From Actinoallomurus purpureus (GTDB taxonomy: Bacteria; Actinomycetota; Actinomycetes; Streptosporangiales; Streptosporangiaceae): a DNA stretch of 64,000 nt. The stretch spans positions 310,001 to 374,000 of the forward strand of contig NZ_JAMXMY010000001.1 in NCBI RefSeq assembly GCF_024055795.1, read 5' to 3'. How positions within the stretch are numbered: position 1 is the first letter of the stretch; each line of letters begins with the position of its first letter. The notes under the pieces were generated by a model, which was not told the DNA's origin, ran no database searches, and saw only the letters and a list, made by a program, of their open reading frames with translations. The position numbers were made by a program, and so were the translations under genes. This document shows, one piece after another, positions 1 through 64,000 of the stretch.

Positions 1-504
1 GAGCATCCAGATGGAGAAGGGGAGCGAGAAGGTGAGGTAGGTGAGGATCAGCCCGCCGCGCGATCCGTACAGGGCGATCCCGGTCGCGTTCCCGATGCCG
101 ACGTAGAGCAGGAAGAGCGGTAGCAGGAACAGGATTCCCGGGAACATCTGGGTGGACAGGACGGTGATCGTGAACACGCGCTTGCCGCGGAAGCGGTACC
201 GGCTCACGGCGTACGCCGCGAAGATCGCCACCACAACGGACAGCCCGGTCGCCGCGCTCGCCACGACGATCGAGTTGACGAAGTAACGGCCGAGCGGGAT
301 GGTCCGCCAGATGTCGACGTACGGGCGGACGGTGAGGTGCTCCGGGATCCAGCGGAACGCACCGGTGACGTCCCGCAGCGGCTTGAGCGAACTGCTCAGC
401 ATCACGTAGACCGGGAGCAGCGAGAAGACGGTCAGCAGCGTGAGGACGATCCGCCGGGTCCAGACGAAGGACGGCGGCGGCGCCGTCGGCGAGCGCTCAG
501 GCAC
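1..504 (-). CDS. Carbohydrate ABC transporter permease, MalG type (3' end outside window)
   Basis: Inner-membrane permease of a sugar ABC importer. Read from the GTG at 504, it gives a short cytoplasmic tail, a first membrane helix (TLLTVFSLLPVYVMLSS), the MalG-type periplasmic stretch with RWIPEHLTVRPYVDIW, and helices around SIVVASAATGLSVVVAIF and FPGILFLLPLFLLYVG. It is still open at base 1, so the C-terminal half with the EAA loop is missing here. The start overlaps the end of the MalF-type gene by 8 bp, which implies translational coupling. The pairing with the upstream permease and binding lipoprotein makes the CUT1 assignment firm. The substrate cannot be read from the sequence. Confidence 0.9.
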   Translation of the reverse strand, partial: MPERSPTAPPPSFVWTRRIVLTLLTVFSLLPVYVMLSSSLKPLRDVTGAFRWIPEHLTVRPYVDIWRTIPLGRYFVNSIVVASAATGLSVVVAIFAAYAVSRYRFRGKRVFTITVLSTQMFPGILFLLPLFLLYVGIGNATGIALYGSRGGLILTYLTFSLPFSIWML

Positions 505-1492
505 GGTTCCTCCTCGTTCGGTTCGTGACCAGCAGGTACCCGGCCGTCACCAGGGACAGGAACAGGAGCATGAGCACGGACATCGCCGAGCCCGCGCCGA
601 AGTTCCAGGTGACGAACGAGGCCGAGTAGATGTGCACGGAGATCAGGTCCCCGGCGGCCGGCGCCGACCGGCCGAACAGCACGTACGGCGTCGCGAAGTC
701 GTTGAACGTCCACAGGAACAGCACCAGCACGAGCACCTGGTTGATGGACCGCAGCGACGGCATCGTGATCAGCCGGATCTGCTGCCAGATCCCGGCACCG
801 TCGATCGCCGAGGCCTCGTACAGCTCACGCGGGACGTTCTGCAGGCCGGCCATCACGCACAGGAACGCGAAGGGCCAGTTACGCCAGACGGAGACCACCA
901 GCAGGGAGAAGAAGCTGTTGTCGCCGATCAGCCAGAACGACGGCTTGCCGGTGACGCCCAACTGGTCGTGCAGGACGTGGTTCACCAGCCCGTTGTCGTG
1001 CTGGAACATGAACGCCCAGACGATCACCGAGGCGTACAACGGCAGCGCGTACGGCGTGAGGAACACCGCGCGCAGCACGCCGCGGCCGCGGAAGCGGTCC
1101 TGCATCAGGATGGCCGCCGTCGTTCCGAGCAGCCAGCACAGGCCCACGGCCAGCACGGTGAAGGCGCAGGTGACCAGGAAGGAGTCGAGCAACGCCCGGC
1201 CGATCGGCGCGTCGAACCTCACGGCCACCCGGTAGTTGCCCGCGCCCGTCCAGGGCGCCCCCCACCAGTGGCGGATGTAGAGCTGCGTGAGCTCCTTGAA
1301 GCTCATCACCACGCCGAGGACCATCGGGATGACGTGGACGATGAGCTCGAAGAACAGCGCGGGCAGCAGGAGGAGGTAGGGCAGGCCGCCTCGGCGGACC
1401 CGCTCGGGAATGTGGAACAGGCCTCTCCGGCCGCGCCCGGGACCAGAGTCCCGGCCGGCCGGAGGCGCCTGACGGTCTACGGTCGTCGTCAT
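497..1492 (-). CDS. Sugar ABC transporter permease, MalF/UgpA type
   Basis: Membrane permease of 331 residues, partner of the MalG-type gene that follows. The start is the ATG at 1492 (MTTTVDRQAP). The frame remains open upstream of it but that part overlaps the binding-protein gene antiphase. Six membrane helices are visible, the first at LPYLLLLPALFFELIVHVIP. The cytoplasmic EAA loop, which contacts the ATPase, is clear: YEASAIDGAGIWQQIRLITM. The gene lies 14 bp after the binding-protein stop and overlaps the next permease by 8 bp. No ATPase gene is in view; CUT1 systems often share an MsiK-type ATPase encoded elsewhere (family knowledge). Confidence 0.93.
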   Translation of the reverse strand: MTTTVDRQAPPAGRDSGPGRGRRGLFHIPERVRRGGLPYLLLLPALFFELIVHVIPMVLGVVMSFKELTQLYIRHWWGAPWTGAGNYRVAVRFDAPIGRALLDSFLVTCAFTVLAVGLCWLLGTTAAILMQDRFRGRGVLRAVFLTPYALPLYASVIVWAFMFQHDNGLVNHVLHDQLGVTGKPSFWLIGDNSFFSLLVVSVWRNWPFAFLCVMAGLQNVPRELYEASAIDGAGIWQQIRLITMPSLRSINQVLVLVLFLWTFNDFATPYVLFGRSAPAAGDLISVHIYSASFVTWNFGAGSAMSVLMLLFLSLVTAGYLLVTNRTRRNRA

Positions 1493-1506
1493 CGGTGGTG
1501 GCACGC

Positions 1507-2820
1507 CTACATCTGCTGCTGGGCCTTGGCCAGCCTGGCCTGGACGGACTGCGTCGTCACCGGGCGGCCGGCCGCGGCGTCGGCGAGCAGGTCCTTCACC
1601 GCGCCGCCGACGAGCTCTTCGAACTGCGACTCCTTGGGCACCTGCGGGAGCGGAGCGGCGCTGGTCGCGATGACGTTGCGCAGGACGGTCAGCTCGGGCG
1701 TGGAGAAGGCCGGGTCCTGCGACGCGGTCTTGACCGGCGGGATCGATCCGTACTCGCCGTTGAGCTTCTTCTGCTCGGCGTCGCTCGTCATGAACTTCAC
1801 GAACTTGAGCGCGCCGTCGAGGTTGCCGGAGTTCTTGAAGACGGCCATGTTGATGCCCGCGACCATCGAGTCGATGTTCTGGCCCGGTCCGGGCGTGCCG
1901 GACTGGACGGGCACCGGCGCCACGGCGTACTGGTCGGGCTTCATGCCGTGTTTTTGGAGGTTGGGCCCGGCGGCCTGCCACAGCAGCATGGCGGCCTTGC
2001 CACTCGCGAAGTCCCCGATCGACTCGTTCTGGGCGTACTCGGCGTTGCCCGGCGCGGCGATCTTGTCGCGTGCGATGAAGTCGACGTACTGCTTGACGCC
2101 TTCGACGGCACCCGGCGAGGTGAACGTCGGCTGGCCCGACGCGTCGAAGAAGTCGGCGCCGTGCTGCTTGGCGAAGACGAACGCGTGGTGGATGTTCTCC
2201 GAGACGTTGCCGCCCTCGACGGCCAGTCCGTACTTGCCGCCGCCGGTCAGCCGCCTGCCGTCCTGGACCAGCTCGTCCCAGGTCGCCGGTGGCTTGGAGA
2301 TGCCCGCGTCCGCGAACAGCTTCTTGTTGTAGTACAGGCCGTACGCCAGTGAGTACAGCGGGACCGCGGTCGGCGCCTTCCCCGGCGCTCCGGTCGAGGC
2401 GAGGGCCGACTCCTGGAAGCGGTCCTTACCGCCGATCTTCGCGAACGTGGCGTCGTCGAAGGGCAGCAGCGCCCCTGTCGTCTGAAGCGAGGCCGACCAC
2501 GTGTTGCCGATGTTCAGGACGTCGGGGCCCTGGCCGGAGGAGGTGGCCCCGAGGATGCGGTTGAGTAGATCGCTCCAGGGGACGACCTCGAGCTTCACCT
2601 TGATCCCGGACTGCCGTTCGAACTCCTGCAGCTCGGGGGTGAGCTTGGCCTTGTCGTCCTCCAGGCTGGCGCCCTGGTTGCTCGCCCAGTAGGTGAGGGT
2701 CTTGGGATGGCTGTTGCCACCGGAATCGCCGGTCGACGTCCCGCCCCCGCAGCCGGGAAGCACGGCGAGGAGGGTCGCGCCGACGACGGCGCCGAAGGCG
2801 GTACGGGCACGCACGCTCAT
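1507..2820 (-). CDS. Extracellular sugar-binding lipoprotein (family 1 SBP)
   Basis: Substrate-binding lipoprotein of 437 residues that feeds the two permeases. The N-terminus has a basic end, a hydrophobic stretch and the lipobox LAVLPGC with Cys24 as the lipidated residue, followed by a Gly/Ser/Thr linker. The mature part begins with LTYWASNQG, typical of SBP family 1, and contains the hinge-type segments GPDVLNIGNTWSASLQ and PLYSLAYGLYYNKKLF. It is the first gene of the importer operon, with a GAGGAAG ribosome binding site before the ATG. A near-perfect AT-rich palindrome sits 29 bp upstream. Ligand unknown; an oligosaccharide or glycerol-phosphate-like ligand is possible. Confidence 0.93.
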   Translation of the reverse strand: MSVRARTAFGAVVGATLLAVLPGCGGGTSTGDSGGNSHPKTLTYWASNQGASLEDDKAKLTPELQEFERQSGIKVKLEVVPWSDLLNRILGATSSGQGPDVLNIGNTWSASLQTTGALLPFDDATFAKIGGKDRFQESALASTGAPGKAPTAVPLYSLAYGLYYNKKLFADAGISKPPATWDELVQDGRRLTGGGKYGLAVEGGNVSENIHHAFVFAKQHGADFFDASGQPTFTSPGAVEGVKQYVDFIARDKIAAPGNAEYAQNESIGDFASGKAAMLLWQAAGPNLQKHGMKPDQYAVAPVPVQSGTPGPGQNIDSMVAGINMAVFKNSGNLDGALKFVKFMTSDAEQKKLNGEYGSIPPVKTASQDPAFSTPELTVLRNVIATSAAPLPQVPKESQFEELVGGAVKDLLADAAAGRPVTTQSVQARLAKAQQQM

Positions 2821-2848
2821 AGTGCCACTTCCTCACATGAGGCTAATT

Positions 2849-2864
2849 TTAAGTCATGATTTAA
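2849..2864. promoter_or_regulatory. AT-rich palindrome, candidate operator of the sugar ABC operon
   Basis: The sequence TTAAGTCATGATTTAA is a 16-bp inverted repeat with one mismatched pair. It stands out in high-GC DNA and lies 29-44 bp before the binding-protein ATG, overlapping a TAAAAT-like -10 region on the minus strand. A repressor site for sugar induction is inferred; no regulator gene is adjacent. Confidence 0.45.
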
Positions 2865-2923
2865 GAGCTGAGAGAAGCATGTCAAGGCCGCGGCGATCGA
2901 GCTCTGATCACGAATACGCATAC

Positions 2924-2959
2924 GGGCGGCCATCCGGTCACCTGGCCGGACGGCCGCCC
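2924..2959 (-). terminator. Hairpin terminator of the dioxygenase/gal operon
   Basis: Arms GGGCGGCC and GGCCGCCC continue through a single A/C mismatch into TCCGG/CCGGA around an 8-nt loop. It sits 26 bp past the dioxygenase stop, between two operons on the same strand. There is no U tract, which is usual for actinomycete terminators. Confidence 0.6.
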
Positions 2960-2985
2960 TGGCTGAGCAGGGGAATCCGCGATAC

Positions 2986-3939
2986 CTACGGCATTTCGAC
3001 CGGAGGGGTGCCGTGGGTGTGGAAGGACTCGATGGTCTTCAGCCCCCAGGCCTGGCCCTTGGCGCGTTCGGCCTCGGTCCAGGTGATGGTCCGCCAGTCG
3101 GGGGCCAGCACGAGGCGGGCGCAGGGGTTGCACAGCTCGATGCGGTTGCCCCCCGGCTCGTAGACGTAGAGGAAGAACGTCTGCTGGATGGCGTGCTTGT
3201 GCGGCCCCGTCTCGATGAACACCCCCTTGTCCAGGAAGATGTCGGCGGAGCGGAGGATGTCCTCGCGGGTGTCGGTGGCGAACGCGATGTGGTGCAGCCG
3301 CCCGTGGCTGCCCGTCCGGTCGCGGGTGTACACCAGGTCGTAGGACTTGTTGGTGAAGGTCAGCCAGCGGCCGGCGATCGTCCCGGTGTCCAGCAGGATC
3401 TGCTCGGTGGGATGCCCGCCCAGCACGTCCTTGACGAAGTCGGTGCTGCCCTCCACCTCGGCGGCCAGGAAGTTGACGTGGTCCAGGCGGCGGACGCAGA
3501 CGCCGCGCGCCGGGTACGCCTGGGCCTGGTTCTTCAGCGACGGCGCGAGCTCTGGGGGAGCGTCGTACCACTCGCTCTCCCAGTAGATCTCCATCTCGTG
3601 CCCGTCGGGGTCGCGGAACACGTACGTGGGGCCGAGACCGGGGTCGCCGTCCCGCCAGCCGATGCCGTACCCGGCCTCCTCGATCGCCTTCACCCGCCGG
3701 TCGAGGGCCTCCTGGCCGGAGGCGCGCAGCCCGGTACGGCGGATGCCGGACGTGGTGTGCGCGGTGAGCTTGAGGGTGTGGTGCTCGTAGTCGTCCCACG
3801 TGCGCAGGTAGACGGAGTCGCCTTCGGCGCCGTTCTCGGTGAGGCCCATGACCTCGGTGAAGAACCACAGGCTCTTCTCGGGTTCGGGCGTCAGGAGCTC
3901 GACGTGGGCGACGTGGGCGATCTCATGCAGGGGTGCCAT
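2986..3939 (-). CDS. Extradiol ring-cleavage dioxygenase, two-domain VOC (type I) family
   Basis: Fe(II) enzyme that opens a catecholic ring next to the diol. The 317 residues form two vicinal-oxygen-chelate domains. The three iron ligands expected for catechol 2,3-dioxygenases are present: His154 (RLDHVNFLA), His217 (LHHIAFATD) and Glu268 (GNRIELCNP). Candidate second-shell residues are His249 and Tyr258. The start overlaps the end of the GalD-like gene by 17 bp, so it is the last gene of a four-gene operon. In known gallate pathways the dioxygenase is an unrelated type II (LigAB/GalA) protein. Because the other three genes process the gallate ring-cleavage product, this enzyme may take a trihydroxylated aromatic acid; that is inference. 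Confidence 0.93.
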   Translation of the reverse strand: MAPLHEIAHVAHVELLTPEPEKSLWFFTEVMGLTENGAEGDSVYLRTWDDYEHHTLKLTAHTTSGIRRTGLRASGQEALDRRVKAIEEAGYGIGWRDGDPGLGPTYVFRDPDGHEMEIYWESEWYDAPPELAPSLKNQAQAYPARGVCVRRLDHVNFLAAEVEGSTDFVKDVLGGHPTEQILLDTGTIAGRWLTFTNKSYDLVYTRDRTGSHGRLHHIAFATDTREDILRSADIFLDKGVFIETGPHKHAIQQTFFLYVYEPGGNRIELCNPCARLVLAPDWRTITWTEAERAKGQAWGLKTIESFHTHGTPPVEMP

Positions 3940-5011
3940 GGGTGCCTCCAGGGCGGGGGAAGACGGTGCCGTCGAAGAGCTTGCGGGCCGTACGCACGAT
4001 GCTCGACCTGCGGACCGTGGGATGGGCGGCCGTGTCGTCGAGTTCGACCATGACGTCGAGGCGGCCGGTGGGGTGCTCGATGCTCATGGGGGAGCCGGGC
4101 GCCGGGAGTTCGGCGAGGTCGTGCCCCACGGCCCCGTCCATGAGCAGCGCGGTCGCCACGGTCACGGCTCCGAGGACGCCGATCGAGGCGTGGACGCGCA
4201 GGGGGATGAAGGTGCGCGTCGCGATCATTCCGCCCTCGCGCGGCGGAGCGACGAGCGTGGTCTTGGGAACGGAGGCGCCGGTGACGTCTCCGAGGCCCAT
4301 GAGCGTGCCGGCCTGGAGCCGGAGCGACTGGATCCGGTCGCGAATCCGGTCGTCGGCGGCGAGCTCGGCCGGCGTCTCGTGGCCGGTGATGCCGAGTGCG
4401 GTCGCGGCGGCGACCACGACCGGCATCCCGTTGTCGACGCACGTGACCTCGACACCGTCGATCACATCGCGGACCCGGCCGGTGGGCAGCAGCGCCCCGC
4501 AGGACGATCCCTCGGTGCCGGCGAAGTCCAGCACGACCGGGGCGGCGGTGCCGGGCACGCCGGAGATCGCGGTGTCTCCGGCGTACTCCACGTTCCCGGA
4601 CGGGGTGGGGAACGTGGCCGTCGCGATGCTGCCGGAGTTCACCATCCTGACGCGGACGCCGGTTTCGGGGTCGCCGGCCGTGACCAGGCCGCGCTCGACC
4701 GCGAAGGGCCCGACGCCCGCGAGGAGGTTGCCGCAGTTCTGCCGGTCGGAGACGGTGGGCTCGTCCACGCCGAGCTGGAGGAACAGGTAGTCGACGTCGG
4801 CCCCGGAGCCGCTCGAACGAGAGACGACGGCGACCTTGCTGGTGAGGGGGTGGGCGCCGCCGAGCCCGTCGATCTGGCGCGGGTCGGGGGTGCCCATGAC
4901 GCGCAGGAGCAGGTCGTCGCGTTCGGCCGGATCGGACGGCAGGTCCTCAGCGAGGAAGTAGGCGCCCTTGGACGTGCCGCCGCGCATCAGCATGCAGCGC
5001 AACCCGGTCAT
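3923..5011 (-). CDS. galD: 4-oxalomesaconate tautomerase (PrpF/GalD family)
   Basis: Keto-enol isomerase of 362 residues in the PrpF fold. In gallate and protocatechuate meta-cleavage it converts the first form of 4-oxalomesaconate into the form used by the hydratase. The N-terminus LRCMLMRGGTSKGAYF is the family signature. Active-site cysteines are expected in DRQNCGNLLAGVG and SSCGALLPTG. The ATG at 5011 overlaps the preceding stop as ATGA, and the 3' end overlaps the dioxygenase start. An open frame extends to 5977 but that region belongs to the aldolase and hydratase genes in other frames. Assignment rests on both the protein and its neighbours. Confidence 0.88.
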   Translation of the reverse strand: MTGLRCMLMRGGTSKGAYFLAEDLPSDPAERDDLLLRVMGTPDPRQIDGLGGAHPLTSKVAVVSRSSGSGADVDYLFLQLGVDEPTVSDRQNCGNLLAGVGPFAVERGLVTAGDPETGVRVRMVNSGSIATATFPTPSGNVEYAGDTAISGVPGTAAPVVLDFAGTEGSSCGALLPTGRVRDVIDGVEVTCVDNGMPVVVAAATALGITGHETPAELAADDRIRDRIQSLRLQAGTLMGLGDVTGASVPKTTLVAPPREGGMIATRTFIPLRVHASIGVLGAVTVATALLMDGAVGHDLAELPAPGSPMSIEHPTGRLDVMVELDDTAAHPTVRRSSIVRTARKLFDGTVFPRPGGTHGTPA

Positions 5012-5691
5012 GACCACGTTACGTACTCGATGCCCATCGCGGGGAGCCGGTCGCGCAGCCCGTAGCGGTCGAGCCCCAGCTCGCCCCGGCGGAAGGCGGC
5101 GCGGGTCGCCGCCTCCTTGGCGGCGCGCGCCTCGGCGGCCTCCAGGACCGCGGGCACGTCCTCGCGCGGGACGCACACGACACCGTCGTCGTCGGCCAGG
5201 ATCGCGTCGCCCGGGTGGATCGGCTGCCCGGCGATGCTCACCGGGACGTTCACCGCACCCGGGGTCGCCTTCACCGTTCCCTGGGCGCTGACGGCCGCCG
5301 ACCACACCGGGAAGCCCATCGCGTGGAGTTCGGCGACGTCGCGTACGCCGGCGTTGATGACGAGACCGCGCACGCCGCGGTGTTGCAGCGCGGTCGCGAA
5401 CAGCTCGCCGAACATCCCGTCCGTGGACGGCGACGTCGTCGTGACGACCAGGACGTCGCCCGGACGGCACTGCTCGACCGCGATGTGGATCATCAGGTTG
5501 TCGCCGGGCCACGACAGCACCGTCACGGCGGTGCCGCCGATGCGGGAGCCGAGGTGGACCGGGCGGATGCCCGGACCGAGGTACCCCGTCCGGCCCATCG
5601 CCTCGTGGACGGTCGCGACCCCGTGGGCCGCCAGGGCGTCGACCGTCTCGGCGTCGGCGCGCGGCGGGTCGGTGACGACCACCGTCCTCAT
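5008..5691 (-). CDS. galC: 4-carboxy-4-hydroxy-2-oxoadipate aldolase / oxaloacetate decarboxylase (RraA-like)
   Basis: Class II aldolase of 227 residues that splits 4-carboxy-4-hydroxy-2-oxoadipate into pyruvate and oxaloacetate, the last step of the 4,5-cleavage pathway. The RraA/HMG-aldolase fold signature GLVINAGVRDVAEL is present; Arg117 and Asp118 are the expected substrate- and metal-binding residues. The PGDNLMIHIAVEQCRPGDVL stretch also fits the family. The ATG at 5691 overlaps the hydratase stop by 4 bp, and the stop overlaps galD by 4 bp. Other RraA-like proteins act as RNase E regulators or other aldolases, but the flanking galB- and galD-like genes make this role the best fit. Confidence 0.87.
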   Translation of the reverse strand: MRTVVVTDPPRADAETVDALAAHGVATVHEAMGRTGYLGPGIRPVHLGSRIGGTAVTVLSWPGDNLMIHIAVEQCRPGDVLVVTTTSPSTDGMFGELFATALQHRGVRGLVINAGVRDVAELHAMGFPVWSAAVSAQGTVKATPGAVNVPVSIAGQPIHPGDAILADDDGVVCVPREDVPAVLEAAEARAAKEAATRAAFRRGELGLDRYGLRDRLPAMGIEYVTWS

Positions 5692-6437
5692 ACGAGAATC
5701 CCCGTCGTCTGCGGGTACAGCCGGACGTACGCCTCGGCCATCGTGTCGTGCGCCAGGCCCAGGTTCGGGCCGGCGTTGCGCTTGAGCTGCACGCCCCGGC
5801 GCTTGGCCAGATCGAGGTAGTAATCCCACATGTGCTGCTGCGCGGGCAGGCACTCCATCGCCGTGCGCTTGCGTTCGAACACCGGCGTGATGTCCAGGAG
5901 TACGTCCGGCTTGAAATCGCACTGTTCGGGCTGGTGCGGTTCGAAGAAGAACACCGGCGGGGCCGCGAGCGGCTCACCCGGCGCGTCGTAGCCGATCGCC
6001 TGCGCCAGGACGCGCGCCTGCAGGGCCATCCGGGCGGCGGCGGGGTGGTCGCCGTTGTACGGGTCGGTGAGGGTGTGCGTCAGGACGACGGCGGGCTTGA
6101 ACGCGCGGTGGACGCGGACGAGCCGGTCCACCAGCTCGGGGGTCTCCTGCAGCGGATAGTCGCCGGCGTCCAGGAACTCGATCTCGGCGCCCAGCACGGC
6201 GGCGGCAGCCTCGGCCTCCGCCCGGCGGATCTCCTTGATCTCCTTGAGGTTCCTGCCCTCGCGCCAGGCGCGGGCGGACTCGCCGCGTTCGCCGAAGCTC
6301 AGGCACACCACCTTGGCGCGATCCCCGCGCTCGGCGGCCAGCGCGATCGCACCGCCGGCGCGCCAGACGAAGTCGCCGGCGTGCGCGCTCACCACCAGCA
6401 GGGGGCTGGCCGCGCTGGACCTGGTCTCAGTACCCAT
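5688..6437 (-). CDS. galB: 4-oxalomesaconate hydratase, PIG-L/LmbE family
   Basis: Zinc enzyme of the PIG-L deacetylase fold, 249 residues. One branch of this family, GalB of pseudomonads, hydrates 4-oxalomesaconate to 4-carboxy-4-hydroxy-2-oxoadipate. The usual AHPDD metal motif is AHAGD here (His19, Asp22), with the third ligand probably His131 in NGDHPAA. This modified motif and the C-terminal KRRGVQLKRN segment fit a GalB-like protein rather than a sugar deacetylase. It is the first gene of the operon, with GAAAGG before the ATG at 6437. A palindromic operator lies 84 bp upstream, shared with the divergent transporter. A plain PIG-L deacetylase cannot be excluded. Confidence 0.83.
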   Translation of the reverse strand: MGTETRSSAASPLLVVSAHAGDFVWRAGGAIALAAERGDRAKVVCLSFGERGESARAWREGRNLKEIKEIRRAEAEAAAAVLGAEIEFLDAGDYPLQETPELVDRLVRVHRAFKPAVVLTHTLTDPYNGDHPAAARMALQARVLAQAIGYDAPGEPLAAPPVFFFEPHQPEQCDFKPDVLLDITPVFERKRTAMECLPAQQHMWDYYLDLAKRRGVQLKRNAGPNLGLAHDTMAEAYVRLYPQTTGILV

Positions 6438-6520
6438 CGGAACCTTTCTCGGCGTTGATGCTGCGTAACGGTGCGGCGGCGCGACCGCTCGCCGCACCCA
6501 TGCTGAGCCTCGCGCAGATG

Positions 6521-6534
6521 GATTGTCAACAATC
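6521..6534. promoter_or_regulatory. GntR-type operator in the divergent galB / transporter promoter
   Basis: GATTGTCAACAATC is a perfect palindrome around a CA centre, between the divergent galB-like and MFS genes. It shares GAT-GTCAAC-ATC with the palindrome before the GntR gene, 1.7 kb away. The two sites together suggest that the nearby FCD regulator controls both transcripts. Confidence 0.65.
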
Positions 6535-6667
6535 TTGGTGTAGGTCTTGTAGTAGAGAAGTGCCGCAATTACTCTCAGCGCACCAGGCGTGCGGACCTGC
6601 TCCTGGGCGGGACGACATCGACGCCGCGCCGCACCGGACCCGCCTCCGGCCGAAAGCGAGAGACGAC

Positions 6668-8020
6668 ATGCCCACGAAACGACCAGACCCCTCAACCGCC
6701 ACCCGGTCCGGCAACCCGGCCGTCGTCGTCGTGCTCCTGTGCTGGGTGTTCGTCCTGCTCGACGGCACCGACCTCTTCGTCTACGGTGCGGTCCTGCCGC
6801 GGATCCTGAAGAGTCACGCCCTCGGCATCACGGCCGGCCAAGCGGGCGACATCGGCAGCTACACCACGTTCGGCATGCTCGTCGGCGCCCTGTGCGCGGG
6901 AACGGTCAGTGACTGGATCGGCCGCAAGAAGTCGGTCATCGCGAACGTGACGTTGTTCTCGCTGGCCTCCGTGGCGACCGCGGCCGCCCCGTCCGCCGCC
7001 GTCTTCGGAGGCGCGCGGCTGATCGCGGGCCTGGGGCTCGGCGGCCTGCTGCCCACCGCCATCGCGTACGTCATGGACTACGCCACGCCCAGCAGGCGGA
7101 ACCTGATGGTGGGCGTGCTGATGACCGCCCACCAGACGGGCGGCATCGTCGCCGCCACACTCGGCCTGTGGGTCGTCCCGTCGCTGGGGTGGCGATCGGT
7201 GTTCTGGCTGGGTGCCGTGCCGGCGATCGTCGTCGTACCACTGGCGGTCAGACTCCTGCCGGAGTCGGTGAGCTTCCTGGTCGCCAAGGGCCGCCGGGGA
7301 GAGGCCGAGGCGCTGGCCGGGCGGTACGGTCTCGCCCTCGACGCACCGGCCGCCGGCACGACGGCGACCAGGCCCGACACCTGGCAGAACCTCCGGGCCC
7401 TGTTCGTCCGATCGCAGTGGCCGACCACGCTCAGCTTCTGGGCCGCCTCGTTCGCCGGCCTCCTGCTGGTCTACGGGGTGAGCACCTGGCTTCCCACGAT
7501 GATGCGCGCCAGCGGGTACGAGCTGGGCTCGGCCGTCAGCTTCCTTCTCGTCATCAACCTCGGCGGAATCGTGGGCCTGCTGACCGCCGGCCGCCTGTCG
7601 GACCGGGTCGGCCCCCTGCGCGTGACCATCGTCTGGTTCGCTCTCACCGCCGTCGGCACCGGCCTGTTCGCCGTGCACATGCCGCTCGCCCTCACCTACC
7701 TCGTCGTGTTCCTCACGGGCGCGCTGCTGTTCAGCGCCCAGACGATGGTGTACGCGAGCGTCGGCAGCCACCACGCGCCCGACAGCCGCGCCACCGCCGT
7801 CGGGTGGGTCGCCGGTATGGGCCGGTTCGGCGCGGTCTTCGGGCCCTGGCTCGGTGGCAGGCTCGTCGCGGCCGACGCCTCGACGTGGGGCTTCGTCGCC
7901 TTCTCGATCGCCGGTGTGGTCGGCGCGGTCATGATGGCGGCCGCGTACGTGAGCATCCGGCACCGGCCCGCGCCGATGCCGAGCGCCGCCGTCGACGGAG
8001 CGGTGCGGGGCCAGGCCTGA
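6668..8020 (+). CDS. MFS aromatic acid:H+ symporter (AAHS family)
   Basis: Twelve-helix uptake transporter of 450 residues. The first helix carries the family motif DGTDLFVYGAVLP, whose aspartates are needed in PcaK-like symporters. The helix 2-3 loop GTVSDWIGRKKS is the MFS signature. The chosen start is the ATG at 6668 (MPTKRPDPS) after a GCGAGAGA purine run; the frame is open farther upstream but would cross the operator. It is transcribed away from the galBCD operon from a shared promoter, so its substrate is probably the aromatic acid degraded there, gallate or a relative. A strong hairpin follows the stop. Confidence 0.9.
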   Translation: MPTKRPDPSTATRSGNPAVVVVLLCWVFVLLDGTDLFVYGAVLPRILKSHALGITAGQAGDIGSYTTFGMLVGALCAGTVSDWIGRKKSVIANVTLFSLASVATAAAPSAAVFGGARLIAGLGLGGLLPTAIAYVMDYATPSRRNLMVGVLMTAHQTGGIVAATLGLWVVPSLGWRSVFWLGAVPAIVVVPLAVRLLPESVSFLVAKGRRGEAEALAGRYGLALDAPAAGTTATRPDTWQNLRALFVRSQWPTTLSFWAASFAGLLLVYGVSTWLPTMMRASGYELGSAVSFLLVINLGGIVGLLTAGRLSDRVGPLRVTIVWFALTAVGTGLFAVHMPLALTYLVVFLTGALLFSAQTMVYASVGSHHAPDSRATAVGWVAGMGRFGAVFGPWLGGRLVAADASTWGFVAFSIAGVVGAVMMAAAYVSIRHRPAPMPSAAVDGAVRGQA

Positions 8021-8056
8021 CGGCTCTCTCCGGCTCACGTCCTGACGATCCGCGAC

Positions 8057-8091
8057 CGTCGGCCGCGTGCGGGATCCGCACGCGGCCGACG
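8057..8091 (+). terminator. Strong hairpin terminator after the AAHS transporter
   Basis: A perfect 16-bp stem (CGTCGGCCGCGTGCGG with its complement) closes on a GAT loop, 37 bp after the transporter stop. There is no U tract. It separates the transporter from the GntR gene. Confidence 0.75.
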
Positions 8092-8226
8092 TCGTCCAGG
8101 CCGGGATCGCCGGACTCCGCAGGCCCCGTCCGCTCGCGGTCCGTACGATCGGCCGGCCATGACGAGGCGCCACAGGACCCGGCCCCGGCGTCCTCGGCCA
8201 GGCACGGCGGCATAGAATCGATCAGC

Positions 8227-8242
8227 GGATCGTCAACGATCC
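8227..8242. promoter_or_regulatory. GntR-type operator before the FCD regulator gene
   Basis: GGATCGTCAACGATCC is a perfect 16-bp palindrome around CA, 54 bp before the regulator ATG. Its GTCAAC core and flanks match the operator at the galB/transporter promoter. Autoregulation by the encoded GntR protein is the simplest reading. Confidence 0.7.
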
Positions 8243-8295
8243 TTACGACAAGGTGACGGGGCGCGTCGCGTGTACGAGCCCGCGAGCGAGGGATC

Positions 8296-8955
8296 ATGCC
8301 AGCGCAGGAACAGACCGCGACCGGCCCGGAGGCCGCCGCACAACAGGACGTCGCCGCCGCGATCCGCGAGGCGATCGTCCGGGGCGACTTCGCGCCCAAC
8401 CAGCGTCTCGTCGAAGCGGACCTGTCCCGGCAGTTCGGGGCCAGCCGCAGCGGCGTGCGCACGGCACTGTTCGAGCTGGCCAACGAGGGGCTCGTCGAGC
8501 GCGTCCAGCACCGCGGGGCCCGCGTCCGCGCGGTGACGCTCGAGGAGGCGATCGAGATCTCCGAGGTCCGTATGGTGGTCGAGGGGCTCTGTGCGGCCAA
8601 GGCCGCCGAGCGGGCCACCGATGAGGAGCTCTCCGAGCTGCGGTCCATCGGCGACGCCATGCGCACCGCGGTCGCCGACGGGCACGTTATGAAGTACTCC
8701 GAGCTGAACCAGCTGCTGCACCGGCGGATCATCGAGATCAGCGGCCAGGCGACGGCCGCCGGCGTCGTGGAGCGGCTGCGGGCGCAGAACGTCCGGCACC
8801 AGTTCCGGCTCGCTCTGCTCCCCGGCCGGCCGAACGTCTCGCTGGCCGAGCACCTGGCGATCATCGACGAGATCGGCGCGCACGCCCCCGACGCCGCCGA
8901 GCGCGCCGCGCGCCGGCATCTGGCCAGCGTCATCGAGGCGCTCAAGACGGCCTGA
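8296..8955 (+). CDS. GntR family transcriptional regulator, FCD subfamily
   Basis: Regulator of 219 residues. The N-terminal winged helix spans about residues 15-80 (AIREAIVRGDFAPNQRLVEA, then LSRQFGASRSGVRTALFELA). The C-terminal all-helical FCD domain carries the histidines that usually bind a metal and the organic-acid ligand, in ELNQLLHRRI, LAEHLAIIDEI and ARRHLASVI. It follows the aromatic-acid transporter, and identical-core palindromes stand before this gene and in the galB/transporter promoter. The likely effector is an aromatic acid or a pathway intermediate, releasing repression; this is inferred from context. Confidence 0.93.
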   Translation: MPAQEQTATGPEAAAQQDVAAAIREAIVRGDFAPNQRLVEADLSRQFGASRSGVRTALFELANEGLVERVQHRGARVRAVTLEEAIEISEVRMVVEGLCAAKAAERATDEELSELRSIGDAMRTAVADGHVMKYSELNQLLHRRIIEISGQATAAGVVERLRAQNVRHQFRLALLPGRPNVSLAEHLAIIDEIGAHAPDAAERAARRHLASVIEALKTA

Positions 8956-9037
8956 ACCCGCGAACGCCCCGGCCGGCGGTTTCCGGCCGGTGACCTGCGG
9001 GAACCGCTGCCGGGAGCAGCGGGCTATCCTCTGCAGG

Positions 9038-11140
9038 ATGGGTGCCCTGCCGGTCGCGGGAACACGTTTCGTCGGGCGCGGGGATGAGCTGTCCGCCGTC
9101 AGAGCCGCCCTGCGCCGAGGGAGACTGCTCACCTTGACCGGCGGTCCCGGGGTGGGCAAGACCCGCCTGGCGCTGCGGATGGCGGCAGGGGCAGGGCGCT
9201 CGTTCCCGGACGGCATGTGGTTCATCGAACTGGCCCCGCTTCGGGACGGGGAACTGGTCCCCGGCGCGGTCGCCGAGGCCCTGGGCGTGGGCGAGACGAC
9301 CCTCGGGACGCAGGCCTCCCCGTCGCGCAGCCTGGTCGACGCCCTGGTCGATCATCTGTCCGACGGCAGGACTCTTCTGGTCCTCGACAACTGTGAGCAC
9401 GTGCTGGACGCCACGGCGCGGCTCGTTCACACGCTGTTGGGCCGGTGCGGGCGGCTGCGGATCCTGGCCACCAGCCGGCAGACCCTGCGTGTCGGCGGAG
9501 AGCAGGTGCTGACCGTGGCACCGCTGCCCGTTCCGGACCCGGACGACATCCCATCGGCGGGTTCCGTGGTCCGGTTCGACGCGGTCCGTCTCTTCGCCGA
9601 TCGCGCCGCGTGTGCCTCTCGACGGTTCCACGTGACCGACGACAACCACCTCGCGGTCGCCCGGCTGTGCCATCGCCTGGAGGGCAACCCGTTGGCGATC
9701 GAGCTGGCCGCCGTGCACGTACGCGCGATGCCGGTGGAACTGATCCTCGAGCGGCTGGACGGTTACCTCGCCCTGCTCACCGAAGGCAGTCGCGCCGGCG
9801 CCCCCTCCCTGCCGAGTCCGCGCCCGGCCATCGACTGGAGCCACCGGCTGTGCACCCCGCCGCAGCAGACGCTGTGGCGACGGTTGGCCGTCTTCCAGTG
9901 CGGGTTCGACCTCGAGGACGCCGAGGCGGTCTGCTCGGGTCGCGGAATCGACCGGCACGAGGTCGGCCCGCTTCTCGCCGATCTCGTGGGGATGTCGATC
10001 GTCGTCAGGGAGCCGCAGCCGCATGCCTTCCTGCGCTACCGGCTACCGGAGATGATCCGTGAGTTCGGCATCGAGGCGCTGTCGCGGTCGTCCGACGAAG
10101 GCTGGTTGCGCGGCCGCCACGGTGAGCACTATCGGCGGTTGATCGAACTCGTCGACGCGGACTCCATGAACCGGCATCAGGCCGTGTGGCTCGCGTGGCT
10201 GCGCCTGGAGCGCGCCAACCTGCGAGCCGCCGCCGACCACTACCTGACCGATACCGGCGAGGCCACGCAGGGGCTGCAGATCGTCACCGTCCTGGCCCGC
10301 TACCACCTCGCCATCGGATTGATCAGCAAGGGGCGTTACCAGCTGAGCCGGGCCCTTGACCAGAGTCCCGAGCCCGGCCCGACGCGGGCGAAGGCCCTGT
10401 GGATCGCCGGATGGCTGAACCTCCTGCAGGGGCGCACCACCGAGGGCCTCGACCTCCTGCGGCAGTGCCGCGTCCTCGCCCAGGCGATCGGCGACGCGTC
10501 GGCGCTCCGGCGCGTGGTGCAGTTCACCGGTCTGGCGGAGATCTTCCAGGGCCGGTACGACCGCGCGGGCACGCTCCTCCGTCAGGCGCTGGCGGAGCAT
10601 CACGCCGCGGGCGATGACGACGGCGAGTGGCTCGCCCTGTTCCAGCTGGCGCTCGTCAGCAGCAACCTTGGAGATCACGAACAGGCCATCGCCTACGGCG
10701 AACGATCACTGGCGATCTGCCGGGCGCGAGACGCAGCCTGGGCGGAGGCTCACGCGCTGTTGGTGACCGGGCTCGCCACCCTGTGGTGCGGCGAGACCGA
10801 ACGAGCGGGCCCGCTCCTTCGCGAAGCGCTCCGCGGCATGCACGCCCTGGGTGACCGCTGGGGCATGACCCGGTGCCTGGAGGCGCTCGCCTGGGCCCTC
10901 GCGCCCCGTCGGCCCGCGGACGCCACCCGGCTTCTCGGGGCAGCCTACCGGCTGTGGCGATCGATCGGGTCACCGCCAGAGCAGTGGCGGATGCTGGCGG
11001 ACTCCTGTGAGCACTGGCGGACGTACCTCGAACACGTCCTCGGGCCCGACCGTTTCGCCGAGGATTTCCGCGGCGGCCACGATCTCCTGCTCGATGAGGT
11101 GGTCGGCCAGGCCCTCGGCGAGCCCGCCCACGCGCGGTGA
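9038..11140 (+). CDS. STAND/AfsR-like ATPase with C-terminal helical repeats, no DNA-binding domain
   Basis: Signal-transduction NTPase of 700 residues. After the opening FVGRGDELSAVRAAL come Walker A (GGPGVGKT) and Walker B (TLLVLDNCEHVL), then a winged-helix region and TPR-like helices from roughly residue 370 to the end. Similar actinomycete proteins usually carry a SARP domain at the N-terminus or a LuxR helix-turn-helix at the C-terminus. Neither is visible; the protein ends LLDEVVGQALGEPAH. The start used is the ATG at 9038; a GTG at 8990 would add 16 residues. The gene stands alone, with a terminator 15 bp after the stop. Its partner is unknown, and it lies next to the RiPP locus. Confidence 0.85.
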   Translation: MGALPVAGTRFVGRGDELSAVRAALRRGRLLTLTGGPGVGKTRLALRMAAGAGRSFPDGMWFIELAPLRDGELVPGAVAEALGVGETTLGTQASPSRSLVDALVDHLSDGRTLLVLDNCEHVLDATARLVHTLLGRCGRLRILATSRQTLRVGGEQVLTVAPLPVPDPDDIPSAGSVVRFDAVRLFADRAACASRRFHVTDDNHLAVARLCHRLEGNPLAIELAAVHVRAMPVELILERLDGYLALLTEGSRAGAPSLPSPRPAIDWSHRLCTPPQQTLWRRLAVFQCGFDLEDAEAVCSGRGIDRHEVGPLLADLVGMSIVVREPQPHAFLRYRLPEMIREFGIEALSRSSDEGWLRGRHGEHYRRLIELVDADSMNRHQAVWLAWLRLERANLRAAADHYLTDTGEATQGLQIVTVLARYHLAIGLISKGRYQLSRALDQSPEPGPTRAKALWIAGWLNLLQGRTTEGLDLLRQCRVLAQAIGDASALRRVVQFTGLAEIFQGRYDRAGTLLRQALAEHHAAGDDDGEWLALFQLALVSSNLGDHEQAIAYGERSLAICRARDAAWAEAHALLVTGLATLWCGETERAGPLLREALRGMHALGDRWGMTRCLEALAWALAPRRPADATRLLGAAYRLWRSIGSPPEQWRMLADSCEHWRTYLEHVLGPDRFAEDFRGGHDLLLDEVVGQALGEPAHAR

Positions 11141-11155
11141 TCGCGGGGGGAAGCA

Positions 11156-11190
11156 TTACGGGCGGGGTGCCGGGAGCACCCCGCCCGTAA
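11156..11190. terminator. Bidirectional hairpin terminator
   Basis: A perfect 15-bp stem (TTACGGGCGGGGTGC with its complement) closes on CGGGA and is followed by AAAAAG on the plus strand. The equivalent minus-strand reading is preceded by CCCTTTTT. It can end the ATPase gene on the plus strand and the HExxH operon on the minus strand. Confidence 0.8.
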
Positions 11191-11348
11191 AAAGGGGGAA
11201 GGGGCAAGCTTGTTTGCGAGACGCTAGGGGGCCCATCGGGCCGCGTCAACGAGTTGCTGCCGACATTGTCGAACACGAAGAGCCCGTCATCGCTCCCCGG
11301 GAATCCTCCGGAGCGCCGGTCGACCAGGCGGTCGAACGCCGGGCCCAT
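11191..11348 (-). other. Candidate second precursor-like reading frame, downstream of the HExxH gene
   Basis: This short minus-strand frame begins at an ATG at 11348 with GAGGAGG four to six bases before it, a good ribosome binding site. It lies 60 bp past the HExxH stop. Its product begins MGPAFDRLVDRRSGG and contains DDGLFVFDNVG at residues 20-30, which recalls GDGLFVGFQN in the FxsA precursor. Phe26-Asp27-Asn28 would fit an aromatic-X-Asn cyclophane site. Against it, no stop codon occurs before the terminator at 11156-11190, and the frame runs on into the antisense of the ATPase gene. It could be a real peptide with an unusual end, a frameshifted remnant or chance. Confidence 0.35.
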
Positions 11349-11407
11349 CGCCCCTCCTCGTCCGGACCGCACGGGGAGACACCGACCGGGGTGGCTCCTA
11401 CGGGGAT

Positions 11408-12694
11408 TCACGAACCGTTTGCCCGCAGCCACCTCTCGCGATGACGCGCCGCCTGCCGGCGAGCCCGTGCCAGAGCCGGCCGGGGGACCTTCTCCTCCCG
11501 CCACCGGTCGAGGGTGGCGCGCATCTCGGAGACGAACAGCCGCCCCGCCTCGGTCAGGCGGCCGCTGCGCAGCAGCGCCTCCGCGGCCTCGTAGGCGGCC
11601 TGACGCCATCGCGCGAACTCCGTGTGCGCGTGGAACGCCAGGACGGGGTCGGTCTCGCGCGACCGCTGGCGCCGCCAGTATCCGGCGACGCCCAGGTGGG
11701 CGTACGCACCGTGGAGCAGCCCGACGAGGGGGCGGGGATCGTCCCGCCACGGCGCGTAGAACCGGTCCCGCCCGGGGCCGTCCACCAGCGGGAACAGGTC
11801 CATGAGCGCGTTGAGCTTGGCGTGCTGCACCTCATGGGCGAAGGTGACCGGGATCAGGCGGTCGTCCGGGGGGAGGGACATTGCCACACAGCCGAACGCC
11901 TCGCGGGACGTGGCGCTCGCCAGCGATCCGGCCGGAGAGTCCAGGGGGACCAGGGCGACGATCGTCTCCCTCACCTCCGCGACGACGCCGGGATGGTCGC
12001 GGTCGAGACTCCGCCAGCCCCGTCCTATCCGCGCTCGCCACTCCTCCACCGCCGCCTCCGTCAGACGCCTGTGCCGGGTCGTACGGGACGAGAAGTGGTA
12101 GCCGTCCATGTCGTCCAGAACGAATCTGACACCGCGCCCCGAGATGACGCTGAGCCCGCGCCAGCCGGGCGCCGCGCGGTGCGGGTCGGCGGGCACCTCG
12201 ACGGCGTCGCGGCCGTGAACGATCTCCGCGCCGTCCGGATGCACGCGGACGGAGGCGGGCCCCGGAAGCGATGCCGCGCCCAGCGACGGCAGCTCGACGC
12301 CCGTACCGGGGATCTCGATGCGGGCCGGTACGCGGCCACGGATCGCGGCTGCGGCGGCGATCGTGGCGAGACGCTCGGGATGGACCACGTCGGCCGGGCG
12401 GCGCCGGAGACCCAGCACCGTGCGCAACGCCCAGGCGCCCACGGCGGGATAGGCGAGTACGTCCGACACCGCTTCCGGCGCGGCGTGCTGGATGGCTCCG
12501 AGAGCCTCGTAGGCCGCGCAGACGGCACGGGCCTGCGGATGGCCGGTGGTCTCGGACAGGCCGACGAGCGTCCTGATCAGGGCGACGTGCTTGCTCCGTT
12601 CGGCACGGGCGAGTCGTCGTACCGCGGTGAGGTCGGCGTTCCCGCCGGCGAGGTTCCGGAAGGACACCTCCGGCATGTCGTGCGGGTCGGTCAC
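11408..12694 (-). CDS. HExxH-motif protein of an FxSxx-COOH locus (putative peptide beta-hydroxylase)
   Basis: The 428-residue protein matches the HEXXH-domain family that accompanies FxsB maturases. The motif HEVQH is at residues 287-291, in TFAHEVQHAKLNALMDL, followed by HGAYAHLGVAGYWRR, which may supply further ligands. Members were first thought to be metallopeptidases; some related HExxH RiPP enzymes are now regarded as alpha-ketoglutarate-dependent peptide hydroxylases (family knowledge). The GTG start overlaps the FxsB stop as GTGA, so the two are translated together. The role proposed is hydroxylation or proteolysis of the FxsA-derived peptide. Which of the two cannot be decided from sequence. 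Confidence 0.82.
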   Translation of the reverse strand: MTDPHDMPEVSFRNLAGGNADLTAVRRLARAERSKHVALIRTLVGLSETTGHPQARAVCAAYEALGAIQHAAPEAVSDVLAYPAVGAWALRTVLGLRRRPADVVHPERLATIAAAAAIRGRVPARIEIPGTGVELPSLGAASLPGPASVRVHPDGAEIVHGRDAVEVPADPHRAAPGWRGLSVISGRGVRFVLDDMDGYHFSSRTTRHRRLTEAAVEEWRARIGRGWRSLDRDHPGVVAEVRETIVALVPLDSPAGSLASATSREAFGCVAMSLPPDDRLIPVTFAHEVQHAKLNALMDLFPLVDGPGRDRFYAPWRDDPRPLVGLLHGAYAHLGVAGYWRRQRSRETDPVLAFHAHTEFARWRQAAYEAAEALLRSGRLTEAGRLFVSEMRATLDRWREEKVPRPALARARRQAARHRERWLRANGS

Positions 12695-13911
12695 GCCGGC
12701 TCGCCGGATGAGGTGAGATGGGTGACGAGCCGGGCACGGACATGGGAGATGAGCCGGTACAGGTCGGGGCAGTAGACGGAGGGGTTGGCGAAACCCTCAC
12801 CGGCGCGGTAGCGGTGCGGGTAGAGCCCGCCCCCGCACTGGTCCCGCAGGTCGCAGGAGCGGCAGGTCGGCGACAGGGCGTCGACGCCGATCTGCCGGGC
12901 GGCGATCCCGGGTGTGAGCAGCGCCGAGTCGAAGGGATCACGCGCGACGCATAAGCCGGTGGCCGCCGCTCCTTCGTACGCGGAGGCGAGCATGTCGGAC
13001 TGTTCGATGGCCCCGTCCGTCTCCACCACGACGAAGCCGACCGCGCCGGTGCCGAGACCCTCGACGCGCGATCGGCCGTCGACCAGCGTTCTGAGGATCT
13101 CCTCGAACAGGCGGATCCTGGTCCGGTGACCGAGTCCTTCGCTCCACCGGTCGAAGATCGCGATGAGCCAGTCGGCGTAGGGCGTCTCGGCGGAGTCGGC
13201 GTCCCGTCGTGGTGGCGGAGCCGACCAGTTCCCGTGGGGGAGCAGGAAGTCGATGACCGGTGGATCGAACTCCAGCAGCGCCTCGTAGGTGCGCTCTGGT
13301 GGATTGCGGAGGTCAACGGTGCACAGGAGACCGCCGAACAACCGCCGGTAGGGCTCACGGGACAGGAGGCGCACCCCCCGGACGACGTCGGCGTGGCTGC
13401 CCCGTCCGCCGGGGCGGCGCCGGTTCCGGTCGTGCGCGGTGCGGTCGCCGTCGACGCTGACGCTGACCTCGACGTCCAGTGCGTCGAAGAGACGCAGGAA
13501 GTCCCGGTCGAGCCGGAGCCCGTTGGTCTGAACGGCGAAGTGCGAACGGACCGCCGTCCCGAGGGCGGCGCGGATCCGCCCGACGACGTACTGGATGAGT
13601 TCGCCGCCGGCGAGCAACGGCTCACCGCCGTGGAGAACGATGTCGACGGCGGTCAGCCCGTGTGACGCCACGTGCTCGGCGATCCGGTCGGTGACGTGGT
13701 CGACGGTCTCACGCGACATGACCCGGGGCCGCGAACGCCACCGCCCGTCGGCCATCGTGTAGACGTAGCAGTAGCGACACGCGAGATCACACCGACTATG
13801 CAGCTTTATCACGAACTGCCGGAAAGGGGACGGTTTCCAGCCGTTCTTGATCAGTGTGTCGATGTTCAATGAGGCGGGCCATTCCGAGTCCCGCGCGGGG
13901 TATCGACTCAT
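12691..13911 (-). CDS. fxsB: FxsB-type radical SAM/SPASM peptide maturase (cyclophane-forming)
   Basis: Radical SAM enzyme of 406 residues. The [4Fe-4S] motif is CDLACRYCYV with Cys41, Cys45 and Cys48. The GGEP-like stretch LHGGEPLLAGG follows. The C-terminal SPASM region has CRSCDLRDQCGGG and later NPSVYCPDLY, for auxiliary clusters. The opening NGWKPSPFRQFVIKLHSRCD is the FxsB signature. The family joins an aromatic ring to the side chain of the residue two positions later, giving a three-residue cyclophane. It is divergent from the fxsA precursor and overlaps the HExxH gene by 4 bp. Probable substrate: the product of the gene at 14072. Confidence 0.93.
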   Translation of the reverse strand: MSRYPARDSEWPASLNIDTLIKNGWKPSPFRQFVIKLHSRCDLACRYCYVYTMADGRWRSRPRVMSRETVDHVTDRIAEHVASHGLTAVDIVLHGGEPLLAGGELIQYVVGRIRAALGTAVRSHFAVQTNGLRLDRDFLRLFDALDVEVSVSVDGDRTAHDRNRRRPGGRGSHADVVRGVRLLSREPYRRLFGGLLCTVDLRNPPERTYEALLEFDPPVIDFLLPHGNWSAPPPRRDADSAETPYADWLIAIFDRWSEGLGHRTRIRLFEEILRTLVDGRSRVEGLGTGAVGFVVVETDGAIEQSDMLASAYEGAAATGLCVARDPFDSALLTPGIAARQIGVDALSPTCRSCDLRDQCGGGLYPHRYRAGEGFANPSVYCPDLYRLISHVRARLVTHLTSSGEPA

Positions 13912-14046
13912 GGACTCGTCGTTCTTCCGACGCTATGGCTGTGACGACTGTATATAGCAGATCATGGCGCTTGCGAACTTTCAAGTCTCCTGCTCGCTCC
14001 TGTCCGCTGTCGTGCAGGCCGAGGCATTATCATGGGTTAGGAGGGG

Positions 14047-14079
14047 ATGAGGGAACGGATGGTGATGAACCATGGATGA
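14047..14079 (+). other. Ten-codon upstream ORF overlapping the fxsA start
   Basis: An AGGAGGGG run is followed directly by ATG at 14047 and a frame of ten codons (MRERMVMNHG) that stops at 14077-14079, across the fxsA start at 14072. FxsA itself has only a weak binding site and an in-frame stop at 14066. Coupling of precursor translation to this leader is possible. The purine run is very close to the first ATG, so an internal start at 14059 or 14065 may be used. Confidence 0.35.
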
Positions 14080-14284
14080 CTCCGATCCGGTCTTTCGGTC
14101 AGGCCTCATCGATATTTCCGGAATAGACCTCGACCGGCTGCGCGATCTTCCCGATTCGATGTTCAGTGCCACGTTGCGCCGGATCCTTGAGGAAAGCGAG
14201 GACGGAGACGGGCTCTTTGTGGGTTTTCAAAACATCCACGGCGGCCGTTTGTGGCACATGCCGTCGGATACGGGTGACGTGTGA
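14072..14284 (+). CDS. fxsA: FxsA-type RiPP precursor peptide, variant without the terminal FxSxx
   Basis: Precursor of 70 residues. The leader FRSGLIDISGIDLDRLRDL and the helix SMFSATLRRILEE match FXSXX-COOH precursors. In the usual family the chain stops at Phe-x-Ser-x-x. Here the equivalent position reads GLFVGFQNI, giving Phe52-Gln53-Asn54, and the chain continues for 16 residues through Trp61-His62-Met63 to the end. Phe-Gln-Asn fits the aromatic-X-X pattern used by three-residue cyclophane enzymes; Trp-His-Met could be a second site. It is divergent from fxsB and 45 bp before fxsT. The start is fixed by an in-frame TGA six bases upstream. Confidence 0.8.
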   Translation: MDDSDPVFRSGLIDISGIDLDRLRDLPDSMFSATLRRILEESEDGDGLFVGFQNIHGGRLWHMPSDTGDV

Positions 14285-14329
14285 TACAAGAGGGGGCATG
14301 GCCGTCGGTCGCGCCTCGGTGGAGTGCTC

Positions 14330-17300
14330 ATGAACACTGTCGAACGCGAGATGACGCCCGGCGTAATCGTCAGCTTCCTCGCCTCGGCCAGCGGGGTCGG
14401 GCGGACCGGCGCGATCGCCAACGTCGCCTGGATTCTGGCCGCCGCCGGGAAACGCGTGCTCATCGTTGACTGGGGCACGGAAGAGGCGGATACGGATCAG
14501 TACCTCGCCCCGTTCCACAGTGACTGGATCGCTCTCTCGCGAGAGGTCACCACCGGGCTTTCCCGTCTAATGGTCAACGAGGCCAGGCCGGAGCGGCGAC
14601 GGCAGTTGGCTCAGTTGATACCCGCCCAGGTTCGCCGTTACCTTCTGCCCGGCGCCGACGGCCGGATCGAGTCGATCTCCGGTGCCCCGGGAAAGGGCTC
14701 CACGCTACCGCCGGATGACGACCTCATCGCCAAACTTCGAAACCTCCTTCGCGCCAGTGGCTACGATTATGTGCTCATTGACGCTCCAACCGATATGTCG
14801 GAGTCCGTCGTCCGTGGAGCGGCGCGTTTCTCCGATGTGGTGGTGATGTGCTTCACGATTCGCCGGCAGGCGGTGGAGACGGCCGCCAGGCACACACGGC
14901 GGCTGCGGGAGCAGTCCATCCTCCCGCTTCGCGTCATGGCGATGCCCACCCAGGTCGACGACAGCGACCCCGAACGCATCGCCGAGAGCAGAGGCCTGCT
15001 GCGCGACGAGTTCGAGCAGGTCCTCGCCGACTTCGACGCGGACGTGGTCGAGATCCCCTACTTCCCGCTCGACGCCTACGATCGCCGGCTCGCGGCGCTG
15101 ATGGACGTGCCGGAGACACCGGGCTCGCCCTGCGCGGCCTATCACCACCTGGCCAGGGCGGTGACGGGCGGTGAGGTCGGCGCGCCGCCCGCGGTGACCG
15201 CGGAGGTGCGCACCCGCTATCGCCGCGCGCTCGGCCTGCCGGTCGGCGGCGACAAGGACACGATCTCCATCGCGTACGCTCCGCCCGACCGGCCGTGGGC
15301 CGACTGGATCGCCGCGCAGTTCCGGCTCGCCGGCATGAACGTCGAGCGTTTCACCGGAGCGGACCCGGCACGCGGTCCACTGATCGTGGTGCTGTCGTCC
15401 CGGTCCGCCGAACCGGCCGGCCCGGTCGGCGGCGAGGTCGTGAACGTCCGCGTCGGCGGCCCGCGCGCCACCACCGACGCGGTCGACCTGCGAGACCAGA
15501 CGGACGAGTCGACGGCCCGCGCGTTACTTCTCAGCCACTTTCACCTGATCCCCGATCCCCGGCGGTCCGCACCGGCCACGCCCGCGTACCCGGGAGGCCG
15601 TGAGCCGGCCCGGCTCGCCTACCGCCTTCCGGCGCGCAGTCTCGCCTTCGTCGGCCGCGATGACGAACTCGAAGCACTGCGCGACCGCCTGCGCCGCGGC
15701 GACGGAACTCCGTGGGTGCTCAGCGGGGCGGCCGGCGTCGGCAAGAGTGAGATCGTCCGCGAATACGCGCACCGCTTCTCCCACGACTACAGCGTGATCT
15801 GGTGGATCTCGGCACAGGGCCGCGAGCGCGTGCGGCACGGGCTGCGCGCCTTGGCGGAGCGTCTGCCCGTGCAGGAGAGCGGAGACCCGATCCAGGCCGC
15901 GCTCACGGCGCTTCGCACGGTCCCGGAGCTCGGACGATGGCTGTTGGTCTATGACAACGCCGACGATCCGGAGGACCTCGACGGCCTGCTTCCCCGGGGC
16001 GGCACCGGCGACGTGCTGATCACCACTCGCCGCGACGTACGCAACTCCACTCCGGTCTCGGCGCTCGCGGCGGACGAGGGCGTCGCGCTGCTCGGGGCGC
16101 AGGTGCGCGGCATCCTCCCGGAGGAGGCGCGGAGCGTCGCCGCCGCCGTGGAGCATCTTCCCCTCTCACTACGGCTGGCGGCCGCATGGCTGCGCGAGAC
16201 CGTGGGCCGGCTGAGGGCCTGTGGCTTCTCCGCCGGGGAGGCGACCGCGTGGGCGGTCGCGGAGTTCCACGCCCAGCTGGACCGGCCGGCCGTGCCGGCC
16301 GGCGACGACCACCCGCCGTCCGCCAGGGTCTGCCTGGAGCTGTCGCTGCGTGCGTTAGGCGAGGAAGAGCTCGGCGCCCTGACCGTACGACTGATCCAGC
16401 TGTGCGCGTTCCTCTCGCCGGAGGAGGTCGGGCTGACCCTCCTCTGCTCTTCGGCGATGCTCGACGAGCTGTCGGCCGCGGAGGGGGGAGAGGCGCTCCG
16501 CGAGGACCGGAAGGTCGCGCACCAGGTGATCTGGCTGGCCGTGCGGTACGGCCTCGCCGAGGTCGACTGGGCGCGTCGGCCCGCCCTGCGCACGCATCGA
16601 CTGCTGCACTCCCTGGTCCGTGCCGGGCTCGATGCCCGGGAGGTCGCCGAACGCCGGGAACAGGTGCTCCGGGCGCTGGCCGCGTACGCGCCCAACGACG
16701 CGGACGGCGGGATCGACGATCACATCGACGCCTATCGCGAACTGCAGCAACACGTCGTGGCCTCCGGTGCGCTGCGGAGCGATGATCGAGGCGTCCGGCG
16801 CTGGATCATCGCCCAGCTCGGCTACCTGGCGGTGACCGGCGATGCCGAGACCATCTCCGCCGCACTGGAGATGGCCGAGACGGCACGCGCCCGCTGGGAG
16901 CGGACGTGCGATCCGGACGACCCGCTGCTGGCGCGGCTCCTGTCCCGCATCGCCGACCTGCGCCGGGATCTCGGCGACAACGCCGGAGCGCTCGTCCTCG
17001 ACGACGCCGCGCTGGAGCACCAGCGTACGAACCTCGGCGTGACCCATCCGCGCACCCTGATCAGTGGCCGTGGCCGCGGCGGCACGCTGCGGGGGATGGG
17101 ACGGTTCGCCGAGGCGCTGGCCGAAGACCAGACGACGTGGACGGGCTTCCGGAAGACGTTCGGCGACGAACACCCCGAGACGCTGATGGCGGCGCACGAC
17201 CTCGCCGTCTCCACCTACCTCATGGGCGACCATCGCAAGGCCTTGTTGCTCGGGCAGGACACGTACCGGCGCCGAGCGCGCCTCCTGGGCCCGGGTGATC

Positions 17301-18022
17301 ACCGCACGTTGGGCGAGGCGCCCAACCTCGGCGCCTACCTGCGCGCCATGGGGCGTCTCGACGATTCCGACGGGCTCCTGAGGGAGGCCCTGACACGCGC
17401 CAAGGAGCTCAGCCCGCATCGGCCCCGGCTGGAGCTCCGCATCGCCAAGGAGCTGGCGATCACCATGCGGTGCAACGACGAGGTGGAGAGCGCGTACGAG
17501 CGCAGCCACGAGGCGTACCTCCGTTACGACGAGCTCTTCGGCGACGGCCACCCTCAGACGCTGGCCTGCGGGCTCAGCCTGGCGATCGCTTACCACGCGA
17601 TCGGGGAGACGTCCGCGGCGGTCGAGCTGGGCACCCGGTGCGCGGAGGCCTACGACCGTGTCATGGGCGAAGACCATCCGTTCCGCCACGTGTGCCGGCT
17701 GGACCTCGGCCTCTTCCTCCTGGGCGCCGGCGACCTCGACGGATCGCTGGAGTACACCGCCTCGGCCCACACCGGCCTGACGGCCGAGCTCGGTGAGCAG
17801 CACCCGTGGGCGGTGGCCGCCGCCATCGGGCATGCCTGCAGCCTGGCCCCCACCGACCCCGAGCGTGCCATGGAGCTCGAGGAGACCGTGCTGGCCGACA
17901 CGGGCGACTTCCTGGGCCCGGACCATCCGTACGCCCAGATCCTCGTACGGAATCTGCGGATCGGCCGTACCGGTGCGCGCGGCGACCGCGGATACGCCGC
18001 CATCGATGTGCCGTCGACGTGA
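14330..18022 (+). CDS. fxsT: FxSxx-COOH system TPR protein: ParA-like, TIR-like, NB-ARC and TPR domains
   Basis: Large 1230-residue cytoplasmic protein of the FxsT type. Residues 11-60 open a ParA/MinD-like domain with a deviant P loop (SGVGRTG, 21-27) and VLIDAPTDMSES later. A TIR-like segment follows near 309 (DTISIAYAPPDRPWADWI). An NB-ARC ATPase starts near 436 (LAFVGRDDELEALRD), with Walker A SGAAGVGKS near 464 and Walker B WLLVYDNAD near 536. TPRs fill about 820-1230 (for example HPRTLISGRGRGGTLRGMG). GGTGGAG precedes the ATG at 14330. The domain order resembles STAND sensors, so it may sense a signal and control or respond to the modified peptide. Its exact role in these loci is not established. 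Confidence 0.88.
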   Translation: MNTVEREMTPGVIVSFLASASGVGRTGAIANVAWILAAAGKRVLIVDWGTEEADTDQYLAPFHSDWIALSREVTTGLSRLMVNEARPERRRQLAQLIPAQVRRYLLPGADGRIESISGAPGKGSTLPPDDDLIAKLRNLLRASGYDYVLIDAPTDMSESVVRGAARFSDVVVMCFTIRRQAVETAARHTRRLREQSILPLRVMAMPTQVDDSDPERIAESRGLLRDEFEQVLADFDADVVEIPYFPLDAYDRRLAALMDVPETPGSPCAAYHHLARAVTGGEVGAPPAVTAEVRTRYRRALGLPVGGDKDTISIAYAPPDRPWADWIAAQFRLAGMNVERFTGADPARGPLIVVLSSRSAEPAGPVGGEVVNVRVGGPRATTDAVDLRDQTDESTARALLLSHFHLIPDPRRSAPATPAYPGGREPARLAYRLPARSLAFVGRDDELEALRDRLRRGDGTPWVLSGAAGVGKSEIVREYAHRFSHDYSVIWWISAQGRERVRHGLRALAERLPVQESGDPIQAALTALRTVPELGRWLLVYDNADDPEDLDGLLPRGGTGDVLITTRRDVRNSTPVSALAADEGVALLGAQVRGILPEEARSVAAAVEHLPLSLRLAAAWLRETVGRLRACGFSAGEATAWAVAEFHAQLDRPAVPAGDDHPPSARVCLELSLRALGEEELGALTVRLIQLCAFLSPEEVGLTLLCSSAMLDELSAAEGGEALREDRKVAHQVIWLAVRYGLAEVDWARRPALRTHRLLHSLVRAGLDAREVAERREQVLRALAAYAPNDADGGIDDHIDAYRELQQHVVASGALRSDDRGVRRWIIAQLGYLAVTGDAETISAALEMAETARARWERTCDPDDPLLARLLSRIADLRRDLGDNAGALVLDDAALEHQRTNLGVTHPRTLISGRGRGGTLRGMGRFAEALAEDQTTWTGFRKTFGDEHPETLMAAHDLAVSTYLMGDHRKALLLGQDTYRRRARLLGPGDHRTLGEAPNLGAYLRAMGRLDDSDGLLREALTRAKELSPHRPRLELRIAKELAITMRCNDEVESAYERSHEAYLRYDELFGDGHPQTLACGLSLAIAYHAIGETSAAVELGTRCAEAYDRVMGEDHPFRHVCRLDLGLFLLGAGDLDGSLEYTASAHTGLTAELGEQHPWAVAAAIGHACSLAPTDPERAMELEETVLADTGDFLGPDHPYAQILVRNLRIGRTGARGDRGYAAIDVPST

Positions 18023-18037
18023 CAAGGAGTGCTCAGG

Positions 18038-19027
18038 ATGCGACCCGAAGGCGCCGATCCGTCGGACCCGGCCGGGAGCGGCCTGGTCCGCACCGTCGCG
18101 CCCTACGCCGGCCCGGCGTTCGAGGAGAGGATGGCCCTGTGCGAGGACGTCATGGTCACGAGCCCGGACCTGTGCCACCTCTCCTACTACAGCGCGGGCG
18201 TGTTCCACTACGGCTTCGACCGGCCTCCGGGAGTGGCGGTGGCGCGCGACGTGCGGATGAGCGATTACCTCAACGCCGGGCGCCGGCTGACCTTCGCGGT
18301 GGACGGGCTCGACGAGCGGCTGGAGGCGGTCGCCACCGGCCGCCTCATCCGTACGGTGCTGCATGCGGAGGAGGCGGTGATCTACTGTCACTCGGTCGTC
18401 CCGCACGAGCACCTGGTCGCGGTGGCCCGTGAGCGGAGCGGGCCCGAGTCGGTGTTGCCCGAGCTGCCACGAGTGCGTGCCGCCGACCGCACGGTCTCCG
18501 AGCTGGCCACCGCCCTGCGGGCGCATGTCAGTCTCTCCACCCAGAATCCCGGCGGCTGGCTCACCGAGGGGCCTCCCGACAGGCCGCGCGTGGCGGCGCC
18601 CTCCCGGCGCGGGGACCGGACGCTGCGGGGAGAGACCGACGACGCCCAGGTCGAATTGCTCTCGCGGGTCGTCGATCCCTCGATCCTTCACTATCTCGCC
18701 TACCACCACGGCGCGAAGGAGTTCGCCGTCGACTACTTCGACCACGCGACGACGGCCCGTTTCTTCGGCCACATCACCTCTCAGGAGCGCCGCCGGTTCT
18801 ATCTGAAGTGGGGGAGGCGGTTCCCGCAGCTGGCGGCCGAGCTCGCGCAGGTGATGCGGACGGTCGCGGGCGGTCGGTTGCTCCGCGTGGTGCTGGACGT
18901 GGAGCAGGGGGCGATCTACTACGTCCGACTGAGCGCTGGGCGGCACCTCATCGGCGTGACTCTCGATCAGTCCAAGGTCGTCGCGGCCGATGACCGGGTG
19001 GGCCGCCTCGCGGTGGACCTGGCCTAA
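18038..19027 (+). CDS. Uncharacterised protein with an internal tandem duplication, RiPP-locus associated
   Basis: No family recognised. The product is 329 residues, soluble, with AAGGAG eight bases before the ATG at 18038 and only 15 bp after fxsT, so it is almost certainly cotranscribed. Two copies of a domain of about 90 residues are visible. Repeat 1 (about 45-134) contains RRLTFAVDGLDERLEAVATG and then GRLIRTVLHAEEAVIY. Repeat 2 (about 216-312) contains RRFPQLAAELAQVMRTVAGG and then GRLLRVVLDVEQGAIYY. Each copy looks like a small helix-plus-sheet domain, perhaps of roadblock-like type, but that is a guess. Context suggests an accessory or sensing role in the FxSxx system. Confidence 0.75.
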   Translation: MRPEGADPSDPAGSGLVRTVAPYAGPAFEERMALCEDVMVTSPDLCHLSYYSAGVFHYGFDRPPGVAVARDVRMSDYLNAGRRLTFAVDGLDERLEAVATGRLIRTVLHAEEAVIYCHSVVPHEHLVAVARERSGPESVLPELPRVRAADRTVSELATALRAHVSLSTQNPGGWLTEGPPDRPRVAAPSRRGDRTLRGETDDAQVELLSRVVDPSILHYLAYHHGAKEFAVDYFDHATTARFFGHITSQERRRFYLKWGRRFPQLAAELAQVMRTVAGGRLLRVVLDVEQGAIYYVRLSAGRHLIGVTLDQSKVVAADDRVGRLAVDLA

Positions 19028-19169
19028 TTTAGTTGTTAAGTGTCATTTGACGGATAGCGACAACCTTCCGCGGAGTAGCTTTCTCTTCCGTCTTCTGCCG
19101 GGCGCACCGCTGTGAAAGAATGCGCTTCGGTTGCCCGCATACGGGGAGCGGGTGAACGAGAGGCGACTC

Positions 19170-20300
19170 ATGCGCTCTTTCGCGGGTACGGTCGCGAAGC
19201 GGCTCGGTGTCATCGTGGCCGTGGCCCTGCTGGGTTGGCTGTTCGCCCACTCCGTGTCTTTAGGTGACCTCGTGCACTCGCGTGGTTATCTGTATGTGGC
19301 GACCACATTACTCGCAATCGGATTGTACAGCAGCACCTATGGCATCGACCGTGACGAGATCAAGGCGGACGCGCGTACCGTTCTGCTCGCCGTCACGTTC
19401 GGTGTATTGGTCAAGGCGACCCTGATCGCGGTGGTCATGTACGCCGTATTCCGGCGACCGGAATACCTGGTGCTCGGCGTGGCGGTCGCCCAGATCGACC
19501 CGCTTTCCGTCGCGGCGATGCAGAAGCGGTCCCGAATGTCGCCACGGGCCAAGGCCGTGCTGCTCGCCTGGGCCTCCTTCGACGATCCCGTGACCATGCT
19601 CCTCACCATCTACATATCCGCGTTCACCCTGTCGATCCTCGGCGCTCACGGCCGGAGCGGCCCGATCGCCGACGGCACGCTCTCGGCGTTCGTCACCGAC
19701 CTCGCCGCGAATCTGCTGTTCGCCGGAGTCGCGTCGGTCATCTGGTGGCTCGCCGGCCGTTGGATGAACGGCCGGGTGAAGCAGGGGGTCCAGATGGCCG
19801 TGCTGCTGATGCTGGCGGCGTTCGCGGTGTGGCAGTTCCTCATGTTGGGGCTGGCCATCGTGGGCCTGTTCTTCCGGCCGAGGATGGGCCGGCATCTGGG
19901 CATCGTCACGCAGGCGGCGTTCGTGTGCGCGGTCTTCGCGTTGGGGATGCTCCTGCCCGGAATCGATATCGTCCCCGGGCTGGTCCTCGCGGCGGGGGCA
20001 TTCGGCGCCCAGGCGCTCGTCGCCCTGCTGCTCGCGCGCCGGCACACGGCGAACGATCGTGGCTATCTGGCCTTCGGTCAGCAGAACGGCATCACGGCCA
20101 TCATCCTGGCGCTGCTGCTCCAGCCCGCGTTCCCGCGCACGATCGGCATCGTGGCTCCCGCCATCATCCTGGTCAACATGCTGCACATCGCCTGCAACGC
20201 CTATTGGGACGCGCGAGTGACCGCCGCGTCGCATCGCGAGACGGAGTCGGCGGACCGGCTTTCTACGCCGTCTCGAAAGACTCAAGCATCGCCTTCTTGA
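19170..20300 (+). CDS. Cation:proton antiporter-like membrane protein
   Basis: Integral membrane protein of 376 residues with about ten hydrophobic helices. The segments VAQIDPLSVAAM and WASFDDPVTMLLT hold the paired acidic residues expected in the ion-binding helices of CPA-type Na+/H+ or K+/H+ antiporters. The helix 1 region is GVIVAVALLGWLFAH. The ATG at 19170 follows GAGAGG; a GTG at 19152 and a TTG at 19131 are alternatives. The stop lies inside the 3' end of the convergent AAA ATPase gene, overlapping it by 38 bp. It carries the same strand as the RiPP genes but is 140 bp away, so cotranscription is uncertain. Ion specificity is unknown. Confidence 0.82.
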   Translation: MRSFAGTVAKRLGVIVAVALLGWLFAHSVSLGDLVHSRGYLYVATTLLAIGLYSSTYGIDRDEIKADARTVLLAVTFGVLVKATLIAVVMYAVFRRPEYLVLGVAVAQIDPLSVAAMQKRSRMSPRAKAVLLAWASFDDPVTMLLTIYISAFTLSILGAHGRSGPIADGTLSAFVTDLAANLLFAGVASVIWWLAGRWMNGRVKQGVQMAVLLMLAAFAVWQFLMLGLAIVGLFFRPRMGRHLGIVTQAAFVCAVFALGMLLPGIDIVPGLVLAAGAFGAQALVALLLARRHTANDRGYLAFGQQNGITAIILALLLQPAFPRTIGIVAPAIILVNMLHIACNAYWDARVTAASHRETESADRLSTPSRKTQASPS

Positions 20301-22485
20301 CGCGGATGCCCAGCCGTTCGAAGGCCTTTCTCACCTCGCGGTTTCCGGAGCGGCCAGGGCCGAGACCCGGGGCCGGTGCCGCAGGGCGCGCCGTGTCGTC
20401 GAGCTGAAACGTCGGCACTTGCTCATAGAGCGCATCGTAGGTGTCACAAAGCGCCGCCAGCCGGTTCAATTCCGCCCTGTCCGGGTGTACGGATCGAAGT
20501 GCCTGATACCAGCCCGCCACCTGCCCCTGGAACACGGTCACCAGATGCCGCATCAGCGTCGCCACGCCGATCGGCTGGTAGCCCCTTCGGAGGCGTTGCA
20601 GCAGCACGCGTCGCGCGACACGGCCATCGTCCCGGTCCGCGGTGAACGCTCTCGCGATGAGACCTTCGATGTCATCGAACTCCTCCAGGCCGGCCTGCGC
20701 CTCGTCGAAGAGTCTGCGCACCTGCGGTGGCATCTCCAGCCCCGCCACGGGGACCGTCTGGGCGATCCCCTCGATCTCCTGACGGAGCACGCGCAACTGC
20801 TGTTCGTACGACGAGCGCATCGCGTCCAGCGAATCGGCGAACTGCTCGAGATGGTCCTGGGTGTGGGACTGCATCTGGTACATCCGGTCCATCCGCTCAC
20901 GGACCAGCGCGAACGCGTCTCCGCCGAGACGCGACTCGAGCCGCCCGACGGCGCCGATCAGGGCGGCGTCGAAGTCCTCGGCGAACCGATTCGGCTGGTA
21001 CACCAGGGGTTCTTCCTCCATCGGCACCGCGAGGTCGGGAGCGAGGCCGTTGACGATCAGCAGGATCCGGCTTCCGGGGCAGGCTTCCTGGACGGCGCGG
21101 AGCCGGTGCTCGAGCCGGTCGCGTCCGGCCGGTTCCAGCACCGAGTCGGTCAGTAACAGGGCGATGCCGGTGTCGTCCCCCCCGACGGGCACCCAGTAGT
21201 CGACACGCGGCATCGACGGGTCTCCGTACACGTGATCACGCATGAAGGGCCACCCCCGCGTGTTCAGCAGCCGCCGGACCTCCGCCCTCATGTCATCGAC
21301 CGTCAACGACTCGAAATTCTCCCGGACGGCCTCACGCACCATCGGCTCGGTCACCGCGCTCACCCCGGCCGCCCGCTCGTACAGCGTGCCGCACAGCTGC
21401 ACCACCTGACGCGGGTTGCCGCCGGTCAGATGGGTCAGGTAGGAGATCGTCTCCGGGGTGAACGGCGCGATCGTGCGTTCGCCCAGGACCTCACGCAACG
21501 ACTCCTCGATGAACCGGCGGACGTCCGTCGAGCTGAGTGCGGACATGCGCACCGGCGGGCCGATCCGATCGAGCGTGTCACCGCCGAGCGGCTTGAGGAA
21601 GTCGCGAACCCCGGACAGCACAAGGAACGCTCCGGCATCGCGGGACACCTCGAGCAGTTTCTTGAACGCCTGAGCCGTCGACGTCTCGGGGCGGCTGTCC
21701 GCCGAAAGGATCTTCTCTAACTCGTCGAACATCAGGATGAAGCGGTGGTCCTGCCCGCCGTACAGCAGAGCGAAGACCCCGATCGACTCCAGCGCGGCGG
21801 CGTCCGTGGCGATGGCGGTCGTGACGCCTCGCTCGACGAGGAGCTGGTGGGGTGGACTGCCGCCCAGCCATTCCCAGGCCGCGCTCTCGAATCCCGGCCG
21901 TAGGAGGAGCGACAGGGCGGTGCCGTAGGCGTCGTTCTTGGTGACGGCGCGCAGCCTCGCCTGGAGGTTGCGCAGGAGGAGGTCGGAGCTCAGCCCGAGG
22001 CGGGCCGCGATGGTCTGGGGATCCAGCGAACCGTCGCGGAACCCTTCCTGGACGTCGACCCTCAGGTCCAGCCCGTCCAGTGAGCGCGCGACGATCTCGG
22101 CGTAGTAGTCACGGACCCGGGCGCTGACGTCCTCGCTCTTCATTCTGCCGATGAAACGCTCGAGGTAGAGCGCCAGAAAAGTGTCCGCGGGAGAGTCGAC
22201 GTACCGCCAGTTGATGTCGCGGAGCCCGCTGAGGTCGGCCCGGCGCAGCAGGTGGTGGAGCAGGTGGGTCTTGCCCGTGCCGAACTCGCCGACGACCGCC
22301 AGCACGTTGCCGTTGGACGTGGTCCGGTGCGCGAGGTAGTCGTCCAGGCGCCGGTCGGCCTCACGGATCGCCGGCGTCTCGACCGTGACGAGCGCCGAAT
22401 CGGGGTCGCGGATACTCGCGACCGCGCTGCTCGGAAAGGGATTGCGCTGGGCCCATGGTGACGGATGGTCGTTGCTGGCGCTCAT
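20263..22485 (-). CDS. AAA/STAND-like ATPase with large C-terminal region, third gene of a coupled operon
   Basis: Protein of 740 residues. It has Walker A GEFGTGKT (66-73), Walker B FILMFDELEK (249-258) and a sensor-2-like GGNPRQVVQLCG, the pattern of ORC/Cdc6-like AAA proteins. Beyond about residue 410, DYWVPVGGDDTGIALLLTDS and RILLIVNGLAP look like an alpha/beta domain that might be nuclease-like; this is speculative. A heptad-rich stretch (about 540-590) and a C-terminal helical domain follow. The ATG overlaps the preceding stop by 4 bp. With the lipoprotein and second ATPase it forms a compact three-gene unit without recognised relatives, perhaps a defence or envelope-signalling system. 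Confidence 0.72.
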   Translation of the reverse strand: MSASNDHPSPWAQRNPFPSSAVASIRDPDSALVTVETPAIREADRRLDDYLAHRTTSNGNVLAVVGEFGTGKTHLLHHLLRRADLSGLRDINWRYVDSPADTFLALYLERFIGRMKSEDVSARVRDYYAEIVARSLDGLDLRVDVQEGFRDGSLDPQTIAARLGLSSDLLLRNLQARLRAVTKNDAYGTALSLLLRPGFESAAWEWLGGSPPHQLLVERGVTTAIATDAAALESIGVFALLYGGQDHRFILMFDELEKILSADSRPETSTAQAFKKLLEVSRDAGAFLVLSGVRDFLKPLGGDTLDRIGPPVRMSALSSTDVRRFIEESLREVLGERTIAPFTPETISYLTHLTGGNPRQVVQLCGTLYERAAGVSAVTEPMVREAVRENFESLTVDDMRAEVRRLLNTRGWPFMRDHVYGDPSMPRVDYWVPVGGDDTGIALLLTDSVLEPAGRDRLEHRLRAVQEACPGSRILLIVNGLAPDLAVPMEEEPLVYQPNRFAEDFDAALIGAVGRLESRLGGDAFALVRERMDRMYQMQSHTQDHLEQFADSLDAMRSSYEQQLRVLRQEIEGIAQTVPVAGLEMPPQVRRLFDEAQAGLEEFDDIEGLIARAFTADRDDGRVARRVLLQRLRRGYQPIGVATLMRHLVTVFQGQVAGWYQALRSVHPDRAELNRLAALCDTYDALYEQVPTFQLDDTARPAAPAPGLGPGRSGNREVRKAFERLGIRVKKAMLESFETA

Positions 22486-23384
22486 GATTGCACCTGGCTG
22501 GCGATGTAGTCGGCGATCTTATTGTAATTCACGGCCCCTATCGACGAGGCGGGCTTCTCGCCGATCTCCTTATAGACACCGTACAGATATCGCTGCAGCT
22601 GTCCGATGGTTAGTGAGTTGTTCTTTTCGCGCCGCCGCCTCAGCAGTCGTTCGGCGGCCTCGAGCCGCAGGGGCGGCACGCATGCGGCACCGTCGTCGCC
22701 CGCCCGTTTCATGCTGAAGCGTCGGCCGTCTCCCGGCTGGAGCGAGCCGACGGACAGGTGGGCCACGCGTGTCTCCGGCGGTGGTTGGAGCGAGCCCGCC
22801 GCGGCGGCGACCACGGGGTCGGAGCTCTCGACGAAGAAGACGAGACGTTGGTGGACCACTTCGGCGTAGCGCCTCACCTCCTGGAGGAGCTCGGAGACGG
22901 GAAGCAGGATCAGCAGCAGGCGCTGTGGCCCCAGGGCATCGCCGACCCCGAGGTAGCCGCGCCACAGGTCGTCGTAACATTCTTCAAGGCTTTTAAGCAC
23001 CTCCTGGGAGAACGTCCTGTTCTGGTCTCGCAGCAGCATTTCGTACACCGCACGCATGCGCTTTTCGATCACGAAGTTCCTGGGGACCCTCCGGCTCAGA
23101 TCGACGATATGCGGTGACATCTCCGCGGCCGTGGACTCGGTGTGCAGCCAGTGCGCGCATCGGTTGATCAGGGAGGTCTTCCCGCAGCCGGGGGGCCCGG
23201 TGACGAGCACCAGGCCACCGGCGTTCCGCAGGGCGGCCGTATCGTGGAAGACGCGCTGGAACTCCTTGAACGCGGTTTCGCAGCTGTCGACGTCGACGTA
23301 GTAGTCGATGTGGGCCGGGTTCTTCCAGGGGGTCAGTGGCGCGTTGTGGGAGTCGGCCGCACCGGGGATCTCGAACGGGTTCAC
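22482..23384 (-). CDS. P-loop ATPase, second gene of the coupled operon
   Basis: Predicted ATPase of 300 residues. Walker A is GPPGCGKT at 63-70. The Walker B candidate RLLLILLPVSEL lacks the usual acidic residue, so hydrolysis may be weak or depend on another residue. It begins MNPFEIPGA; the partner AAA protein has NPFPSSAV near its N-terminus, a hint of a common recognition element. A C-terminal helical part ends NYNKIADYIASQ. It overlaps the genes on both sides by ATGA, meaning strict coupling and probably a fixed stoichiometry. No family assigned; loader, adaptor or regulatory subunit of the larger ATPase are all possible. Confidence 0.68.
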   Translation of the reverse strand: MNPFEIPGAADSHNAPLTPWKNPAHIDYYVDVDSCETAFKEFQRVFHDTAALRNAGGLVLVTGPPGCGKTSLINRCAHWLHTESTAAEMSPHIVDLSRRVPRNFVIEKRMRAVYEMLLRDQNRTFSQEVLKSLEECYDDLWRGYLGVGDALGPQRLLLILLPVSELLQEVRRYAEVVHQRLVFFVESSDPVVAAAAGSLQPPPETRVAHLSVGSLQPGDGRRFSMKRAGDDGAACVPPLRLEAAERLLRRRREKNNSLTIGQLQRYLYGVYKEIGEKPASSIGAVNYNKIADYIASQVQS

Positions 23385-24181
23385 GACGTGCCTCCCGGCC
23401 TGCGCATGGTGCGGTGCCGCTGCAGCGGGTGCTCCAGCGCCTCGGCGACCCGCTCGACGTTGTTCTCCAGATCACTCACCCGTTGCCGCATCCGTGTGAC
23501 ATGCCGGTCCAGGTCGGGGCCCGGCTCGCCCAAGAGGTCCCCGGTCACCTTCCGGAGTTCGTCGCGCAGGTGCCGGACCAGGGTCCAGCCGGGCCGTACG
23601 GACTGACACTTCCGCAGCTCGGCGTCGAGGTCGTCACGGCGTTCGGTCACGTCGCGCCCGGCGGGCCGGCCACGGCCGCCCGGCTCGACCCACGCGTCGA
23701 GGTACGCCCGGCCGGCGCGACCGTACTCGTGAGCGGCCGACCGCAGATTCTCCGCGCGTTGCCGGGACTCCGTGCGCCTGGACTGGACGATCCCGCCCGC
23801 CAGCGTCAGCAGGCCCCCGACGACCAGGGAAACGATGTTGGCCGCGATCGAGATCAGAGGATTCGCGGAGTCCGTGGCGTGCCCGCCCGCGGGAGACCGC
23901 ACGAGAGCCGTGCAGGCCTGGTCGAAGTCCTCGCGGTGACCTTCGCGCCAGCGTTCGGGGGTCACCTCCTGACCCTTCACGCGTAACAGGCCGGGGGCGC
24001 TCGCCGGAGCGGCTAAGCCGAGAGTGACGGCGGCATTGGCCAACTCCGGACGCTCGGCGGGCGACAGGCAGAAGACGCGCCAGGCGTCCTGCTCGGCCGG
24101 GCTCGCGGAGGAGCAGCCGGACAGTCCCGCCACTGAGCCGCCCAGCAGCAGGAAGAACACCGTCCAGGTCGACTGCCGCAT
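23381..24181 (-). CDS. Membrane lipoprotein with a second transmembrane helix, first gene of the coupled operon
   Basis: Predicted envelope protein of 266 residues. The N-terminus has a hydrophobic stretch and a lipobox-like GSVAGLSGC. A folded segment with conserved-looking cysteines follows. A second helix, ISIAANIVSLVVGGLLTLAGG (about 110-130), would put the remaining 135 residues in the cytoplasm: an Arg/Glu-rich, probably coiled-coil region. GGGAGG lies eight bases before the ATG. Its stop overlaps the P-loop ATPase start. The topology, an outside domain joined to a cytoplasmic helical domain next to two ATPases, fits a sensor or anchor. No family recognised. Confidence 0.65.
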   Translation of the reverse strand: MRQSTWTVFFLLLGGSVAGLSGCSSASPAEQDAWRVFCLSPAERPELANAAVTLGLAAPASAPGLLRVKGQEVTPERWREGHREDFDQACTALVRSPAGGHATDSANPLISIAANIVSLVVGGLLTLAGGIVQSRRTESRQRAENLRSAAHEYGRAGRAYLDAWVEPGGRGRPAGRDVTERRDDLDAELRKCQSVRPGWTLVRHLRDELRKVTGDLLGEPGPDLDRHVTRMRQRVSDLENNVERVAEALEHPLQRHRTMRRPGGTS

Positions 24182-24297
24182 GGTTCAGGCCTCCCGCTTC
24201 TCAGCCGGGAATCGCCAGGACCGGACGCTCAGTTACACGCGCGACACGCGGGACCGCGCCGGCGTGGCGTGCGGAGGGATCGCGTCACCGCACATGA

Positions 24298-24546
24298 TGC
24301 CGCCGCCGTAGTGACAACGATTACACCCGGATCGGGCCGGAATCCGTCCCGGACTACTTCGAGAAGGCCGCCGACCTGGAATTCACTCATTCGGCGAGTG
24401 GCGGAAAGGCCCATGTGCTGAACCGGAACATCCTCGTCAACGGGCATCGGGCGTACGCGCTCTACCGGTCGACTCCCGCGTCCCAGTGGTCCGGCGGCCG
24501 CCGGTACTTCGAGGTGTTCGCCATGAGCTTCGGTCCGGCGTCCTGA
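24298..24546 (+). pseudogene. C-terminal remnant of a secreted or kinase-linked extracellular domain
   Basis: An open stretch of 82 codons has no start and begins just after an in-frame TGA. It encodes DYFEKAADLEFTHSASGG, AHVLNRNILVNGHRAYALY and WSGGRRYFEVFAMSF before a stop. This resembles the extracellular C-terminus of actinomycete Ser/Thr kinases and secreted proteins that end with a YALYWSTP-like motif. The 5' part of the gene is gone. It probably marks an old deletion at the edge of the accessory region. Confidence 0.5.
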
Positions 24547-25069
24547 GGGAGGCGGGGCCGCCGGACGTGGTGGTCGGCCCGCTCGTCGGAGAGATGCGAA
24601 CGTCCGCGAGCGTGCCCCTTCCCCCAAAGGTGCGTGCTCGCGGACGTTCGCCATCATCGGCCCGGATGCGACTCCGGGCGTCTGGATTATCGGCCCTCGT
24701 ACCGTCCCCGATGAATCCCCCAATCCAGTGGAGACTTCGAGGGCCGTTCTGGTGGTCCGTGTTCCTTGTCGAAGTAAAAACTACGTTCTCTGGACCCCTG
24801 ATTTCATCCACCTGCCGGTGACATTCGCCGTACAACTCAGGTTGACTCGCATATTCGTGTCGCCGGGAATTCATCCTCCGTTAACCGAATGTCGAGGACT
24901 CCGGCGCGGAGCGGGCGCCGTCTGGCGAGCAGGCGGTAGTCGCCCGGCGACCAGGCCGGGAGGGCATCGATCTGCACCATCGCCGACTGCTCCGGCAGCG
25001 TGACCTGGTTCCCCCGGTGGAACTGAACGGGCCTGGCGCGACGTGACCCGCGCCGACCGCCGAGCGGTC
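24547..25069. other. Intergenic region without a supported gene
   Basis: About 520 bp between the kinase-type remnant and the AA10 promoter. Apart from the inverted repeat at 24596-24651, no convincing gene is seen. A minus-strand frame at 24837-25106 encodes SPGDYRLLARRRPLRAGVLD and could be a decayed fragment, but has no clear start or relative. Confidence 0.5.
24596..24651. repeat. 16-bp perfect inverted repeat
   Basis: GCGAACGTCCGCGAGC at 24596-24611 is repeated in inverse at 24636-24651 around a 24-nt loop. It lies 50 bp past the remnant gene and may be its surviving terminator or the end of a lost element. Confidence 0.6.
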
Positions 25070-25097
25070 TTGACAGAGGGTCGTCTCCGAGTAAGAA
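25070..25097 (+). promoter_or_regulatory. Promoter of the AA10 monooxygenase gene
   Basis: TTGACA at 25070-25075 is followed after 16 bp by TAAGAA(T) at 25092. This is a good vegetative-type promoter, about 155 bp before the start codon. The palindrome at 25106 lies over the expected transcription start, suited to repression. Confidence 0.55.
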
Positions 25098-25105
25098 TCC
25101 GGGCA

Positions 25106-25124
25106 AATAGTAAACTTTACTATT
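25106..25124. promoter_or_regulatory. Palindromic operator at the AA10 promoter
   Basis: AATAGTAAACTTTACTATT consists of two perfect 9-bp arms around one base, just downstream of the -10 box. It resembles AAAGTTT-centred sites found before chitinase and cellulase genes in actinomycetes, where ROK-type repressors have been proposed. A ROK gene lies 12 kb away in this window. Confidence 0.6.
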
Positions 25125-25251
25125 AATTGACCTCGGTCACGCCCCGGAGACCGTCATGGCGGCTCGCGCCCCGCCCGGCTCGTTCCGAGCCCACGAACGT
25201 CCCCGCAGTGGCCCCTCGGGGCCATCGACCCACGAGATCTGGAGCTCTCAC

Positions 25252-25761
25252 ATGAACAAAAGGCTGCTCGCCGCCGTCTCGGGTGCGGCCCTGACCCCCG
25301 CCCTCATCGTGGCCCTGGCCGGCACGGCCAGCGCGCACGGCTACATCAACTCTCCGCCGAGCCGTCAGGCCCAGTGCGCCCAGGGCACCGTCCAGTGCGG
25401 CGACATCAAGTACGAACCGCAGAGCGTCGAGGGCCCCAAGGGCCTGCGTAGCTGCAGCGGCGGAGTCGCCCGGTTCGCCGAACTCGACGACGACAGCAAG
25501 GGCTGGCACGCCACGCAGGTCGGCAGAACGGTGACCTTCACCTGGACCTTCACCGCGCGCCACCGCACCACCAACTGGGAGTACTACATCGGCGGTACCC
25601 GCGTCGGAGTGGTCAGCGGCAACGACACCCAGCCGCCGAGCACCGTCTCCCACACCATCAACCTCGGCAACGTGTCCGGACGCCAGAAGCTGCTGGCGAT
25701 CTGGAACATCGCCGACACCGCCAACGCCTTCTACTCCTGCGTGGACCTGCAGGTCGGCTGA
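25252..25761 (+). CDS. Secreted lytic polysaccharide monooxygenase, AA10 family
   Basis: Copper enzyme of 169 residues that oxidatively cleaves crystalline chitin or cellulose. The signal peptide ends GTASA, so cleavage leaves His29 as the mature N-terminus (HGYINSPPSRQAQC), one arm of the histidine brace. The second arm is His104 in FTARHRTTNWEYY, and the axial residue is Phe160 in ADTANAFYSCVD. These motifs are closest to the chitin-active CBP21 type. There is no carbohydrate-binding module. GGAG precedes the ATG at 25252. It is monocistronic, with its own promoter and a 19-bp palindrome, so substrate-dependent repression is likely. Confidence 0.95.
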   Translation: MNKRLLAAVSGAALTPALIVALAGTASAHGYINSPPSRQAQCAQGTVQCGDIKYEPQSVEGPKGLRSCSGGVARFAELDDDSKGWHATQVGRTVTFTWTFTARHRTTNWEYYIGGTRVGVVSGNDTQPPSTVSHTINLGNVSGRQKLLAIWNIADTANAFYSCVDLQVG

Positions 25762-25898
25762 CCGTCGGTCGCCGTCGACCGGCGCGGGAGCGGGACCGGC
25801 CATGACCTCCGCGTCGCCCGCCCGCTCCCGGTGCGCCGTAGGCGACAGGGACATTGACGACGTTAGCCTCTTTTTCCTACCGTTTTAGTAGATAATGG

Positions 25899-26062
25899 GT
25901 GCACCTCGCGGCGCACTTCCCCGGCGTCAACAACACCACCGTCTGGTCCGACCCTCGGCCGAAGAGCCAGATCGACTTCGGCTCCTTCGTCCACCTCGCC
26001 CGTACGGCGGAGCGCGGAAAGTTCGACTTCTTCTTCTTCTTCCTCGCCGAAGGGCTCGGGCT
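25899..26062 (+). pseudogene. 5' fragment of an LLM flavin monooxygenase gene interrupted by an IS
   Basis: The frame encodes HLAAHFPGVNNTTVWSDPRP and VHLARTAERGKFDFF, the N-terminus of NtaA/SnaA-type flavin monooxygenases. It is intact up to LAEGLGL and is then replaced by insertion-element sequence; the rest reappears at 28466. The usual FFF before LAEGL is five Phe here, in a TTC repeat, probably by slippage. The gene is dead. Confidence 0.85.
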
Positions 26063-26122
26063 CACGGGTTTGCTTAGTGATCTCCAGCGTTACCCCACGT
26101 TACGCAGGTACGCCATGGGACC

Positions 26123-26211
26123 TTGAGTTACCGCTTTTCGGAGGCGGCGAAGTGTTTGGGGTGCATCCGATGATGCTCCGCCGGTGGGCGGTCGACGCCC
26201 TGACGGGCTGA
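26123..26211 (+). pseudogene. Remnant of IS607-type TnpA (MerR-like HTH)
   Basis: From the TTG at 26123 the reading is LSYRFSEAAKCLG; one frame over it continues GVHPMMLRRWAVDALTG and stops at 26211. Joined, this is the N-terminal HTH of IS607 serine recombinases. One G is missing in the GGGG run near 26158-26161, and the catalytic domain is absent. Confidence 0.6.
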
Positions 26212-26271
26212 TCTCGCTCGGATTTTCGAATCATCGAGCGGAACGCCGACACGGATCGTTACTGTGCGTAT

Positions 26272-26451
26272 ATGTTTCGTCGCGTACCGGCTCGCGGGGT
26301 GGGCGGCTCTCTTCCGGAGGGCTACCTGGGCCTGCTCAACGACATCGAGCGCGAGATCACTGCGGTGCTGCCCACGGAGGATCGGTCGGCGCAGGGGCTG
26401 AGGCGGCTGTCGGCCGAGAGTGGGCGGTTTCGCTCTGGTCGTGTCGCATGA
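26272..26451 (+). CDS. Small ORF (59 residues) coupled to the TnpB-like gene
   Basis: ATG at 26272 opens a frame of 59 codons (MFRRVPARGVGG, then YLGLLNDIEREITAVL) that stops at 26451. Its stop overlaps the TnpB start as ATGA, a sign of coupled translation. The product is basic at its N-terminus with an amphipathic helix in the middle. No family recognised. It occupies the place where TnpA catalytic sequence would be expected, so it may be a helper protein of the TnpB or a reinvented leftover frame. Confidence 0.5.
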   Translation: MFRRVPARGVGGSLPEGYLGLLNDIEREITAVLPTEDRSAQGLRRLSAESGRFRSGRVA

Positions 26452-28460
26452 GCCGGAAACGTCCGTTGGCCGCTGGTCAGGTGGCTCGGACCGCGTCCGC
26501 TCGGGTGCTGCTGCGTGGTGGGGTGGATGAGAAGACCGGTGAGGCTCTGACGGCGCGGGTGGTGGCCGGGCGGGTGGGCTGGGCCGCTGATTTGGTCGCT
26601 GGGATGGTCGCCGGTCTGCTGGCCGGGCGTTGGAACGCCGGTGACGTGGCCAGGCTGGCCGCCGGGGTGGACGAGGCGGGCCGCGTTTTGCCGTCGAACG
26701 CGTGGATGGCGTTGCGGAGGCTGGGCTGGGACGTGAGGGTCCCTGAGGGGTTCAAGGTCAATGACCGGATCGTGCGGATGGCGCAGGAGCAGGCCGGGCG
26801 GACCCTGCGGTCGGCTCAGCACCGGGCGGAAGTGACCGGCGGGGTCCTCAAAACCTGGCCTACCGACCCGGACAAGCGCACGCCGGCCGAGTGGGACGCC
26901 GTCCGGGAGGCGATCCCCGACGGCGGGTCCCTGCCCGGCAGCGTGATCAAGGCGCGCACACGGCAGATCACCGCCTTCCTCGACCGTCATGGGCGGTTTC
27001 CGGTCGATGTGTTCGACCTGGAAGAGCCGCCGCGCGTGGCGCGGATGCTGGTGCTGGCCGCGGTGGACCGCCAGCAGGCCACCCTGGAACGCGCCGACGA
27101 CGACCCAGCGAGGGTGTTGCTGCGGCTGCAGCTGCCGACCCGCCCGGATCCGCGCTCCTACGCCGACTGGTCCTGGGTGGCCTGCCCGCTCACGCTGCCG
27201 CCCACCGTCCCGCCCGGCGCGGTGCTGCACCTGCCCACGCTGCGCCCGCACGGCCAGAGAGCACGCGCGGACCTGGCGTTCTCCCACCCCGTCCCCAGGA
27301 CCGAACGCAACGGTCACGCGAGGGCGCTGGGGGTCGATTGGGGTCTGAACACCCTGCTCAGTGCGGGGGCCTGCCGTTTGTATCCCGACGGCCGCATCAC
27401 TGCGCTGGGGGCTGGGGCGATGTTCCGGGCCGCCGGGGTGATGGCCCGTCAGCACCGGCTGCGCCGTCACGGCGAACGCCTGCACGCCAAAACCGACGGC
27501 TACGAACGTCTGATCGGTGGCCAGGAAGATCACCACCTGGCCGCCAAACACACCGTCCTGACGGCCGAACGGCAATATGTGGCCGATCGCCGGTCGGGAC
27601 TGAACGACGCACTGGCATGGTCAGCCGCGCGGTGGGCGGTGGACCAGGCGATCGCCGCGGGCGCGACGGTGATCTATGTGGAGGACCTGCGGTCGATGGA
27701 GGCCAAGGGCATGGGCCGCACCCTCAACACCCGCCTGTCCCAGACCGTACGCGGGCGGATCATCGGCAACATGCGGCACCTGGCCGCCGAGGTCGGTATC
27801 GCCGTGGTCACCGTCCCGGCCCGCAACACCTCCAAGCACTGCCCACAGTGTCTGGTCCCTTTGCGGCACTGCAAGGCCCCCGACCGCCGCACCACACCCG
27901 GATGGAAATGGGCGTACTGCCCGCACCCTGACTGTGGCTGGCAAGGCGACCGTGACCACGGCGCGTGGCGGCGTATCGCCGCCCGCGGCCTGACCCACCA
28001 AAACAACACCACCGTCGACCGCGCCACCGGCCAGATGACCATCGGCCGCATCATCGATAAGGTCGAGACCGGCGCGGTCATCACCCCGACTCCAGCACCT
28101 CCAGCCAGCGGGGGTGACCGGTCCAAGACCGGACCCACCCCGCGCCGAACCCCACGCCCCGCGCCCAGGCGACGCAGGGCACCCTCCACCCCCGGCCCCT
28201 GCGGGCCGGCGGGTCAGCGTCCGGAGGGACACGCTCACACGGACCACAGACCGCCTCGGGCGGCCTGCCGGTACCAGGGCGTGCGCACACCCGTGCATAC
28301 GATCAGCTCAAACACCCCCACCACCCGGGACCGGCCACCACACCGGCCCAAAGGAGCGGCACTGGGCGCAGGCTTCCACCAGCACGCCCACGCCACCCCA
28401 CCCCGGTGGGCAGATCCACCAGTCACAAATACCCAATACGACTACGGATCCCTAAGCTGA
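26448..28460 (+). CDS. TnpB-like RNA-guided nuclease / transposase, large form
   Basis: Protein of 670 residues with a split RuvC nuclease: RuvC-I GVDWGLN (Asp297), RuvC-II VIYVEDL (Glu412), a zinc ribbon (Cys465, Cys468, Cys491, Cys496) and RuvC-III GDRDHGAWRRIAARG (Asp503). The order and spacing fit TnpB/Cas12-type enzymes. All catalytic residues are present. It is longer than typical TnpB (about 400) because of about 290 residues before RuvC-I and a Pro/Arg-rich tail of 150 after RuvC-III. In TnpB elements the guide RNA (omega RNA) overlaps the 3' end of the gene and right end of the element; this tail region is where it would lie. The start at 26448 is supported by the ATGA overlap. Confidence 0.85.
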   Translation: MSRKRPLAAGQVARTASARVLLRGGVDEKTGEALTARVVAGRVGWAADLVAGMVAGLLAGRWNAGDVARLAAGVDEAGRVLPSNAWMALRRLGWDVRVPEGFKVNDRIVRMAQEQAGRTLRSAQHRAEVTGGVLKTWPTDPDKRTPAEWDAVREAIPDGGSLPGSVIKARTRQITAFLDRHGRFPVDVFDLEEPPRVARMLVLAAVDRQQATLERADDDPARVLLRLQLPTRPDPRSYADWSWVACPLTLPPTVPPGAVLHLPTLRPHGQRARADLAFSHPVPRTERNGHARALGVDWGLNTLLSAGACRLYPDGRITALGAGAMFRAAGVMARQHRLRRHGERLHAKTDGYERLIGGQEDHHLAAKHTVLTAERQYVADRRSGLNDALAWSAARWAVDQAIAAGATVIYVEDLRSMEAKGMGRTLNTRLSQTVRGRIIGNMRHLAAEVGIAVVTVPARNTSKHCPQCLVPLRHCKAPDRRTTPGWKWAYCPHPDCGWQGDRDHGAWRRIAARGLTHQNNTTVDRATGQMTIGRIIDKVETGAVITPTPAPPASGGDRSKTGPTPRRTPRPAPRRRRAPSTPGPCGPAGQRPEGHAHTDHRPPRAACRYQGVRTPVHTISSNTPTTRDRPPHRPKGAALGAGFHQHAHATPPRWADPPVTNTQYDYGSLS

Positions 28461-28465
28461 TCAGA

Positions 28466-29121
28466 GACGCTGCGCGAGCTCAAGGGCCGCTTCCACGACC
28501 TGGACGTCGTCGGGCGTCCCGAATCGCTCACCGTCCTGTCCGCCTTCGCTCCTCGCACCTGGGCCTGGCCGCCACGGTCAACTCCACGTTCAACGAGCCG
28601 TACGAGATGGCCAGACGGCTCGCGACGCTCGACCATCTGAGCGGGGGACGGGCGGCCTGGAACGTCGTCAGCAGCTTCGACGACTTCACCGGGGAGAACC
28701 TCCGGCGCGGCGGCTACCTCGAGGAGGCCGACCGGTACACGCGCGCCGCCGAGTTCCTCCAGACGGCCCGTGAGCTGTGGCACTCCTGGCGGCCCGACGC
28801 GTCGTGGCCGACCCCGTACGGGGCGAGTTCGTCCGGCCCGACGGCATCGGCGCGTTCCAGCACCAAGGACGGCACATCGCCATCTCAGGGCACTTCAACG
28901 TGCCGCGCGGGCCGCAGGGCCAACCGGTGATAATCCAGGTGGAGGACTCGGAGGAGGGCCGGGAGTTCGCCGCCTCCGACGCCGACGTCATCTTCAGTCG
29001 GCACAGCCGACTGGAGGAGGGGTCCGACGGCGATCGCACGGGCGCGGCGTCGGGGATCGGCCGGGCGGTCGCCGAGCCGCCATCGGGCCCTCCGCGCGGT
29101 CTTCTACTGCGGACGCAGTAG
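28466..29121 (+). pseudogene. 3' fragment of the LLM flavin monooxygenase, frameshifted and truncated
   Basis: The monooxygenase resumes at LRELKGRFHDLDVVGRP, shifts frame near 28550 with loss of a few codons, continues as TVNSTFNEPYEMARRLATLD and DFTGENLRRGGYLEEADRY, then shifts again near 28800 to VRGEFVRPDGIGAFQHQGRH. Similarity ends about SDADVIFSRHS; the last third of the gene is missing. At least two frameshifts show it decayed independently of the insertion. Confidence 0.85.
29104..29121. promoter_or_regulatory. CTACTGCG palindrome before the two-component operon
   Basis: CTACTGCGGACGCAGTAG has two perfect 8-bp arms around GA, 58 bp before the kinase start. The same arm recurs at the MMPL exporter promoter. 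It is a candidate site for the NarL-type regulator encoded downstream, for autoregulation. Confidence 0.6.
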
Positions 29122-29179
29122 GGCCGGGCTACTCCCTGGGGACAACGGAGGCACGTCCGGCTGCGGCTACCGTGGGCGG

Positions 29180-30427
29180 GTGAGTCCGTTGACCGAGGTC
29201 AGACGCGTCGCCGGCTGCCATCCGTTCCTGTGGGACGGGCTCCTGGCGGCGACGGTGTACGCGCTGGCCCTGTGGGTGCCGCCGGAGCCGCATGACGTCG
29301 GGCCAGGCCCGTCGACCTGGCAGGTGGTGGTCTTCGGCGCGCTGGCCGCGGGCCCGCTGACGGTGCGGCGACGGTGGCCGACCGCCGCGCTGGCGTGCAC
29401 GCTCGCCGGGATGGCGTGCTACCTGGTCCTGGGAGGCAGACAGGGGCCGCTCATGCTGGCGCCCATGGTCGCCGTCTACACCGTGGCCCTGAAGAGCTCA
29501 CGCCGGACGACGGTGGCCGCCGCGGTGGTGGCCGAGCTGGCGCTGGTCCTCGGCAAGCTGGTCGCTTTCGTGCGCGACGTCAGGGCGCACGAGCTCGTCA
29601 TGTTCGATCCCCGTCTGGTGAGCATCGTCGCCGAGATCGCCCTCGCCGCCGCGGTGGGCGACGCGGTGCGCAATCGCCGCGCCTACGTGGCGGCGGTCGA
29701 GGAACGCGCGCGCCGCGCGGAGCGGACCCGGGAGGAGGAGGCCGAGCGGCGGGTCATCGAGGAGCGGCTGCGGATCGCCCGCGAGCTCCATGACGTGCTC
29801 GCCCACCACGTCGCGTTGATCAACGTTCAGGCCGAGGTCGCGGTGTACGTCATGGACACCGACCCGGGCCAGGCGCGCGAGGCCCTGTCCCACGTCCGCC
29901 GTGCGGGCCAGGCGGTACTGGAGGAGCTCGGCGCGACGGTCAGTCTGCTGCGGCGGCCGAACGCGCAGCTCGAGTCGGCCCCGGAACCCGCTCCGGGGCT
30001 GGACCGGCTGCCGGGCCTGCTCGAGGCGTTCGCGGCCGGCGGGCTGACCGTCGACCAGCGGGTGGTGGGGGAGCGGCGCGAGCTGCCCGCCACCGTCGAC
30101 CTGGCCGCCTATCGCATCGTCCAGGAGGCGCTGACCAACGTGCACAAGCACGGAGGCGGTGCTCCGGCCACGCTGCGCATCGCCTACGCGCCTGGTGAGC
30201 TCCGGGTGGAGATCACCGACTCCGGGCCCGGCGGATCGCCTCCGGGGGAGGGGACCGGCCATGGCCTGCTCGGCATGCGGGAGCGCGCGCACTCGGTCGG
30301 CGGCACGTTCGAGGCGGGCCCCCGGCCGGAGGGCGGCTTCCGCGTCCGCGCGGTGCTGCTCTCGGCCGACCATTCGCCCGGGCCGGTGCCGCTCGTCGCC
30401 CGAGCGTGCGGGATGGGATTCTCTTGA
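29180..30427 (+). CDS. Sensor histidine kinase, NarL/DesK type (HisKA_3)
   Basis: Membrane kinase of 415 residues. About five hydrophobic helices fill residues 15-160. The dimerisation box RIARELHDVLAHHVALIN follows, with His204 as phosphoacceptor. The ATPase part includes YRIVQEALTNVHKHG (N box) and ITDSGPGGS and GHGLLGMRERAHSVGG (G boxes). No separate extracellular sensor domain is visible, so the signal may be sensed within the membrane. GTG at 29180 is used as start. The stop overlaps the regulator start. A CTACTGCG palindrome sits upstream. Confidence 0.92.
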   Translation: MSPLTEVRRVAGCHPFLWDGLLAATVYALALWVPPEPHDVGPGPSTWQVVVFGALAAGPLTVRRRWPTAALACTLAGMACYLVLGGRQGPLMLAPMVAVYTVALKSSRRTTVAAAVVAELALVLGKLVAFVRDVRAHELVMFDPRLVSIVAEIALAAAVGDAVRNRRAYVAAVEERARRAERTREEEAERRVIEERLRIARELHDVLAHHVALINVQAEVAVYVMDTDPGQAREALSHVRRAGQAVLEELGATVSLLRRPNAQLESAPEPAPGLDRLPGLLEAFAAGGLTVDQRVVGERRELPATVDLAAYRIVQEALTNVHKHGGGAPATLRIAYAPGELRVEITDSGPGGSPPGEGTGHGLLGMRERAHSVGGTFEAGPRPEGGFRVRAVLLSADHSPGPVPLVARACGMGFS

Positions 30428-31101
30428 CGATTCGTGTGGTGCTGGCCGACGACCAGTTGCTGGTGCGGGCGGGCTTCAAGGTGCTGGTGCAGGCCGCGCC
30501 CGACCTCGAGGTGGTGGGCGAGGCCGCGAATGGCGACGAGGCGGTGGCCCTGGCCAGGGCGACGCGGCCGGACGTCGTGCTCATGGACATCCGGATGCCC
30601 GAGACCGACGGGCTGGTCGCGACCCGGCGGATCACCGCCGACGAGACCCTGGCCGCCGTACGCGTGCTGGTGCTCACGACCTTCGAGATCGACGCGTACG
30701 TGTTCGCGGCTCTGCGCGCCGGCGCCAGCGGGTTCGTCGGCAAGGGCGTTCACGCCGGGGACCTGCACGAGGCCATCCGCACCGTCGCCCGGGGAGACGC
30801 GCTGCTTTCCCCGGCGGCCACGCAGGCGCTGATCGCGCGTTTCCTCAGCGGCCCGGGGGACGTTGCCGACGGCGCGGCGGAACGCCTCTCCGACCTGACC
30901 GAACGCGAACGCGAGGTGGTCGTCATGGTGGCGCGCGGGCTGTCGAACGGCCAGATCGCCGAGCGGTTGCACATCCGGCCGCTGACGGCGAAGACCCACG
31001 CGAACCGGGCGATGATGAAGCTCGGGGCGCACGACCGCGCGCAGCTGGTGATGATCGCCTACGAGACGGGCCTCGTACGCCCGGCCGCTCCGTCGCAGTA
31101 G
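30424..31101 (+). CDS. Response regulator, NarL/FixJ family
   Basis: Regulator of 225 residues, partner of the kinase. The receiver domain has the acidic pair in VVLADDQLL, the phosphoacceptor Asp55 in VVLMDIRMPE, and Lys near 106 in GFVGKGVHA. The C-terminal LuxR-type HTH is LTEREREVVVMVARGLSN followed by AERLHIRPLTAKTHANRAM. The TTG at 30424 overlaps the kinase stop (TTGA) and gives the normal N-terminus TIRVVLADDQ; a GTG at 30406 would add six residues. The probable targets are the CTACTGCG palindromes before the kinase gene and before the MMPL exporter gene. Confidence 0.93.
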   Translation: MTIRVVLADDQLLVRAGFKVLVQAAPDLEVVGEAANGDEAVALARATRPDVVLMDIRMPETDGLVATRRITADETLAAVRVLVLTTFEIDAYVFAALRAGASGFVGKGVHAGDLHEAIRTVARGDALLSPAATQALIARFLSGPGDVADGAAERLSDLTEREREVVVMVARGLSNGQIAERLHIRPLTAKTHANRAMMKLGAHDRAQLVMIAYETGLVRPAAPSQ

Positions 31102-31183
31102 CCGCCCCGGTCACCCTCCACCGCGACGTACTCCGTGGCCGTCCGGCCCGCTACTCGGCCTCGTAACCGCACGGCCACCTCGC

Positions 31184-31222
31184 CGCAGTAGCCGCACCCA
31201 CCGGCTACTGCGGACGCGGTAT
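31184..31222. promoter_or_regulatory. Overlapping CTACTGCG repeats before the MMPL exporter gene
   Basis: CGCAGTAGCCG at 31184 and CGGCTACTGCG at 31202 form an 11-bp inverted repeat with a 7-nt spacer. The second arm continues as CTACTGCGGACGCGGTAT (31205-31222), nearly the palindrome found before the kinase gene. A further CGCAGTAG half site ends the regulator gene at 31094-31101. The cluster is likely the regulator-controlled promoter of the exporter; the 11-bp repeat might also act as terminator of the two-component operon. Confidence 0.6.
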
Positions 31223-31314
31223 GCCGAAGACCGTTCCCCAGGTGGACGGGAACGGTCGTTCACCGGCACCAGGATTGGTCCTGGCATTCGATGACAACCC
31301 GGGGGTTTTCTTTT

Positions 31315-33516
31315 ATGTCCGCTCTCGCGCGATGGTGCCACCGCCATCGCCTCGCCGTGGTCCTGCTGTGGCTGGCCGCGCTCGCCGGTCTGGGTGTGCT
31401 GTCGCAGACGGTCGGCTCCGCCTACAAGGACAGCTTCTCCCTGCCCGGCACCGAGTCCACCAAGGCCCTGCAGCTGCTGCAGAAATCCGCGCCGGCGCAG
31501 TCGGGGGACTCGGCGACCGTCGTCTGGCGCGCGCCCGCGGGCGGCACCGTCCGTGACGACGCCGTACGGCGGAAGATGACCGCCACCCTCGCAACGATCT
31601 CCAAGCTGCCCTCCGTGACCTCGGTGACCGGCCCGTACGACGGCCCGCGGGGCGCCCGCCAGATCAGCCGGGACGGTACGACGGCCTACGCCCAGGTCGG
31701 CTTCGGCAAGCAGGCGAACGAGCTGGCGAAGCCGGACGTGCAGCGCGTGATCGATGCCGCCGAGGCCGCCCGGGGCGACGGCCTGCGCGTCGAACTCGGC
31801 GGCAACCCGATCAGCCAGGTCGAGCGGACCCCACCCGGCAACGCCGAGCTGATCGGGGTGGCGGCCGCCGCGCTCGTCCTGCTCATCGCCTTCGGGTCGC
31901 TGTTCGCGATGCTGCTGCCGATCCTCACCGCCATCGCCGGGGTCGGGAGCGGCCTGATGGCCGTCACTCTGCTCACCCACGTCGTGACCGTCGGCCAGAT
32001 CGGGCCCACACTGGGCGCGCTGATCGGGCTCGGCGTCGGCATCGACTACGCGCTGTTCATCGTCACCCGGCACCGTGCCGGCCTGAAGAACGGATTGAGC
32101 GTCGAGGAGTCGGTGGTCAAGGCCATCGACACGTCCGGCCGCGCCGTGCTGTTCGCCGGGGGCACCGTGGTGATCGCCCTGCTCGGTCTGTTCGTCCTGG
32201 GCATGAGCTTCCTCAACGGCATGGCCATCGCCTCGGCGGTCACCGTGGTGTGCACCGTGTTCGCCGCGATCACGCTGCTGCCGGCGCTGCTCGGCCTGCT
32301 CAAGACGCGGGTGCTCAGCCGCCGCGAACGCCGCCGCCTCGGCGCGGAGGGCTCGGGCGGCGCGGCCCGGCAGGACGTCTGGACCCGCTGGGCGGGCGTG
32401 GTCGAGCGCCGGCCTCGCACGCTGTCCGCGGTGGCCCTCGTGGCCATCGCGGTCCTGTGCGTGCCGGTGTTCTCCCTGCGCCTGGGCTCCTCCGACGCGG
32501 GGAACAACCCGACCTCCACGACCACGCGCCAGGCGTACGACCTGCTGGCCGAGGGCTTCGGCCCCGGATTCAACGGCCCGCTGCAGCTGATCGCCGAGAC
32601 GCACGGCGCGGCCGACCGGCAGGCCTTCACCCGCCTGGTCGGCGAGGTGTCCCGTACACGCGGGGTGGCGGCGGCCGTCGCGCTGCCCGCACGGCCGGGT
32701 GCGACGATCGCCATGGCGCAGGTGGTCCCGACGACCTCGCCCCAGTCCGAACAGACCTCCGACCTGATCGACCGGCTCCGCCATGACGTCGTCCCGGCCG
32801 CCGAGCGCGGCACGTCGCTGCGGGTCTACGTCGGCGGTCAGACGGCGATCTTCGACGACTTCGCGGGCGTGCTGACGGGCAAGCTCCCGCTGTTCCTCGG
32901 TGTGATCATCACACTCGGGTTCCTGCTGCTCCTGATCGCCTTCCGCAGCCTGCTCGTGCCGGCCGTCGCCGCCGTGATGAACGTGCTGTCCGCCGGCGCG
33001 TCCTTCGGCGTGGTCGTCGCCTTCTTCCAGTGGGGATGGGGCTCGGAGCCGCTCGGCGTGGGCGCCGCGGGGCCGATCGAGGCGTTCCTCCCCGTGATCA
33101 TGCTGTCGATCCTGTTCGGCCTGTCAATGGACTACCAGGTGTTCCTGGTCAGCCGGATGCACGAGGAGTGGGTGCACAGCGGCGACAACCGCCGCGCGGT
33201 CACCGTCGGCCAGGCCCACACGGGCCGGGTCATCACCGCCGCCGCGACCATCATGATCGCGGTGTTCGTCGCCTTCGTCTTCGGGGGCCAGCGGGTCATC
33301 GCCGAGTTCGGCATCGGCCTGAGCGCCGCCGTCGCCCTGGACGCCTTCATCCTGCGGACGATCCTCGTCCCGGCGGCGATGCACCTGTTCGGCCGGGCGA
33401 ACTGGTGGCTGCCGTCCTGGCTGGACCGCCGCCTGCCACACCTGTCGGTCGAGCCGCCGGAGGAACGGCCGATCGAGGGCGCGGTCGGCACTCCGCTGGA
33501 GCCCGCCTCCCGCTGA
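31315..33516 (+). CDS. MMPL family RND transporter
   Basis: Exporter of 733 residues with the two-fold MMPL layout: one helix, an extracellular loop, five or six helices, then the same again. The paired Asp-Tyr motifs of the proton relay are in LGVGIDYALFIVTRHR and GLSMDYQVFLVSRMHEEW. The first helix is RLAVVLLWLAALAGLGVL, and the loop begins FSLPGTESTKALQLL. ATG at 31315 is preferred; an ATG at 31291 would add eight residues. It lies 213 bp after the two-component genes with shared operator motifs, so it is probably their target, moving a lipid, peptide or drug across the membrane. The substrate is unknown. Confidence 0.9.
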   Translation: MSALARWCHRHRLAVVLLWLAALAGLGVLSQTVGSAYKDSFSLPGTESTKALQLLQKSAPAQSGDSATVVWRAPAGGTVRDDAVRRKMTATLATISKLPSVTSVTGPYDGPRGARQISRDGTTAYAQVGFGKQANELAKPDVQRVIDAAEAARGDGLRVELGGNPISQVERTPPGNAELIGVAAAALVLLIAFGSLFAMLLPILTAIAGVGSGLMAVTLLTHVVTVGQIGPTLGALIGLGVGIDYALFIVTRHRAGLKNGLSVEESVVKAIDTSGRAVLFAGGTVVIALLGLFVLGMSFLNGMAIASAVTVVCTVFAAITLLPALLGLLKTRVLSRRERRRLGAEGSGGAARQDVWTRWAGVVERRPRTLSAVALVAIAVLCVPVFSLRLGSSDAGNNPTSTTTRQAYDLLAEGFGPGFNGPLQLIAETHGAADRQAFTRLVGEVSRTRGVAAAVALPARPGATIAMAQVVPTTSPQSEQTSDLIDRLRHDVVPAAERGTSLRVYVGGQTAIFDDFAGVLTGKLPLFLGVIITLGFLLLLIAFRSLLVPAVAAVMNVLSAGASFGVVVAFFQWGWGSEPLGVGAAGPIEAFLPVIMLSILFGLSMDYQVFLVSRMHEEWVHSGDNRRAVTVGQAHTGRVITAAATIMIAVFVAFVFGGQRVIAEFGIGLSAAVALDAFILRTILVPAAMHLFGRANWWLPSWLDRRLPHLSVEPPEERPIEGAVGTPLEPASR

Positions 33517-33524
33517 GGTCCATG

Positions 33525-33552
33525 GCGGGGCGGTCGGTGGCGACCGCCCCGC
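33525..33552 (+). terminator. Hairpin terminator after the MMPL gene
   Basis: A 12-bp perfect stem (GCGGGGCGGTCG with its complement) closes on GTGG, nine bases past the exporter stop, followed by TTCTCCTCTTC. Confidence 0.75.
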
Positions 33553-33672
33553 TTCTCCTCTTCGTCCGCCGGGCCCCAAAGATTCCCTACGCAGCGGTTT
33601 CCCATCCCTTGCCGTTGATGCGGGCAGGTTCAGGAACAGGTCTGGCCGTGCCGACGACGATCGGGGGATCTC

Positions 33673-35097
33673 GTGGTGGATGAGGACGCTGTTTTCGATG
33701 TGATCGTGATCGGGGCCGGGCCAGTCGGTGAGAACGCCGCCGCGCGTGTCGTACGGGGCGGGCTCACGGCCGCCGTCGTCGAGAAGCGCCTGGTGGGCGG
33801 TGAGTGCAACTACTACGCGTGCGTCCCGAGCAAGGCGCTGCTCTGGCCGATGGAGCTGGCGGACGCGGTGAGCCGGATGCCGGGCCTTGAGCTGCGCGGC
33901 CCGATCGACACGCCCGCGGTGCTGGCCCGGCGCGACGAGGTCGTGTCCCACTTCGATGACACCGGTTATGTGGACTGGGTGGAGGAGCTGCCGGCGACGT
34001 TCTTCCGCGGACATGGGCGCCTGGCCGGACCACGGCGAGTGGAGGTGACGACGCCGGGCGGTCAGGTCCGGGGGCTACGGGCCCGGCACGCCGTCGTCGT
34101 CGCCACCGGCAGCAACCCGGACATCCCCGACGTACCCGGGCTGCGCGAGGCGCGCCCGTGGACGAACCAGGAGGCGACCAGCGTCCAGCAGGTGCCCAAG
34201 CGGCTCGTCGTGATCGGCGGCGGGCCCGTCGCGTGTGAGATGTCGCAGGCCCTGCACGCGCTCGGTGCCCTGGGGACCACCGTCGTCGTCCGTGACGACC
34301 GCCTGCTCACCAGGACCGAGCCGTTCGCCGGGGAGCTGCTGGCCCGGTCGTTCGCCGACGCCGGCATCGACGTGCGCCTCGGCCGCCATCCGGTCCGCGT
34401 CGAGCGCCTCGAGCCGGGCGGCCCGGTGACCGTCCACACCGACGACGGCGTGCGGATCGAGGCCGACGAGATCCTGGTCGGCACCGGCCGCCGTCTCGCC
34501 GTGACCGACATCGGCCTGGAGACGATCGATCTGGCGGCGAACGGCCCGATCGAGGTCGACGCGAGCATGCGGGCGACGGGGGTGCCCGACGGCTGGTTGT
34601 ACGCCGCCGGGGACGTCAACGGGCGCAACCTGCTCACCCACATGGGCAAGTACCAGGCACGCATCTGCGGCGACGTGATCGTCGCCCGCGCCGGCGGCCG
34701 GCCCGACGACCTGCCATCGCTGCGCGACACCGCCGACGACCGGGGCGCGCCACAGGTCATCTTCACCGACCCCCAGGTGTGCGCCGTCGGGCGCACCGAG
34801 TCCGAGGCGCGCGCCGCCGGTCTTCCGGTTCGCGCCGTGGAGGTCGACATGGGCGCGGTGATCGGCGCCGAGCTACAGACGCCGGGCTACACCGGCCGGG
34901 CGAAGCTGGTCGTCGACGAGGATCGCCGCGTGCTCCTCGGCGCCACGTTCGTCGGCCCGGCGGCGGTCGATCTCCTCCACGGAGCCACCATCGCGGTGAC
35001 CGCCGAGGTCGCCCTCGATCGGCTCTGGCACGCCGTTCCATCCTTCCCGACCACGAGCGAGATCTGGCTGAACCTCCTGCTCGAGTACGGCATGTGA
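33673..35097 (+). CDS. FAD-dependent pyridine nucleotide-disulfide oxidoreductase (E3-like)
   Basis: Flavoprotein of 474 residues of the dihydrolipoamide dehydrogenase/mercuric reductase group. FAD-binding DVIVIGAGPVGENAAARV opens the chain. The redox disulfide is in GGECNYYACVPSK, keeping the CxxxxC spacing. The NAD(P) site is RLVVIGGGPVACEMSQAL, the second FAD motif WLYAAGDVNG. The C-terminal dimer region has HAVPSFPTTSE, carrying the catalytic His-Glu pair. The usual GGTC is GGEC here. No lipoyl enzyme is nearby; it stands alone, so a role in mycothiol- or quinone-type reduction is possible. GTG at 33673 is the start. Confidence 0.9.
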   Translation: MVDEDAVFDVIVIGAGPVGENAAARVVRGGLTAAVVEKRLVGGECNYYACVPSKALLWPMELADAVSRMPGLELRGPIDTPAVLARRDEVVSHFDDTGYVDWVEELPATFFRGHGRLAGPRRVEVTTPGGQVRGLRARHAVVVATGSNPDIPDVPGLREARPWTNQEATSVQQVPKRLVVIGGGPVACEMSQALHALGALGTTVVVRDDRLLTRTEPFAGELLARSFADAGIDVRLGRHPVRVERLEPGGPVTVHTDDGVRIEADEILVGTGRRLAVTDIGLETIDLAANGPIEVDASMRATGVPDGWLYAAGDVNGRNLLTHMGKYQARICGDVIVARAGGRPDDLPSLRDTADDRGAPQVIFTDPQVCAVGRTESEARAAGLPVRAVEVDMGAVIGAELQTPGYTGRAKLVVDEDRRVLLGATFVGPAAVDLLHGATIAVTAEVALDRLWHAVPSFPTTSEIWLNLLLEYGM

Positions 35098-35218
35098 GGT
35101 CGGATCAGCGGTAACCACCGAGCTTCCTCAACACTCGGCCAAAAGACGGCAATAGGGCCAAGAATGGGCGAATAACGGGGAATGGCTGTGCCATGGAGGC
35201 CGGTCCGCGGAGGTGGTC

Positions 35219-35497
35219 ATGGCGACCTATGAGTACGCGTGTCCGGGCTGCGGCTCCTTCGACGCACGGCTGCCGCTGGGCACTGCGCCCGCGACGCGGG
35301 AGTGTCCCGTCTGCGGGCGCGAGTGTCGGCGCGTGTACTCCGCACCGGCGCTGACGCGCACGTCCGCGACCGTACGGGCGAGCCGGGAACGTGAAGAACA
35401 GAGCCGGGAGGCGCCGGCGATCGTGTCGGAGGTGCCGCCGTCGCGGCGGCCCTCCCGGCGCCCGCACCCGGCGCTCGCGCACCTGCCACGGCCGTGA
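35219..35497 (+). CDS. fmdB: FmdB family zinc-ribbon regulator
   Basis: Small protein of 92 residues. The N-terminal zinc ribbon ATYEYACPGCGSF pairs with ECPVCGRECRRVYS, giving four cysteines. The rest is a disordered Arg/Pro/Glu-rich tail. FmdB is linked with regulation of formamidase genes in other bacteria. The ATG at 35219 has GGAGGTG six bases before it. It precedes the amiS and fmdA homologues on the same strand, 104 bp from amiS, consistent with one amide-utilisation unit. Confidence 0.85.
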   Translation: MATYEYACPGCGSFDARLPLGTAPATRECPVCGRECRRVYSAPALTRTSATVRASREREEQSREAPAIVSEVPPSRRPSRRPHPALAHLPRP

Positions 35498-35601
35498 GCG
35501 CGGCCTGTGGTGCGGGTCCGTGATGCGGGCCCGTGGCGCGAGGTCGCGGGCGGGAACGACATGACGGCGCCCTGGGCCCGGCGGCCGAGGGGTGAGGCTT
35601 G

Positions 35602-36237
35602 ATGGCGAACGTAGGGCTTCTCTATGTGGGAGCGGTGCTGTTCCTCAACGGGATGATGCTGCTCGGCAAGGTCGATCCCAAGGCCACGGCGCTGCTGAAC
35701 CTGTTCGTCGGCGCCATGCAGGTGGTCTTCCCGACCGTGTTGATCGCGACGGCCGGACGCGACACCCACCTGATCCTGGCGGCATCCGGGCTGTACCTGT
35801 TCGGGTTCACCTACCTGTATGTCGGGATCGGGTTGCTGACCGGGCTCGACACCAGCGGCGTCGGATACTTCTCGCTGTTCGTGGCCGTGATGGCGCTCGG
35901 CTACGCCGTCGTCAACTTCCGCATCCTGCGCGACCCGCCGTTCGGCGTCATCTGGCTGTACTGGGCGTTCCTGTGGTTCCTGTTCTTCGTCCTGCTCGGA
36001 CTGAAGGTCGAGGGGATCACCGTCTACACGGGCTGGGTGACGGCGATCGAAGGCTGGGTCACCGGGGCTATCCCGGCGATCCTTCTGCTGTGCGGCTACT
36101 GGGGCAGGCACGGGCAGGTCGCGGTCCTGCTGGCGGTGTTCGCCGTAGTGGTCTTCGGCGCCCTGTGGCTCCTGGTCGGCCCGGGACACCGTCTCGGCCA
36201 CCGGCCCGGCGGCGTGGCGGCGGCGGGACGTCCCTGA
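35602..36237 (+). CDS. amiS: AmiS/UreI family amide or urea channel
   Basis: Membrane protein of 211 residues with seven hydrophobic helices. The opening MANVGLLYVGAVLFLNGMML is the AmiS signature, and LYLFGFTYLYVGIGLLTGLD and WVTAIEGWVTGAIPAILLL fit the pore-lining helices of UreI-type channels. It takes up short-chain amides or urea by facilitated diffusion. It sits between fmdB and the acetamidase/formamidase gene (51 bp away), so its substrate is probably formamide or acetamide. The ATG at 35602 follows a TTG. Confidence 0.9.
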   Translation: MANVGLLYVGAVLFLNGMMLLGKVDPKATALLNLFVGAMQVVFPTVLIATAGRDTHLILAASGLYLFGFTYLYVGIGLLTGLDTSGVGYFSLFVAVMALGYAVVNFRILRDPPFGVIWLYWAFLWFLFFVLLGLKVEGITVYTGWVTAIEGWVTGAIPAILLLCGYWGRHGQVAVLLAVFAVVVFGALWLLVGPGHRLGHRPGGVAAAGRP

Positions 36238-36288
36238 GGACCGGCCTCCCGATTCGAGTTCGTGAATTCGGCAGGGGAGTGAGTGATC

Positions 36289-37536
36289 ATGCCAGACGTC
36301 GTATTCCACGTTGACCAGTCACGGTCAATGCGTGATCAGAAGGTACCCGGCCACAACAGGTGGCATCCGGCCGTGCCGGCCGCCGATTCCGTCCGGCCGG
36401 GCGATGAGTTCCGGATGGAATGCCGGGAGTGGACCGACTGTCAGATCGGCAACAACGACTCCGCCAACGACGTACGCGACGTCGATCTGACGTTGTGCCA
36501 CATGCTGAGCGGCCCGATCCGGATCGAAGGGGCCGAGCCCGGCGATCTGCTGATCGTCGACATCCTCGACCTCGGGCCCGTACCCCAGCACGTCGGAGAC
36601 GCGGCGGGCGAGGGTTGGGGCTACACCGGGGTGTTCGCCAAGTCCAACGGCGGATCGTTCCTGACGGACTACTACCCGGACGCCGTCAAGGCGATCTGGG
36701 ACTTCCACGGCCAGCAGGCCTCTTCTCGGCACCTGCCCGGCGTGCGGTACACCGGCATCACCCACCCGGGGCTGTTCGGCACCGCGCCGTCGCAGGAGCT
36801 GCTGGAGCGGTGGAACCGCCGGGAGCAGGCCCTGATCGACACCAACCCCGATCGGGTGCCACCCCTGGCGCTGCCGCCGGAGCCCACCGGCGCGCTGGTC
36901 GGCCACGCCCACGGCGGTGACGCCGACCGGGTCGCCCGGGAGGGCGCCCGCACGGTGCCGGCCCGTGAGCACGGCGGTAATCAGGACATCAAGAACTTCA
37001 GCCGCGGATCCCGCGTGTTCGTGCCCGTCTTCGTCGACGGCGCGAACCTCTCCGTGGGCGACCTGCACTTCAGCCAGGGCGACGGAGAGATCACCTTCTG
37101 CGGCGCGATCGAGATGGGAGGTTTCATCGACTTCCACGTCGACCTGATCAAGGGCGGCATGGAGAAGTACGGCATCACCACCAACCCGGTCTTCATGCCG
37201 GGCAACGTCGAGCCGAGGTACTCGGAGTTCATGAGCTTCGTCGGCATCTCCGTCGATCCCGACGACGACACGAACCTCTACATGGACGCGACGCTGGCCT
37301 ACAAGTGCGCCTGCCTCAACGCCATCGAGTACCTCAAGAGGTGGGGCTACAGCGGCGAACAGGCGTACCTGATCCTCGGGTCCGCGCCGGTCGAGGGGCG
37401 GATCAGCGGGATCGTCGACATCCCGAACGCCTGCTGCACGCTGTACCTGCCCACGGCGATCTTCGATTTCGACATCCGTCCCACCATGGACGGTCCCCGG
37501 AGCGCCGATCGCGGGAAGTGCGCCGTCACCTCATGA
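36289..37536 (+). CDS. fmdA: Acetamidase/formamidase (FmdA)
   Basis: Amidase of 415 residues that hydrolyses formamide or acetamide to ammonia and the acid. The family signatures are NRWHPAVPAADSVRPGDEF, CREWTDCQIGNNDSANDV, and SVGDLHFSQGDGEITFCGAIEMGG with the metal-binding His and acidic residues. The length is normal. GGGGAG stands nine bases before the ATG at 36289 (a GTG at 36283 would add two residues). Together with amiS and fmdB it completes an amide-nitrogen module. A hairpin terminator lies seven bases after the stop. Confidence 0.94.
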   Translation: MPDVVFHVDQSRSMRDQKVPGHNRWHPAVPAADSVRPGDEFRMECREWTDCQIGNNDSANDVRDVDLTLCHMLSGPIRIEGAEPGDLLIVDILDLGPVPQHVGDAAGEGWGYTGVFAKSNGGSFLTDYYPDAVKAIWDFHGQQASSRHLPGVRYTGITHPGLFGTAPSQELLERWNRREQALIDTNPDRVPPLALPPEPTGALVGHAHGGDADRVAREGARTVPAREHGGNQDIKNFSRGSRVFVPVFVDGANLSVGDLHFSQGDGEITFCGAIEMGGFIDFHVDLIKGGMEKYGITTNPVFMPGNVEPRYSEFMSFVGISVDPDDDTNLYMDATLAYKCACLNAIEYLKRWGYSGEQAYLILGSAPVEGRISGIVDIPNACCTLYLPTAIFDFDIRPTMDGPRSADRGKCAVTS

Positions 37537-37542
37537 CACCAT

Positions 37543-37576
37543 CGTGGCGCCGGAGCCGGAGGTCTCCGGCGCCACG
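37543..37576. terminator. Bidirectional hairpin between fmdA and the convergent ROK gene
   Basis: A perfect 12-bp stem (CGTGGCGCCGGA with its complement) encloses a 10-nt loop in the 59-bp gap between converging genes, so it can serve both. Confidence 0.75.
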
Positions 37577-37595
37577 CCGTACCCCGCCGGGAGCG

Positions 37596-38867
37596 TCACC
37601 GGCTGGCGCCGAGCGCGTCGGGGGAGAGGTGGCGTCTCTCGACGTCGTCCAGGGCGCTCCGGGTCGCGCCGAGGGCCACCGCGGTGTCGCCGAGCGAGGA
37701 CAGCGCGAGCCGCGGGCGCACCAGGGTGCGGCGGCGGAGGTGCCGCTCGACGACCGTCAGCAGCCGCGCTCCGGCGCGGGACACGCCCCCGCCGATCACG
37801 ATCAGCTCCGGGTCGAGGAGCAGACAGGCGGCGGCGAGGCCGCGGGCGAAACGGGCGGCGATCTGGTCGACGATCGATTCGGCGAGTGCGCTCCCGGCCG
37901 ACGCGGCGTCGAAGAGCGCGGCCACGTCGTCGTGCGGCCGTGCCCGCAGCATCAGCTCACGCAGCCGCGCGTCGCCCTGACGCTCCGCCTCCGCGAGGGC
38001 GAGCTCGATGATCGCGGAGGCGCCGACCTGGCGTTCGAAGGGGCCCATCGTGTCGCGGGTGACGATGTGGGGGCCGTCGGGACCGCGGTGTTCGGCGAGG
38101 TCGAGGAAGCCGATCTCCCCGGCCGCGGCGTTCGTCCCCCGGAGCAGCCGGCCGTCGATCATGATGCCGGCGCCGACGCGGGCGCCCCACTGCACGAAGA
38201 CCAGGTCGTCCGCCTCGGTCGCGGTGCCGCGCCAGCGTTCGGCGAGGACGGCGAGGTTGACGTCGTTGTGGACGCTGAGCGGGCACGCGAGCAGCGAGCG
38301 GAGCTCGGCGGCGACGGGGATGGAGGCCCAGCCGGGGATGCTCGGCGCCAGCGTCACCGTTCCCGTCTTGGTGTCGACGAGTCCGGGGCTGCCGATCGCG
38401 GCGGACAGCACATCCCCGGCCGGGACGCCGGCCTCGGCCAGGACGTCCGTGGTGATCCGCAGCAGCGCCCGGAGGACCTCCTCGCCGCCGCGCAGCCGGT
38501 GGGTGTCCTCGCGCCGCTCGGCGATCACGTTGCCGGCCAGGTCGGAGACCATGGCGAGGATCTTGTGGGGTCCGACGTCGGCGCCGAGGACGTGGCCCGC
38601 CTCGGACCGGAACCGGATCACCGCCGCGGGGCGGCCGACCCTGATCTCCCCGCCGGCTCCGGACCGCTGATCCGCGTCCTCGGCCCAGCCTTCCGCCCGC
38701 AGCGTATCGATGGCCCGGCTCACGGCGGGCCGGGACAGGCCCGTGGCCGTGACCAGGTCGGCGACCCGCTGCGGGCCGCCCTCCCGCAGCGCGGTCAGCA
38801 CCGTCACGACGTTGATCCGGCGCAGCACGTGCGGCCCCGTACCGGCCGGCATCGGCTCCCTCGTCAC
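37596..38867 (-). CDS. ROK family transcriptional repressor
   Basis: Sugar-responsive repressor of 423 residues. The N-terminal winged helix reads RVADLVTATGLSRPAVSRAI and a wing of GEIRVGRPAAVIRF. The ROK kinase-like part has the phosphate-binding segment VLGADVGPHKILAMVSDLAG and ALGATRSAL at the end. The usual CxCGxxGC zinc motif is missing: the region reads GEIGFLDLAEHRGPDGPHIV. This suggests either loss of zinc or a distinct branch. It is divergent from the secreted glycosidase gene, with a partial inverted repeat between them, so it probably controls that gene. GTG at 38867 is used; an ATG five codons in is possible. Confidence 0.9.
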   Translation of the reverse strand: MTREPMPAGTGPHVLRRINVVTVLTALREGGPQRVADLVTATGLSRPAVSRAIDTLRAEGWAEDADQRSGAGGEIRVGRPAAVIRFRSEAGHVLGADVGPHKILAMVSDLAGNVIAERREDTHRLRGGEEVLRALLRITTDVLAEAGVPAGDVLSAAIGSPGLVDTKTGTVTLAPSIPGWASIPVAAELRSLLACPLSVHNDVNLAVLAERWRGTATEADDLVFVQWGARVGAGIMIDGRLLRGTNAAAGEIGFLDLAEHRGPDGPHIVTRDTMGPFERQVGASAIIELALAEAERQGDARLRELMLRARPHDDVAALFDAASAGSALAESIVDQIAARFARGLAAACLLLDPELIVIGGGVSRAGARLLTVVERHLRRRTLVRPRLALSSLGDTAVALGATRSALDDVERRHLSPDALGASR

Positions 38868-38903
38868 GGAATCCCCTCTTGACCCGCACAGTGACAGAAG
38901 TTA

Positions 38904-38928
38904 TTAGTTACGAACGATACGTTACTAA
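38904..38928. promoter_or_regulatory. Candidate ROK operator in the repressor / glycosidase intergenic region
   Basis: TTAGTTACG and CGTTACTAA flank a 7-bp spacer, an inverted repeat with one mismatch. It is AT-rich in high-GC DNA and lies 37 bp from the repressor start and 90 bp from the glycosidase start. Its TTAGT-ACTAA ends recall the AA10 operator, TAGTAAACTTTACTA. Confidence 0.5.
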
Positions 38929-39018
38929 ATATCCGCCGAGTGGCCACGGTGTCTGGAGAACACCGGCCGTTTCCGCCTCCGCCGTTCCGCGTCTTCCGCC
39001 CCAGAAGGCAGGTTCGCC

Positions 39019-42000
39019 ATGCGATCGTTCCTCCGCCACGCCCTCGCACTCGCCACCCCCCTGATCCTCACGCTCGGCCTCGCCCCGCCCGGCCGGGCGG
39101 CCACCCCGCGCCCCGCCGCTCCCTCCCGGCCCGCGATCGTCCACGCGACGACCGGAGCCTCCGGCTACGGCAACGCCTACAACGACTACCGGCGCGCCCC
39201 GTACGGGGTGCTGGAGACACCGGCGCAGCAGCAGACCCTGCCGCCGGTCAGGGACGACCCGAACGAGGCGTTCGACTGGTACCGGTACCCCCGTGCCGCC
39301 ATCGGTGTGTACGGCGGCCCGGAACGATCGATCATCACGCCCGAGGGCTACCTGCAGACCGGGTACGCCGCGCTGACGTTCGCCACCGGCTCGTCGCGGA
39401 CCCCCGTGAACCAGCGGGTCAAGACCTGGGTGGACGGGTACCTGCCGATCCTGTCGGAACAGTTCGACTCCGGCGGTGTCCAGCACGCGATCCGGTTCTT
39501 CGCCGCCAAGGTGCCCGGCGTCGCCAAGGTCCCCTTCACCCAGTCGTACGGTCTGCCGGCCAAGAAGGTGACGGCCGACGTCGACAACATGGTGAACTTC
39601 GTCAAGGTCAGCCTCACCAACCCGGGCTCCTCGCCGGTCACGCACCGGTTCTCGGCCACCCTCGACCTCACCAAGGGCATCGGCGCGCTGAACGGCAACT
39701 CCGGCCCGAGCAAACCCGCGAATCCGGGCTGGGACGACGACCAGCGCGTCTACGGCGGCGACGGGAAGCTCCTCCTGGTCTCCGGGCAGACGCCGAGCGG
39801 CGTCGACGGCGGCACCCAGGACTACGACGTCACGCTGGAACCCCACCAGACCCGGACGCTCACCTTCGCGATGCCCTACTTCGTCGGGCAGGACTCCGAC
39901 ACCGCGCCGATCAAGGGCACGGACTACGACCGGTACGAGCAGCAGACCGCGCAGTTCTGGCACCGTACGCTCGACCAGGCCGGGACGGTCCTCCAGGTCC
40001 CCGGCAGCGGCGCCGAGACGAAGGTGCTGGACGCCTACAAGGCCAACCTGGCGTTCTCCCTCATCCTGATGAACGTCGTCGACGGCCGGTACTACTGGAA
40101 CGCCAACCCGACCGTCTACGCCCACTACTGGCTGCGCGACACGGCCTTCGACATCGACGGCATCCTGAACGCCGGCTTCACCGCCGTCGCCAAGCAGGTC
40201 ACGCTCGAGATGCTCGACTGGCAGTCCGACACCGGGCAGTTCATCTCCCAGTCGGGGCAGTACGACGGCAACGGGGAGGCCCTGTGGGCGTTCGCCAACT
40301 ACTACCAACGCACCCATGACACCGAATTCGCCCGCCAGGTCTGGCCCGCCGTCCAGCGGGCGATGGACTGGGAGTGGCAGATCCGCCGGCAGTACTGGCA
40401 GTCCGACGACGGCCTGTTCCCCGCCTCCACGATGAAGGACGACGAAGGCGTCCGCGGGCACGTGCTCACCTACGACCTGTGGAACATCGCCGGCGAGGAG
40501 GGGGCCGCGAAGATCGCCGAGGCGGTCGGCGACGGCGCGACCGCCGCGACGTGGAAACAGCGCCGCACCCAGTACATCGGCATCCTGCGGTCCAAGCTCG
40601 CCCCGCAGGTGAAGAAGCTGGGCGTCATCCCGCCCACGACCGAGGGCATGGCTGCGCCGGGCGTCCGCGACGGCTGGTACGGCGGCGTGTACGGGATCGA
40701 CTGGGGCAACCTCGAGGCCGTCTGGCCCGCGAACGCCTTCCGCCCGGACGACCCGTGGATCACCAAGAGCCTGGCCGTCTGGCGGCGCAAGATGTTCGAG
40801 GGCATCTTCGGCTACCCGTCCGGCGGCGTGGAGAGCACCCTGCACTCCTACACGCCGATGTCGCTGTCGATCACCGACATCCTTCGCGGGGACCAGGACG
40901 CGGCACTGTCGTCGCTGTACTCCCTGCTGACGCACACCTCCGCCACGCACATGGCCTCGGAGGGCATGGCCTCGGCCCAGCGCTGGGGGTGGTCGTCGAC
41001 CGACCAGACCCAGCCGCACGCCGAGTTCGCCGGCAAGTACCTGACCTTCCTGCGCGACATGCTCGCCAATGAGGCGTCGGACGGGTCCCTGCACCTGGCG
41101 AACGTCTGGTCGCCGCAGTGGAGCAGGCCCGGCCAGACCCTGGGCTTCACCGGGGACACCGACTTCGGGCCGATGTCCTACACCGCGACCGTCGACGGGA
41201 AGGGCGCCACGATGCGCCTCACGCCGCCGACCCGCGGCACCCCGGACAACGTCGTGATCTCGGCGCCGGACGGGACCGCCCTCACCTCGGTGACCGTGGA
41301 CGGCCACCGCGCCGGCCGGATTTCCGGGCACCAGGTCACCCTGACGTCGCCCCGGCAGGCGAGCGTGATCCGGCTCAACTGGACGAGGACACGATCCGTG
41401 CCGCAGCTCGGCGTCGCCCACGCGGCCGCGGACTACGAGGCGAACTACCAGCGGATGACGTCGCCGATCGACGCCACGGTCACCGCCGTCAAGGCCGATC
41501 ACCGCGCCATCGAGGCGGGTGCGCCGCTGTCGGTCACCGGGACGGTGGTCAACGACGGGGGAGCCGGCTACCTCGCCGACCCCCGTGTCGTGCTCTACGT
41601 GAACGGCCAGGCGACCCAGACCGACACGACGACGTTCGCCCGGGGGATCGGGTTCACCACCCCCGCGCGGATCGTCTCCTTCGGCCACCACGACGAGGGC
41701 ACCGTGCCCGTGGCGTTCTCCCCTCAGCTGTGCGCCCCAGGGCACTACACGATCGGCATCGGGCTCGGGTCGGCGGCGCCCACGCACACGGTCGAGGTCG
41801 ACGTCCGCGCCCCGTCGAAGGCCACGCCGCCGACCGCGACACTCGAGCTGTCACCCGGTTCGCCGTACGTCGACGGCGGCGGTAAGGCCGCCGTCACCGG
41901 CAAGGTGACCAACACCGGCTGTCTCGCGGTGACGGGAACGAAGGTGACCCTCGCCGCGCCGGACGGCTGGACGGCGACGCCGCAGGACCCGGCCGTTCTC

Positions 42001-42729
42001 GGCACCATCGAGCCGGGCGCCTCGGCGACCGCCTCCTGGACGCTCACCCCGCCCGCGACGCTTCCCGACCCCGACCCGACCGTGAGCGTCGGCGCCTCAG
42101 CGACCTTCGCGGACGGCGCGGGCGGCACCGGGAAGGCGAGCGGCTCGGCGACCCTCACCGCCTTCGCGGCGCCGTCGGCCGAATACCGGTCCGTCGCGAG
42201 CACCGCCGCCCACGTCGGGCAGCTCGGCGACCGGTACGCCGTCTTCGCCGACGGCAAGGATCAGTGGGGACGCACGGATCAGTTCGGCGCCCTCTACCGC
42301 AAGGGCGCGGGCAAGGAGGCCATGACGGTGACGACCAAGGTCACACGGCAGGACCCGACGGGTGTCTGGGCCAAGGCCGGCATCGTCGTCCGCAACGACC
42401 TGTCCGCCAAGAGCCCCGGGTACGTGATCCTGGCCGCCACACCCGCCAACGGCGTCGTCATGCAGTGGGACGCCAACGGCGACGGCTACCTGGACACCAC
42501 GCTGAACACCGGTTTCTCCGGCTACCCCGTGCAGCTCAAACTAGTACGGTCCGGCGCGACGTTCACCGGATCGTTCAGCCTCGACGGCAAGACCTGGCAG
42601 CAGGTCGCCACCGCCCAGGTGCCGAGCGCGGCGGCCACACAGGACGTCGGCCTCTCGGCGGCGGCCGTCACCGGGGACGCCTCAGGCCGGATCTCCGGCG
42701 CGGAGTTCACCGGCTTCGGAATCGAGTAA
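39019..42729 (+). CDS. Large secreted multidomain glycosidase ((alpha/alpha)6-barrel type)
   Basis: Extracellular protein of 1236 residues. A signal peptide ends near PPGRA (27). Residues about 50-330 look like a beta-rich N-domain and about 330-740 like a six-hairpin catalytic barrel (AHYWLRDTAFDIDGIL; GQYDGNGEALWAFANYYQRT; DGWYGGVYGIDWGNLEAVWP). A beta-sandwich follows, then a NEW3-type Ig domain (AAVTGKVTNTGCLAVTG), then a C-terminal concanavalin-like domain (GVWAKAGIVVRNDLSAKSPG). The glycosidase family cannot be fixed; GH15, GH63 and GH78 have related folds. The ATG at 39019 is used. Divergence from a ROK repressor implies induction by its sugar product. Confidence 0.82.
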   Translation: MRSFLRHALALATPLILTLGLAPPGRAATPRPAAPSRPAIVHATTGASGYGNAYNDYRRAPYGVLETPAQQQTLPPVRDDPNEAFDWYRYPRAAIGVYGGPERSIITPEGYLQTGYAALTFATGSSRTPVNQRVKTWVDGYLPILSEQFDSGGVQHAIRFFAAKVPGVAKVPFTQSYGLPAKKVTADVDNMVNFVKVSLTNPGSSPVTHRFSATLDLTKGIGALNGNSGPSKPANPGWDDDQRVYGGDGKLLLVSGQTPSGVDGGTQDYDVTLEPHQTRTLTFAMPYFVGQDSDTAPIKGTDYDRYEQQTAQFWHRTLDQAGTVLQVPGSGAETKVLDAYKANLAFSLILMNVVDGRYYWNANPTVYAHYWLRDTAFDIDGILNAGFTAVAKQVTLEMLDWQSDTGQFISQSGQYDGNGEALWAFANYYQRTHDTEFARQVWPAVQRAMDWEWQIRRQYWQSDDGLFPASTMKDDEGVRGHVLTYDLWNIAGEEGAAKIAEAVGDGATAATWKQRRTQYIGILRSKLAPQVKKLGVIPPTTEGMAAPGVRDGWYGGVYGIDWGNLEAVWPANAFRPDDPWITKSLAVWRRKMFEGIFGYPSGGVESTLHSYTPMSLSITDILRGDQDAALSSLYSLLTHTSATHMASEGMASAQRWGWSSTDQTQPHAEFAGKYLTFLRDMLANEASDGSLHLANVWSPQWSRPGQTLGFTGDTDFGPMSYTATVDGKGATMRLTPPTRGTPDNVVISAPDGTALTSVTVDGHRAGRISGHQVTLTSPRQASVIRLNWTRTRSVPQLGVAHAAADYEANYQRMTSPIDATVTAVKADHRAIEAGAPLSVTGTVVNDGGAGYLADPRVVLYVNGQATQTDTTTFARGIGFTTPARIVSFGHHDEGTVPVAFSPQLCAPGHYTIGIGLGSAAPTHTVEVDVRAPSKATPPTATLELSPGSPYVDGGGKAAVTGKVTNTGCLAVTGTKVTLAAPDGWTATPQDPAVLGTIEPGASATASWTLTPPATLPDPDPTVSVGASATFADGAGGTGKASGSATLTAFAAPSAEYRSVASTAAHVGQLGDRYAVFADGKDQWGRTDQFGALYRKGAGKEAMTVTTKVTRQDPTGVWAKAGIVVRNDLSAKSPGYVILAATPANGVVMQWDANGDGYLDTTLNTGFSGYPVQLKLVRSGATFTGSFSLDGKTWQQVATAQVPSAAATQDVGLSAAAVTGDASGRISGAEFTGFGIE

Positions 42730-42790
42730 CCGAGAGTCGAACAGGCGCCCGCTCTTCCCACGCTCCGGGAGGGGCGGGCACCCCGTCCGG

Positions 42791-43186
42791 CTACGGAAGT
42801 GCCCGGTCCATGATGTCGAGGGCGTCCTCCTTGATCCTCGTGGTGGACTCCTTCGACACCACCGGGAACGCCTGCCGCAGTTCACGCCGCCCGGCCACCG
42901 CCAGCGCGCCCCCGGCGGAGATCAACCCACCGCCGACCACGATGGCGGAGGCCCACGGCGGAAGCCTCCGGTGCAGCGCGGCGACCGTTCCGGCCACCAC
43001 CGCGCCCGTTCCGTACGCCATCAGCGCGCCGCCGCCACCGAGCAGCATCATCCCGCTCTTCGCCCTCGCGGCGCTGTCGACCATCTCCTGCTGGACGACC
43101 GCCAGCTCCTTGCGGACCAGGCGTACGGTCTGCTCCCTCACGTCGTCGAGCGCGTCGGTCATCGACTCGCCTTTGTCCTTCGCCAT
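42791..43186 (-). CDS. Phage holin family / Holin-X-like membrane protein
   Basis: Small protein of 131 residues. The amphipathic N-terminal helix REQTVRLVRKELAVVQQEM leads to two hydrophobic segments, MMLLGGGGALMAYGTGAVVA and SAIVVGGGLISAGGALAVAG. This is the actinobacterial holin-X (DUF1469-like) pattern. Despite the name, it is chromosomal in many actinomycetes and not necessarily phage-derived. No phage genes are near. It is divergent from a small hydrophobic protein gene. Function unknown; membrane-stress roles have been suggested for the family. Confidence 0.75.
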   Translation of the reverse strand: MAKDKGESMTDALDDVREQTVRLVRKELAVVQQEMVDSAARAKSGMMLLGGGGALMAYGTGAVVAGTVAALHRRLPPWASAIVVGGGLISAGGALAVAGRRELRQAFPVVSKESTTRIKEDALDIMDRALP

Positions 43187-43315
43187 GGCCGTCTCCTCAC
43201 CTGCCTTTTCCCCGAGCGCTACCCGGTGCGGGGCCGGAGTAACGCGTCCGGGCTCGTACCCCGTCGCCCGGCGGGTATGGCTCTGAGCAGGGACTACCGT
43301 GGAGGAGGCTGTGAT

Positions 43316-43486
43316 ATGACGCTGTTCCTGGCCCTCATCATCGTGGCGATCGGACTCGGCATCGCCGGATTCGTGGTGAAAGGCCTCTTCTTCCTACTGA
43401 TCATCGGCATCCTGGTCTTCCTGGTCGACCTGGTACTGGGCGGGATCCGGATCGGCCACCGTCGCGGCACCCGCGCCGCACGCTGA
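43316..43486 (+). CDS. Small hydrophobic membrane protein
   Basis: A peptide of 56 residues: one long or two short membrane helices (LFLALIIVAIGLGIAGFVV and LFFLLIIGILVFLVDLVLGG) and a basic tail RIGHRRGTRAAR. GGAGGAGG precedes the ATG at 43316, supporting expression. Similar tiny proteins are common in actinomycetes without known function. Divergent from the holin-X gene. Confidence 0.7.
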   Translation: MTLFLALIIVAIGLGIAGFVVKGLFFLLIIGILVFLVDLVLGGIRIGHRRGTRAAR

Positions 43487-43587
43487 CCAACACGGCGGTC
43501 ATCCGCCGAGCACGCGCCGGTCATCCCGTCTCAGGAGCGGCTTCATCAAAAGGAGTCGATCTCAGGCAGAGCCCTACAACGAACGAA

Positions 43588-43607
43588 GCCCCCGCCGAAG
43601 CGGGGGC
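43588..43607 (-). terminator. Hairpin terminator of the DUF397/XRE operon
   Basis: GCCCCCGC-CGAA-GCGGGGGC, a perfect 8-bp stem with a tetraloop, lies 16 bp past the DUF397 stop on the minus strand. Confidence 0.75.
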
Positions 43608-43623
43608 CGTGAATGCGGGAGTG

Positions 43624-43719
43624 TCAGGCTTGCTCGAACTCGTCGCGCTCACCGGCCGCGACCTCGACGCAGTCGCCGCCCTGCGTCCCGCTGTATGTGC
43701 TCTTGCGGAAGTCGATCAT
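43624..43719 (-). CDS. Short DUF397-domain protein
   Basis: A 31-residue peptide beginning MIDFRKSTYSGTQGGDCVEV, the first half of the DUF397 domain, which normally runs for about 60 residues. The ATG overlaps the stop of the XRE regulator as ATGA. DUF397 proteins act with adjacent XRE-DUF5753 regulators in actinomycete development. Here the domain ends early with AAGERDEFEQA, so it may be a minimal form or a truncated one. Confidence 0.75.
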   Translation of the reverse strand: MIDFRKSTYSGTQGGDCVEVAAGERDEFEQA

Positions 43720-44525
43720 GTCATGCGCTCCATGGCCTGTGTGATGAGAGCCCGCGACGGACCTTGGGGAAGGGCATCGGCCCCGATCGTTTCGAACCAT
43801 ACCTTGAACACATCCACCTCCGTGCCGGGAGATACGAGCCGACCTCCGCCGTTGGCTTCCGTGAAGGCGAAGTCCTGGCGGTCCGCCGTTATGATCTTGA
43901 AGCTGCCGTCGAGGCCGACGTGCGCCCCGGCGGTGCGTGGCACCACGCGAAGCATGACATTGGGCGACTCGCTGAGCTCCAGGAGCCTTGCGAGTTGGGC
44001 GCGCATCACATCCCGTCCGCCCACGGGACGGTCGATCACTCCTTCGTCAAGAAGTACGGAAAGTACCGGCGGGTCTACGCGCGTCAGAACCTTCTGACGG
44101 GCTATCCGCTGGTTGACCATGTCATCGAGTCCGCGCGTGCCCCCGGCTATCAGTACGGCGCGAGCGTACTCAGGCGTCTGGAACAGACCGGGTACGAGAA
44201 GCGCCTCGTACAGCTTGATCATGGCCGCGCGGACTTCGAGTTGCGTGTACGCCTTGAACCAGTCGGGATCATGCCCGGAGCGGGCGAAGTGGTGTAGACG
44301 GTGAAAATGGCCCCCCGTGTCCCATATCTCGTCTAGCTGTGCCGCCTGGCCATCGTTGATCTTGCTAATACCTGACTCGTATCCGTTGATTGTTTGCTTG
44401 CGTACGCCGAGTATTTCCCCGAGCTCCGGGAGTGTCATGCTCCGCCGGGTGCGATATAGCCGCAGGTCAAAGGCCATCCAATCCCACAGTGAGTCGTACG
44501 GGTTGATTGCGTTCTTGTCGACCAC
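43716..44525 (-). CDS. XRE family regulator with DUF5753 domain
   Basis: DNA-binding protein of 269 residues. The N-terminal helix-turn-helix is SMTLPELGEILGVRKQTINGY, followed by the DUF5753 effector domain (KAYTQLEVRAAMIKLYEALL; VPGLFQTPEYARAVL; FAFTEANGGGRLVSPGTEV). This is the BldB/WhiJ-associated type. A GTG at 44525 with GAGGAG six bases upstream is the best start; the frame is open for 30 more codons but without a binding site. It is coupled to the DUF397 gene and divergent from an ATP-binding protein gene, the standard three-gene unit. Confidence 0.88.
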   Translation of the reverse strand: MVDKNAINPYDSLWDWMAFDLRLYRTRRSMTLPELGEILGVRKQTINGYESGISKINDGQAAQLDEIWDTGGHFHRLHHFARSGHDPDWFKAYTQLEVRAAMIKLYEALLVPGLFQTPEYARAVLIAGGTRGLDDMVNQRIARQKVLTRVDPPVLSVLLDEGVIDRPVGGRDVMRAQLARLLELSESPNVMLRVVPRTAGAHVGLDGSFKIITADRQDFAFTEANGGGRLVSPGTEVDVFKVWFETIGADALPQGPSRALITQAMERMT

Positions 44526-44633
44526 GGGGATCTCCTCGGGTAAGAAATGTCGACCTCGTACGCCATAGGGTAACTCTTTCCCGCCATTATTAGGGGGCAA
44601 GTTACGGAGGCCCATCAGGAGATCGGGCGAAAC

Positions 44634-45077
44634 ATGGACGTTCTGGACCTGGAGAAGCCGGGGGCGTGGGTTCCCCCGACTGACACCGGAGAACTACGGA
44701 TCTACCGCGCCGAGCCATCGGCCGCGCGGCTGGCACGGGTATTCGTACGCGAATGCCTCACCGCCTGTGACCGCAAGGACCTCATCGAGAACGCTGAAGA
44801 GGTGATCTCGGAGCTTGCAACCAACGCGATACGGCACGGCACCTCCGCGGGAGGCTACTTCGCGGTGCGTTTCGAGTGTCACCGAAAGGGCTGCATCTTC
44901 GACGTGATCGACAGATGCCCCAAGGCTATGCCCGTGCTCCGCGACGCCGACGACCTGGACGAGGGCGGCCGGGGGCTGCACCTCGTTGAAGCCCTCACCG
45001 ACTCATGGGGGTACTTCCGTCGCCCTCTGAAGCAGAACAGGGTTTTCGTGAAGGTGGTGAGAGTCGCCTTCATCTAG
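44634..45077 (+). CDS. ATP-binding protein, anti-sigma factor kinase type (HATPase_c_2)
   Basis: Protein of 147 residues with a GHKL ATPase fold. The N box is EEVISELATNAIRHG, and the G boxes are FDVIDRCPKAMPVLRDAD and EGGRGLHLVEALTDSWGYFR. No histidine box or membrane segment is present, so it resembles RsbW-type regulators. It is divergent from the XRE-DUF5753/DUF397 pair, a conserved arrangement thought to form a developmental or antibiotic-control switch. Its target sigma or anti-anti-sigma factor is not in the window. Confidence 0.85.
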   Translation: MDVLDLEKPGAWVPPTDTGELRIYRAEPSAARLARVFVRECLTACDRKDLIENAEEVISELATNAIRHGTSAGGYFAVRFECHRKGCIFDVIDRCPKAMPVLRDADDLDEGGRGLHLVEALTDSWGYFRRPLKQNRVFVKVVRVAFI

Positions 45078-45245
45078 AGCAGGAGATGGCGGGGCGATGT
45101 GCGTCCGTGACGGGGGATCTGTTCGGCCTCGGTTGCGGAGTGAAGGTCAGGGACTGGTGTGAGCCCTACCTGCCGCCCATAGATTCGGCATCTCCTAGGG
45201 CCCCGGTTCGAGGGCGCAAGGCCGTGGCCGAACCGGGGTCACCAA
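45078..45245. other. Structured intergenic region before the tRNA-like sequences
   Basis: No gene is supported. AGGAGATG at 45081 is complementary to CATCTCCT at 45189, and TGCCG/CGGCA flank the latter. A 10-bp inverted repeat, CCCCGGTTCG with CGAACCGGGG (45201-45238), ends GGGTCACCA. These could be stems of further degenerate tRNA-like units or terminators. Confidence 0.4.
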
Positions 45246-45343
45246 GGGTGCGTAACGCGGAAGATCGCGGACGAAATCCGGTGACCTCAAAAACGTAGAG
45301 TCATCGACCGATCGCGGTCTGGGGTTCGACTCCTCCCGCGCCT
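45246..45343 (+). ncRNA. tRNA-like sequence 1 with long variable arm, abnormal anticodon region
   Basis: The ends GGGTGCG (45246-45252) and CGCGCCT (45337-45343) form a 7-bp acceptor stem with two G-U pairs. U8 and A9 follow. A T loop TTCGACT lies between GGGG and CCTC, directly before the 3' acceptor strand. GACCG-ATCG-CGGTC makes a perfect variable-arm hairpin. The D arm (CGCG-GAAGAT-CGCG) lacks the GG of normal D loops, and the anticodon arm is a bulged stem closed by a 9-nt loop, so no anticodon can be assigned. Probably a degenerate or non-decoding tRNA; 98 nt long, like class II tRNAs. Confidence 0.45.
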
Positions 45344-45348
45344 ACAAT

Positions 45349-45467
45349 GGCACGTTAAACCAGTTGGTAGGTAGCAGTTCACCGGCACTACGTACGTCCA
45401 TACGACGTCTCGTCGTTCACAGCCGGTGGTCGGCTGCTAATCCTGGGAGTTCGAGTCTCCCCGTGCC
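45349..45467 (+). ncRNA. tRNA-like sequence 2 with an expanded anticodon arm
   Basis: GGCACG (45349-45354) pairs with CGTGCC (45462-45467). U8, A14, G18G19 and A21 occupy their canonical places in a normal D arm (ACC-AGTTGGTA-GGT). The T arm GGGAG-TTCGAGT-CTCCC is perfect. Where an anticodon stem-loop of 17 nt should be, AGCAG and CTGCT enclose 56 nt that can fold further (ACCGGC with GCCGGT, and ACGACG-TCT-CGTCGT). The total is 119 nt. It may contain an insertion or intron, or be a specialised tRNA-like RNA. It starts five bases after tRNA-like sequence 1. No CCA is encoded. Confidence 0.5.
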
Positions 45468-45563
45468 CCCTGCCCACGCCCCTGCGTTGCCACGCCGATG
45501 GTGGCCGTTCACGTCGATCACCGTCACGAGGTGATGGCTATCTCGGCTCCCGGCCGGCTCCGC

Positions 45564-45959
45564 TCATCCTGGACCTGGGGTGGGCGAATCGGCCGCGGCG
45601 TCAAGGTCGCCGACGAGCGTGTCCGGCGTACGCATGCGCCAGGCGTCGGTGACGAGTTCTTCCAGATGGTCGAGGTCCACTTTTTCCAGCCACAGCATGA
45701 CCAGAGGCATTCCGTCGTAGGCGGGCGTGGTGAAGAAGCGTTCCGGCTCGCCGAGCAGCAACGCCTGCTTCTCCGCCTCGTCGCCGACGTACAGTACGGC
45801 GATGTCGGTCCGGATGACGCGCGGCTTACCCGGTCTGCGCTCGGGGTAGGACCAGACGAACCCTTTGCCGGCGACCCGGAAATCGAAGCCGTCGCTGTCG
45901 ATCTCGACCACGTGAGGTAGCGCAAGCGCCAACCGGCGGACGTCATCGTCGTCAGCCAT
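45564..45959 (-). CDS. MmcQ/YjbR family DNA-binding-like protein
   Basis: Protein of 131 residues with the YjbR fold: VRRLALALPHVVEIDSDGFD, FRVAGKGFVWSYPERR and LDHLEELVTDAWRMRTPDTL. The family has a double-wing motif and was proposed to bind DNA, but its function is not settled. The ATG at 45959 gives the usual length; upstream codons of the same frame have no binding site. It is alone on the minus strand, downstream of and facing the tRNA-like sequences. Confidence 0.85.
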   Translation of the reverse strand: MADDDDVRRLALALPHVVEIDSDGFDFRVAGKGFVWSYPERRPGKPRVIRTDIAVLYVGDEAEKQALLLGEPERFFTTPAYDGMPLVMLWLEKVDLDHLEELVTDAWRMRTPDTLVGDLDAAADSPTPGPG

Positions 45960-46278
45960 CGTGGTCGCTCCCGGACGCCGCCTTCTGCACATGTGCAGGC
46001 TATCGGCCCAGATACCGCGAACGGGGGCCGAGTTGGGTGGACCTGTCGTAGCCGGACGCCTCCAAGGTACTCGTAGTCGTGATCGACGCTCTGGTCTCGC
46101 ACGGCCCGAAGTCACTCTCATGCCGCGATGAGTGTGTTTCGCGGAGCTGAGCTGGACAGATACCGCCGTACCGGACTATGCCCGGAACGGCCAGGAATGC
46201 CCAGGTTGGCCGTCGCGTGTCCGGACCGGTTTCGCGAAAATGATCACGGTATGTGCAGATCCAGGTGATCATGGAGGG
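45960..46278. other. Divergent intergenic region, no gene seen
   Basis: About 320 bp between the YjbR-type gene and the methyltransferase gene. Open frames on either strand are out-of-phase extensions of the neighbours. It should hold two divergent promoters, but no clear boxes or repeats stand out. Confidence 0.5.
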
Positions 46279-47064
46279 GTGAGCGACGGCAGCGTCATCG
46301 ACGTGAACACCCCGAGCACTGCACGCATTTACGACTTCCTGCTGGACGGCAAGGACAACTTCGCGGCGGACCGGGAGGCGGCGGCGCGGCTGCTGGAGGC
46401 GTCGCCGGGCGCCAAGGCCATGGCGCAGGGGAACCGTCGCTTCATGGTCCGGGCGGTCCGCGTCTTGGCGGAGGCGGGGGTCCGGCAGTTCATCGACCTC
46501 GGCACCGGCATCCCCACCTCTCCCAATACGCACGAGGTGGCGCGGCGGATCCACCCGGACGCCCGCGTGGTGTACGTCGACCACGACCCGATCGTGATGG
46601 CGCACAACCGGGCGCTGCGGGCCAGGCCCGAGGGCGTCGTTGCGATCGAGGGCGACATCCGCCGGCCGCATGAGATCCTGGACCATCCCGAGGTGCGGGA
46701 GCTCATCGACTTCGACCGGCCGGTCGGCGTGCTGTGCCTGGCGGTGCTGCACTTCGTCTCCGACGCGGAGAACCCGGACGGTGTCCTCGCGGCGCTGCGT
46801 GCCCGGATGTCGCCCGGCAGCCACCTGGTCATCAGCACGACCTCCTCGGAGGGGTTCTCCGCCGAGGAGGTCGAAGTGATCACAGGGAGCTACACGGGTG
46901 TCTCCTCCGGGCTGACTCTGCACTCCCGGGAGCGGGTCGAGCGTTTTTTCGACGGACTGGAACTGCTGGAGCCCGGCGTGGTCGACATCTTCACGTGGCG
47001 AGCCGACGAGCCGCTCGTCGCTGGCGGGAAACTGCTGGCCGGCGTCGCCCGCAAGAACGCCTGA
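46279..47064 (+). CDS. SAM-dependent methyltransferase, DUF574 family
   Basis: Enzyme of 261 residues of the actinobacterial DUF574 (Methyltransf_19) group. The signature INTPSTARIYDFLLDGKDNF-like start is present as VNTPSTARIYDFLLDGKDNF. The SAM site is QFIDLGTGIPTSPNTHEVA, followed by ARVVYVDHDPIVMAHNRALR and VLCLAVLHFVSDAENP. The GTG at 46279 gives the normal length, but GGAGG lies directly against it; an ATG at 46240 is an alternative. Substrate unknown. It converges on the hydrolase gene with a gap of 10 bp. Confidence 0.9.
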   Translation: MSDGSVIDVNTPSTARIYDFLLDGKDNFAADREAAARLLEASPGAKAMAQGNRRFMVRAVRVLAEAGVRQFIDLGTGIPTSPNTHEVARRIHPDARVVYVDHDPIVMAHNRALRARPEGVVAIEGDIRRPHEILDHPEVRELIDFDRPVGVLCLAVLHFVSDAENPDGVLAALRARMSPGSHLVISTTSSEGFSAEEVEVITGSYTGVSSGLTLHSRERVERFFDGLELLEPGVVDIFTWRADEPLVAGGKLLAGVARKNA

Positions 47065-47074
47065 CCGTCGGCGA

Positions 47075-47911
47075 TCATCCTGCGGGCTCGGATCCGAGGA
47101 GACGGGACAGCGCCCCCAGCACGACCGGCCAGGCGTCCGTCAGCGGGTCGATCACCGCGAAGTGGCCGACGCCGGGCAGCTCGGTGAGAGTGCAGTCGTC
47201 TCCCGCCGTCTGAGCCGCCCGCGCGTACGACCGCGACTGATCGACCGGGACGGCGTCGTCCGCCGACCCGTGGACCAGCACGGACGGGATCGAGGAGGGC
47301 AGCAGCGCCGACGGGTCGGCGAGCGCGGTGCGTTCGGGGAGCCCGGCCGCCGGGCCGCCCAGCAGACCGTCGGCGGCGCCGTTGCTCAGGCCCAGCTCCG
47401 ACGCCGCGGCGAGGGCGGCCACGGGAGCGAGCGCGACGACGCCGCGCACGGCCGGAGGCTCGGGGAGACGCCAGGTGGCCGACGCGGGCAGGCCTGCGCG
47501 AGATGCCGCCCACAGCGCGAGGTGCCCTCCCGCAGAGTGGCCGAGGAGCACGACGTCGCCGATCCCGCCCGGGACGGCCTCGGCCGCGAGCGCCGGCACG
47601 GTGTCGACGGCGCGGGCGACGTCGTCGAAGGTGCCCGGCCAGCCGCCCCCGTCCTGCCCGACACGCCGGTACTCGATCGCGGCCGTAGCGAATCCGCGGG
47701 AGGCCAGGTCGTCGGCCATCGGGCCGGTGTGCGCCCGGTCGAACCGGGAACGCCAGAAGCCGCCGTGCACGATGACCACGAGCGGAGTCCGCGCCGCGCG
47801 GTCGCCCCGGGGGAACCGCAGGTCGGCGACCTGGTCCGGCAGGCGTCCGTAGGCCACCGTGGCGTCCGGAGCGGGCGCCGAGCGGGTCAGGACGTCGGGA
47901 GAAGGCCGCAT
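47075..47911 (-). CDS. Alpha/beta hydrolase (esterase/lipase-like)
   Basis: Hydrolase of 278 residues. The oxyanion motif HGGFWRSRFD and nucleophile elbow GHSAGGHLALWAA mark the hormone-sensitive-lipase/BD-FAE type. The catalytic Asp is probably in VLVHGSADDAVPVDQS and the His in LPGVGHFAVID. It begins 11 bp after the stop of the mycothiol-type isomerase gene, so the two are probably cotranscribed. It is cytoplasmic, with no signal peptide. Kynurenine-formamidase-like or general esterase activity is possible. Confidence 0.88.
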   Translation of the reverse strand: MRPSPDVLTRSAPAPDATVAYGRLPDQVADLRFPRGDRAARTPLVVIVHGGFWRSRFDRAHTGPMADDLASRGFATAAIEYRRVGQDGGGWPGTFDDVARAVDTVPALAAEAVPGGIGDVVLLGHSAGGHLALWAASRAGLPASATWRLPEPPAVRGVVALAPVAALAAASELGLSNGAADGLLGGPAAGLPERTALADPSALLPSSIPSVLVHGSADDAVPVDQSRSYARAAQTAGDDCTLTELPGVGHFAVIDPLTDAWPVVLGALSRLLGSEPAG

Positions 47912-47922
47912 GGTGTGCGAAC

Positions 47923-48717
47923 TCAGAAGCCCGGGAAGACCCGGCGCAGGTCGTCGAGCGTGATCGTGTCCGAGTCGAGCGTGACCGAGTCCGGCGTGTG
48001 CGCGGGGGCGTGCCGGCCGGTGACGAGACGGAGCCACCACTCGGCAGGGGCGGTGAGGACCCCGTCGGGCCGGGCGGGGGATTCCGCGAGCGCCACCGCG
48101 TCGCGTACGCCGAGGCCGAACGATCGCTCCGGGGCGGTCGTCCGGATCTGGGCGGTCACCTGGCGGCCACCGAGGGCGTCGGGCCTGCCGAGGAAGCCGA
48201 TCAGCATGCCGGCCTGGTCGATCAGCAGGTCGGTGGCCTCCGGCGCCAGGGTCGCAGCCGGGTCGAACGCGACCTCGATGTCCCAGGCGTGGTGCGTGAA
48301 CTCGGTGAGGCGCAGGCCCGTCACGGTGGCGAGGTCCACCGGGGCGGGCAGGAACCCCAGATCGACGCGCAACCCTTCCCTGGTCGCAGCGTCGAACTCC
48401 TCGCAGCGGGTGACCAGCGTGTCGTTCGAGCGCAGGAACCCCTCGGCCCGTTCGGCCGGCGACATCGCGTCCCACCGAGCCCAGACGGTCTGGTTGAACT
48501 CCGCGCCGGGATGGCCCTTGCCGCTCAGCGCGCCGTCGAGAGCGGCGAGGAAGATCTCGGCGCCGCTGCCCAGGTGGCTCAGCACCTGGGAGACGTCCCA
48601 CTCGGACGCTCCCGACGGGCGGGCGAGGTCGGCGTCGCCGAACCCGCGCACGCGGGCGGCCAGCCGGTCGTAGCCGGTGCGCAGCGCCTTGATGTTCCGG
48701 TCGGCCCGCTCTGTCAT
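47923..48717 (-). CDS. Maleylpyruvate isomerase family, mycothiol-dependent enzyme
   Basis: Protein of 264 residues. The N-terminal DinB-like four-helix domain carries the family signature ASEWDVSQVLSHLGSGAEIF, and THHAWDIEVAFD holds further metal-ligand histidines; a C-terminal SCP2-like domain starts about residue 180. Members use mycothiol or bind zinc in isomerase and transferase reactions, but most are uncharacterised. The ATG at 48717 is used. It is the first gene of a two-gene unit with the alpha/beta hydrolase and divergent from the PucR regulator. Confidence 0.85.
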   Translation of the reverse strand: MTERADRNIKALRTGYDRLAARVRGFGDADLARPSGASEWDVSQVLSHLGSGAEIFLAALDGALSGKGHPGAEFNQTVWARWDAMSPAERAEGFLRSNDTLVTRCEEFDAATREGLRVDLGFLPAPVDLATVTGLRLTEFTHHAWDIEVAFDPAATLAPEATDLLIDQAGMLIGFLGRPDALGGRQVTAQIRTTAPERSFGLGVRDAVALAESPARPDGVLTAPAEWWLRLVTGRHAPAHTPDSVTLDSDTITLDDLRRVFPGF

Positions 48718-48908
48718 CCTCGGTCTCCCAACGGTGTCGTGATCGTACGGGGCATAACGAGAGCCATCATGTCACCGAGGCCTCCCCCGAGATTGAGATC
48801 CCCGGCCCGACGTCCCTTTGGCGGCCCTTGAGGGTGGGCATTCCGTGAGACCCGGGCATAGTCTCTCCCTCATCGCCTTGTGAACTGGTGAAGGAGCAGG
48901 TCGGCGGC

Positions 48909-50591
48909 GTGAGCGAGCAGACACCGACACCGGCCGTCCGGCAGGCGGAGACCACGGCCGCCCGGCTCACGGTCCGTGACGTGCTGGGCCTGGACCTGGT
49001 GGTGACGTGGGGGCCGGAGGTCGTGGCGGGCGCCGCGCACCTCGACCGTCCGGTGCGCTGGCTGCACGTCGCCGAGGCGACGGACGTCGCCGTCATGCTG
49101 GCCGGCGGGGAGATGGTGCTGACCACCGGCCTGCTGCTGGCCGGGGACGACCAGGCACAGGTCGACTACATCGAGTCCATGCGGCGCGCGGAGGTCGCCG
49201 CGGTCGTGCTCGGCCTCGGCCGCGCGTTCCGGACCACGCCCGAATCCATGCGCCGGGCGGCGGAGCGATGCGGGGTGCCGCTGATCGTCCTGCACCGGCC
49301 GGCGCCGTTCGTCCGGCTGACTGAGGAGGTCCACTCGCGGCTGCTGTACGGCAGGTTCGCGGCCCTCAACCTGTCCGACAACATCCGGTCCTCGCTCACC
49401 GCGCTGAACCTGTCCGGAGCCACGCTGCAGCAGCTGCTCGACGAGATCGCCTGTTACGGCGGCTGCCCGGTCGTGCTGGTCAACCTGGCCCAGCGGGTTC
49501 TCGCCTCGGCCGGTGACCGGGCGTCGCTGAGCGAGCTGCTGCGCGACTGGGACCGCGTGTCCCGGCAGGTCGCCGAGCTGGCGGGAAGCGGACCCGTCAC
49601 CGTCGAACCCGACGGGTGGATCGTCGTCGACCTGGAGGCGCGCGGCCGGCGGTGGGGCCGTCTGGTGTTCTTCGGGTACGCCGGTTCGGAGGAGTTCGGG
49701 CAGCTCCTGGCTGCTCGGGCGGCCGAGGCACTCGCGATGCACCGCCTGCTGGGCGACCGTGACCACGGCTGGGAGGAACAGGCCGCAGAGGCGTTGCTGC
49801 TGGACCTGGCCTCCGGCGCCGCCCGGCCCGAGCAGCTGTTCACCCGCGTACGCGCCGCCGGGTTGCCCGTGAACCGCCGCACGTTCGTGCCCCTGGTGGT
49901 CCGCCTCCTCGACGACGGCTCCGTGGAGACCGAGCGGGACGACACCCCGGAGGTGATCGACCGGGCGGTGTCGGAGACCCCGGAGGTCGCGGGGCTCGTG
50001 GCCCGGATCGGCCCGGAGGGCACGGCCGCGCTGCTGAGCATCCCGTACGGAGAGGACTCCGACGCCGCCGTGTGCCGCGTCGCGGTGCGCGTCCGGGAGT
50101 CGCTGGCCCTGCGCGGGCGGCAGGCGGTGATCGGTGCCGGATTCGCCTGCTCGGTGCTGGACGAGGTGCGCCGCTCCTTCGTCGAGGCGGTGCACGTCGC
50201 CGACGCGGCGGTGGCGGCGCCGCACGGCGGGCCGGTCGCCCGGCTGGGCGACGTGCGGCTGCGGGGGCTGGTGCGGCTCCTGCGGGACGACCCGGAGCTG
50301 CAGGGCTTCATCGAACGCGAGCTCGGCCCGCTGCTGGAGAACCCCTCACTGCTCGGCGTGCTCCGCACGTACATGGAGGCGGGCCGCAACAAGTCCCTCG
50401 CCGCCCAGGCGCTCCATATCAGCCGCCCGACCCTCTACCGCCGACTGCAGCGCATCGAGGTGCTGCTCGGCATCGACCTGGAGGACTGGGAACGCCTCAC
50501 CTCCCTGTACGTCGCCCTCCTCGCCCACGAGGGCCAGCGCGCGACCGGTCTCGCGCCCCTCCCGCCGCGCTCTGACACGCGCCCGCTGTAG
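48909..50591 (+). CDS. PucR family transcriptional regulator
   Basis: Regulator of 560 residues. The N-terminal PucR domain is RLTVRDVLGLDLVVTWGPEVV and HVAEATDVAVMLAGGEMVLT. A GGDEF-like middle domain follows, and the C-terminal PucR helix-turn-helix is NKSLAAQALHISRPTLYRRL. The family controls purine, pyrimidine and hydantoin catabolism in Gram-positive bacteria. The GTG at 48909 is chosen; a GTG at 48888 would add seven residues. It converges on the pyrimidine/hydantoin operon, with a long inverted repeat between the two stops. It is the likely activator of that operon. Confidence 0.9.
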   Translation: MSEQTPTPAVRQAETTAARLTVRDVLGLDLVVTWGPEVVAGAAHLDRPVRWLHVAEATDVAVMLAGGEMVLTTGLLLAGDDQAQVDYIESMRRAEVAAVVLGLGRAFRTTPESMRRAAERCGVPLIVLHRPAPFVRLTEEVHSRLLYGRFAALNLSDNIRSSLTALNLSGATLQQLLDEIACYGGCPVVLVNLAQRVLASAGDRASLSELLRDWDRVSRQVAELAGSGPVTVEPDGWIVVDLEARGRRWGRLVFFGYAGSEEFGQLLAARAAEALAMHRLLGDRDHGWEEQAAEALLLDLASGAARPEQLFTRVRAAGLPVNRRTFVPLVVRLLDDGSVETERDDTPEVIDRAVSETPEVAGLVARIGPEGTAALLSIPYGEDSDAAVCRVAVRVRESLALRGRQAVIGAGFACSVLDEVRRSFVEAVHVADAAVAAPHGGPVARLGDVRLRGLVRLLRDDPELQGFIERELGPLLENPSLLGVLRTYMEAGRNKSLAAQALHISRPTLYRRLQRIEVLLGIDLEDWERLTSLYVALLAHEGQRATGLAPLPPRSDTRPL

Positions 50592-50671
50592 TGCCGCGTT
50601 GGTCGCGTTTCGCGACGGTGTGGTTGATCCCCGCCTGGCTTCCACGGTCGGCGGCTGATCCCCTGTGCGTG

Positions 50672-50754
50672 CGGAATGCTCGGTGATCGCGGGAGCGAAC
50701 CGGGGCGAACATGTCGCGACCGTCTCCTGGCTTCGGCCTTCACCGAGCATTCCG
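50672..50754. repeat. 15-bp perfect inverted repeat between convergent genes
   Basis: CGGAATGCTCGGTGA (50672) and its exact complement (50740-50754) enclose 53 nt in the 199-bp gap between the PucR and permease stops. Transcripts from either side would form a long-armed hairpin. It probably serves as a bidirectional terminator, although the loop is unusually large. Confidence 0.65.
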
Positions 50755-50790
50755 TCCGGGCGCGAGGCCCGGGGTGCCGCACCCCGCGAG

Positions 50791-52347
50791 CTAGGCCGGA
50801 GCGCCCTCGACAGGGGCGGGGGTCACGGCGCGGCCGGTGGCCGGGAACAGGCGGGTCAGCAGGACGTACAGCAGGAGCGCCGACGCCAGGCCCACGGCCC
50901 AGCCGTAGTCGGCCAGTGGTTTGAGCGGCGGGATCAGTCCGTCGGCCGGGAACGGGCCGGTGCCGGGCGCCGAGTACGAGCCGCCGATGGCCAGGACGCC
51001 GCCGACGGCGAACGCCGCGACGGCGCGCCAGTTCCAGCCGCCGCTGTACCAGTAGCGGCCCTCGGACCGGTACAGGTCGGGGAGGTCCAGGCGGGTGCGG
51101 CGCAGCACCCAGTAGTCGGCGATGAGGATCCCGGCGACGGTGCCGAGCAGGCCGCCGACCGTGCCGAGCCAGGTGAAGATGTACGCCTGCGGGCTGGCCA
51201 GCAGCCTCCACGGGAAGATCACCACACCGATGACCGCCGTGATCAGGGCGCCGGTGCGGAAGGTGACGTGACGTGGCGCGATGTTGGACAGGTCGAACGC
51301 GGGCGAGACGACGTTGGCTGCGATGTTGACCGAGAGGGTCGCGATGAGCACGGTCACCAGGGCGTAGAGGATGCCGGCCCAGTTGTCGAGCTTCGCGGTG
51401 AGCTCGATCGGGTCCCAGATGGCCTTGCCGTACACCGCCTGCGAGCCCGAGGTCACCAGCACCGACAGGAGCGCGAACGCGGTCATCGTGGTGGGCAGGC
51501 CGAGGGCCTGGCCCCAGAACTGCGCGCGCTGGTTCGCGCCGTACCGCGTGAAGTCGGGGATGTTCAGCGACAGCGTGGACCAGAAGCCGATCATGCCCAT
51601 GAGGGCCGGGAAGAAGACCTTCCAGAAGCCCGCGCCCCACCCGAGTTTCGACGGCTGGTCCACGATCGGGCCGAACCCGCCCGCCTTGACGCTCATCCAG
51701 ATCAGTAGCGCGATCGCCCCGACGATGACGAACGGCGCCGCCCAGTTCTCGAAGCGGCGCAGCGTCTCCATGCCGCGCATGATGATGCCGATCTGCAGCG
51801 CCCAGAACAGCGCGAAGGACAGCCACTGCGTCCAGGGATAGCCGCCGACGTGGGCGGAGCCGGTCCACCAGTCGCCCAGGAGCTTGCCGGCCAGCAGGAA
51901 GATGCCGGACCCGCCGATCCAGGTCTGGATGCCGAACCAGGCGCAGGCGACGGCGGCGCGGACCAGCGCGGGGAGGTTCGCCCCGCGGATCCCGAAGGAG
52001 GCGCGCGCGAACACGGGGAACGGGATGCCGTAGCGCGGCCCGGCGTGGCCGGTGAGCAGCATCGGAACGAGGACGATGAGGTTGGCCAGGGCGATGGTGA
52101 ACACCGCCTGCTTCCAGTCCATGCCGAGCGCGACCAGGCTGGAGGCGAGCGTCCATGAGGCGAGGTTGTGGGCCATGCCGACCCATAGCGCGGTGAAGTT
52201 GTAAGTCGTCCACTTCCGCTTGGCGATCGGGACGGGCAGCAGGTCCTCGTTGGCGTACGGGCCGGTGGGGGCGGCCACGCCGGCGGGGAGCTCGACGCGG
52301 CCGCCGGAGAAAGCGGGATCGGCGGGCGGTGGCGAGGTGGCGGTCAT
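50791..52347 (-). CDS. NCS1 family nucleobase:cation symporter
   Basis: Membrane protein of 518 residues with about twelve helices. The NCS1 signature is near the N-terminus: NEDLLPVPIAKRKWTTYNF followed by ALWVGMAHNLASWTLASSL. Later come WFGIQTWIGGSGIFLL and NIPDFTRYG. The family moves uracil, hydantoins, allantoin or cytosine. It is the last gene of the operon with dihydropyrimidinase and ureidopropionase, so it probably imports a pyrimidine, dihydropyrimidine or hydantoin. It starts 68 bp after the LLM oxidoreductase stop. Confidence 0.93.
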   Translation of the reverse strand: MTATSPPPADPAFSGGRVELPAGVAAPTGPYANEDLLPVPIAKRKWTTYNFTALWVGMAHNLASWTLASSLVALGMDWKQAVFTIALANLIVLVPMLLTGHAGPRYGIPFPVFARASFGIRGANLPALVRAAVACAWFGIQTWIGGSGIFLLAGKLLGDWWTGSAHVGGYPWTQWLSFALFWALQIGIIMRGMETLRRFENWAAPFVIVGAIALLIWMSVKAGGFGPIVDQPSKLGWGAGFWKVFFPALMGMIGFWSTLSLNIPDFTRYGANQRAQFWGQALGLPTTMTAFALLSVLVTSGSQAVYGKAIWDPIELTAKLDNWAGILYALVTVLIATLSVNIAANVVSPAFDLSNIAPRHVTFRTGALITAVIGVVIFPWRLLASPQAYIFTWLGTVGGLLGTVAGILIADYWVLRRTRLDLPDLYRSEGRYWYSGGWNWRAVAAFAVGGVLAIGGSYSAPGTGPFPADGLIPPLKPLADYGWAVGLASALLLYVLLTRLFPATGRAVTPAPVEGAPA

Positions 52348-52415
52348 GGGCGGCTCCTCGGGGAGGGGCAGGGACAAGGGCAATGCCTGTGGAGTGGTCG
52401 CCGGCCGCGCCGGGG

Positions 52416-53435
52416 TCAGCCGGTCAGGGCGGGAATGATCGTCTTGCCGTAGGCGTCGATGGTCGTCTCCTTGGCGTCGTGCATGGCGTAGACGGCGAAC
52501 TGGTCGACGCCCAGCGCCCGCAGCGCCGCGAGCTTGTCGAGGTGCGCCTCGGCCGGGCCGATCAGGCAGAACCGGTCGACGATCTCGTCCGGGACGAACG
52601 CGGTGTCCGGGTTTCCCGAACGGCCGTGATGGGCGTAGTCGTATCCCTGGCGGGCCTTGATGTAGGTGGTGAGCTCGACGGGCACGAGTGAGGACGACTC
52701 GCCGTACCTGCTCACCAGGTCGGCGACGTGGTTGCCGACCATGCCGCCGAACCAGCGGCACTGGTCGCGGGCGTGGGCGAGGGCCTCGGGTGAGTCGTCG
52801 GCGGTGACGTACGCCGGGGCGGCGACGCAGATGGTGACGTCGGCCGGGTCGCGGCCGGCGGCGGCCGCCGCGTCCCTGACGGCCTTGACCATCCACTCGG
52901 TGAGGTACACGTCGGCGAGCTGCAGGATGAAGCCGTCGGCCTTCGCGCCGGTGAGGGCGAGGGCCTTCGGCCCGTACGCCGCCATCCAGACCGGCAGCCG
53001 GGCGCCCTCCTGCACCCAGGGGATGCGGATCGAGGTGCCGTCGACCTCGGCCGCACGCCCCTCCGCGAGCTCGCGGATCACGTGCATGGCCTCCTCGACC
53101 ACGGCCAGGGTGTTCGGCCGCCGGCCCGCCACCCGCATCGCGGAGTCGCCCCGGCCGATGCCGCACACCGTGCGGTCACCGAACATGGAGTTCAGGGTCG
53201 CGAACGTCGAGGCGGTGACCTCCCACGTCCGGGTGCCGGGGTTCGTGACCATCGGGCCGACGATCAGCCGCTCGGTCTGCGCCAGGATCTGGCTGTAGAT
53301 CACGAACGGCTCCTGCCACAGCACGGCGGAGTCGAAGGTCCACCCGTAGGTGAAGCCGCCTCGCTCGGCGCGGCGCATCAGCTCGATCACGGCCGAGGCG
53401 GGCGGATCGGTCTGCAGGACGAGTCCGAACTCCAT
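52416..53435 (-). CDS. LLM class F420-type oxidoreductase of the pyrimidine/hydantoin operon
   Basis: TIM-barrel oxidoreductase of 339 residues. It opens MEFGLVLQTDPPASAVIELM and contains the cofactor and barrel segments VGPMVTNPGTRTWEVTAST and GIGRGDSAMR, typical of F420-dependent LLM enzymes that occur beside dihydropyrimidinase genes. No dihydropyrimidine dehydrogenase is in the operon. This protein may carry out a redox step on a pyrimidine or on a non-canonical substrate; the reaction is not known. The ATG at 53435 is 14 bp after the dihydropyrimidinase stop. Confidence 0.87.
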   Translation of the reverse strand: MEFGLVLQTDPPASAVIELMRRAERGGFTYGWTFDSAVLWQEPFVIYSQILAQTERLIVGPMVTNPGTRTWEVTASTFATLNSMFGDRTVCGIGRGDSAMRVAGRRPNTLAVVEEAMHVIRELAEGRAAEVDGTSIRIPWVQEGARLPVWMAAYGPKALALTGAKADGFILQLADVYLTEWMVKAVRDAAAAAGRDPADVTICVAAPAYVTADDSPEALAHARDQCRWFGGMVGNHVADLVSRYGESSSLVPVELTTYIKARQGYDYAHHGRSGNPDTAFVPDEIVDRFCLIGPAEAHLDKLAALRALGVDQFAVYAMHDAKETTIDAYGKTIIPALTG

Positions 53436-53449
53436 GAGGCGCGCCTTTC

Positions 53450-54856
53450 TCAGCCGAGGTACTGGCAGGTCTCGCGGGCGATGTACCGGCCGTGACCGGC
53501 CCGGCCGGTGTAGGACCGGTCGTCGACGACGACCTCGCCGCGCGACAGGACGGTCTGGACCCGGCCGGTGACGGTCCGCCCCTCGTACGCCGAGTAGTCG
53601 ACGTTCATGTGGTGGGTCTCGGCCGACAGGACCTGGGCGGCGTCCGGGTCGTAGATCACGATGTCGGCGTCCGCGCCGGGCGCGATCGTGCCCTTGCGGG
53701 GATACAGGCCGAACATCCGGGCCGGCGTGGCGCAGGCGATCTCGATCCAGCGGCGCCGGGAGATGTGACCGTCGACGACCGCCTGGTGGAGCAGGTCCAT
53801 GCGGTTCTCCACGCCCGGCAGACCGTTCGGGATCTTGGAGAAGTCGCCGAGGCCGAGTTCCTTCTGGCCCTTGAAGCAGAAGGGGCAGTGGTCGGTGGAG
53901 ACCACCTGCAGGTCGTTGGTCCGCAGGCCCCGCCACAGGTACGCCTGGTGCTCCCTGGGCCGCAGCGGCGTCGAGCAGACGTACTTCGCACCCTCGAAGT
54001 CCGGCTCGGCGAGGTTGTCGGTGGACAGGAAGAGGTACTGCGGGCAGGTCTCGCCAAAGACGTTCAGGCCCATGTCGCGGGCCTGCGCGAGCTCGGCGAC
54101 GGCCTCCTGGGCCGACACGTGCACGACGTACAGCGGCGCTCCGGCGACGCGGGCCAGCTGGATCGCGCGGTGCGTGGCCTCGGCCTCCAGCAGCGTGTGG
54201 CGGACCTCACCGTGGTAGCGCGGGTCGGTACGACCGGCGGCCAGGGCCTGCTCGACCAGCACGTCGATGGCGATGCCGTTCTCGGCGTGCATCATGATCA
54301 GGCCGCCGTTGCCGGCAGAGCGCTGCATGGCACGCAGGATCTTGCCGTCGTCGCTGTAGAAGACGCCGGGGTAGGCCATGAACAGCTTGAAACTGGTGAC
54401 GCCCTCGTCGACCAGGCCGTCCATCTCCTTCAGCGTGTCCTCGTTCACGTCGGAGAGGATCATGTGGAAGGCGTAGTCGACGGCGCACCGCCCGTCGGCC
54501 TTGGCGTGCCAGGCGTCGAGTCCGCTGCGCAACGACTCCCCGACGGTCTGCACGGCGAAGTCCACGATCGTGGTGGTGCCGCCCCACGCGGCGGCGCGCG
54601 TGCCCGTCTCGAACGTGTCGGAGGCGAAGGTGCCGCCGAACGGGAGCTCCATGTGGGTGTGCGCGTCCACGCCCCCCGGGATGACGTACCTGCCGGTGGC
54701 GTCGATGACGCGGTCGGCGGACTCCGCCCAGGCGCGCGCGACCTCGCTGTCACGCGCGGCGAGCGCGGTGACCCGGCCCGCCTCGATGAGGATGTCGGCG
54801 TTCGTCTCGTCGGCGGCGGTGATGACCAGCCCGCCGCGGATCACGGTGGTCCCCAT
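53450..54856 (-). CDS. Dihydropyrimidinase / hydantoinase
   Basis: Amidohydrolase of 468 residues that opens the ring of dihydrouracil, dihydrothymine or hydantoins. The binuclear zinc ligands are visible: His66 and His68 (VDAHTHMELP), carbamylated Lys157 (TSFKLFMAYP), His190 (MMHAENG), His246 (YVVHVSA) and Asp322 (STDHCPF). Length and motifs are normal for the family. The ATG at 54856 lies 32 bp after the ureidopropionase stop; they are consecutive steps of reductive pyrimidine breakdown. Confidence 0.94.
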   Translation of the reverse strand: MGTTVIRGGLVITAADETNADILIEAGRVTALAARDSEVARAWAESADRVIDATGRYVIPGGVDAHTHMELPFGGTFASDTFETGTRAAAWGGTTTIVDFAVQTVGESLRSGLDAWHAKADGRCAVDYAFHMILSDVNEDTLKEMDGLVDEGVTSFKLFMAYPGVFYSDDGKILRAMQRSAGNGGLIMMHAENGIAIDVLVEQALAAGRTDPRYHGEVRHTLLEAEATHRAIQLARVAGAPLYVVHVSAQEAVAELAQARDMGLNVFGETCPQYLFLSTDNLAEPDFEGAKYVCSTPLRPREHQAYLWRGLRTNDLQVVSTDHCPFCFKGQKELGLGDFSKIPNGLPGVENRMDLLHQAVVDGHISRRRWIEIACATPARMFGLYPRKGTIAPGADADIVIYDPDAAQVLSAETHHMNVDYSAYEGRTVTGRVQTVLSRGEVVVDDRSYTGRAGHGRYIARETCQYLG

Positions 54857-54888
54857 GCGGCTGCCTCCTTCTTCTTCGGCTCGGCCGG

Positions 54889-55731
54889 TCACTGCGCGAT
54901 GAGCGGGCCATAGGCGTCCGGGCGGCGGTCCCGGTAGAACGCCCACTGCTGTCGGACCTCGTCGATCAGGCCGAAGTCCAGGTCGCGGACGACCAGTTCC
55001 TCCTCCTTGCCGGAGGCGACGTCCCCGACGAACTGGCCGCGCGGATCGACGAAGTAGCTCGTGCCGTAGAAGTCGTTGTCGCCGTACTCCTCCACCCCGA
55101 CCCGGTTGATCGCGGCGACGAAGTATTCGTTGGCGACGGCCGCTGCGGGCTGCTCCAGCTTCCACAGGTACGACGACAGGCCCCGGTGGGTCGCCGACGG
55201 GTTGTACACGAGCTGGGCACCGGCCAGGCCGAGGGCACGCCAGCCCTCCGGGAAGTGCCGGTCGTAACAGATGTAGACGCCGACGCGGCCGACGGCCGTG
55301 TCGAACACCGGCCAGCCGAGGTTGCCGGGCCGGAAGTAGAACTTCTCCCAGAAGCCCTTCACCTGCGGGATGTGGTGCTTGCGGTACTTGCCGAGGTAGG
55401 TGCCGTCGGCGTCGATGACGGCGGCGGTGTTGTAGTAGAACCCCGACTGCTCGACCTCGAAGACGGGCACGACCATGACCATGCCGGTCTCGCGGGCGAG
55501 CGCACTCATTCGCTGCACGGTCGGGCCGTCCGGCACCGGCTCGGCCCACCGATAGTGCTCGGGGTCCTGCACCTGGCAGAAGTACGGAGCGTTGAAGACC
55601 TCCTGGAAACCGATGACCTTCGCGCCCTGCGCGGCGGCCGCGCGGGCGTGCTCCTCATGCTTGGCGATCATCGTTTCGGTGTCCCCGGTCCAGGTCGCCT
55701 GGACAAGGGCTGCGCGCACTGTCGGGCTCAT
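54889..55731 (-). CDS. Beta-ureidopropionase / N-carbamoyl amidohydrolase (nitrilase family)
   Basis: Nitrilase-superfamily enzyme of 280 residues that removes the carbamoyl group from N-carbamoyl-beta-alanine or N-carbamoyl amino acids, giving CO2 and ammonia. The catalytic triad is Glu44 (GFQEVFN), Lys118 (YRKHHIPQ) and Cys155 (VYICYDRHFPEG). It is the first gene of the operon; the ATG at 55731 gives the normal start PTVRAALVQATW. The frame is open for ten more codons upstream. A partly palindromic TACAG-TGCCACG-CTGTA lies about 75 bp upstream and may be a regulator site. Confidence 0.93.
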   Translation of the reverse strand: MSPTVRAALVQATWTGDTETMIAKHEEHARAAAAQGAKVIGFQEVFNAPYFCQVQDPEHYRWAEPVPDGPTVQRMSALARETGMVMVVPVFEVEQSGFYYNTAAVIDADGTYLGKYRKHHIPQVKGFWEKFYFRPGNLGWPVFDTAVGRVGVYICYDRHFPEGWRALGLAGAQLVYNPSATHRGLSSYLWKLEQPAAAVANEYFVAAINRVGVEEYGDNDFYGTSYFVDPRGQFVGDVASGKEEELVVRDLDFGLIDEVRQQWAFYRDRRPDAYGPLIAQ

Positions 55732-55993
55732 CGGGTCTTCCCTTCGGAAACGGAAATCCATGCCCCTATGACGCAGACGCTACGAGCCCGTCGATACGAC
55801 GTACAGTGCCACGCTGTAACGCGATCAGCCTACGGTGTTCCATCGCGTCACCTGCGGAGACGCGGTCCAGGTGAGTGTTGCGAACGACGGCCTGCCCGGT
55901 GAATTCCACGTTTCTCAGTCGATGAGAACGACCCGCCGTACGCGGGCTGCCGGTGCAGGGTTCACGCGAGCCCGGACGAGGGGCGCGGTCGTG

Positions 55994-57580
55994 TCACGCG
56001 GGGGCAGGGGTCTCCGCCGCCGAGGGGCTGTCGCCGGCCTCGGCCCGCCGTTCCCCGCCGCGCAGGGCGAGGAGCGCCAGCAGGCAGGAGACCAGCGCCG
56101 CCGCCCCGCAGACGACGAAGCCGATCGCATAGCCGTGTCCCAGGGCGTCCAGCGCGATGGGCGACGCGCCGCCGGGCGGCGACGAGGGCGGGACGGAGTT
56201 GACCGCCAGCGGGCCGCCCTCGGCGGCGACATGCCCGGCGGCGGCCTTGACCTGCGGGCTCAGCGCCGACGACGCCAGGCCGGTGGTGAACTGCGACGCG
56301 GCCCGGCTCAGCGCGATCGCGCCGATCACCGCGGGCCCCAGGGTGAACCCGAAGTCGCGCAGCAGGCTCGTCGCGGCGCTGGCCATGCCGGCGTAGTGGA
56401 TCGGCACCGTGTTGACCGCGGTGACGGTGATGGAGGAGACGGTCAGCGCGAAACCGACGCCGACCAGGCCCAGCGGCAGCACGAGAGAGGTCAGGGCCCG
56501 GTCGGAGACGGGCAGTGTCGCGGCGGCGAAGTCGCCGGCCGCCATGAGCGCCAGGCCGATCGTGAGGATCCAGCGGCCGGCCATCCGTTCGAGCAGCCGG
56601 GAGGTCACGGGCAGCAGCACCAGCGCCAGGCCGTTGAGCAGCAGGAACGCGACCGAGGAGCGCAGCGGGCTCTGGTGCTGGATCGGGCCGAGCCGGATGC
56701 TCGTCGCGTATGCCGTGCCGAGGAAGCTGAACATGCCGACCACCGCGACGAACGACGCGATCGCGAACGCGCGGTTGGCGAACAGGTCGAGCCGCAGCAG
56801 AGGGGAGCGGGCCCGGCGCTCGGCGACGATGAACAGCACCACGAAGGCCGCCGCGACGACGAACGCGGTGATCACCGGAGCGGAGCCCCAGCCGTCGGTC
56901 GGTCCCTGGATCACCGCGTACAGCAGCGCGAACAGGCCGATGCCGATGGTGACCTGGCCGCCCAGGTCCAGCGAGCGCCCTTCGGGCGCGCTGGAATCCA
57001 CGGCCAGCAGCAGGCTCACCAGGGTGCTGACGGCGGCGATCAGCGTCACCACGACGAAGGCCCACCGCCAGGACCCGTAGTTGCCGGTGATGCCGCCGAG
57101 CACCGGCGCGATGAAGCCGCCGGTGGACAGCGACGCCGCCCACGTCGCGATGGCGCGGGACCGGGACTGGTGGGTGCGGGTCCCGGCGGCCACCATGGCC
57201 AGCGAGGTCGGGAAGAGCGCGGCCGCGCCCAGGCCGGCGATCGCCTGCCCGGCCCACAGCAGGTGGACGCCGTGGCCGGCGGCGGCGACGATCTCCCCGA
57301 CGACGATCAGGGACGATCCGCCGACCAGCAGCCGTTTGCGGCCGAAGAGGTCGCCGAGCACGCCGAAGGTCAGTTCGAGTACGGTCACCGGCAGCAGGAA
57401 GGCGTCGGAGATCCAGGTGAGCTGTGACCCGATCGGGTGAAGGTCCTCCTGGAACAGGCCGTTGAGGGTGGCGGGGATGGCGAGGGCGATCTGGGCGAGG
57501 CAGACGGCGAGGCAGCCCGCGATGAGCGTGCCGAGCGGGAGTCTGGCCGGCCCCGGGTCGGGGTGTTCGCGCAGCGACAT
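55994..57580 (-). CDS. MFS drug exporter, 14-TM (EmrB/QacA type)
   Basis: Membrane protein of 528 residues with about fourteen helices. The helix 2-3 loop GVLGDLFGRKRLLVGG and the helix 5 exporter motif (motif C region) SLSTGGFIAPVLGGITGNYG are clear. This is the DHA2 group, which exports drugs, dyes or antibiotics. It is separated from the ureidopropionase gene by 262 bp and lies 24 bp after the secreted hydrolase stop on the same strand, so those two may be cotranscribed. Substrate unknown. Confidence 0.92.
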   Translation of the reverse strand: MSLREHPDPGPARLPLGTLIAGCLAVCLAQIALAIPATLNGLFQEDLHPIGSQLTWISDAFLLPVTVLELTFGVLGDLFGRKRLLVGGSSLIVVGEIVAAAGHGVHLLWAGQAIAGLGAAALFPTSLAMVAAGTRTHQSRSRAIATWAASLSTGGFIAPVLGGITGNYGSWRWAFVVVTLIAAVSTLVSLLLAVDSSAPEGRSLDLGGQVTIGIGLFALLYAVIQGPTDGWGSAPVITAFVVAAAFVVLFIVAERRARSPLLRLDLFANRAFAIASFVAVVGMFSFLGTAYATSIRLGPIQHQSPLRSSVAFLLLNGLALVLLPVTSRLLERMAGRWILTIGLALMAAGDFAAATLPVSDRALTSLVLPLGLVGVGFALTVSSITVTAVNTVPIHYAGMASAATSLLRDFGFTLGPAVIGAIALSRAASQFTTGLASSALSPQVKAAAGHVAAEGGPLAVNSVPPSSPPGGASPIALDALGHGYAIGFVVCGAAALVSCLLALLALRGGERRAEAGDSPSAAETPAPA

Positions 57581-57604
57581 GGGTGTTCCCGGTGTGGAGA
57601 AGGG

Positions 57605-58969
57605 TCAGGAGCTGCGGACGCCGACGAGGCGGCCGGGCCGGTAGGGGACGAAGGCGGCGCCGCCGAGATCGAGCGACAGCGCGGCGCGCTGCAGGGCGGC
57701 GGGTTCGGTGACCCCGTCCCAGCGGCGGGTCGTGACGCGATGGTCGATCGCGTGCACGGCCGCCACCGTTTCGGCGGTGGTGAAGGCGCAGTGGCCCTGA
57801 CGGGCGACGTACGCCTGCCGGAGCAGCGCGCCGTCGCCCGCCGCGCGGACCCGGGCGGCGAAGGCGGTCTCCTGCTGGACGGGGACGAGCTGGTCGGAGG
57901 TGGTGTGCAGGTCGAGCAGCGGCACCGCGAGGCGCTGTCCCGCCGTGGAGGTCGCCGTCAGCGTGCGACGCGCCCGCGGATCGGCGTACAGGTGCGCGCC
58001 CCGGGTCAGCGTGGTCAGGTCGGCGCGCAGATCCAGGCCCGCCTCGCGGTACAGGGCCCGCACCTCGGCGGCGTGCTCGGACCCGCGCAGCAGCTCGGCG
58101 TAGTCGAGGCCGGCGTTCCAGGACGTGTTGCCGCCCGCGGACTGTTCGATGGACCAGCGGCCGTTCTCGATGAAGGCGAGCAGCCCCTGGCTCAGCCAGG
58201 CGTACTGCTGCGCCTCCTGTCCCTCGGCGTCGCCCACGGCGGGCGGGTTCTGGCCCGGAGCCCAGTCGGCCAGGTTGAGGTACGCGGCGGCGAGCCCGAT
58301 CCTGGCCCGACCCTGCGGAGTGACCTGCGCGGCGGTGACGGCGCCGGTCAGCCGCAGTGCGGTCGCGGCGGCCGCGAGGCCGTCGGTGAATCCGGTGAGC
58401 CGTACGTCCTGGCCGGGCAGCAGCAGGGAGGCGATGGCGTACTCGGCGTCGTACTGGTAGTCGTCCAGGTCGACCCCGCCGGCCACCAGTCCGCACAGCC
58501 CGAGGGCGCCGTCCACGCGGCCCGCCCCGTCGCGGGCGATGCGAGCGTTGACCAGCCCGCCCATGGACTGCCCGACCGACAGGGTGCGGGCCGGCCGGGC
58601 GACGGTACGGGTGAAGGCGTCCAGGGTGGCGAACTGGTCGCGTTCGGCGCTGCTCAGCGCCCACCAGGAGCCGTGCGGGTCGTACGAGGAGCCGGCGAGC
58701 GCGTATCCCTCGGCGAGGAGGGCGGTGCGCGCGTCGTCGGAGGGGGCGTCCTGCGCCACGGTCGGGCCGTAACCGTGGCTGAACAGCAGGAGCGTGCCGT
58801 TCCAGCGGGCCGGAAGGTCCGCGACCCAGGTGGCGCCGTCGGCGAGGGTGCCGGTGGGGTGGGACGGGGTGGTGGCCGTGGCGGCGGACGCGCCTCCGGT
58901 CAGGGCGGCGGCGCCGAGGGCGAGAGCGGCGCCGAGGGCGGTGGGGATGCGAAGGAGGCGTCGAGGCAC
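57605..58969 (-). CDS. Secreted alpha/beta hydrolase
   Basis: Extracellular hydrolase of 454 residues. The signal peptide runs from the GTG at 58969 to TGGASA (about 29). The oxyanion-side motif is LLLFSHGYGP, the nucleophile elbow VGQSMGGLVNARIA, and a C-terminal His is probable in RQGHCAFTTAE. A large lid insertion lies between elbow and His. The start is supported by GGAG seven bases upstream and by a promoter at 59027-59056, which would leave very little leader for the alternative ATG at 59011. Substrate unknown; esterase or peptidase of the tripeptidyl type are options. Confidence 0.85.
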   Translation of the reverse strand: MPRRLLRIPTALGAALALGAAALTGGASAATATTPSHPTGTLADGATWVADLPARWNGTLLLFSHGYGPTVAQDAPSDDARTALLAEGYALAGSSYDPHGSWWALSSAERDQFATLDAFTRTVARPARTLSVGQSMGGLVNARIARDGAGRVDGALGLCGLVAGGVDLDDYQYDAEYAIASLLLPGQDVRLTGFTDGLAAAATALRLTGAVTAAQVTPQGRARIGLAAAYLNLADWAPGQNPPAVGDAEGQEAQQYAWLSQGLLAFIENGRWSIEQSAGGNTSWNAGLDYAELLRGSEHAAEVRALYREAGLDLRADLTTLTRGAHLYADPRARRTLTATSTAGQRLAVPLLDLHTTSDQLVPVQQETAFAARVRAAGDGALLRQAYVARQGHCAFTTAETVAAVHAIDHRVTTRRWDGVTEPAALQRAALSLDLGGAAFVPYRPGRLVGVRSS

Positions 58970-59026
58970 GGAAGTGCTCCGTTCTCGGGCGGGGTGTGTC
59001 GTGGGACACATGGAGGAACGGCCTCG

Positions 59027-59056
59027 AATGTAGGGCTGTTTTTTTACTGCAGTCAA
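59027..59056 (-). promoter_or_regulatory. Promoter of the secreted hydrolase gene
   Basis: On the minus strand TTGACT (59056-59051) and TACATT (59032-59027) are 18 bp apart. Transcription would start near 59020, about 50 bases before the GTG start codon. A run of seven A/T pairs lies in the spacer. Confidence 0.5.
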
Positions 59057-59168
59057 GAGTATGCCGAACGTCGTCTCTCGGTGGTCCGCCCCGGTCCCGG
59101 CGCGCGATCCCCGGCGCGTCGCGGGGTGAGCCTCACAGATCGAGGACCAGACGGCATGCCGGGCGCCG

Positions 59169-59627
59169 TCAGGTGTAGAAGCGGTAGACCGCCTGGGCGA
59201 CGCAGGCGGGCCGGTCGGCCCCGTCGATCTCGACCGTGAGGTCCACGACCACCTCGACGCCGTCGCCCTTGACCTCGGTGACCGAGGCGATCGCGCCGTG
59301 CGCCCGGATCTTGGAGCCGACGCGGACGGGGGAGGGGAAGCGGACCCGGTTCAGGCCGAGGTTCACGGCCATCCTCACGCCGGTGACCTCCAGCAGCTCG
59401 CTCCAGAGGGGGATGAGCAGCGACAGAGTGAGGTGACCGTGCGCGATGGTGCCGCCGAACGGCCCGTCCTTGGCCCGCTCCTCGTCGACGTGGATCCACT
59501 GGTGGTCGTCGGTGGCGTCGGCGAAGGTGTTCACCCGGTCCTGGGTGATCTCCATCCACCGGCTGTATCCCAGGTCGGCGCCGGCCTGCGCCATGATCTC
59601 CTCGAGGCCGTTGACGGTGATGGTCAC
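59169..59627 (-). CDS. MaoC family enoyl-CoA hydratase-like protein
   Basis: Hot-dog fold protein of 152 residues. The hydratase motif appears as DATDDHQWIHVDEERAKDGP with the catalytic Asp and His, then FGGTIAHGHLTLSLLIPLW. The GTG at 59627 has AAGGAG six bases before it and is preferred to the ATG at 59657. It probably hydrates an enoyl-CoA. It is the last gene of the acyl-CoA operon, 29 bp after the acyl-CoA synthetase. Confidence 0.9.
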   Translation of the reverse strand: MTITVNGLEEIMAQAGADLGYSRWMEITQDRVNTFADATDDHQWIHVDEERAKDGPFGGTIAHGHLTLSLLIPLWSELLEVTGVRMAVNLGLNRVRFPSPVRVGSKIRAHGAIASVTEVKGDGVEVVVDLTVEIDGADRPACVAQAVYRFYT

Positions 59628-59656
59628 GCTGTCTCCTTGGCTGTCCCGTTGGTGCA

Positions 59657-61201
59657 TCAGGGGTCGACGGCCTGTTCGCCGGCGCCGCCGTGGGCGGAGC
59701 GGATGGCGGGCTTGAGCAGCTTGCCGCTGGGAGTGCGCGGCAGCTCATCGGCGAAGACGACCGACTTGGGGATCTTGTACCGGGCCAGCCGGTCCTCCAG
59801 GTGCGCGATGAGGTCCTTCTCGCCGGGGGCGGTGCCCGGCTCCGGGACGACGACGGCACGGCCGACCTCGCCCCATCGGGGATCCGGCACGCCGATGACC
59901 GCGCAGTCGCGCACCGCGGGGTGCTCGAGCAGGGCGTCCTCGACCTCGGCGGGGTAGATGTTCTCCCCGCCCGAGATGATCACGTCCTTGAGCCGGTCGA
60001 CGATTCTGATGTGGCCGTCCTCGTCGGCCGCCGCCACGTCGCCCGTGTGGAACCAGCCGTCGCTGATCGACTCGGCGGTGGCCTGCGGCAGGCCCCAGTA
60101 CCCCGGCGTGACGTTGGGTCCCTGGACCAGCACCTCGCCGCGCTCGCCGGGCGCCGCGTCCCCGCCGAGCGGGTCCACGATGCGCACGTCGGTGAAGAAG
60201 TGGGGGACGCCCGCCGAGCCCGCCTTGGTGAGGGAGTCGGACCGGTCGAGGAGCAGCACGCCGGGGGACGCCTCGGTCATCCCGTAGCCCTGGACGAAGG
60301 CGAGCCCCCGGTCGAGGTAGACGCGGATCGTGCGGGCCGGCACCGGGGCGCCCCCGCACAGCAGCGACCGCACGCTGGACAGGTCCGCGCTGGGAAAGCC
60401 GGGGTCGGCGGCGATCTGGTCGTACATCGCGGGCACCCCGAACAGGCAGGTGACGCGGTGCCGGGCGATCAGCTCCAGGGTCCGCGCGGCGGCGAAGGAC
60501 CGCTCGAGCACCACGGTGCCGCCCTTCAGCAGGGTCGGCAGGCAGGTCATGTTGAGCGCGGCGGTGTGGAAGAGGGGAGCGCTGACCAGCATGACCTCGT
60601 CGCCGGACAGGTCCACGTCGACCAGCACGTTCACGCTGTTCCAGGTGATGTTGCCGTGGGTGAGCACGGCCCCCTTGGGGCGGCCGGTCGTCCCCGAGGT
60701 GTACATGATCAGGCAGGGGTCCCCCGGTCCGACCTCCTCGTCGACGGGGTCGGCGGAGGCGCCCTCGATCAGCGCGTCGTACGGCAGGTCCGCCGGGTGC
60801 ACTGGGTCGCCGACCGCCAGGCTCGCGCGCGGGGAGGCCCCGGTGTGGACGGCCCGCAGGGTCTCGGGGCCGCGCCCGGCGTGGACGAGGACCGAGCTGC
60901 CGCAGTCGGTGAGCTGGTACACCAGCTCGGCGTCGGCCAAGCGGCTGTTCAGCGGCACGAAGACGGCCCCGAGGACGCCCGCGGCGAAGAGCGTCTCCAG
61001 GTACGCCGGGTGGTTCGGGCCGAGGTAGGCGACCCGGTCCCCGCGCCGTACGCCCCGCTCGCGCAGGACGTGCGCGAGGCGCGTGGCGCGGTCGTGCAGT
61101 GCGGCGTAGCTGAGGCGGTGCTCGCCGAAGACCACGGCCGTCCGCTTCGGGGTCTTACGGGCCCGGCGCGCGGTCCACGAGCCGATGCCTTGGTTGCGCA
61201 T
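59657..61201 (-). CDS. Acyl-CoA synthetase (AMP-binding)
   Basis: Adenylate-forming ligase of 514 residues. The P-loop motif is LIMYTSGTTGRPKGAVLTHG, with YGMTEASPG, GWFHTGDVAAADEDGHIRIV and the C-terminal GKLLKPAIR lysine motif. It activates a fatty or aromatic acid as acyl-CoA. It lies 48 bp after the amidohydrolase gene and before MaoC. The substrate may come from the amidohydrolase and SDR steps. Medium- or long-chain ligase type is most likely; an aromatic acid is possible because a PaaX-like regulator is adjacent. Confidence 0.92.
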   Translation of the reverse strand: MRNQGIGSWTARRARKTPKRTAVVFGEHRLSYAALHDRATRLAHVLRERGVRRGDRVAYLGPNHPAYLETLFAAGVLGAVFVPLNSRLADAELVYQLTDCGSSVLVHAGRGPETLRAVHTGASPRASLAVGDPVHPADLPYDALIEGASADPVDEEVGPGDPCLIMYTSGTTGRPKGAVLTHGNITWNSVNVLVDVDLSGDEVMLVSAPLFHTAALNMTCLPTLLKGGTVVLERSFAAARTLELIARHRVTCLFGVPAMYDQIAADPGFPSADLSSVRSLLCGGAPVPARTIRVYLDRGLAFVQGYGMTEASPGVLLLDRSDSLTKAGSAGVPHFFTDVRIVDPLGGDAAPGERGEVLVQGPNVTPGYWGLPQATAESISDGWFHTGDVAAADEDGHIRIVDRLKDVIISGGENIYPAEVEDALLEHPAVRDCAVIGVPDPRWGEVGRAVVVPEPGTAPGEKDLIAHLEDRLARYKIPKSVVFADELPRTPSGKLLKPAIRSAHGGAGEQAVDP

Positions 61202-61249
61202 GGGGAGGGCTCCTCTCGCCCGGCGTGGATCGGGGGCGTTCGCCCTGGG

Positions 61250-62122
61250 TCAGTCCTTGACCAGGCCCAGCAGCCGGGCGGCGTTCTCCTTGAGGATCTT
61301 GGGGCGGACCTCGTCCTTGATCGGCAGCTTGGCGAAGTCCGCCAGCCAGCGATCAGGGCTGATCATCGGGTGGTCGGAGCCGAAGAGGACCTTGTCCTTC
61401 AGCAGCGTGTTGGCGTACTGCACCAGCTGGGGCGGGAAGTACTTCGGCGACCAGCCGGACAGGTCGATGTAGACCTTCGGCTTGTGGGTGGCGACGGCGA
61501 GCGCCTCGTCCTGCCACGGGAACGACGGGTGCGCGAGGATGATTGTGAGCCCGGGGAAGTCGACGGCCACGTCGTCCACCTCCATCGGGTTGGAGTACTT
61601 CAGCCGGATGCCGCCCCCGCCCGGCGCGCCCGCGCCGATGCCCGTCTGCCCGGTGTGGAAGACGGCCGGGACTCTCAGCTCCTCGATCGCCTCGTACAGG
61701 ACGTACGCCCTGCGGTCGTTCGGATGGAACGCCTGCACGTTGGGGTGGAACTTGAACCCCCGCACGCCGTGCTCCTCGACCAGCCGCCGCACCTGGCGCG
61801 CGCCGGCCTTCCCCCGGGCGGGGTCCACGCTCGCGAACGGGATGAGGACGTCCGGGTTCGCGCGGGCGGCCTCGGCGACCTCCTCGTTCGGCACCGGCGG
61901 GTGGCCGGTGGCCGACTCGGCGTCCACGGTGAACACGACGGCCGCCATCCGCCGCTCGCGGTAGTAGGCGGCGATCTCGGTCAGCGTCGGACGGCGGTGC
62001 TCGGTCTTGAAGTACGCGCCGGCCGCGGCGTCCAGCTCGGCCGCCAGCGAGTGCTCGCCGCGCTCGGAGACCTCCGCGTGCGTGTGCATGTCGATCGCCG
62101 TCACGGCGTCCAGGTCGATCAT
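61250..62122 (-). CDS. Amidohydrolase family protein (ACMSD/resorcylate decarboxylase-like)
   Basis: TIM-barrel metalloenzyme of 290 residues from the amidohydrolase-2 group. The metal motif is AIDMHTHAEV near the N-terminus, followed by GVRGFKFHPNVQAFHPND, IILAHPSFPWQDEA and LFGSDHPMISPD. Members decarboxylate or hydrolyse aromatic and related acids. The ATG at 62122 lies 17 bp after the SDR stop. Together with an acyl-CoA synthetase and a hydratase it suggests breakdown of an aromatic or alicyclic acid, which is inference. Confidence 0.88.
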   Translation of the reverse strand: MIDLDAVTAIDMHTHAEVSERGEHSLAAELDAAAGAYFKTEHRRPTLTEIAAYYRERRMAAVVFTVDAESATGHPPVPNEEVAEAARANPDVLIPFASVDPARGKAGARQVRRLVEEHGVRGFKFHPNVQAFHPNDRRAYVLYEAIEELRVPAVFHTGQTGIGAGAPGGGGIRLKYSNPMEVDDVAVDFPGLTIILAHPSFPWQDEALAVATHKPKVYIDLSGWSPKYFPPQLVQYANTLLKDKVLFGSDHPMISPDRWLADFAKLPIKDEVRPKILKENAARLLGLVKD

Positions 62123-62139
62123 CGTCGTCTCCCGTCCGG

Positions 62140-63042
62140 TCACAGCTTCGGCGCCGGGATGCCGTACGTCTCGGGGTCCTGTCCGACGGACACGGGCCAG
62201 GCGGCCGCGACCGAGTCGCCGCTCCAGCCGCCGTCGCGGTAGGCGGCGGTGATCTCCTGCGGGTGGGACCACAGCGAGAGCTTGTCACCGCCGATGCCGA
62301 TGCACTGCCCGGTGACGTCCGTGGACGCGTCCGAGGCGAGGTAGACGACCAGGCCCGCGCAGTCCTCGGGAGTGCCGAACGCGTACCCCTTGCGCAGTGT
62401 GTCCGGCAGGGGAGTGCCGTCCTTCTCGTACGCCTCGACGTACGGCGCGAACGCCGGGATCGTCCGGGTCATGGCGGTGGCCGCGTTGGGGATCACCGCG
62501 TTGGCGGTGATGCCGGCCCGGGCCAGCTCCATCGCCCACGTGCGCACCATCGCGGCGATGCCGGCCTTGGCGGCCGCGTAGTTGGTCTGGCCGAAGTTCC
62601 CGCGCTGGCCGGCGGGGGAGCCGGCGACGATGATGCGCCCGCCCTCACCCTGCTCCCGCAGGCGTACGGCCGCGGCGCGGACGCACGTGAACGTGCCGCG
62701 CAGGTGCACCCCGATCACGGTGTCGAAGTCCTCGTCCGACATCTTCCACAGCACCCGGTCGCGCAGCACGCCGGCGTTGGTGATCATCGCGTCCAGCCGG
62801 CCGAACCCGTCCACGGCCCGCGCGACCAGCGCCTCGGCGGTCTCGATGCTGCCGACCGGGCGTACCTCGGCGACGGCCCGGCCGCCGGCCCCGGTGATCT
62901 GCTTGACCGCCGTCTCGGCGGCGTCGGCGTCCACGTCGTTCACCACCACCGCCGCGCCGGCGGAGGCGAGGGCGGAGGCGTAGGCGAGGCCGAGGCCGCG
63001 GCCGGCGCCGGTGACGACGGCGACCTTGCCCGTGAGATCCAT
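62140..63042 (-). CDS. Short-chain dehydrogenase/reductase
   Basis: NAD(P)-dependent SDR of 300 residues. The cofactor motif is VAVVTGAGRGLGLAYASALA, NAG is in ITNAGVLRDR, and the catalytic Ser, Tyr and Lys are in IVAGSPAGQRGNFGQ and TNYAAAKAG. This is close to the hydroxyacyl-CoA dehydrogenase-like domain of MFE-2 proteins, which work with MaoC hydratases. It is the first gene of the operon, with a strong promoter 53-81 bp upstream, and divergent from the PaaX-type regulator. Confidence 0.93.
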   Translation of the reverse strand: MDLTGKVAVVTGAGRGLGLAYASALASAGAAVVVNDVDADAAETAVKQITGAGGRAVAEVRPVGSIETAEALVARAVDGFGRLDAMITNAGVLRDRVLWKMSDEDFDTVIGVHLRGTFTCVRAAAVRLREQGEGGRIIVAGSPAGQRGNFGQTNYAAAKAGIAAMVRTWAMELARAGITANAVIPNAATAMTRTIPAFAPYVEAYEKDGTPLPDTLRKGYAFGTPEDCAGLVVYLASDASTDVTGQCIGIGGDKLSLWSHPQEITAAYRDGGWSGDSVAAAWPVSVGQDPETYGIPAPKL

Positions 63043-63094
63043 CAGACGGGTTCCCTTCAGCGCGGAGCCGGGAGAGGAACCTCCGGCAACGACA

Positions 63095-63123
63095 AAATTA
63101 GGCAGATTCGATACTGTCGTCAA
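63095..63123 (-). promoter_or_regulatory. Promoter of the SDR/acyl-CoA operon
   Basis: Minus strand TTGACG (63123-63118), a 17-bp spacer and TAATTT (63100-63095) form a good vegetative promoter. GATACTGTCGTCAATATC across the -35 box has GATA/TATC ends and may be the PaaX-type regulator site, since the regulator gene starts about 95 bp away. Confidence 0.6.
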
Positions 63124-63217
63124 TATCTTGCCCAATGATTGCCCGTACGGTCGCGTGACCGGCGTGTCCAGCGCCTACGCTGTCCTGGTGACCCGAATCG
63201 ATCAGGTCGAGGCCGAC

Positions 63218-64000
63218 ATGTCGTCGGTCGCCGCCCCCGACGGGGGCGACGCGGTGGAGAGCGCACCGCGCCCCCAGTCGCTGATGCTCAGCTTCTTCGG
63301 CATCCACGTGCTGGGGCGCCAGGTCGCGCTGTCGTCCGCCAGCATCATCGACGTCCTGGCGCGCGCCGGGGTCGGAGAGGACGCCGTACGCTCGACGCTC
63401 ACCCGGATGGTCCGCCGGGACCTCCTGGAGCGCCACCGGCGCGGCCGCAAGATGTACTTCGGGCTCACGCCCCGCGCCGTCGAGGTGCTGCGGGACGGGC
63501 ACCGGCGCGTGTGGCAGACCGGTGCCGTCAACCGCGCGTGGGACGGCACCTGGACCATCGTGGGATTCTCCCTGCCCGACTCCTGGCGCCGGGAGCGGCA
63601 CGACCTGCGCTCCCGCCTGCTGTGGGGCGGGTTCGGGCCACTACAGAGCGGCATGTGGGCCGCGCCCGGCCGGGTCGACATCGCCGCGCTGGTCGACGGG
63701 CTCGGCCTGGAGGCACACCTCAAGGCGTTCCAGGGCGCGGCCGTCGAGCCCACCGACGCCGCGCGGTTGATCGACGCGGCCTTCGACGTCGCCGGCATCG
63801 CCCGGCGTTACCAGGCGTTCCTGGCCCGCTGGGACCGCCCGGAGCCCGTCGCCGAGACCGACGACCTCGCCCGCCAGCTGCTGCTGCACACCGACTGGCT
63901 CGACCTCGTACGCCGCGACCCCCACCTGCCCGCCGAGCACCTGCCCGGCGACTGGCCCGCGGTTCGCGCCGAGAAGGTCTTCCACTCCCTCGCCCACCGC
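63218..64000 (+). CDS. PaaX family transcriptional regulator (3' end outside window)
   Basis: The frame runs to the last base, so the protein is incomplete at its C-terminus (261 residues seen). The N-terminal winged helix reads SLMLSFFGIHVLGRQVALSS, then VRSTLTRMVRRDLLERHRR and GRKMYFGLTPRAVEVL. The central PaaX domain has TWTIVGFSLPDSWRRERHDL and LWGGFGPLQSGMWAAP. This is a repressor type that responds to aryl- or acyl-CoA esters. ATG at 63218 has GAGG upstream; a GTG at 63188 would add ten residues. It is divergent from the SDR operon and probably represses it. Confidence 0.92.
   Translation, partial: MSSVAAPDGGDAVESAPRPQSLMLSFFGIHVLGRQVALSSASIIDVLARAGVGEDAVRSTLTRMVRRDLLERHRRGRKMYFGLTPRAVEVLRDGHRRVWQTGAVNRAWDGTWTIVGFSLPDSWRRERHDLRSRLLWGGFGPLQSGMWAAPGRVDIAALVDGLGLEAHLKAFQGAAVEPTDAARLIDAAFDVAGIARRYQAFLARWDRPEPVAETDDLARQLLLHTDWLDLVRRDPHLPAEHLPGDWPAVRAEKVFHSLAHR

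What the first reader, a model, noticed from the sequence alone, without database searches (positions are those of the whole stretch)
11408..19027. FxSxx-COOH RiPP locus with an HExxH partner, STAND-like FxsT and a new companion protein
FxsB maturase and HExxH protein (coupled, minus strand) are divergent from a precursor, FxsT and a duplicated-domain protein (plus strand). The first four fit the known FxSxx-COOH family. The last gene, 15 bp behind fxsT, is not a component I recognise. The combination of peptide modification with a ParA/TIR/NB-ARC/TPR protein looks more like a sensing or immunity-type module than a simple antibiotic cluster; no dedicated exporter or peptidase is adjacent, unless the HExxH protein is one.
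Basis: partly seen in the sequence, partly recalled or inferred. Interest (0 to 1): 0.72.

Follow-up and report, generated by a model that had tools for sequence, protein, structure and literature searches.

The report
Peptide-linked Roadblock and ion-antiporter control module
A bacterial gene cluster that makes a small modified peptide and an immune-receptor-like ATPase also carries, again and again in relatives, a protein with the predicted Roadblock regulator fold and a sodium/proton-antiporter-like membrane protein, which suggests that the peptide system controls ion flow across the membrane.

Summary
In detail: HExxH and FxsB genes (minus strand) diverge from a precursor, FxsT and an unknown 329-residue protein (plus strand). 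The unknown protein ("P5") recurs: in 74 of 80 related loci it follows FxsT. Its predicted structure (pLDDT 90) is two tandem Roadblock/LC7 (MglB-like) domains; no Pfam, NCBIfam, PADLOC or PHROGs model matched it. Across 297 genomes P5 occurs in 54, P6 in 50, both in 49; the one P6-only case is a fragment. P5-P6 pairs also occur with no fxs gene nearby. Three further genes (20263-24181: two ATPases, one membrane protein) recur beside the system. The precursor is an FxsA homologue, but its FQN motif sits 16 residues from the end, so strict FxSxx-COOH is not met. Best reading: a RiPP/STAND signalling system of the kind Kaur et al. 2020 described, wired through a Roadblock adaptor to a cation/proton antiporter. 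Parts and linkage are well supported; the signalling chain is inferred. New variant of a known kind.

The parts
11408..12694 (-). aKG-HExxH-type peptide beta-hydroxylase homologue (428 aa)
   Evidence: TIGR04267 171 bits, cut-off 40; HEVQH in sequence; found in 52 of 74 FxsT-P5 loci
12691..13911 (-). FxsB, cyclophane-forming radical SAM/SPASM maturase homologue (406 aa)
   Evidence: TIGR04269 460.7 bits, cut-off 370; CxxxCxxC in sequence; found in 66 of 74 loci
14072..14284 (+). FxsA-type precursor (70 aa), FQN motif with 16 trailing residues
   Evidence: TIGR04268 33.1 bits, cut-off 28; homologues in 58 of 80 loci at E<=0.01 with a model built here
14324..18022 (+). FxsT: degenerate ParA-like, TIR-like, NB-ARC/STAND and TPR parts (start 14324 GTG or 14330 ATG)
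   Evidence: NF040586 691.6 bits; Pfam AAA_31, TIR_2, AAA_16, TPR_12 over cut-off; motif comparison
18038..19027 (+). P5: tandem Roadblock/LC7-fold protein (329 aa)
   Evidence: AlphaFold2 pLDDT 90, pTM 0.90; Foldseek MglB and Roadblock hits; follows FxsT in 74 of 80 loci
19152..20300 (+). P6: CPA/NhaP-fold cation/proton-antiporter-like membrane protein (start 19152 GTG or 19170 ATG)
   Evidence: AlphaFold2 pLDDT 91; Foldseek PaNhaP E 7e-8; PF00999 in 5 of 51 aligned members, best 1e-14, not in the window protein; co-occurrence with P5
20263..22485 (-). P7: P-loop ATPase (740 aa), weakly AAA/Cdc6-like
   Evidence: AAA_16 1e-6, below cut-off; Sll1717-family ATPase 1.8e-8, below cut-off; in 54 of 80 loci
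22482..23384 (-). P8: second P-loop ATPase (300 aa)
   Evidence: AAA_16 4e-7, below cut-off; invariant G63, G68, K69 in 21 rows; in 50 of 80 loci
23381..24181 (-). P9: signal/lipobox-like N-terminus (by eye), two invariant Cys, one predicted TM helix, helical tail (266 aa)
   Evidence: hydropathy scan; 18-row alignment; in 29 of 80 loci

Best explanation
A nine-gene RiPP/STAND signalling system whose output is a membrane ion transporter. Supported here: FxsA, FxsB, HExxH and FxsT are homologues of the FxSxx system; P5 is predicted to be a tandem Roadblock protein; P6 is predicted to have the NhaP/CPA antiporter fold; P5 and P6 are near-obligate genomic partners; the P5-linked FxsT sampled form their own clade. 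Inferred: FxsB joins F and N of the FQN motif into a cyclophane and the HExxH enzyme hydroxylates the peptide. The mature peptide is a ligand, or threshold-setter, of FxsT, sensed through its TPR region. FxsT switches by its intact NB-ARC ATPase; its ParA-like and TIR-like domains have lost catalytic motifs and act as docking surfaces. P5, an intramolecular Roadblock pair, binds FxsT and passes the state to P6, changing Na+ (or K+)/H+ exchange. P9 (outside domain plus membrane helix) with ATPases P7/P8 is a separable input or assembly module.
For: FxsT lies upstream of P5 in 74 of 80 loci, median match gap 149 bp, and in 30 of 39 family-genome loci. P6 is directly downstream of P5 in 47 of the 74, elsewhere on the stretch in 12, and adjacent in 6 of 6 loci without upstream FxsT. 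Over 297 genomes: P5 54, P6 50, both 49, 7 of them on different contigs; in three of these (G146, G009, G028) P5 lies over 30 kb from its contig ends, so they are truly apart. The one P6-only genome holds a C-terminal fragment. In fxs-free pairs one Roadblock domain is fused to TM helices (L051 computed; others by eye). Structures. P6 keeps AQIDP in 51 of 51 rows and FDDP as invariant columns. P5 distances track FxsT domains, r 0.81-0.90 over 44 loci. NB-ARC GK kept in 71 of 73 P5-type FxsT; ParA signature Lys kept in 11 of 70 against 9 of 9 in the comparison loci. P5-type FxsT monophyletic in the tree, 74 tips, support 0.80.
Against: No physical interaction, transport or peptide product was or could be tested. 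P6 was not found on 15 of 74 FxsT-P5 stretches; P7-P9 are absent from many. Three of 39 family loci (L154, L156, L163) have a P5 match with neither FxsT nor P6 nearby, and five P5 genomes lack P6. P6 tracks P5 and the FxsT domains less well (r 0.69-0.79) than P5 tracks FxsT. fxs-free pairs show that P5-P6 exists without a peptide system beside it, so the peptide may be a later add-on. Mirror-tree correlations and the Fisher test ignore shared ancestry. Roadblock identity rests on a predicted fold: Foldseek E about 2e-4, the top-ranked hit is a longin protein (Mon1, low TM), and no sequence profile hit a Roadblock family.
Confidence: 0.5

Rival explanations
1. A conflict (abortive-infection-like) system: a phage or envelope insult sensed by P9/P7/P8 and FxsT triggers P5 to open or drive P6, collapsing the ion gradient and halting growth; the RiPP is toxin or amplifier.
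For: Kaur et al. 2020 (section 24 read) link FxSxx peptides and this AP-ATPase type to conflict systems in actinobacteria; patchy presence (P5 in 54 of 297 genomes); STAND architecture.
Against: PADLOC gave only weak or generic matches; P6 keeps antiporter-type motifs (meaning of the motifs recalled); P5-P6 pairs exist with no fxs gene nearby.
Confidence: 0.25
2. An ion/pH homeostasis or osmotic-stress unit: P5-P6 is the ancestral regulated antiporter, and the FxsA peptide is a regulator that signals population or envelope state.
For: P5-P6 occurs alone with TM-anchored Roadblock in loci such as L051, L052, L054, L055; P6 is well conserved, 44% mean column identity over 51 rows.
Against: Does not by itself explain a STAND ATPase beside P5 in 74 of 80 loci and a maturase in 66 of those.
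Confidence: 0.2
3. Ordinary FxSxx RiPP cluster with P6 acting as exporter of the mature peptide and P5 as its regulator.
For: P6 is the adjacent membrane protein.
Against: P6 resembles Na+/H+ exchangers, not peptide exporters; P6 exists without any fxs gene nearby.
Confidence: 0.04
4. P5-P9 are neighbours by chance or by general gene clustering.
For: P6 and P7-P9 are missing in part of the loci.
Against: 49 of 50 P6 genomes carry P5, at least three with the two genes far apart; 27 of 31 P7 genomes carry P5.
Confidence: 0.01

Closest known systems
Standalone FxSxx peptide-processing systems with AP-ATPase and inactive MinD/ParA-like domain (Kaur et al. 2020, PMC7159879; section 24 and passages seen)
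   Same: Small precursor, radical SAM/SPASM, HExxH protein, AP-ATPase with TIR, ParA-like and TPR parts
   Different: Term searches of its main text found no roadblock, LC7, longin, antiporter or exchanger; here P5, P6 and P7-P9 recur
FxSxx loci with a long, apparently fused FxsB-HExxH frame and ParA-type FxsT (FxsBH-type)
   Same: Same FxsT architecture; sister clade of the P5-type FxsT in the tree
   Different: Fused maturase (open frames over 700 aa) in 8 of the 9 loci fetched; L147 showed only FxsT. These 9 were picked for lacking a P5 hit, so their lack of P5 is partly by choice; P7-P9 absent in 9 of 9
MglB / CvnB / MfpD Roadblock proteins of bacterial GTPase systems
   Same: Roadblock fold; Cvn and MfpD papers seen as listing and abstract starts only
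   Different: P5 has two domains in one chain, and no small GTPase was recognised by eye among the 22 listed neighbour families
NhaP/NHE (CPA) antiporters
   Same: Fold and DP/DD-type motifs (motif meaning recalled)
   Different: About 375 aa, PF00999 detected in only 5 of 51 members, genomically bound to a Roadblock protein
PflC/PosC aKG-HExxH enzymes (PMC12636437; start of abstract and passages seen)
   Same: HExxH peptide hydroxylase chemistry proposed here
   Different: Different precursors; the terms FxsB and SPASM do not occur in that paper's main text

Membership tests
FxSxx-COOH RiPP system | FxsB maturase over curated cut-off | tested here: met
   460.7 bits, cut-off 370
FxSxx-COOH RiPP system | Precursor matches TIGR04268 | tested here: met
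   33.1 bits, cut-off 28
FxSxx-COOH RiPP system | Precursor ends FxSxx-COOH | tested here: not met
   FQN followed by 16 residues ending GDV
FxSxx-COOH RiPP system | Cyclophane on the precursor | not testable with these tools
   needs mass spectrometry or NMR
FxSxx-COOH RiPP system | FxsT (NF040586) | tested here: met
   691.6 bits, cut-off 300
aKG-HExxH peptide beta-hydroxylase | TIGR04267 over cut-off | tested here: met
   171 bits, cut-off 40; activity not testable here
Roadblock/LC7 | Fold | tested here: met
   predicted a-b-b-a-b-b-b-a twice; MglB TM up to 0.79 on target length
Roadblock/LC7 | Sequence profile match | tested here: not met
   no Roadblock Pfam hit in 17 and 46 members
Roadblock/LC7 | Partner small GTPase encoded nearby | tested here: inconclusive
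   none recognised by eye among the 22 most recurrent neighbour families listed; most were not run against a family library
CPA Na+/H+ antiporter | Fold | tested here: met
   PaNhaP E 7e-8, TM 0.64/0.58
CPA Na+/H+ antiporter | Family profile | tested here: inconclusive
   window protein no PF00999 hit; 5 of 51 members hit, best 1e-14
CPA Na+/H+ antiporter | Ion/proton exchange | not testable with these tools
   needs a transport assay
Known anti-phage defence system | PADLOC core models | tested here: not met
   only weak or generic P-loop and radical-SAM matches

The most novel reading that the evidence does not exclude
An NLR/STAND-type receptor, tuned by its own post-translationally modified peptide, uses a tandem-Roadblock adaptor to gate a sodium/proton antiporter: an effector class (controlled ion exchange) and a non-GTPase use of Roadblock that, as far as I recall, would be new for bacterial STAND systems.
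Probability: 0.35. Interest if true: 0.85.

Novelty: new variant of a known kind. Interest (0 to 1): 0.7.

Why it matters
FxSxx systems are common in this family (FxsB in 199 of 297 genomes), yet my searches found no tested biological output for them, only the proposal of Kaur et al. 2020. A near-obligate Roadblock-antiporter pair downstream of FxsT gives a concrete, testable output, ion or pH flux, and points to a Roadblock family that the profile libraries searched here miss.

Tried and rejected
HA2 hemagglutinin hits of the P5 profile (best E 0.026) were taken as chance: with the deeper alignment the best hits were no better than E 0.3 and the predicted fold is Roadblock. The mad8, BrxD, DpdH (P7, P8) and viperin (FxsB, E 5e-9) PADLOC hits are generic P-loop or radical-SAM similarity. 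A catalytic TIR effector was considered; the TIR-like stretches of the window and of the relatives shown lack a recognisable catalytic-Glu motif (motif recalled; part of the output was cut; one search shows 12 P5-type and 9 comparison rows). The promoter/terminator scan found nothing above shuffles; Rfam none at gathering score in 10500-25000. ParA-type FxsT alone does not predict P5: 11 of 82 places (the ParA query misses diverged copies, so a low count). Literature searches were badly posed and returned noise; others gave nothing relevant.

Choices behind the counts: the 80 loci are the best 80 of 140 relatives and were found with P5; the 20 loci are 20 of the 54 P5 genomes. 'Upstream FxsT' means same strand and within 2.5 kb of the P5 match (3 of 74 are over 1 kb); 'adjacent P6' means same strand, within 1.5 kb or 600 bp. 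For G066, which has two P5 genes, the second was used. The comparison loci L139-L147 were picked for lacking a P5 hit. The FxsA model was built from 13 seeds, the window and 12 of the same loci. The motif tally takes the first regex match and misreads some rows; one search is the cleaner count. The 297-genome searches score only the best few candidates per genome.
Full report
What is there. The five genes of the finding are real and correctly placed. NCBIfam assigns four above curated cut-offs: FxsB, aKG-HExxH peptide beta-hydroxylase, FxSxx precursor and FxsT. The fifth (P5) has no match in Pfam, NCBIfam, PADLOC or PHROGs; its aligned relatives give no Pfam hit (17 members) or only single-member hits at E 0.04 or worse (46 members). 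The genome holds two other FxsB genes over the cut-off and a fragment. The window's genus is probably Actinoallomurus: the same-genus genome G135 has a contig of 265,673 bases, as does the A. iriomotensis record of L081 (inference).

P5 recurs. P5 relatives occur in 54 of 297 genomes of the family. Of 20 of these loci first fetched, 16 have FxsT next to P5. A scan of the species-genome collection gave 140 relatives, best 80 kept. FxsT lies upstream in 74 of the 80, median match gap 149 bp; the other six are one contig-edge locus and five loci without fxs genes. Over all 39 family loci fetched, FxsT is upstream in 30, P6 alone is adjacent in 6, and 3 have neither. Of the 74, FxsB is found in 66 and HExxH in 52; a precursor is found at E<=0.01 in 58 of the 80.

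What P5 is. AlphaFold2 on a 46-row alignment gives mean pLDDT 90 and pTM 0.90, with the order helix-strand-strand-helix-three strands-helix twice. Foldseek against the PDB ranks a Mon1 longin protein first by E-value (1.4e-4, but TM below 0.3), then MglB (3t1r, E 2e-4; 6hjm_C, TM 0.79 on target length), archaeal Roadblock3 and a Streptomyces Roadblock/LC7 domain. The two halves are homologous (30%, E 2e-9), and the single domain of the fxs-free relative L051 matches the C-terminal half at 43%.

The missed partner. The gene 124 bp after P5 (P6) is a polytopic membrane protein. Its model (pLDDT 91) matches sodium/proton antiporters, best PaNhaP E 7e-8; 5 of 51 aligned members hit PF00999, best 1e-14, though the window protein does not. 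AQIDP is kept in all 51 rows; F137-P140 (FDDP) and Q304-Q305 are invariant. P6 is directly downstream of P5 in 47 of 74 FxsT loci, elsewhere on the fetched stretch in 12 (one match weak, one beside a second P5), not found in 15, and adjacent in 6 of 6 loci without upstream FxsT. Over 297 genomes P5 is in 54, P6 in 50, both in 49; 30 are adjacent, 12 on the same contig otherwise, 7 on other contigs. In three of the seven (G146, G009, G028) P5 lies more than 30 kb from its contig ends and no P5 lies near P6, so the genes are truly apart; the other four may be assembly breaks. Fisher p is 4e-49, which ignores shared ancestry. The P6-only genome G271 has just a C-terminal fragment. The five P5 genomes without P6 are G004, G079, G106, G150 and G215; the P5 matches of G079 and G150 are weak (E 1e-7 and 7e-4), those of the other three are not.

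More neighbours. Clustering the predicted genes of 81 loci shows, besides FxsT, P5, FxsB and P6, three further recurring families, which in the window lie at 20263-24181 on the minus strand. By tblastn P7 is in 54, P8 in 50 and P9 in 29 of 80 loci, and in 0 of 12 stretches chosen for having fxs genes or fragments without P5. P7 is in 31 of 297 genomes, 27 with P5. P7-P8-P9 also stands alone in L167 and L171, so it is a separable module. P7 and P8 are P-loop ATPases with only generic similarities. P9 has a signal/lipobox-like start (by eye), two invariant cysteines, one TM helix and a helical tail.

FxsT and the peptide. P5-type FxsT forms a clade (74 tips: window and 73 loci; local support 0.80), sister to nine comparison proteins (support 0.999), with one canonical FxsT as root. 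The NB-ARC P-loop GK is kept in 71 of 73, but the ParA signature lysine in only 11 of 70, against 9 of 9 in the comparison set. The window precursor ends FVGFQN followed by 16 residues. Of 59 precursors (window and 58 loci), 23 end in aromatic/His-x-N/S plus two residues, 12 of them FxSxx and 10 FxNxx; the window is among the 36 that do not. Strict FxSxx-COOH is thus not met, while homology is.

Interpretation. Kaur et al. 2020 (section 24 read in full; passages) described the standalone peptide systems with an AP-ATPase and inactive ParA-like domain and proposed a toxin or signal; term searches there found no roadblock, LC7, longin, antiporter or exchanger. That FxsB makes cyclophanes is in the NCBIfam name; the three-residue cross-link is recalled. 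The new content is the Roadblock-antiporter pair and the P7-P9 module. The most economical chain is peptide, FxsT, P5, P6; only the parts, the gene linkage and the co-inheritance are shown. Whether the result is defence, homeostasis or signalling is open.

Limits. All evidence is comparative or predicted. The Roadblock call rests on predicted structure. Genome counts come from one family plus a P5-seeded scan. Statements about the literature cover only the held open-access library and the ten searches made.

Noticed in passing
L136 (G000:C11:566500-586000): A second FxsA/FxsB/HExxH/FxsT locus in the same genome, precursor ending VVAGFNSTV, FxsT without the ParA part, no P5-P9 match.
   Followed up: partly
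L051, L052, L054, L055, L123, L124, L131, L133, L134, L165, L166: Pairs of a Roadblock-domain protein (TM-anchored in those read) and P6 with no fxs gene nearby; L123, L124, L131, L133 are Planomonospora and Planobispora.
   Followed up: partly
L167 and L171: P7-P8-P9 runs without P5, P6 or fxs matches on the stretch.
   Followed up: partly
L040 / L130: Two P5 genes flank HExxH and FxsB, the second one followed by P6.
   Followed up: no
L080, L082, L091 and other loci (16 in the cluster, many Streptomyces): P5 loci that also carry FxsC-like TIR genes; two from L080 match NF040588 below cut-off.
   Followed up: no
window 8990-11140 (+): 716-aa AAA/TPR protein with weak AfsR, HaaT and FxsT similarity on the far side of the HExxH gene; not among the recurring neighbour families.
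   Followed up: partly
L004 / L138 (G000:C52 start): FxsB-like N-terminal fragment (118 bits, 166-aa frame) near a contig end.
   Followed up: no
L178 (G271:C590): P6 C-terminal fragment without P5 nearby, apparently a remnant.
   Followed up: yes
L154, L156, L163: P5 matches with neither FxsT nor P6 on the fetched stretch; their context was not examined.
   Followed up: no
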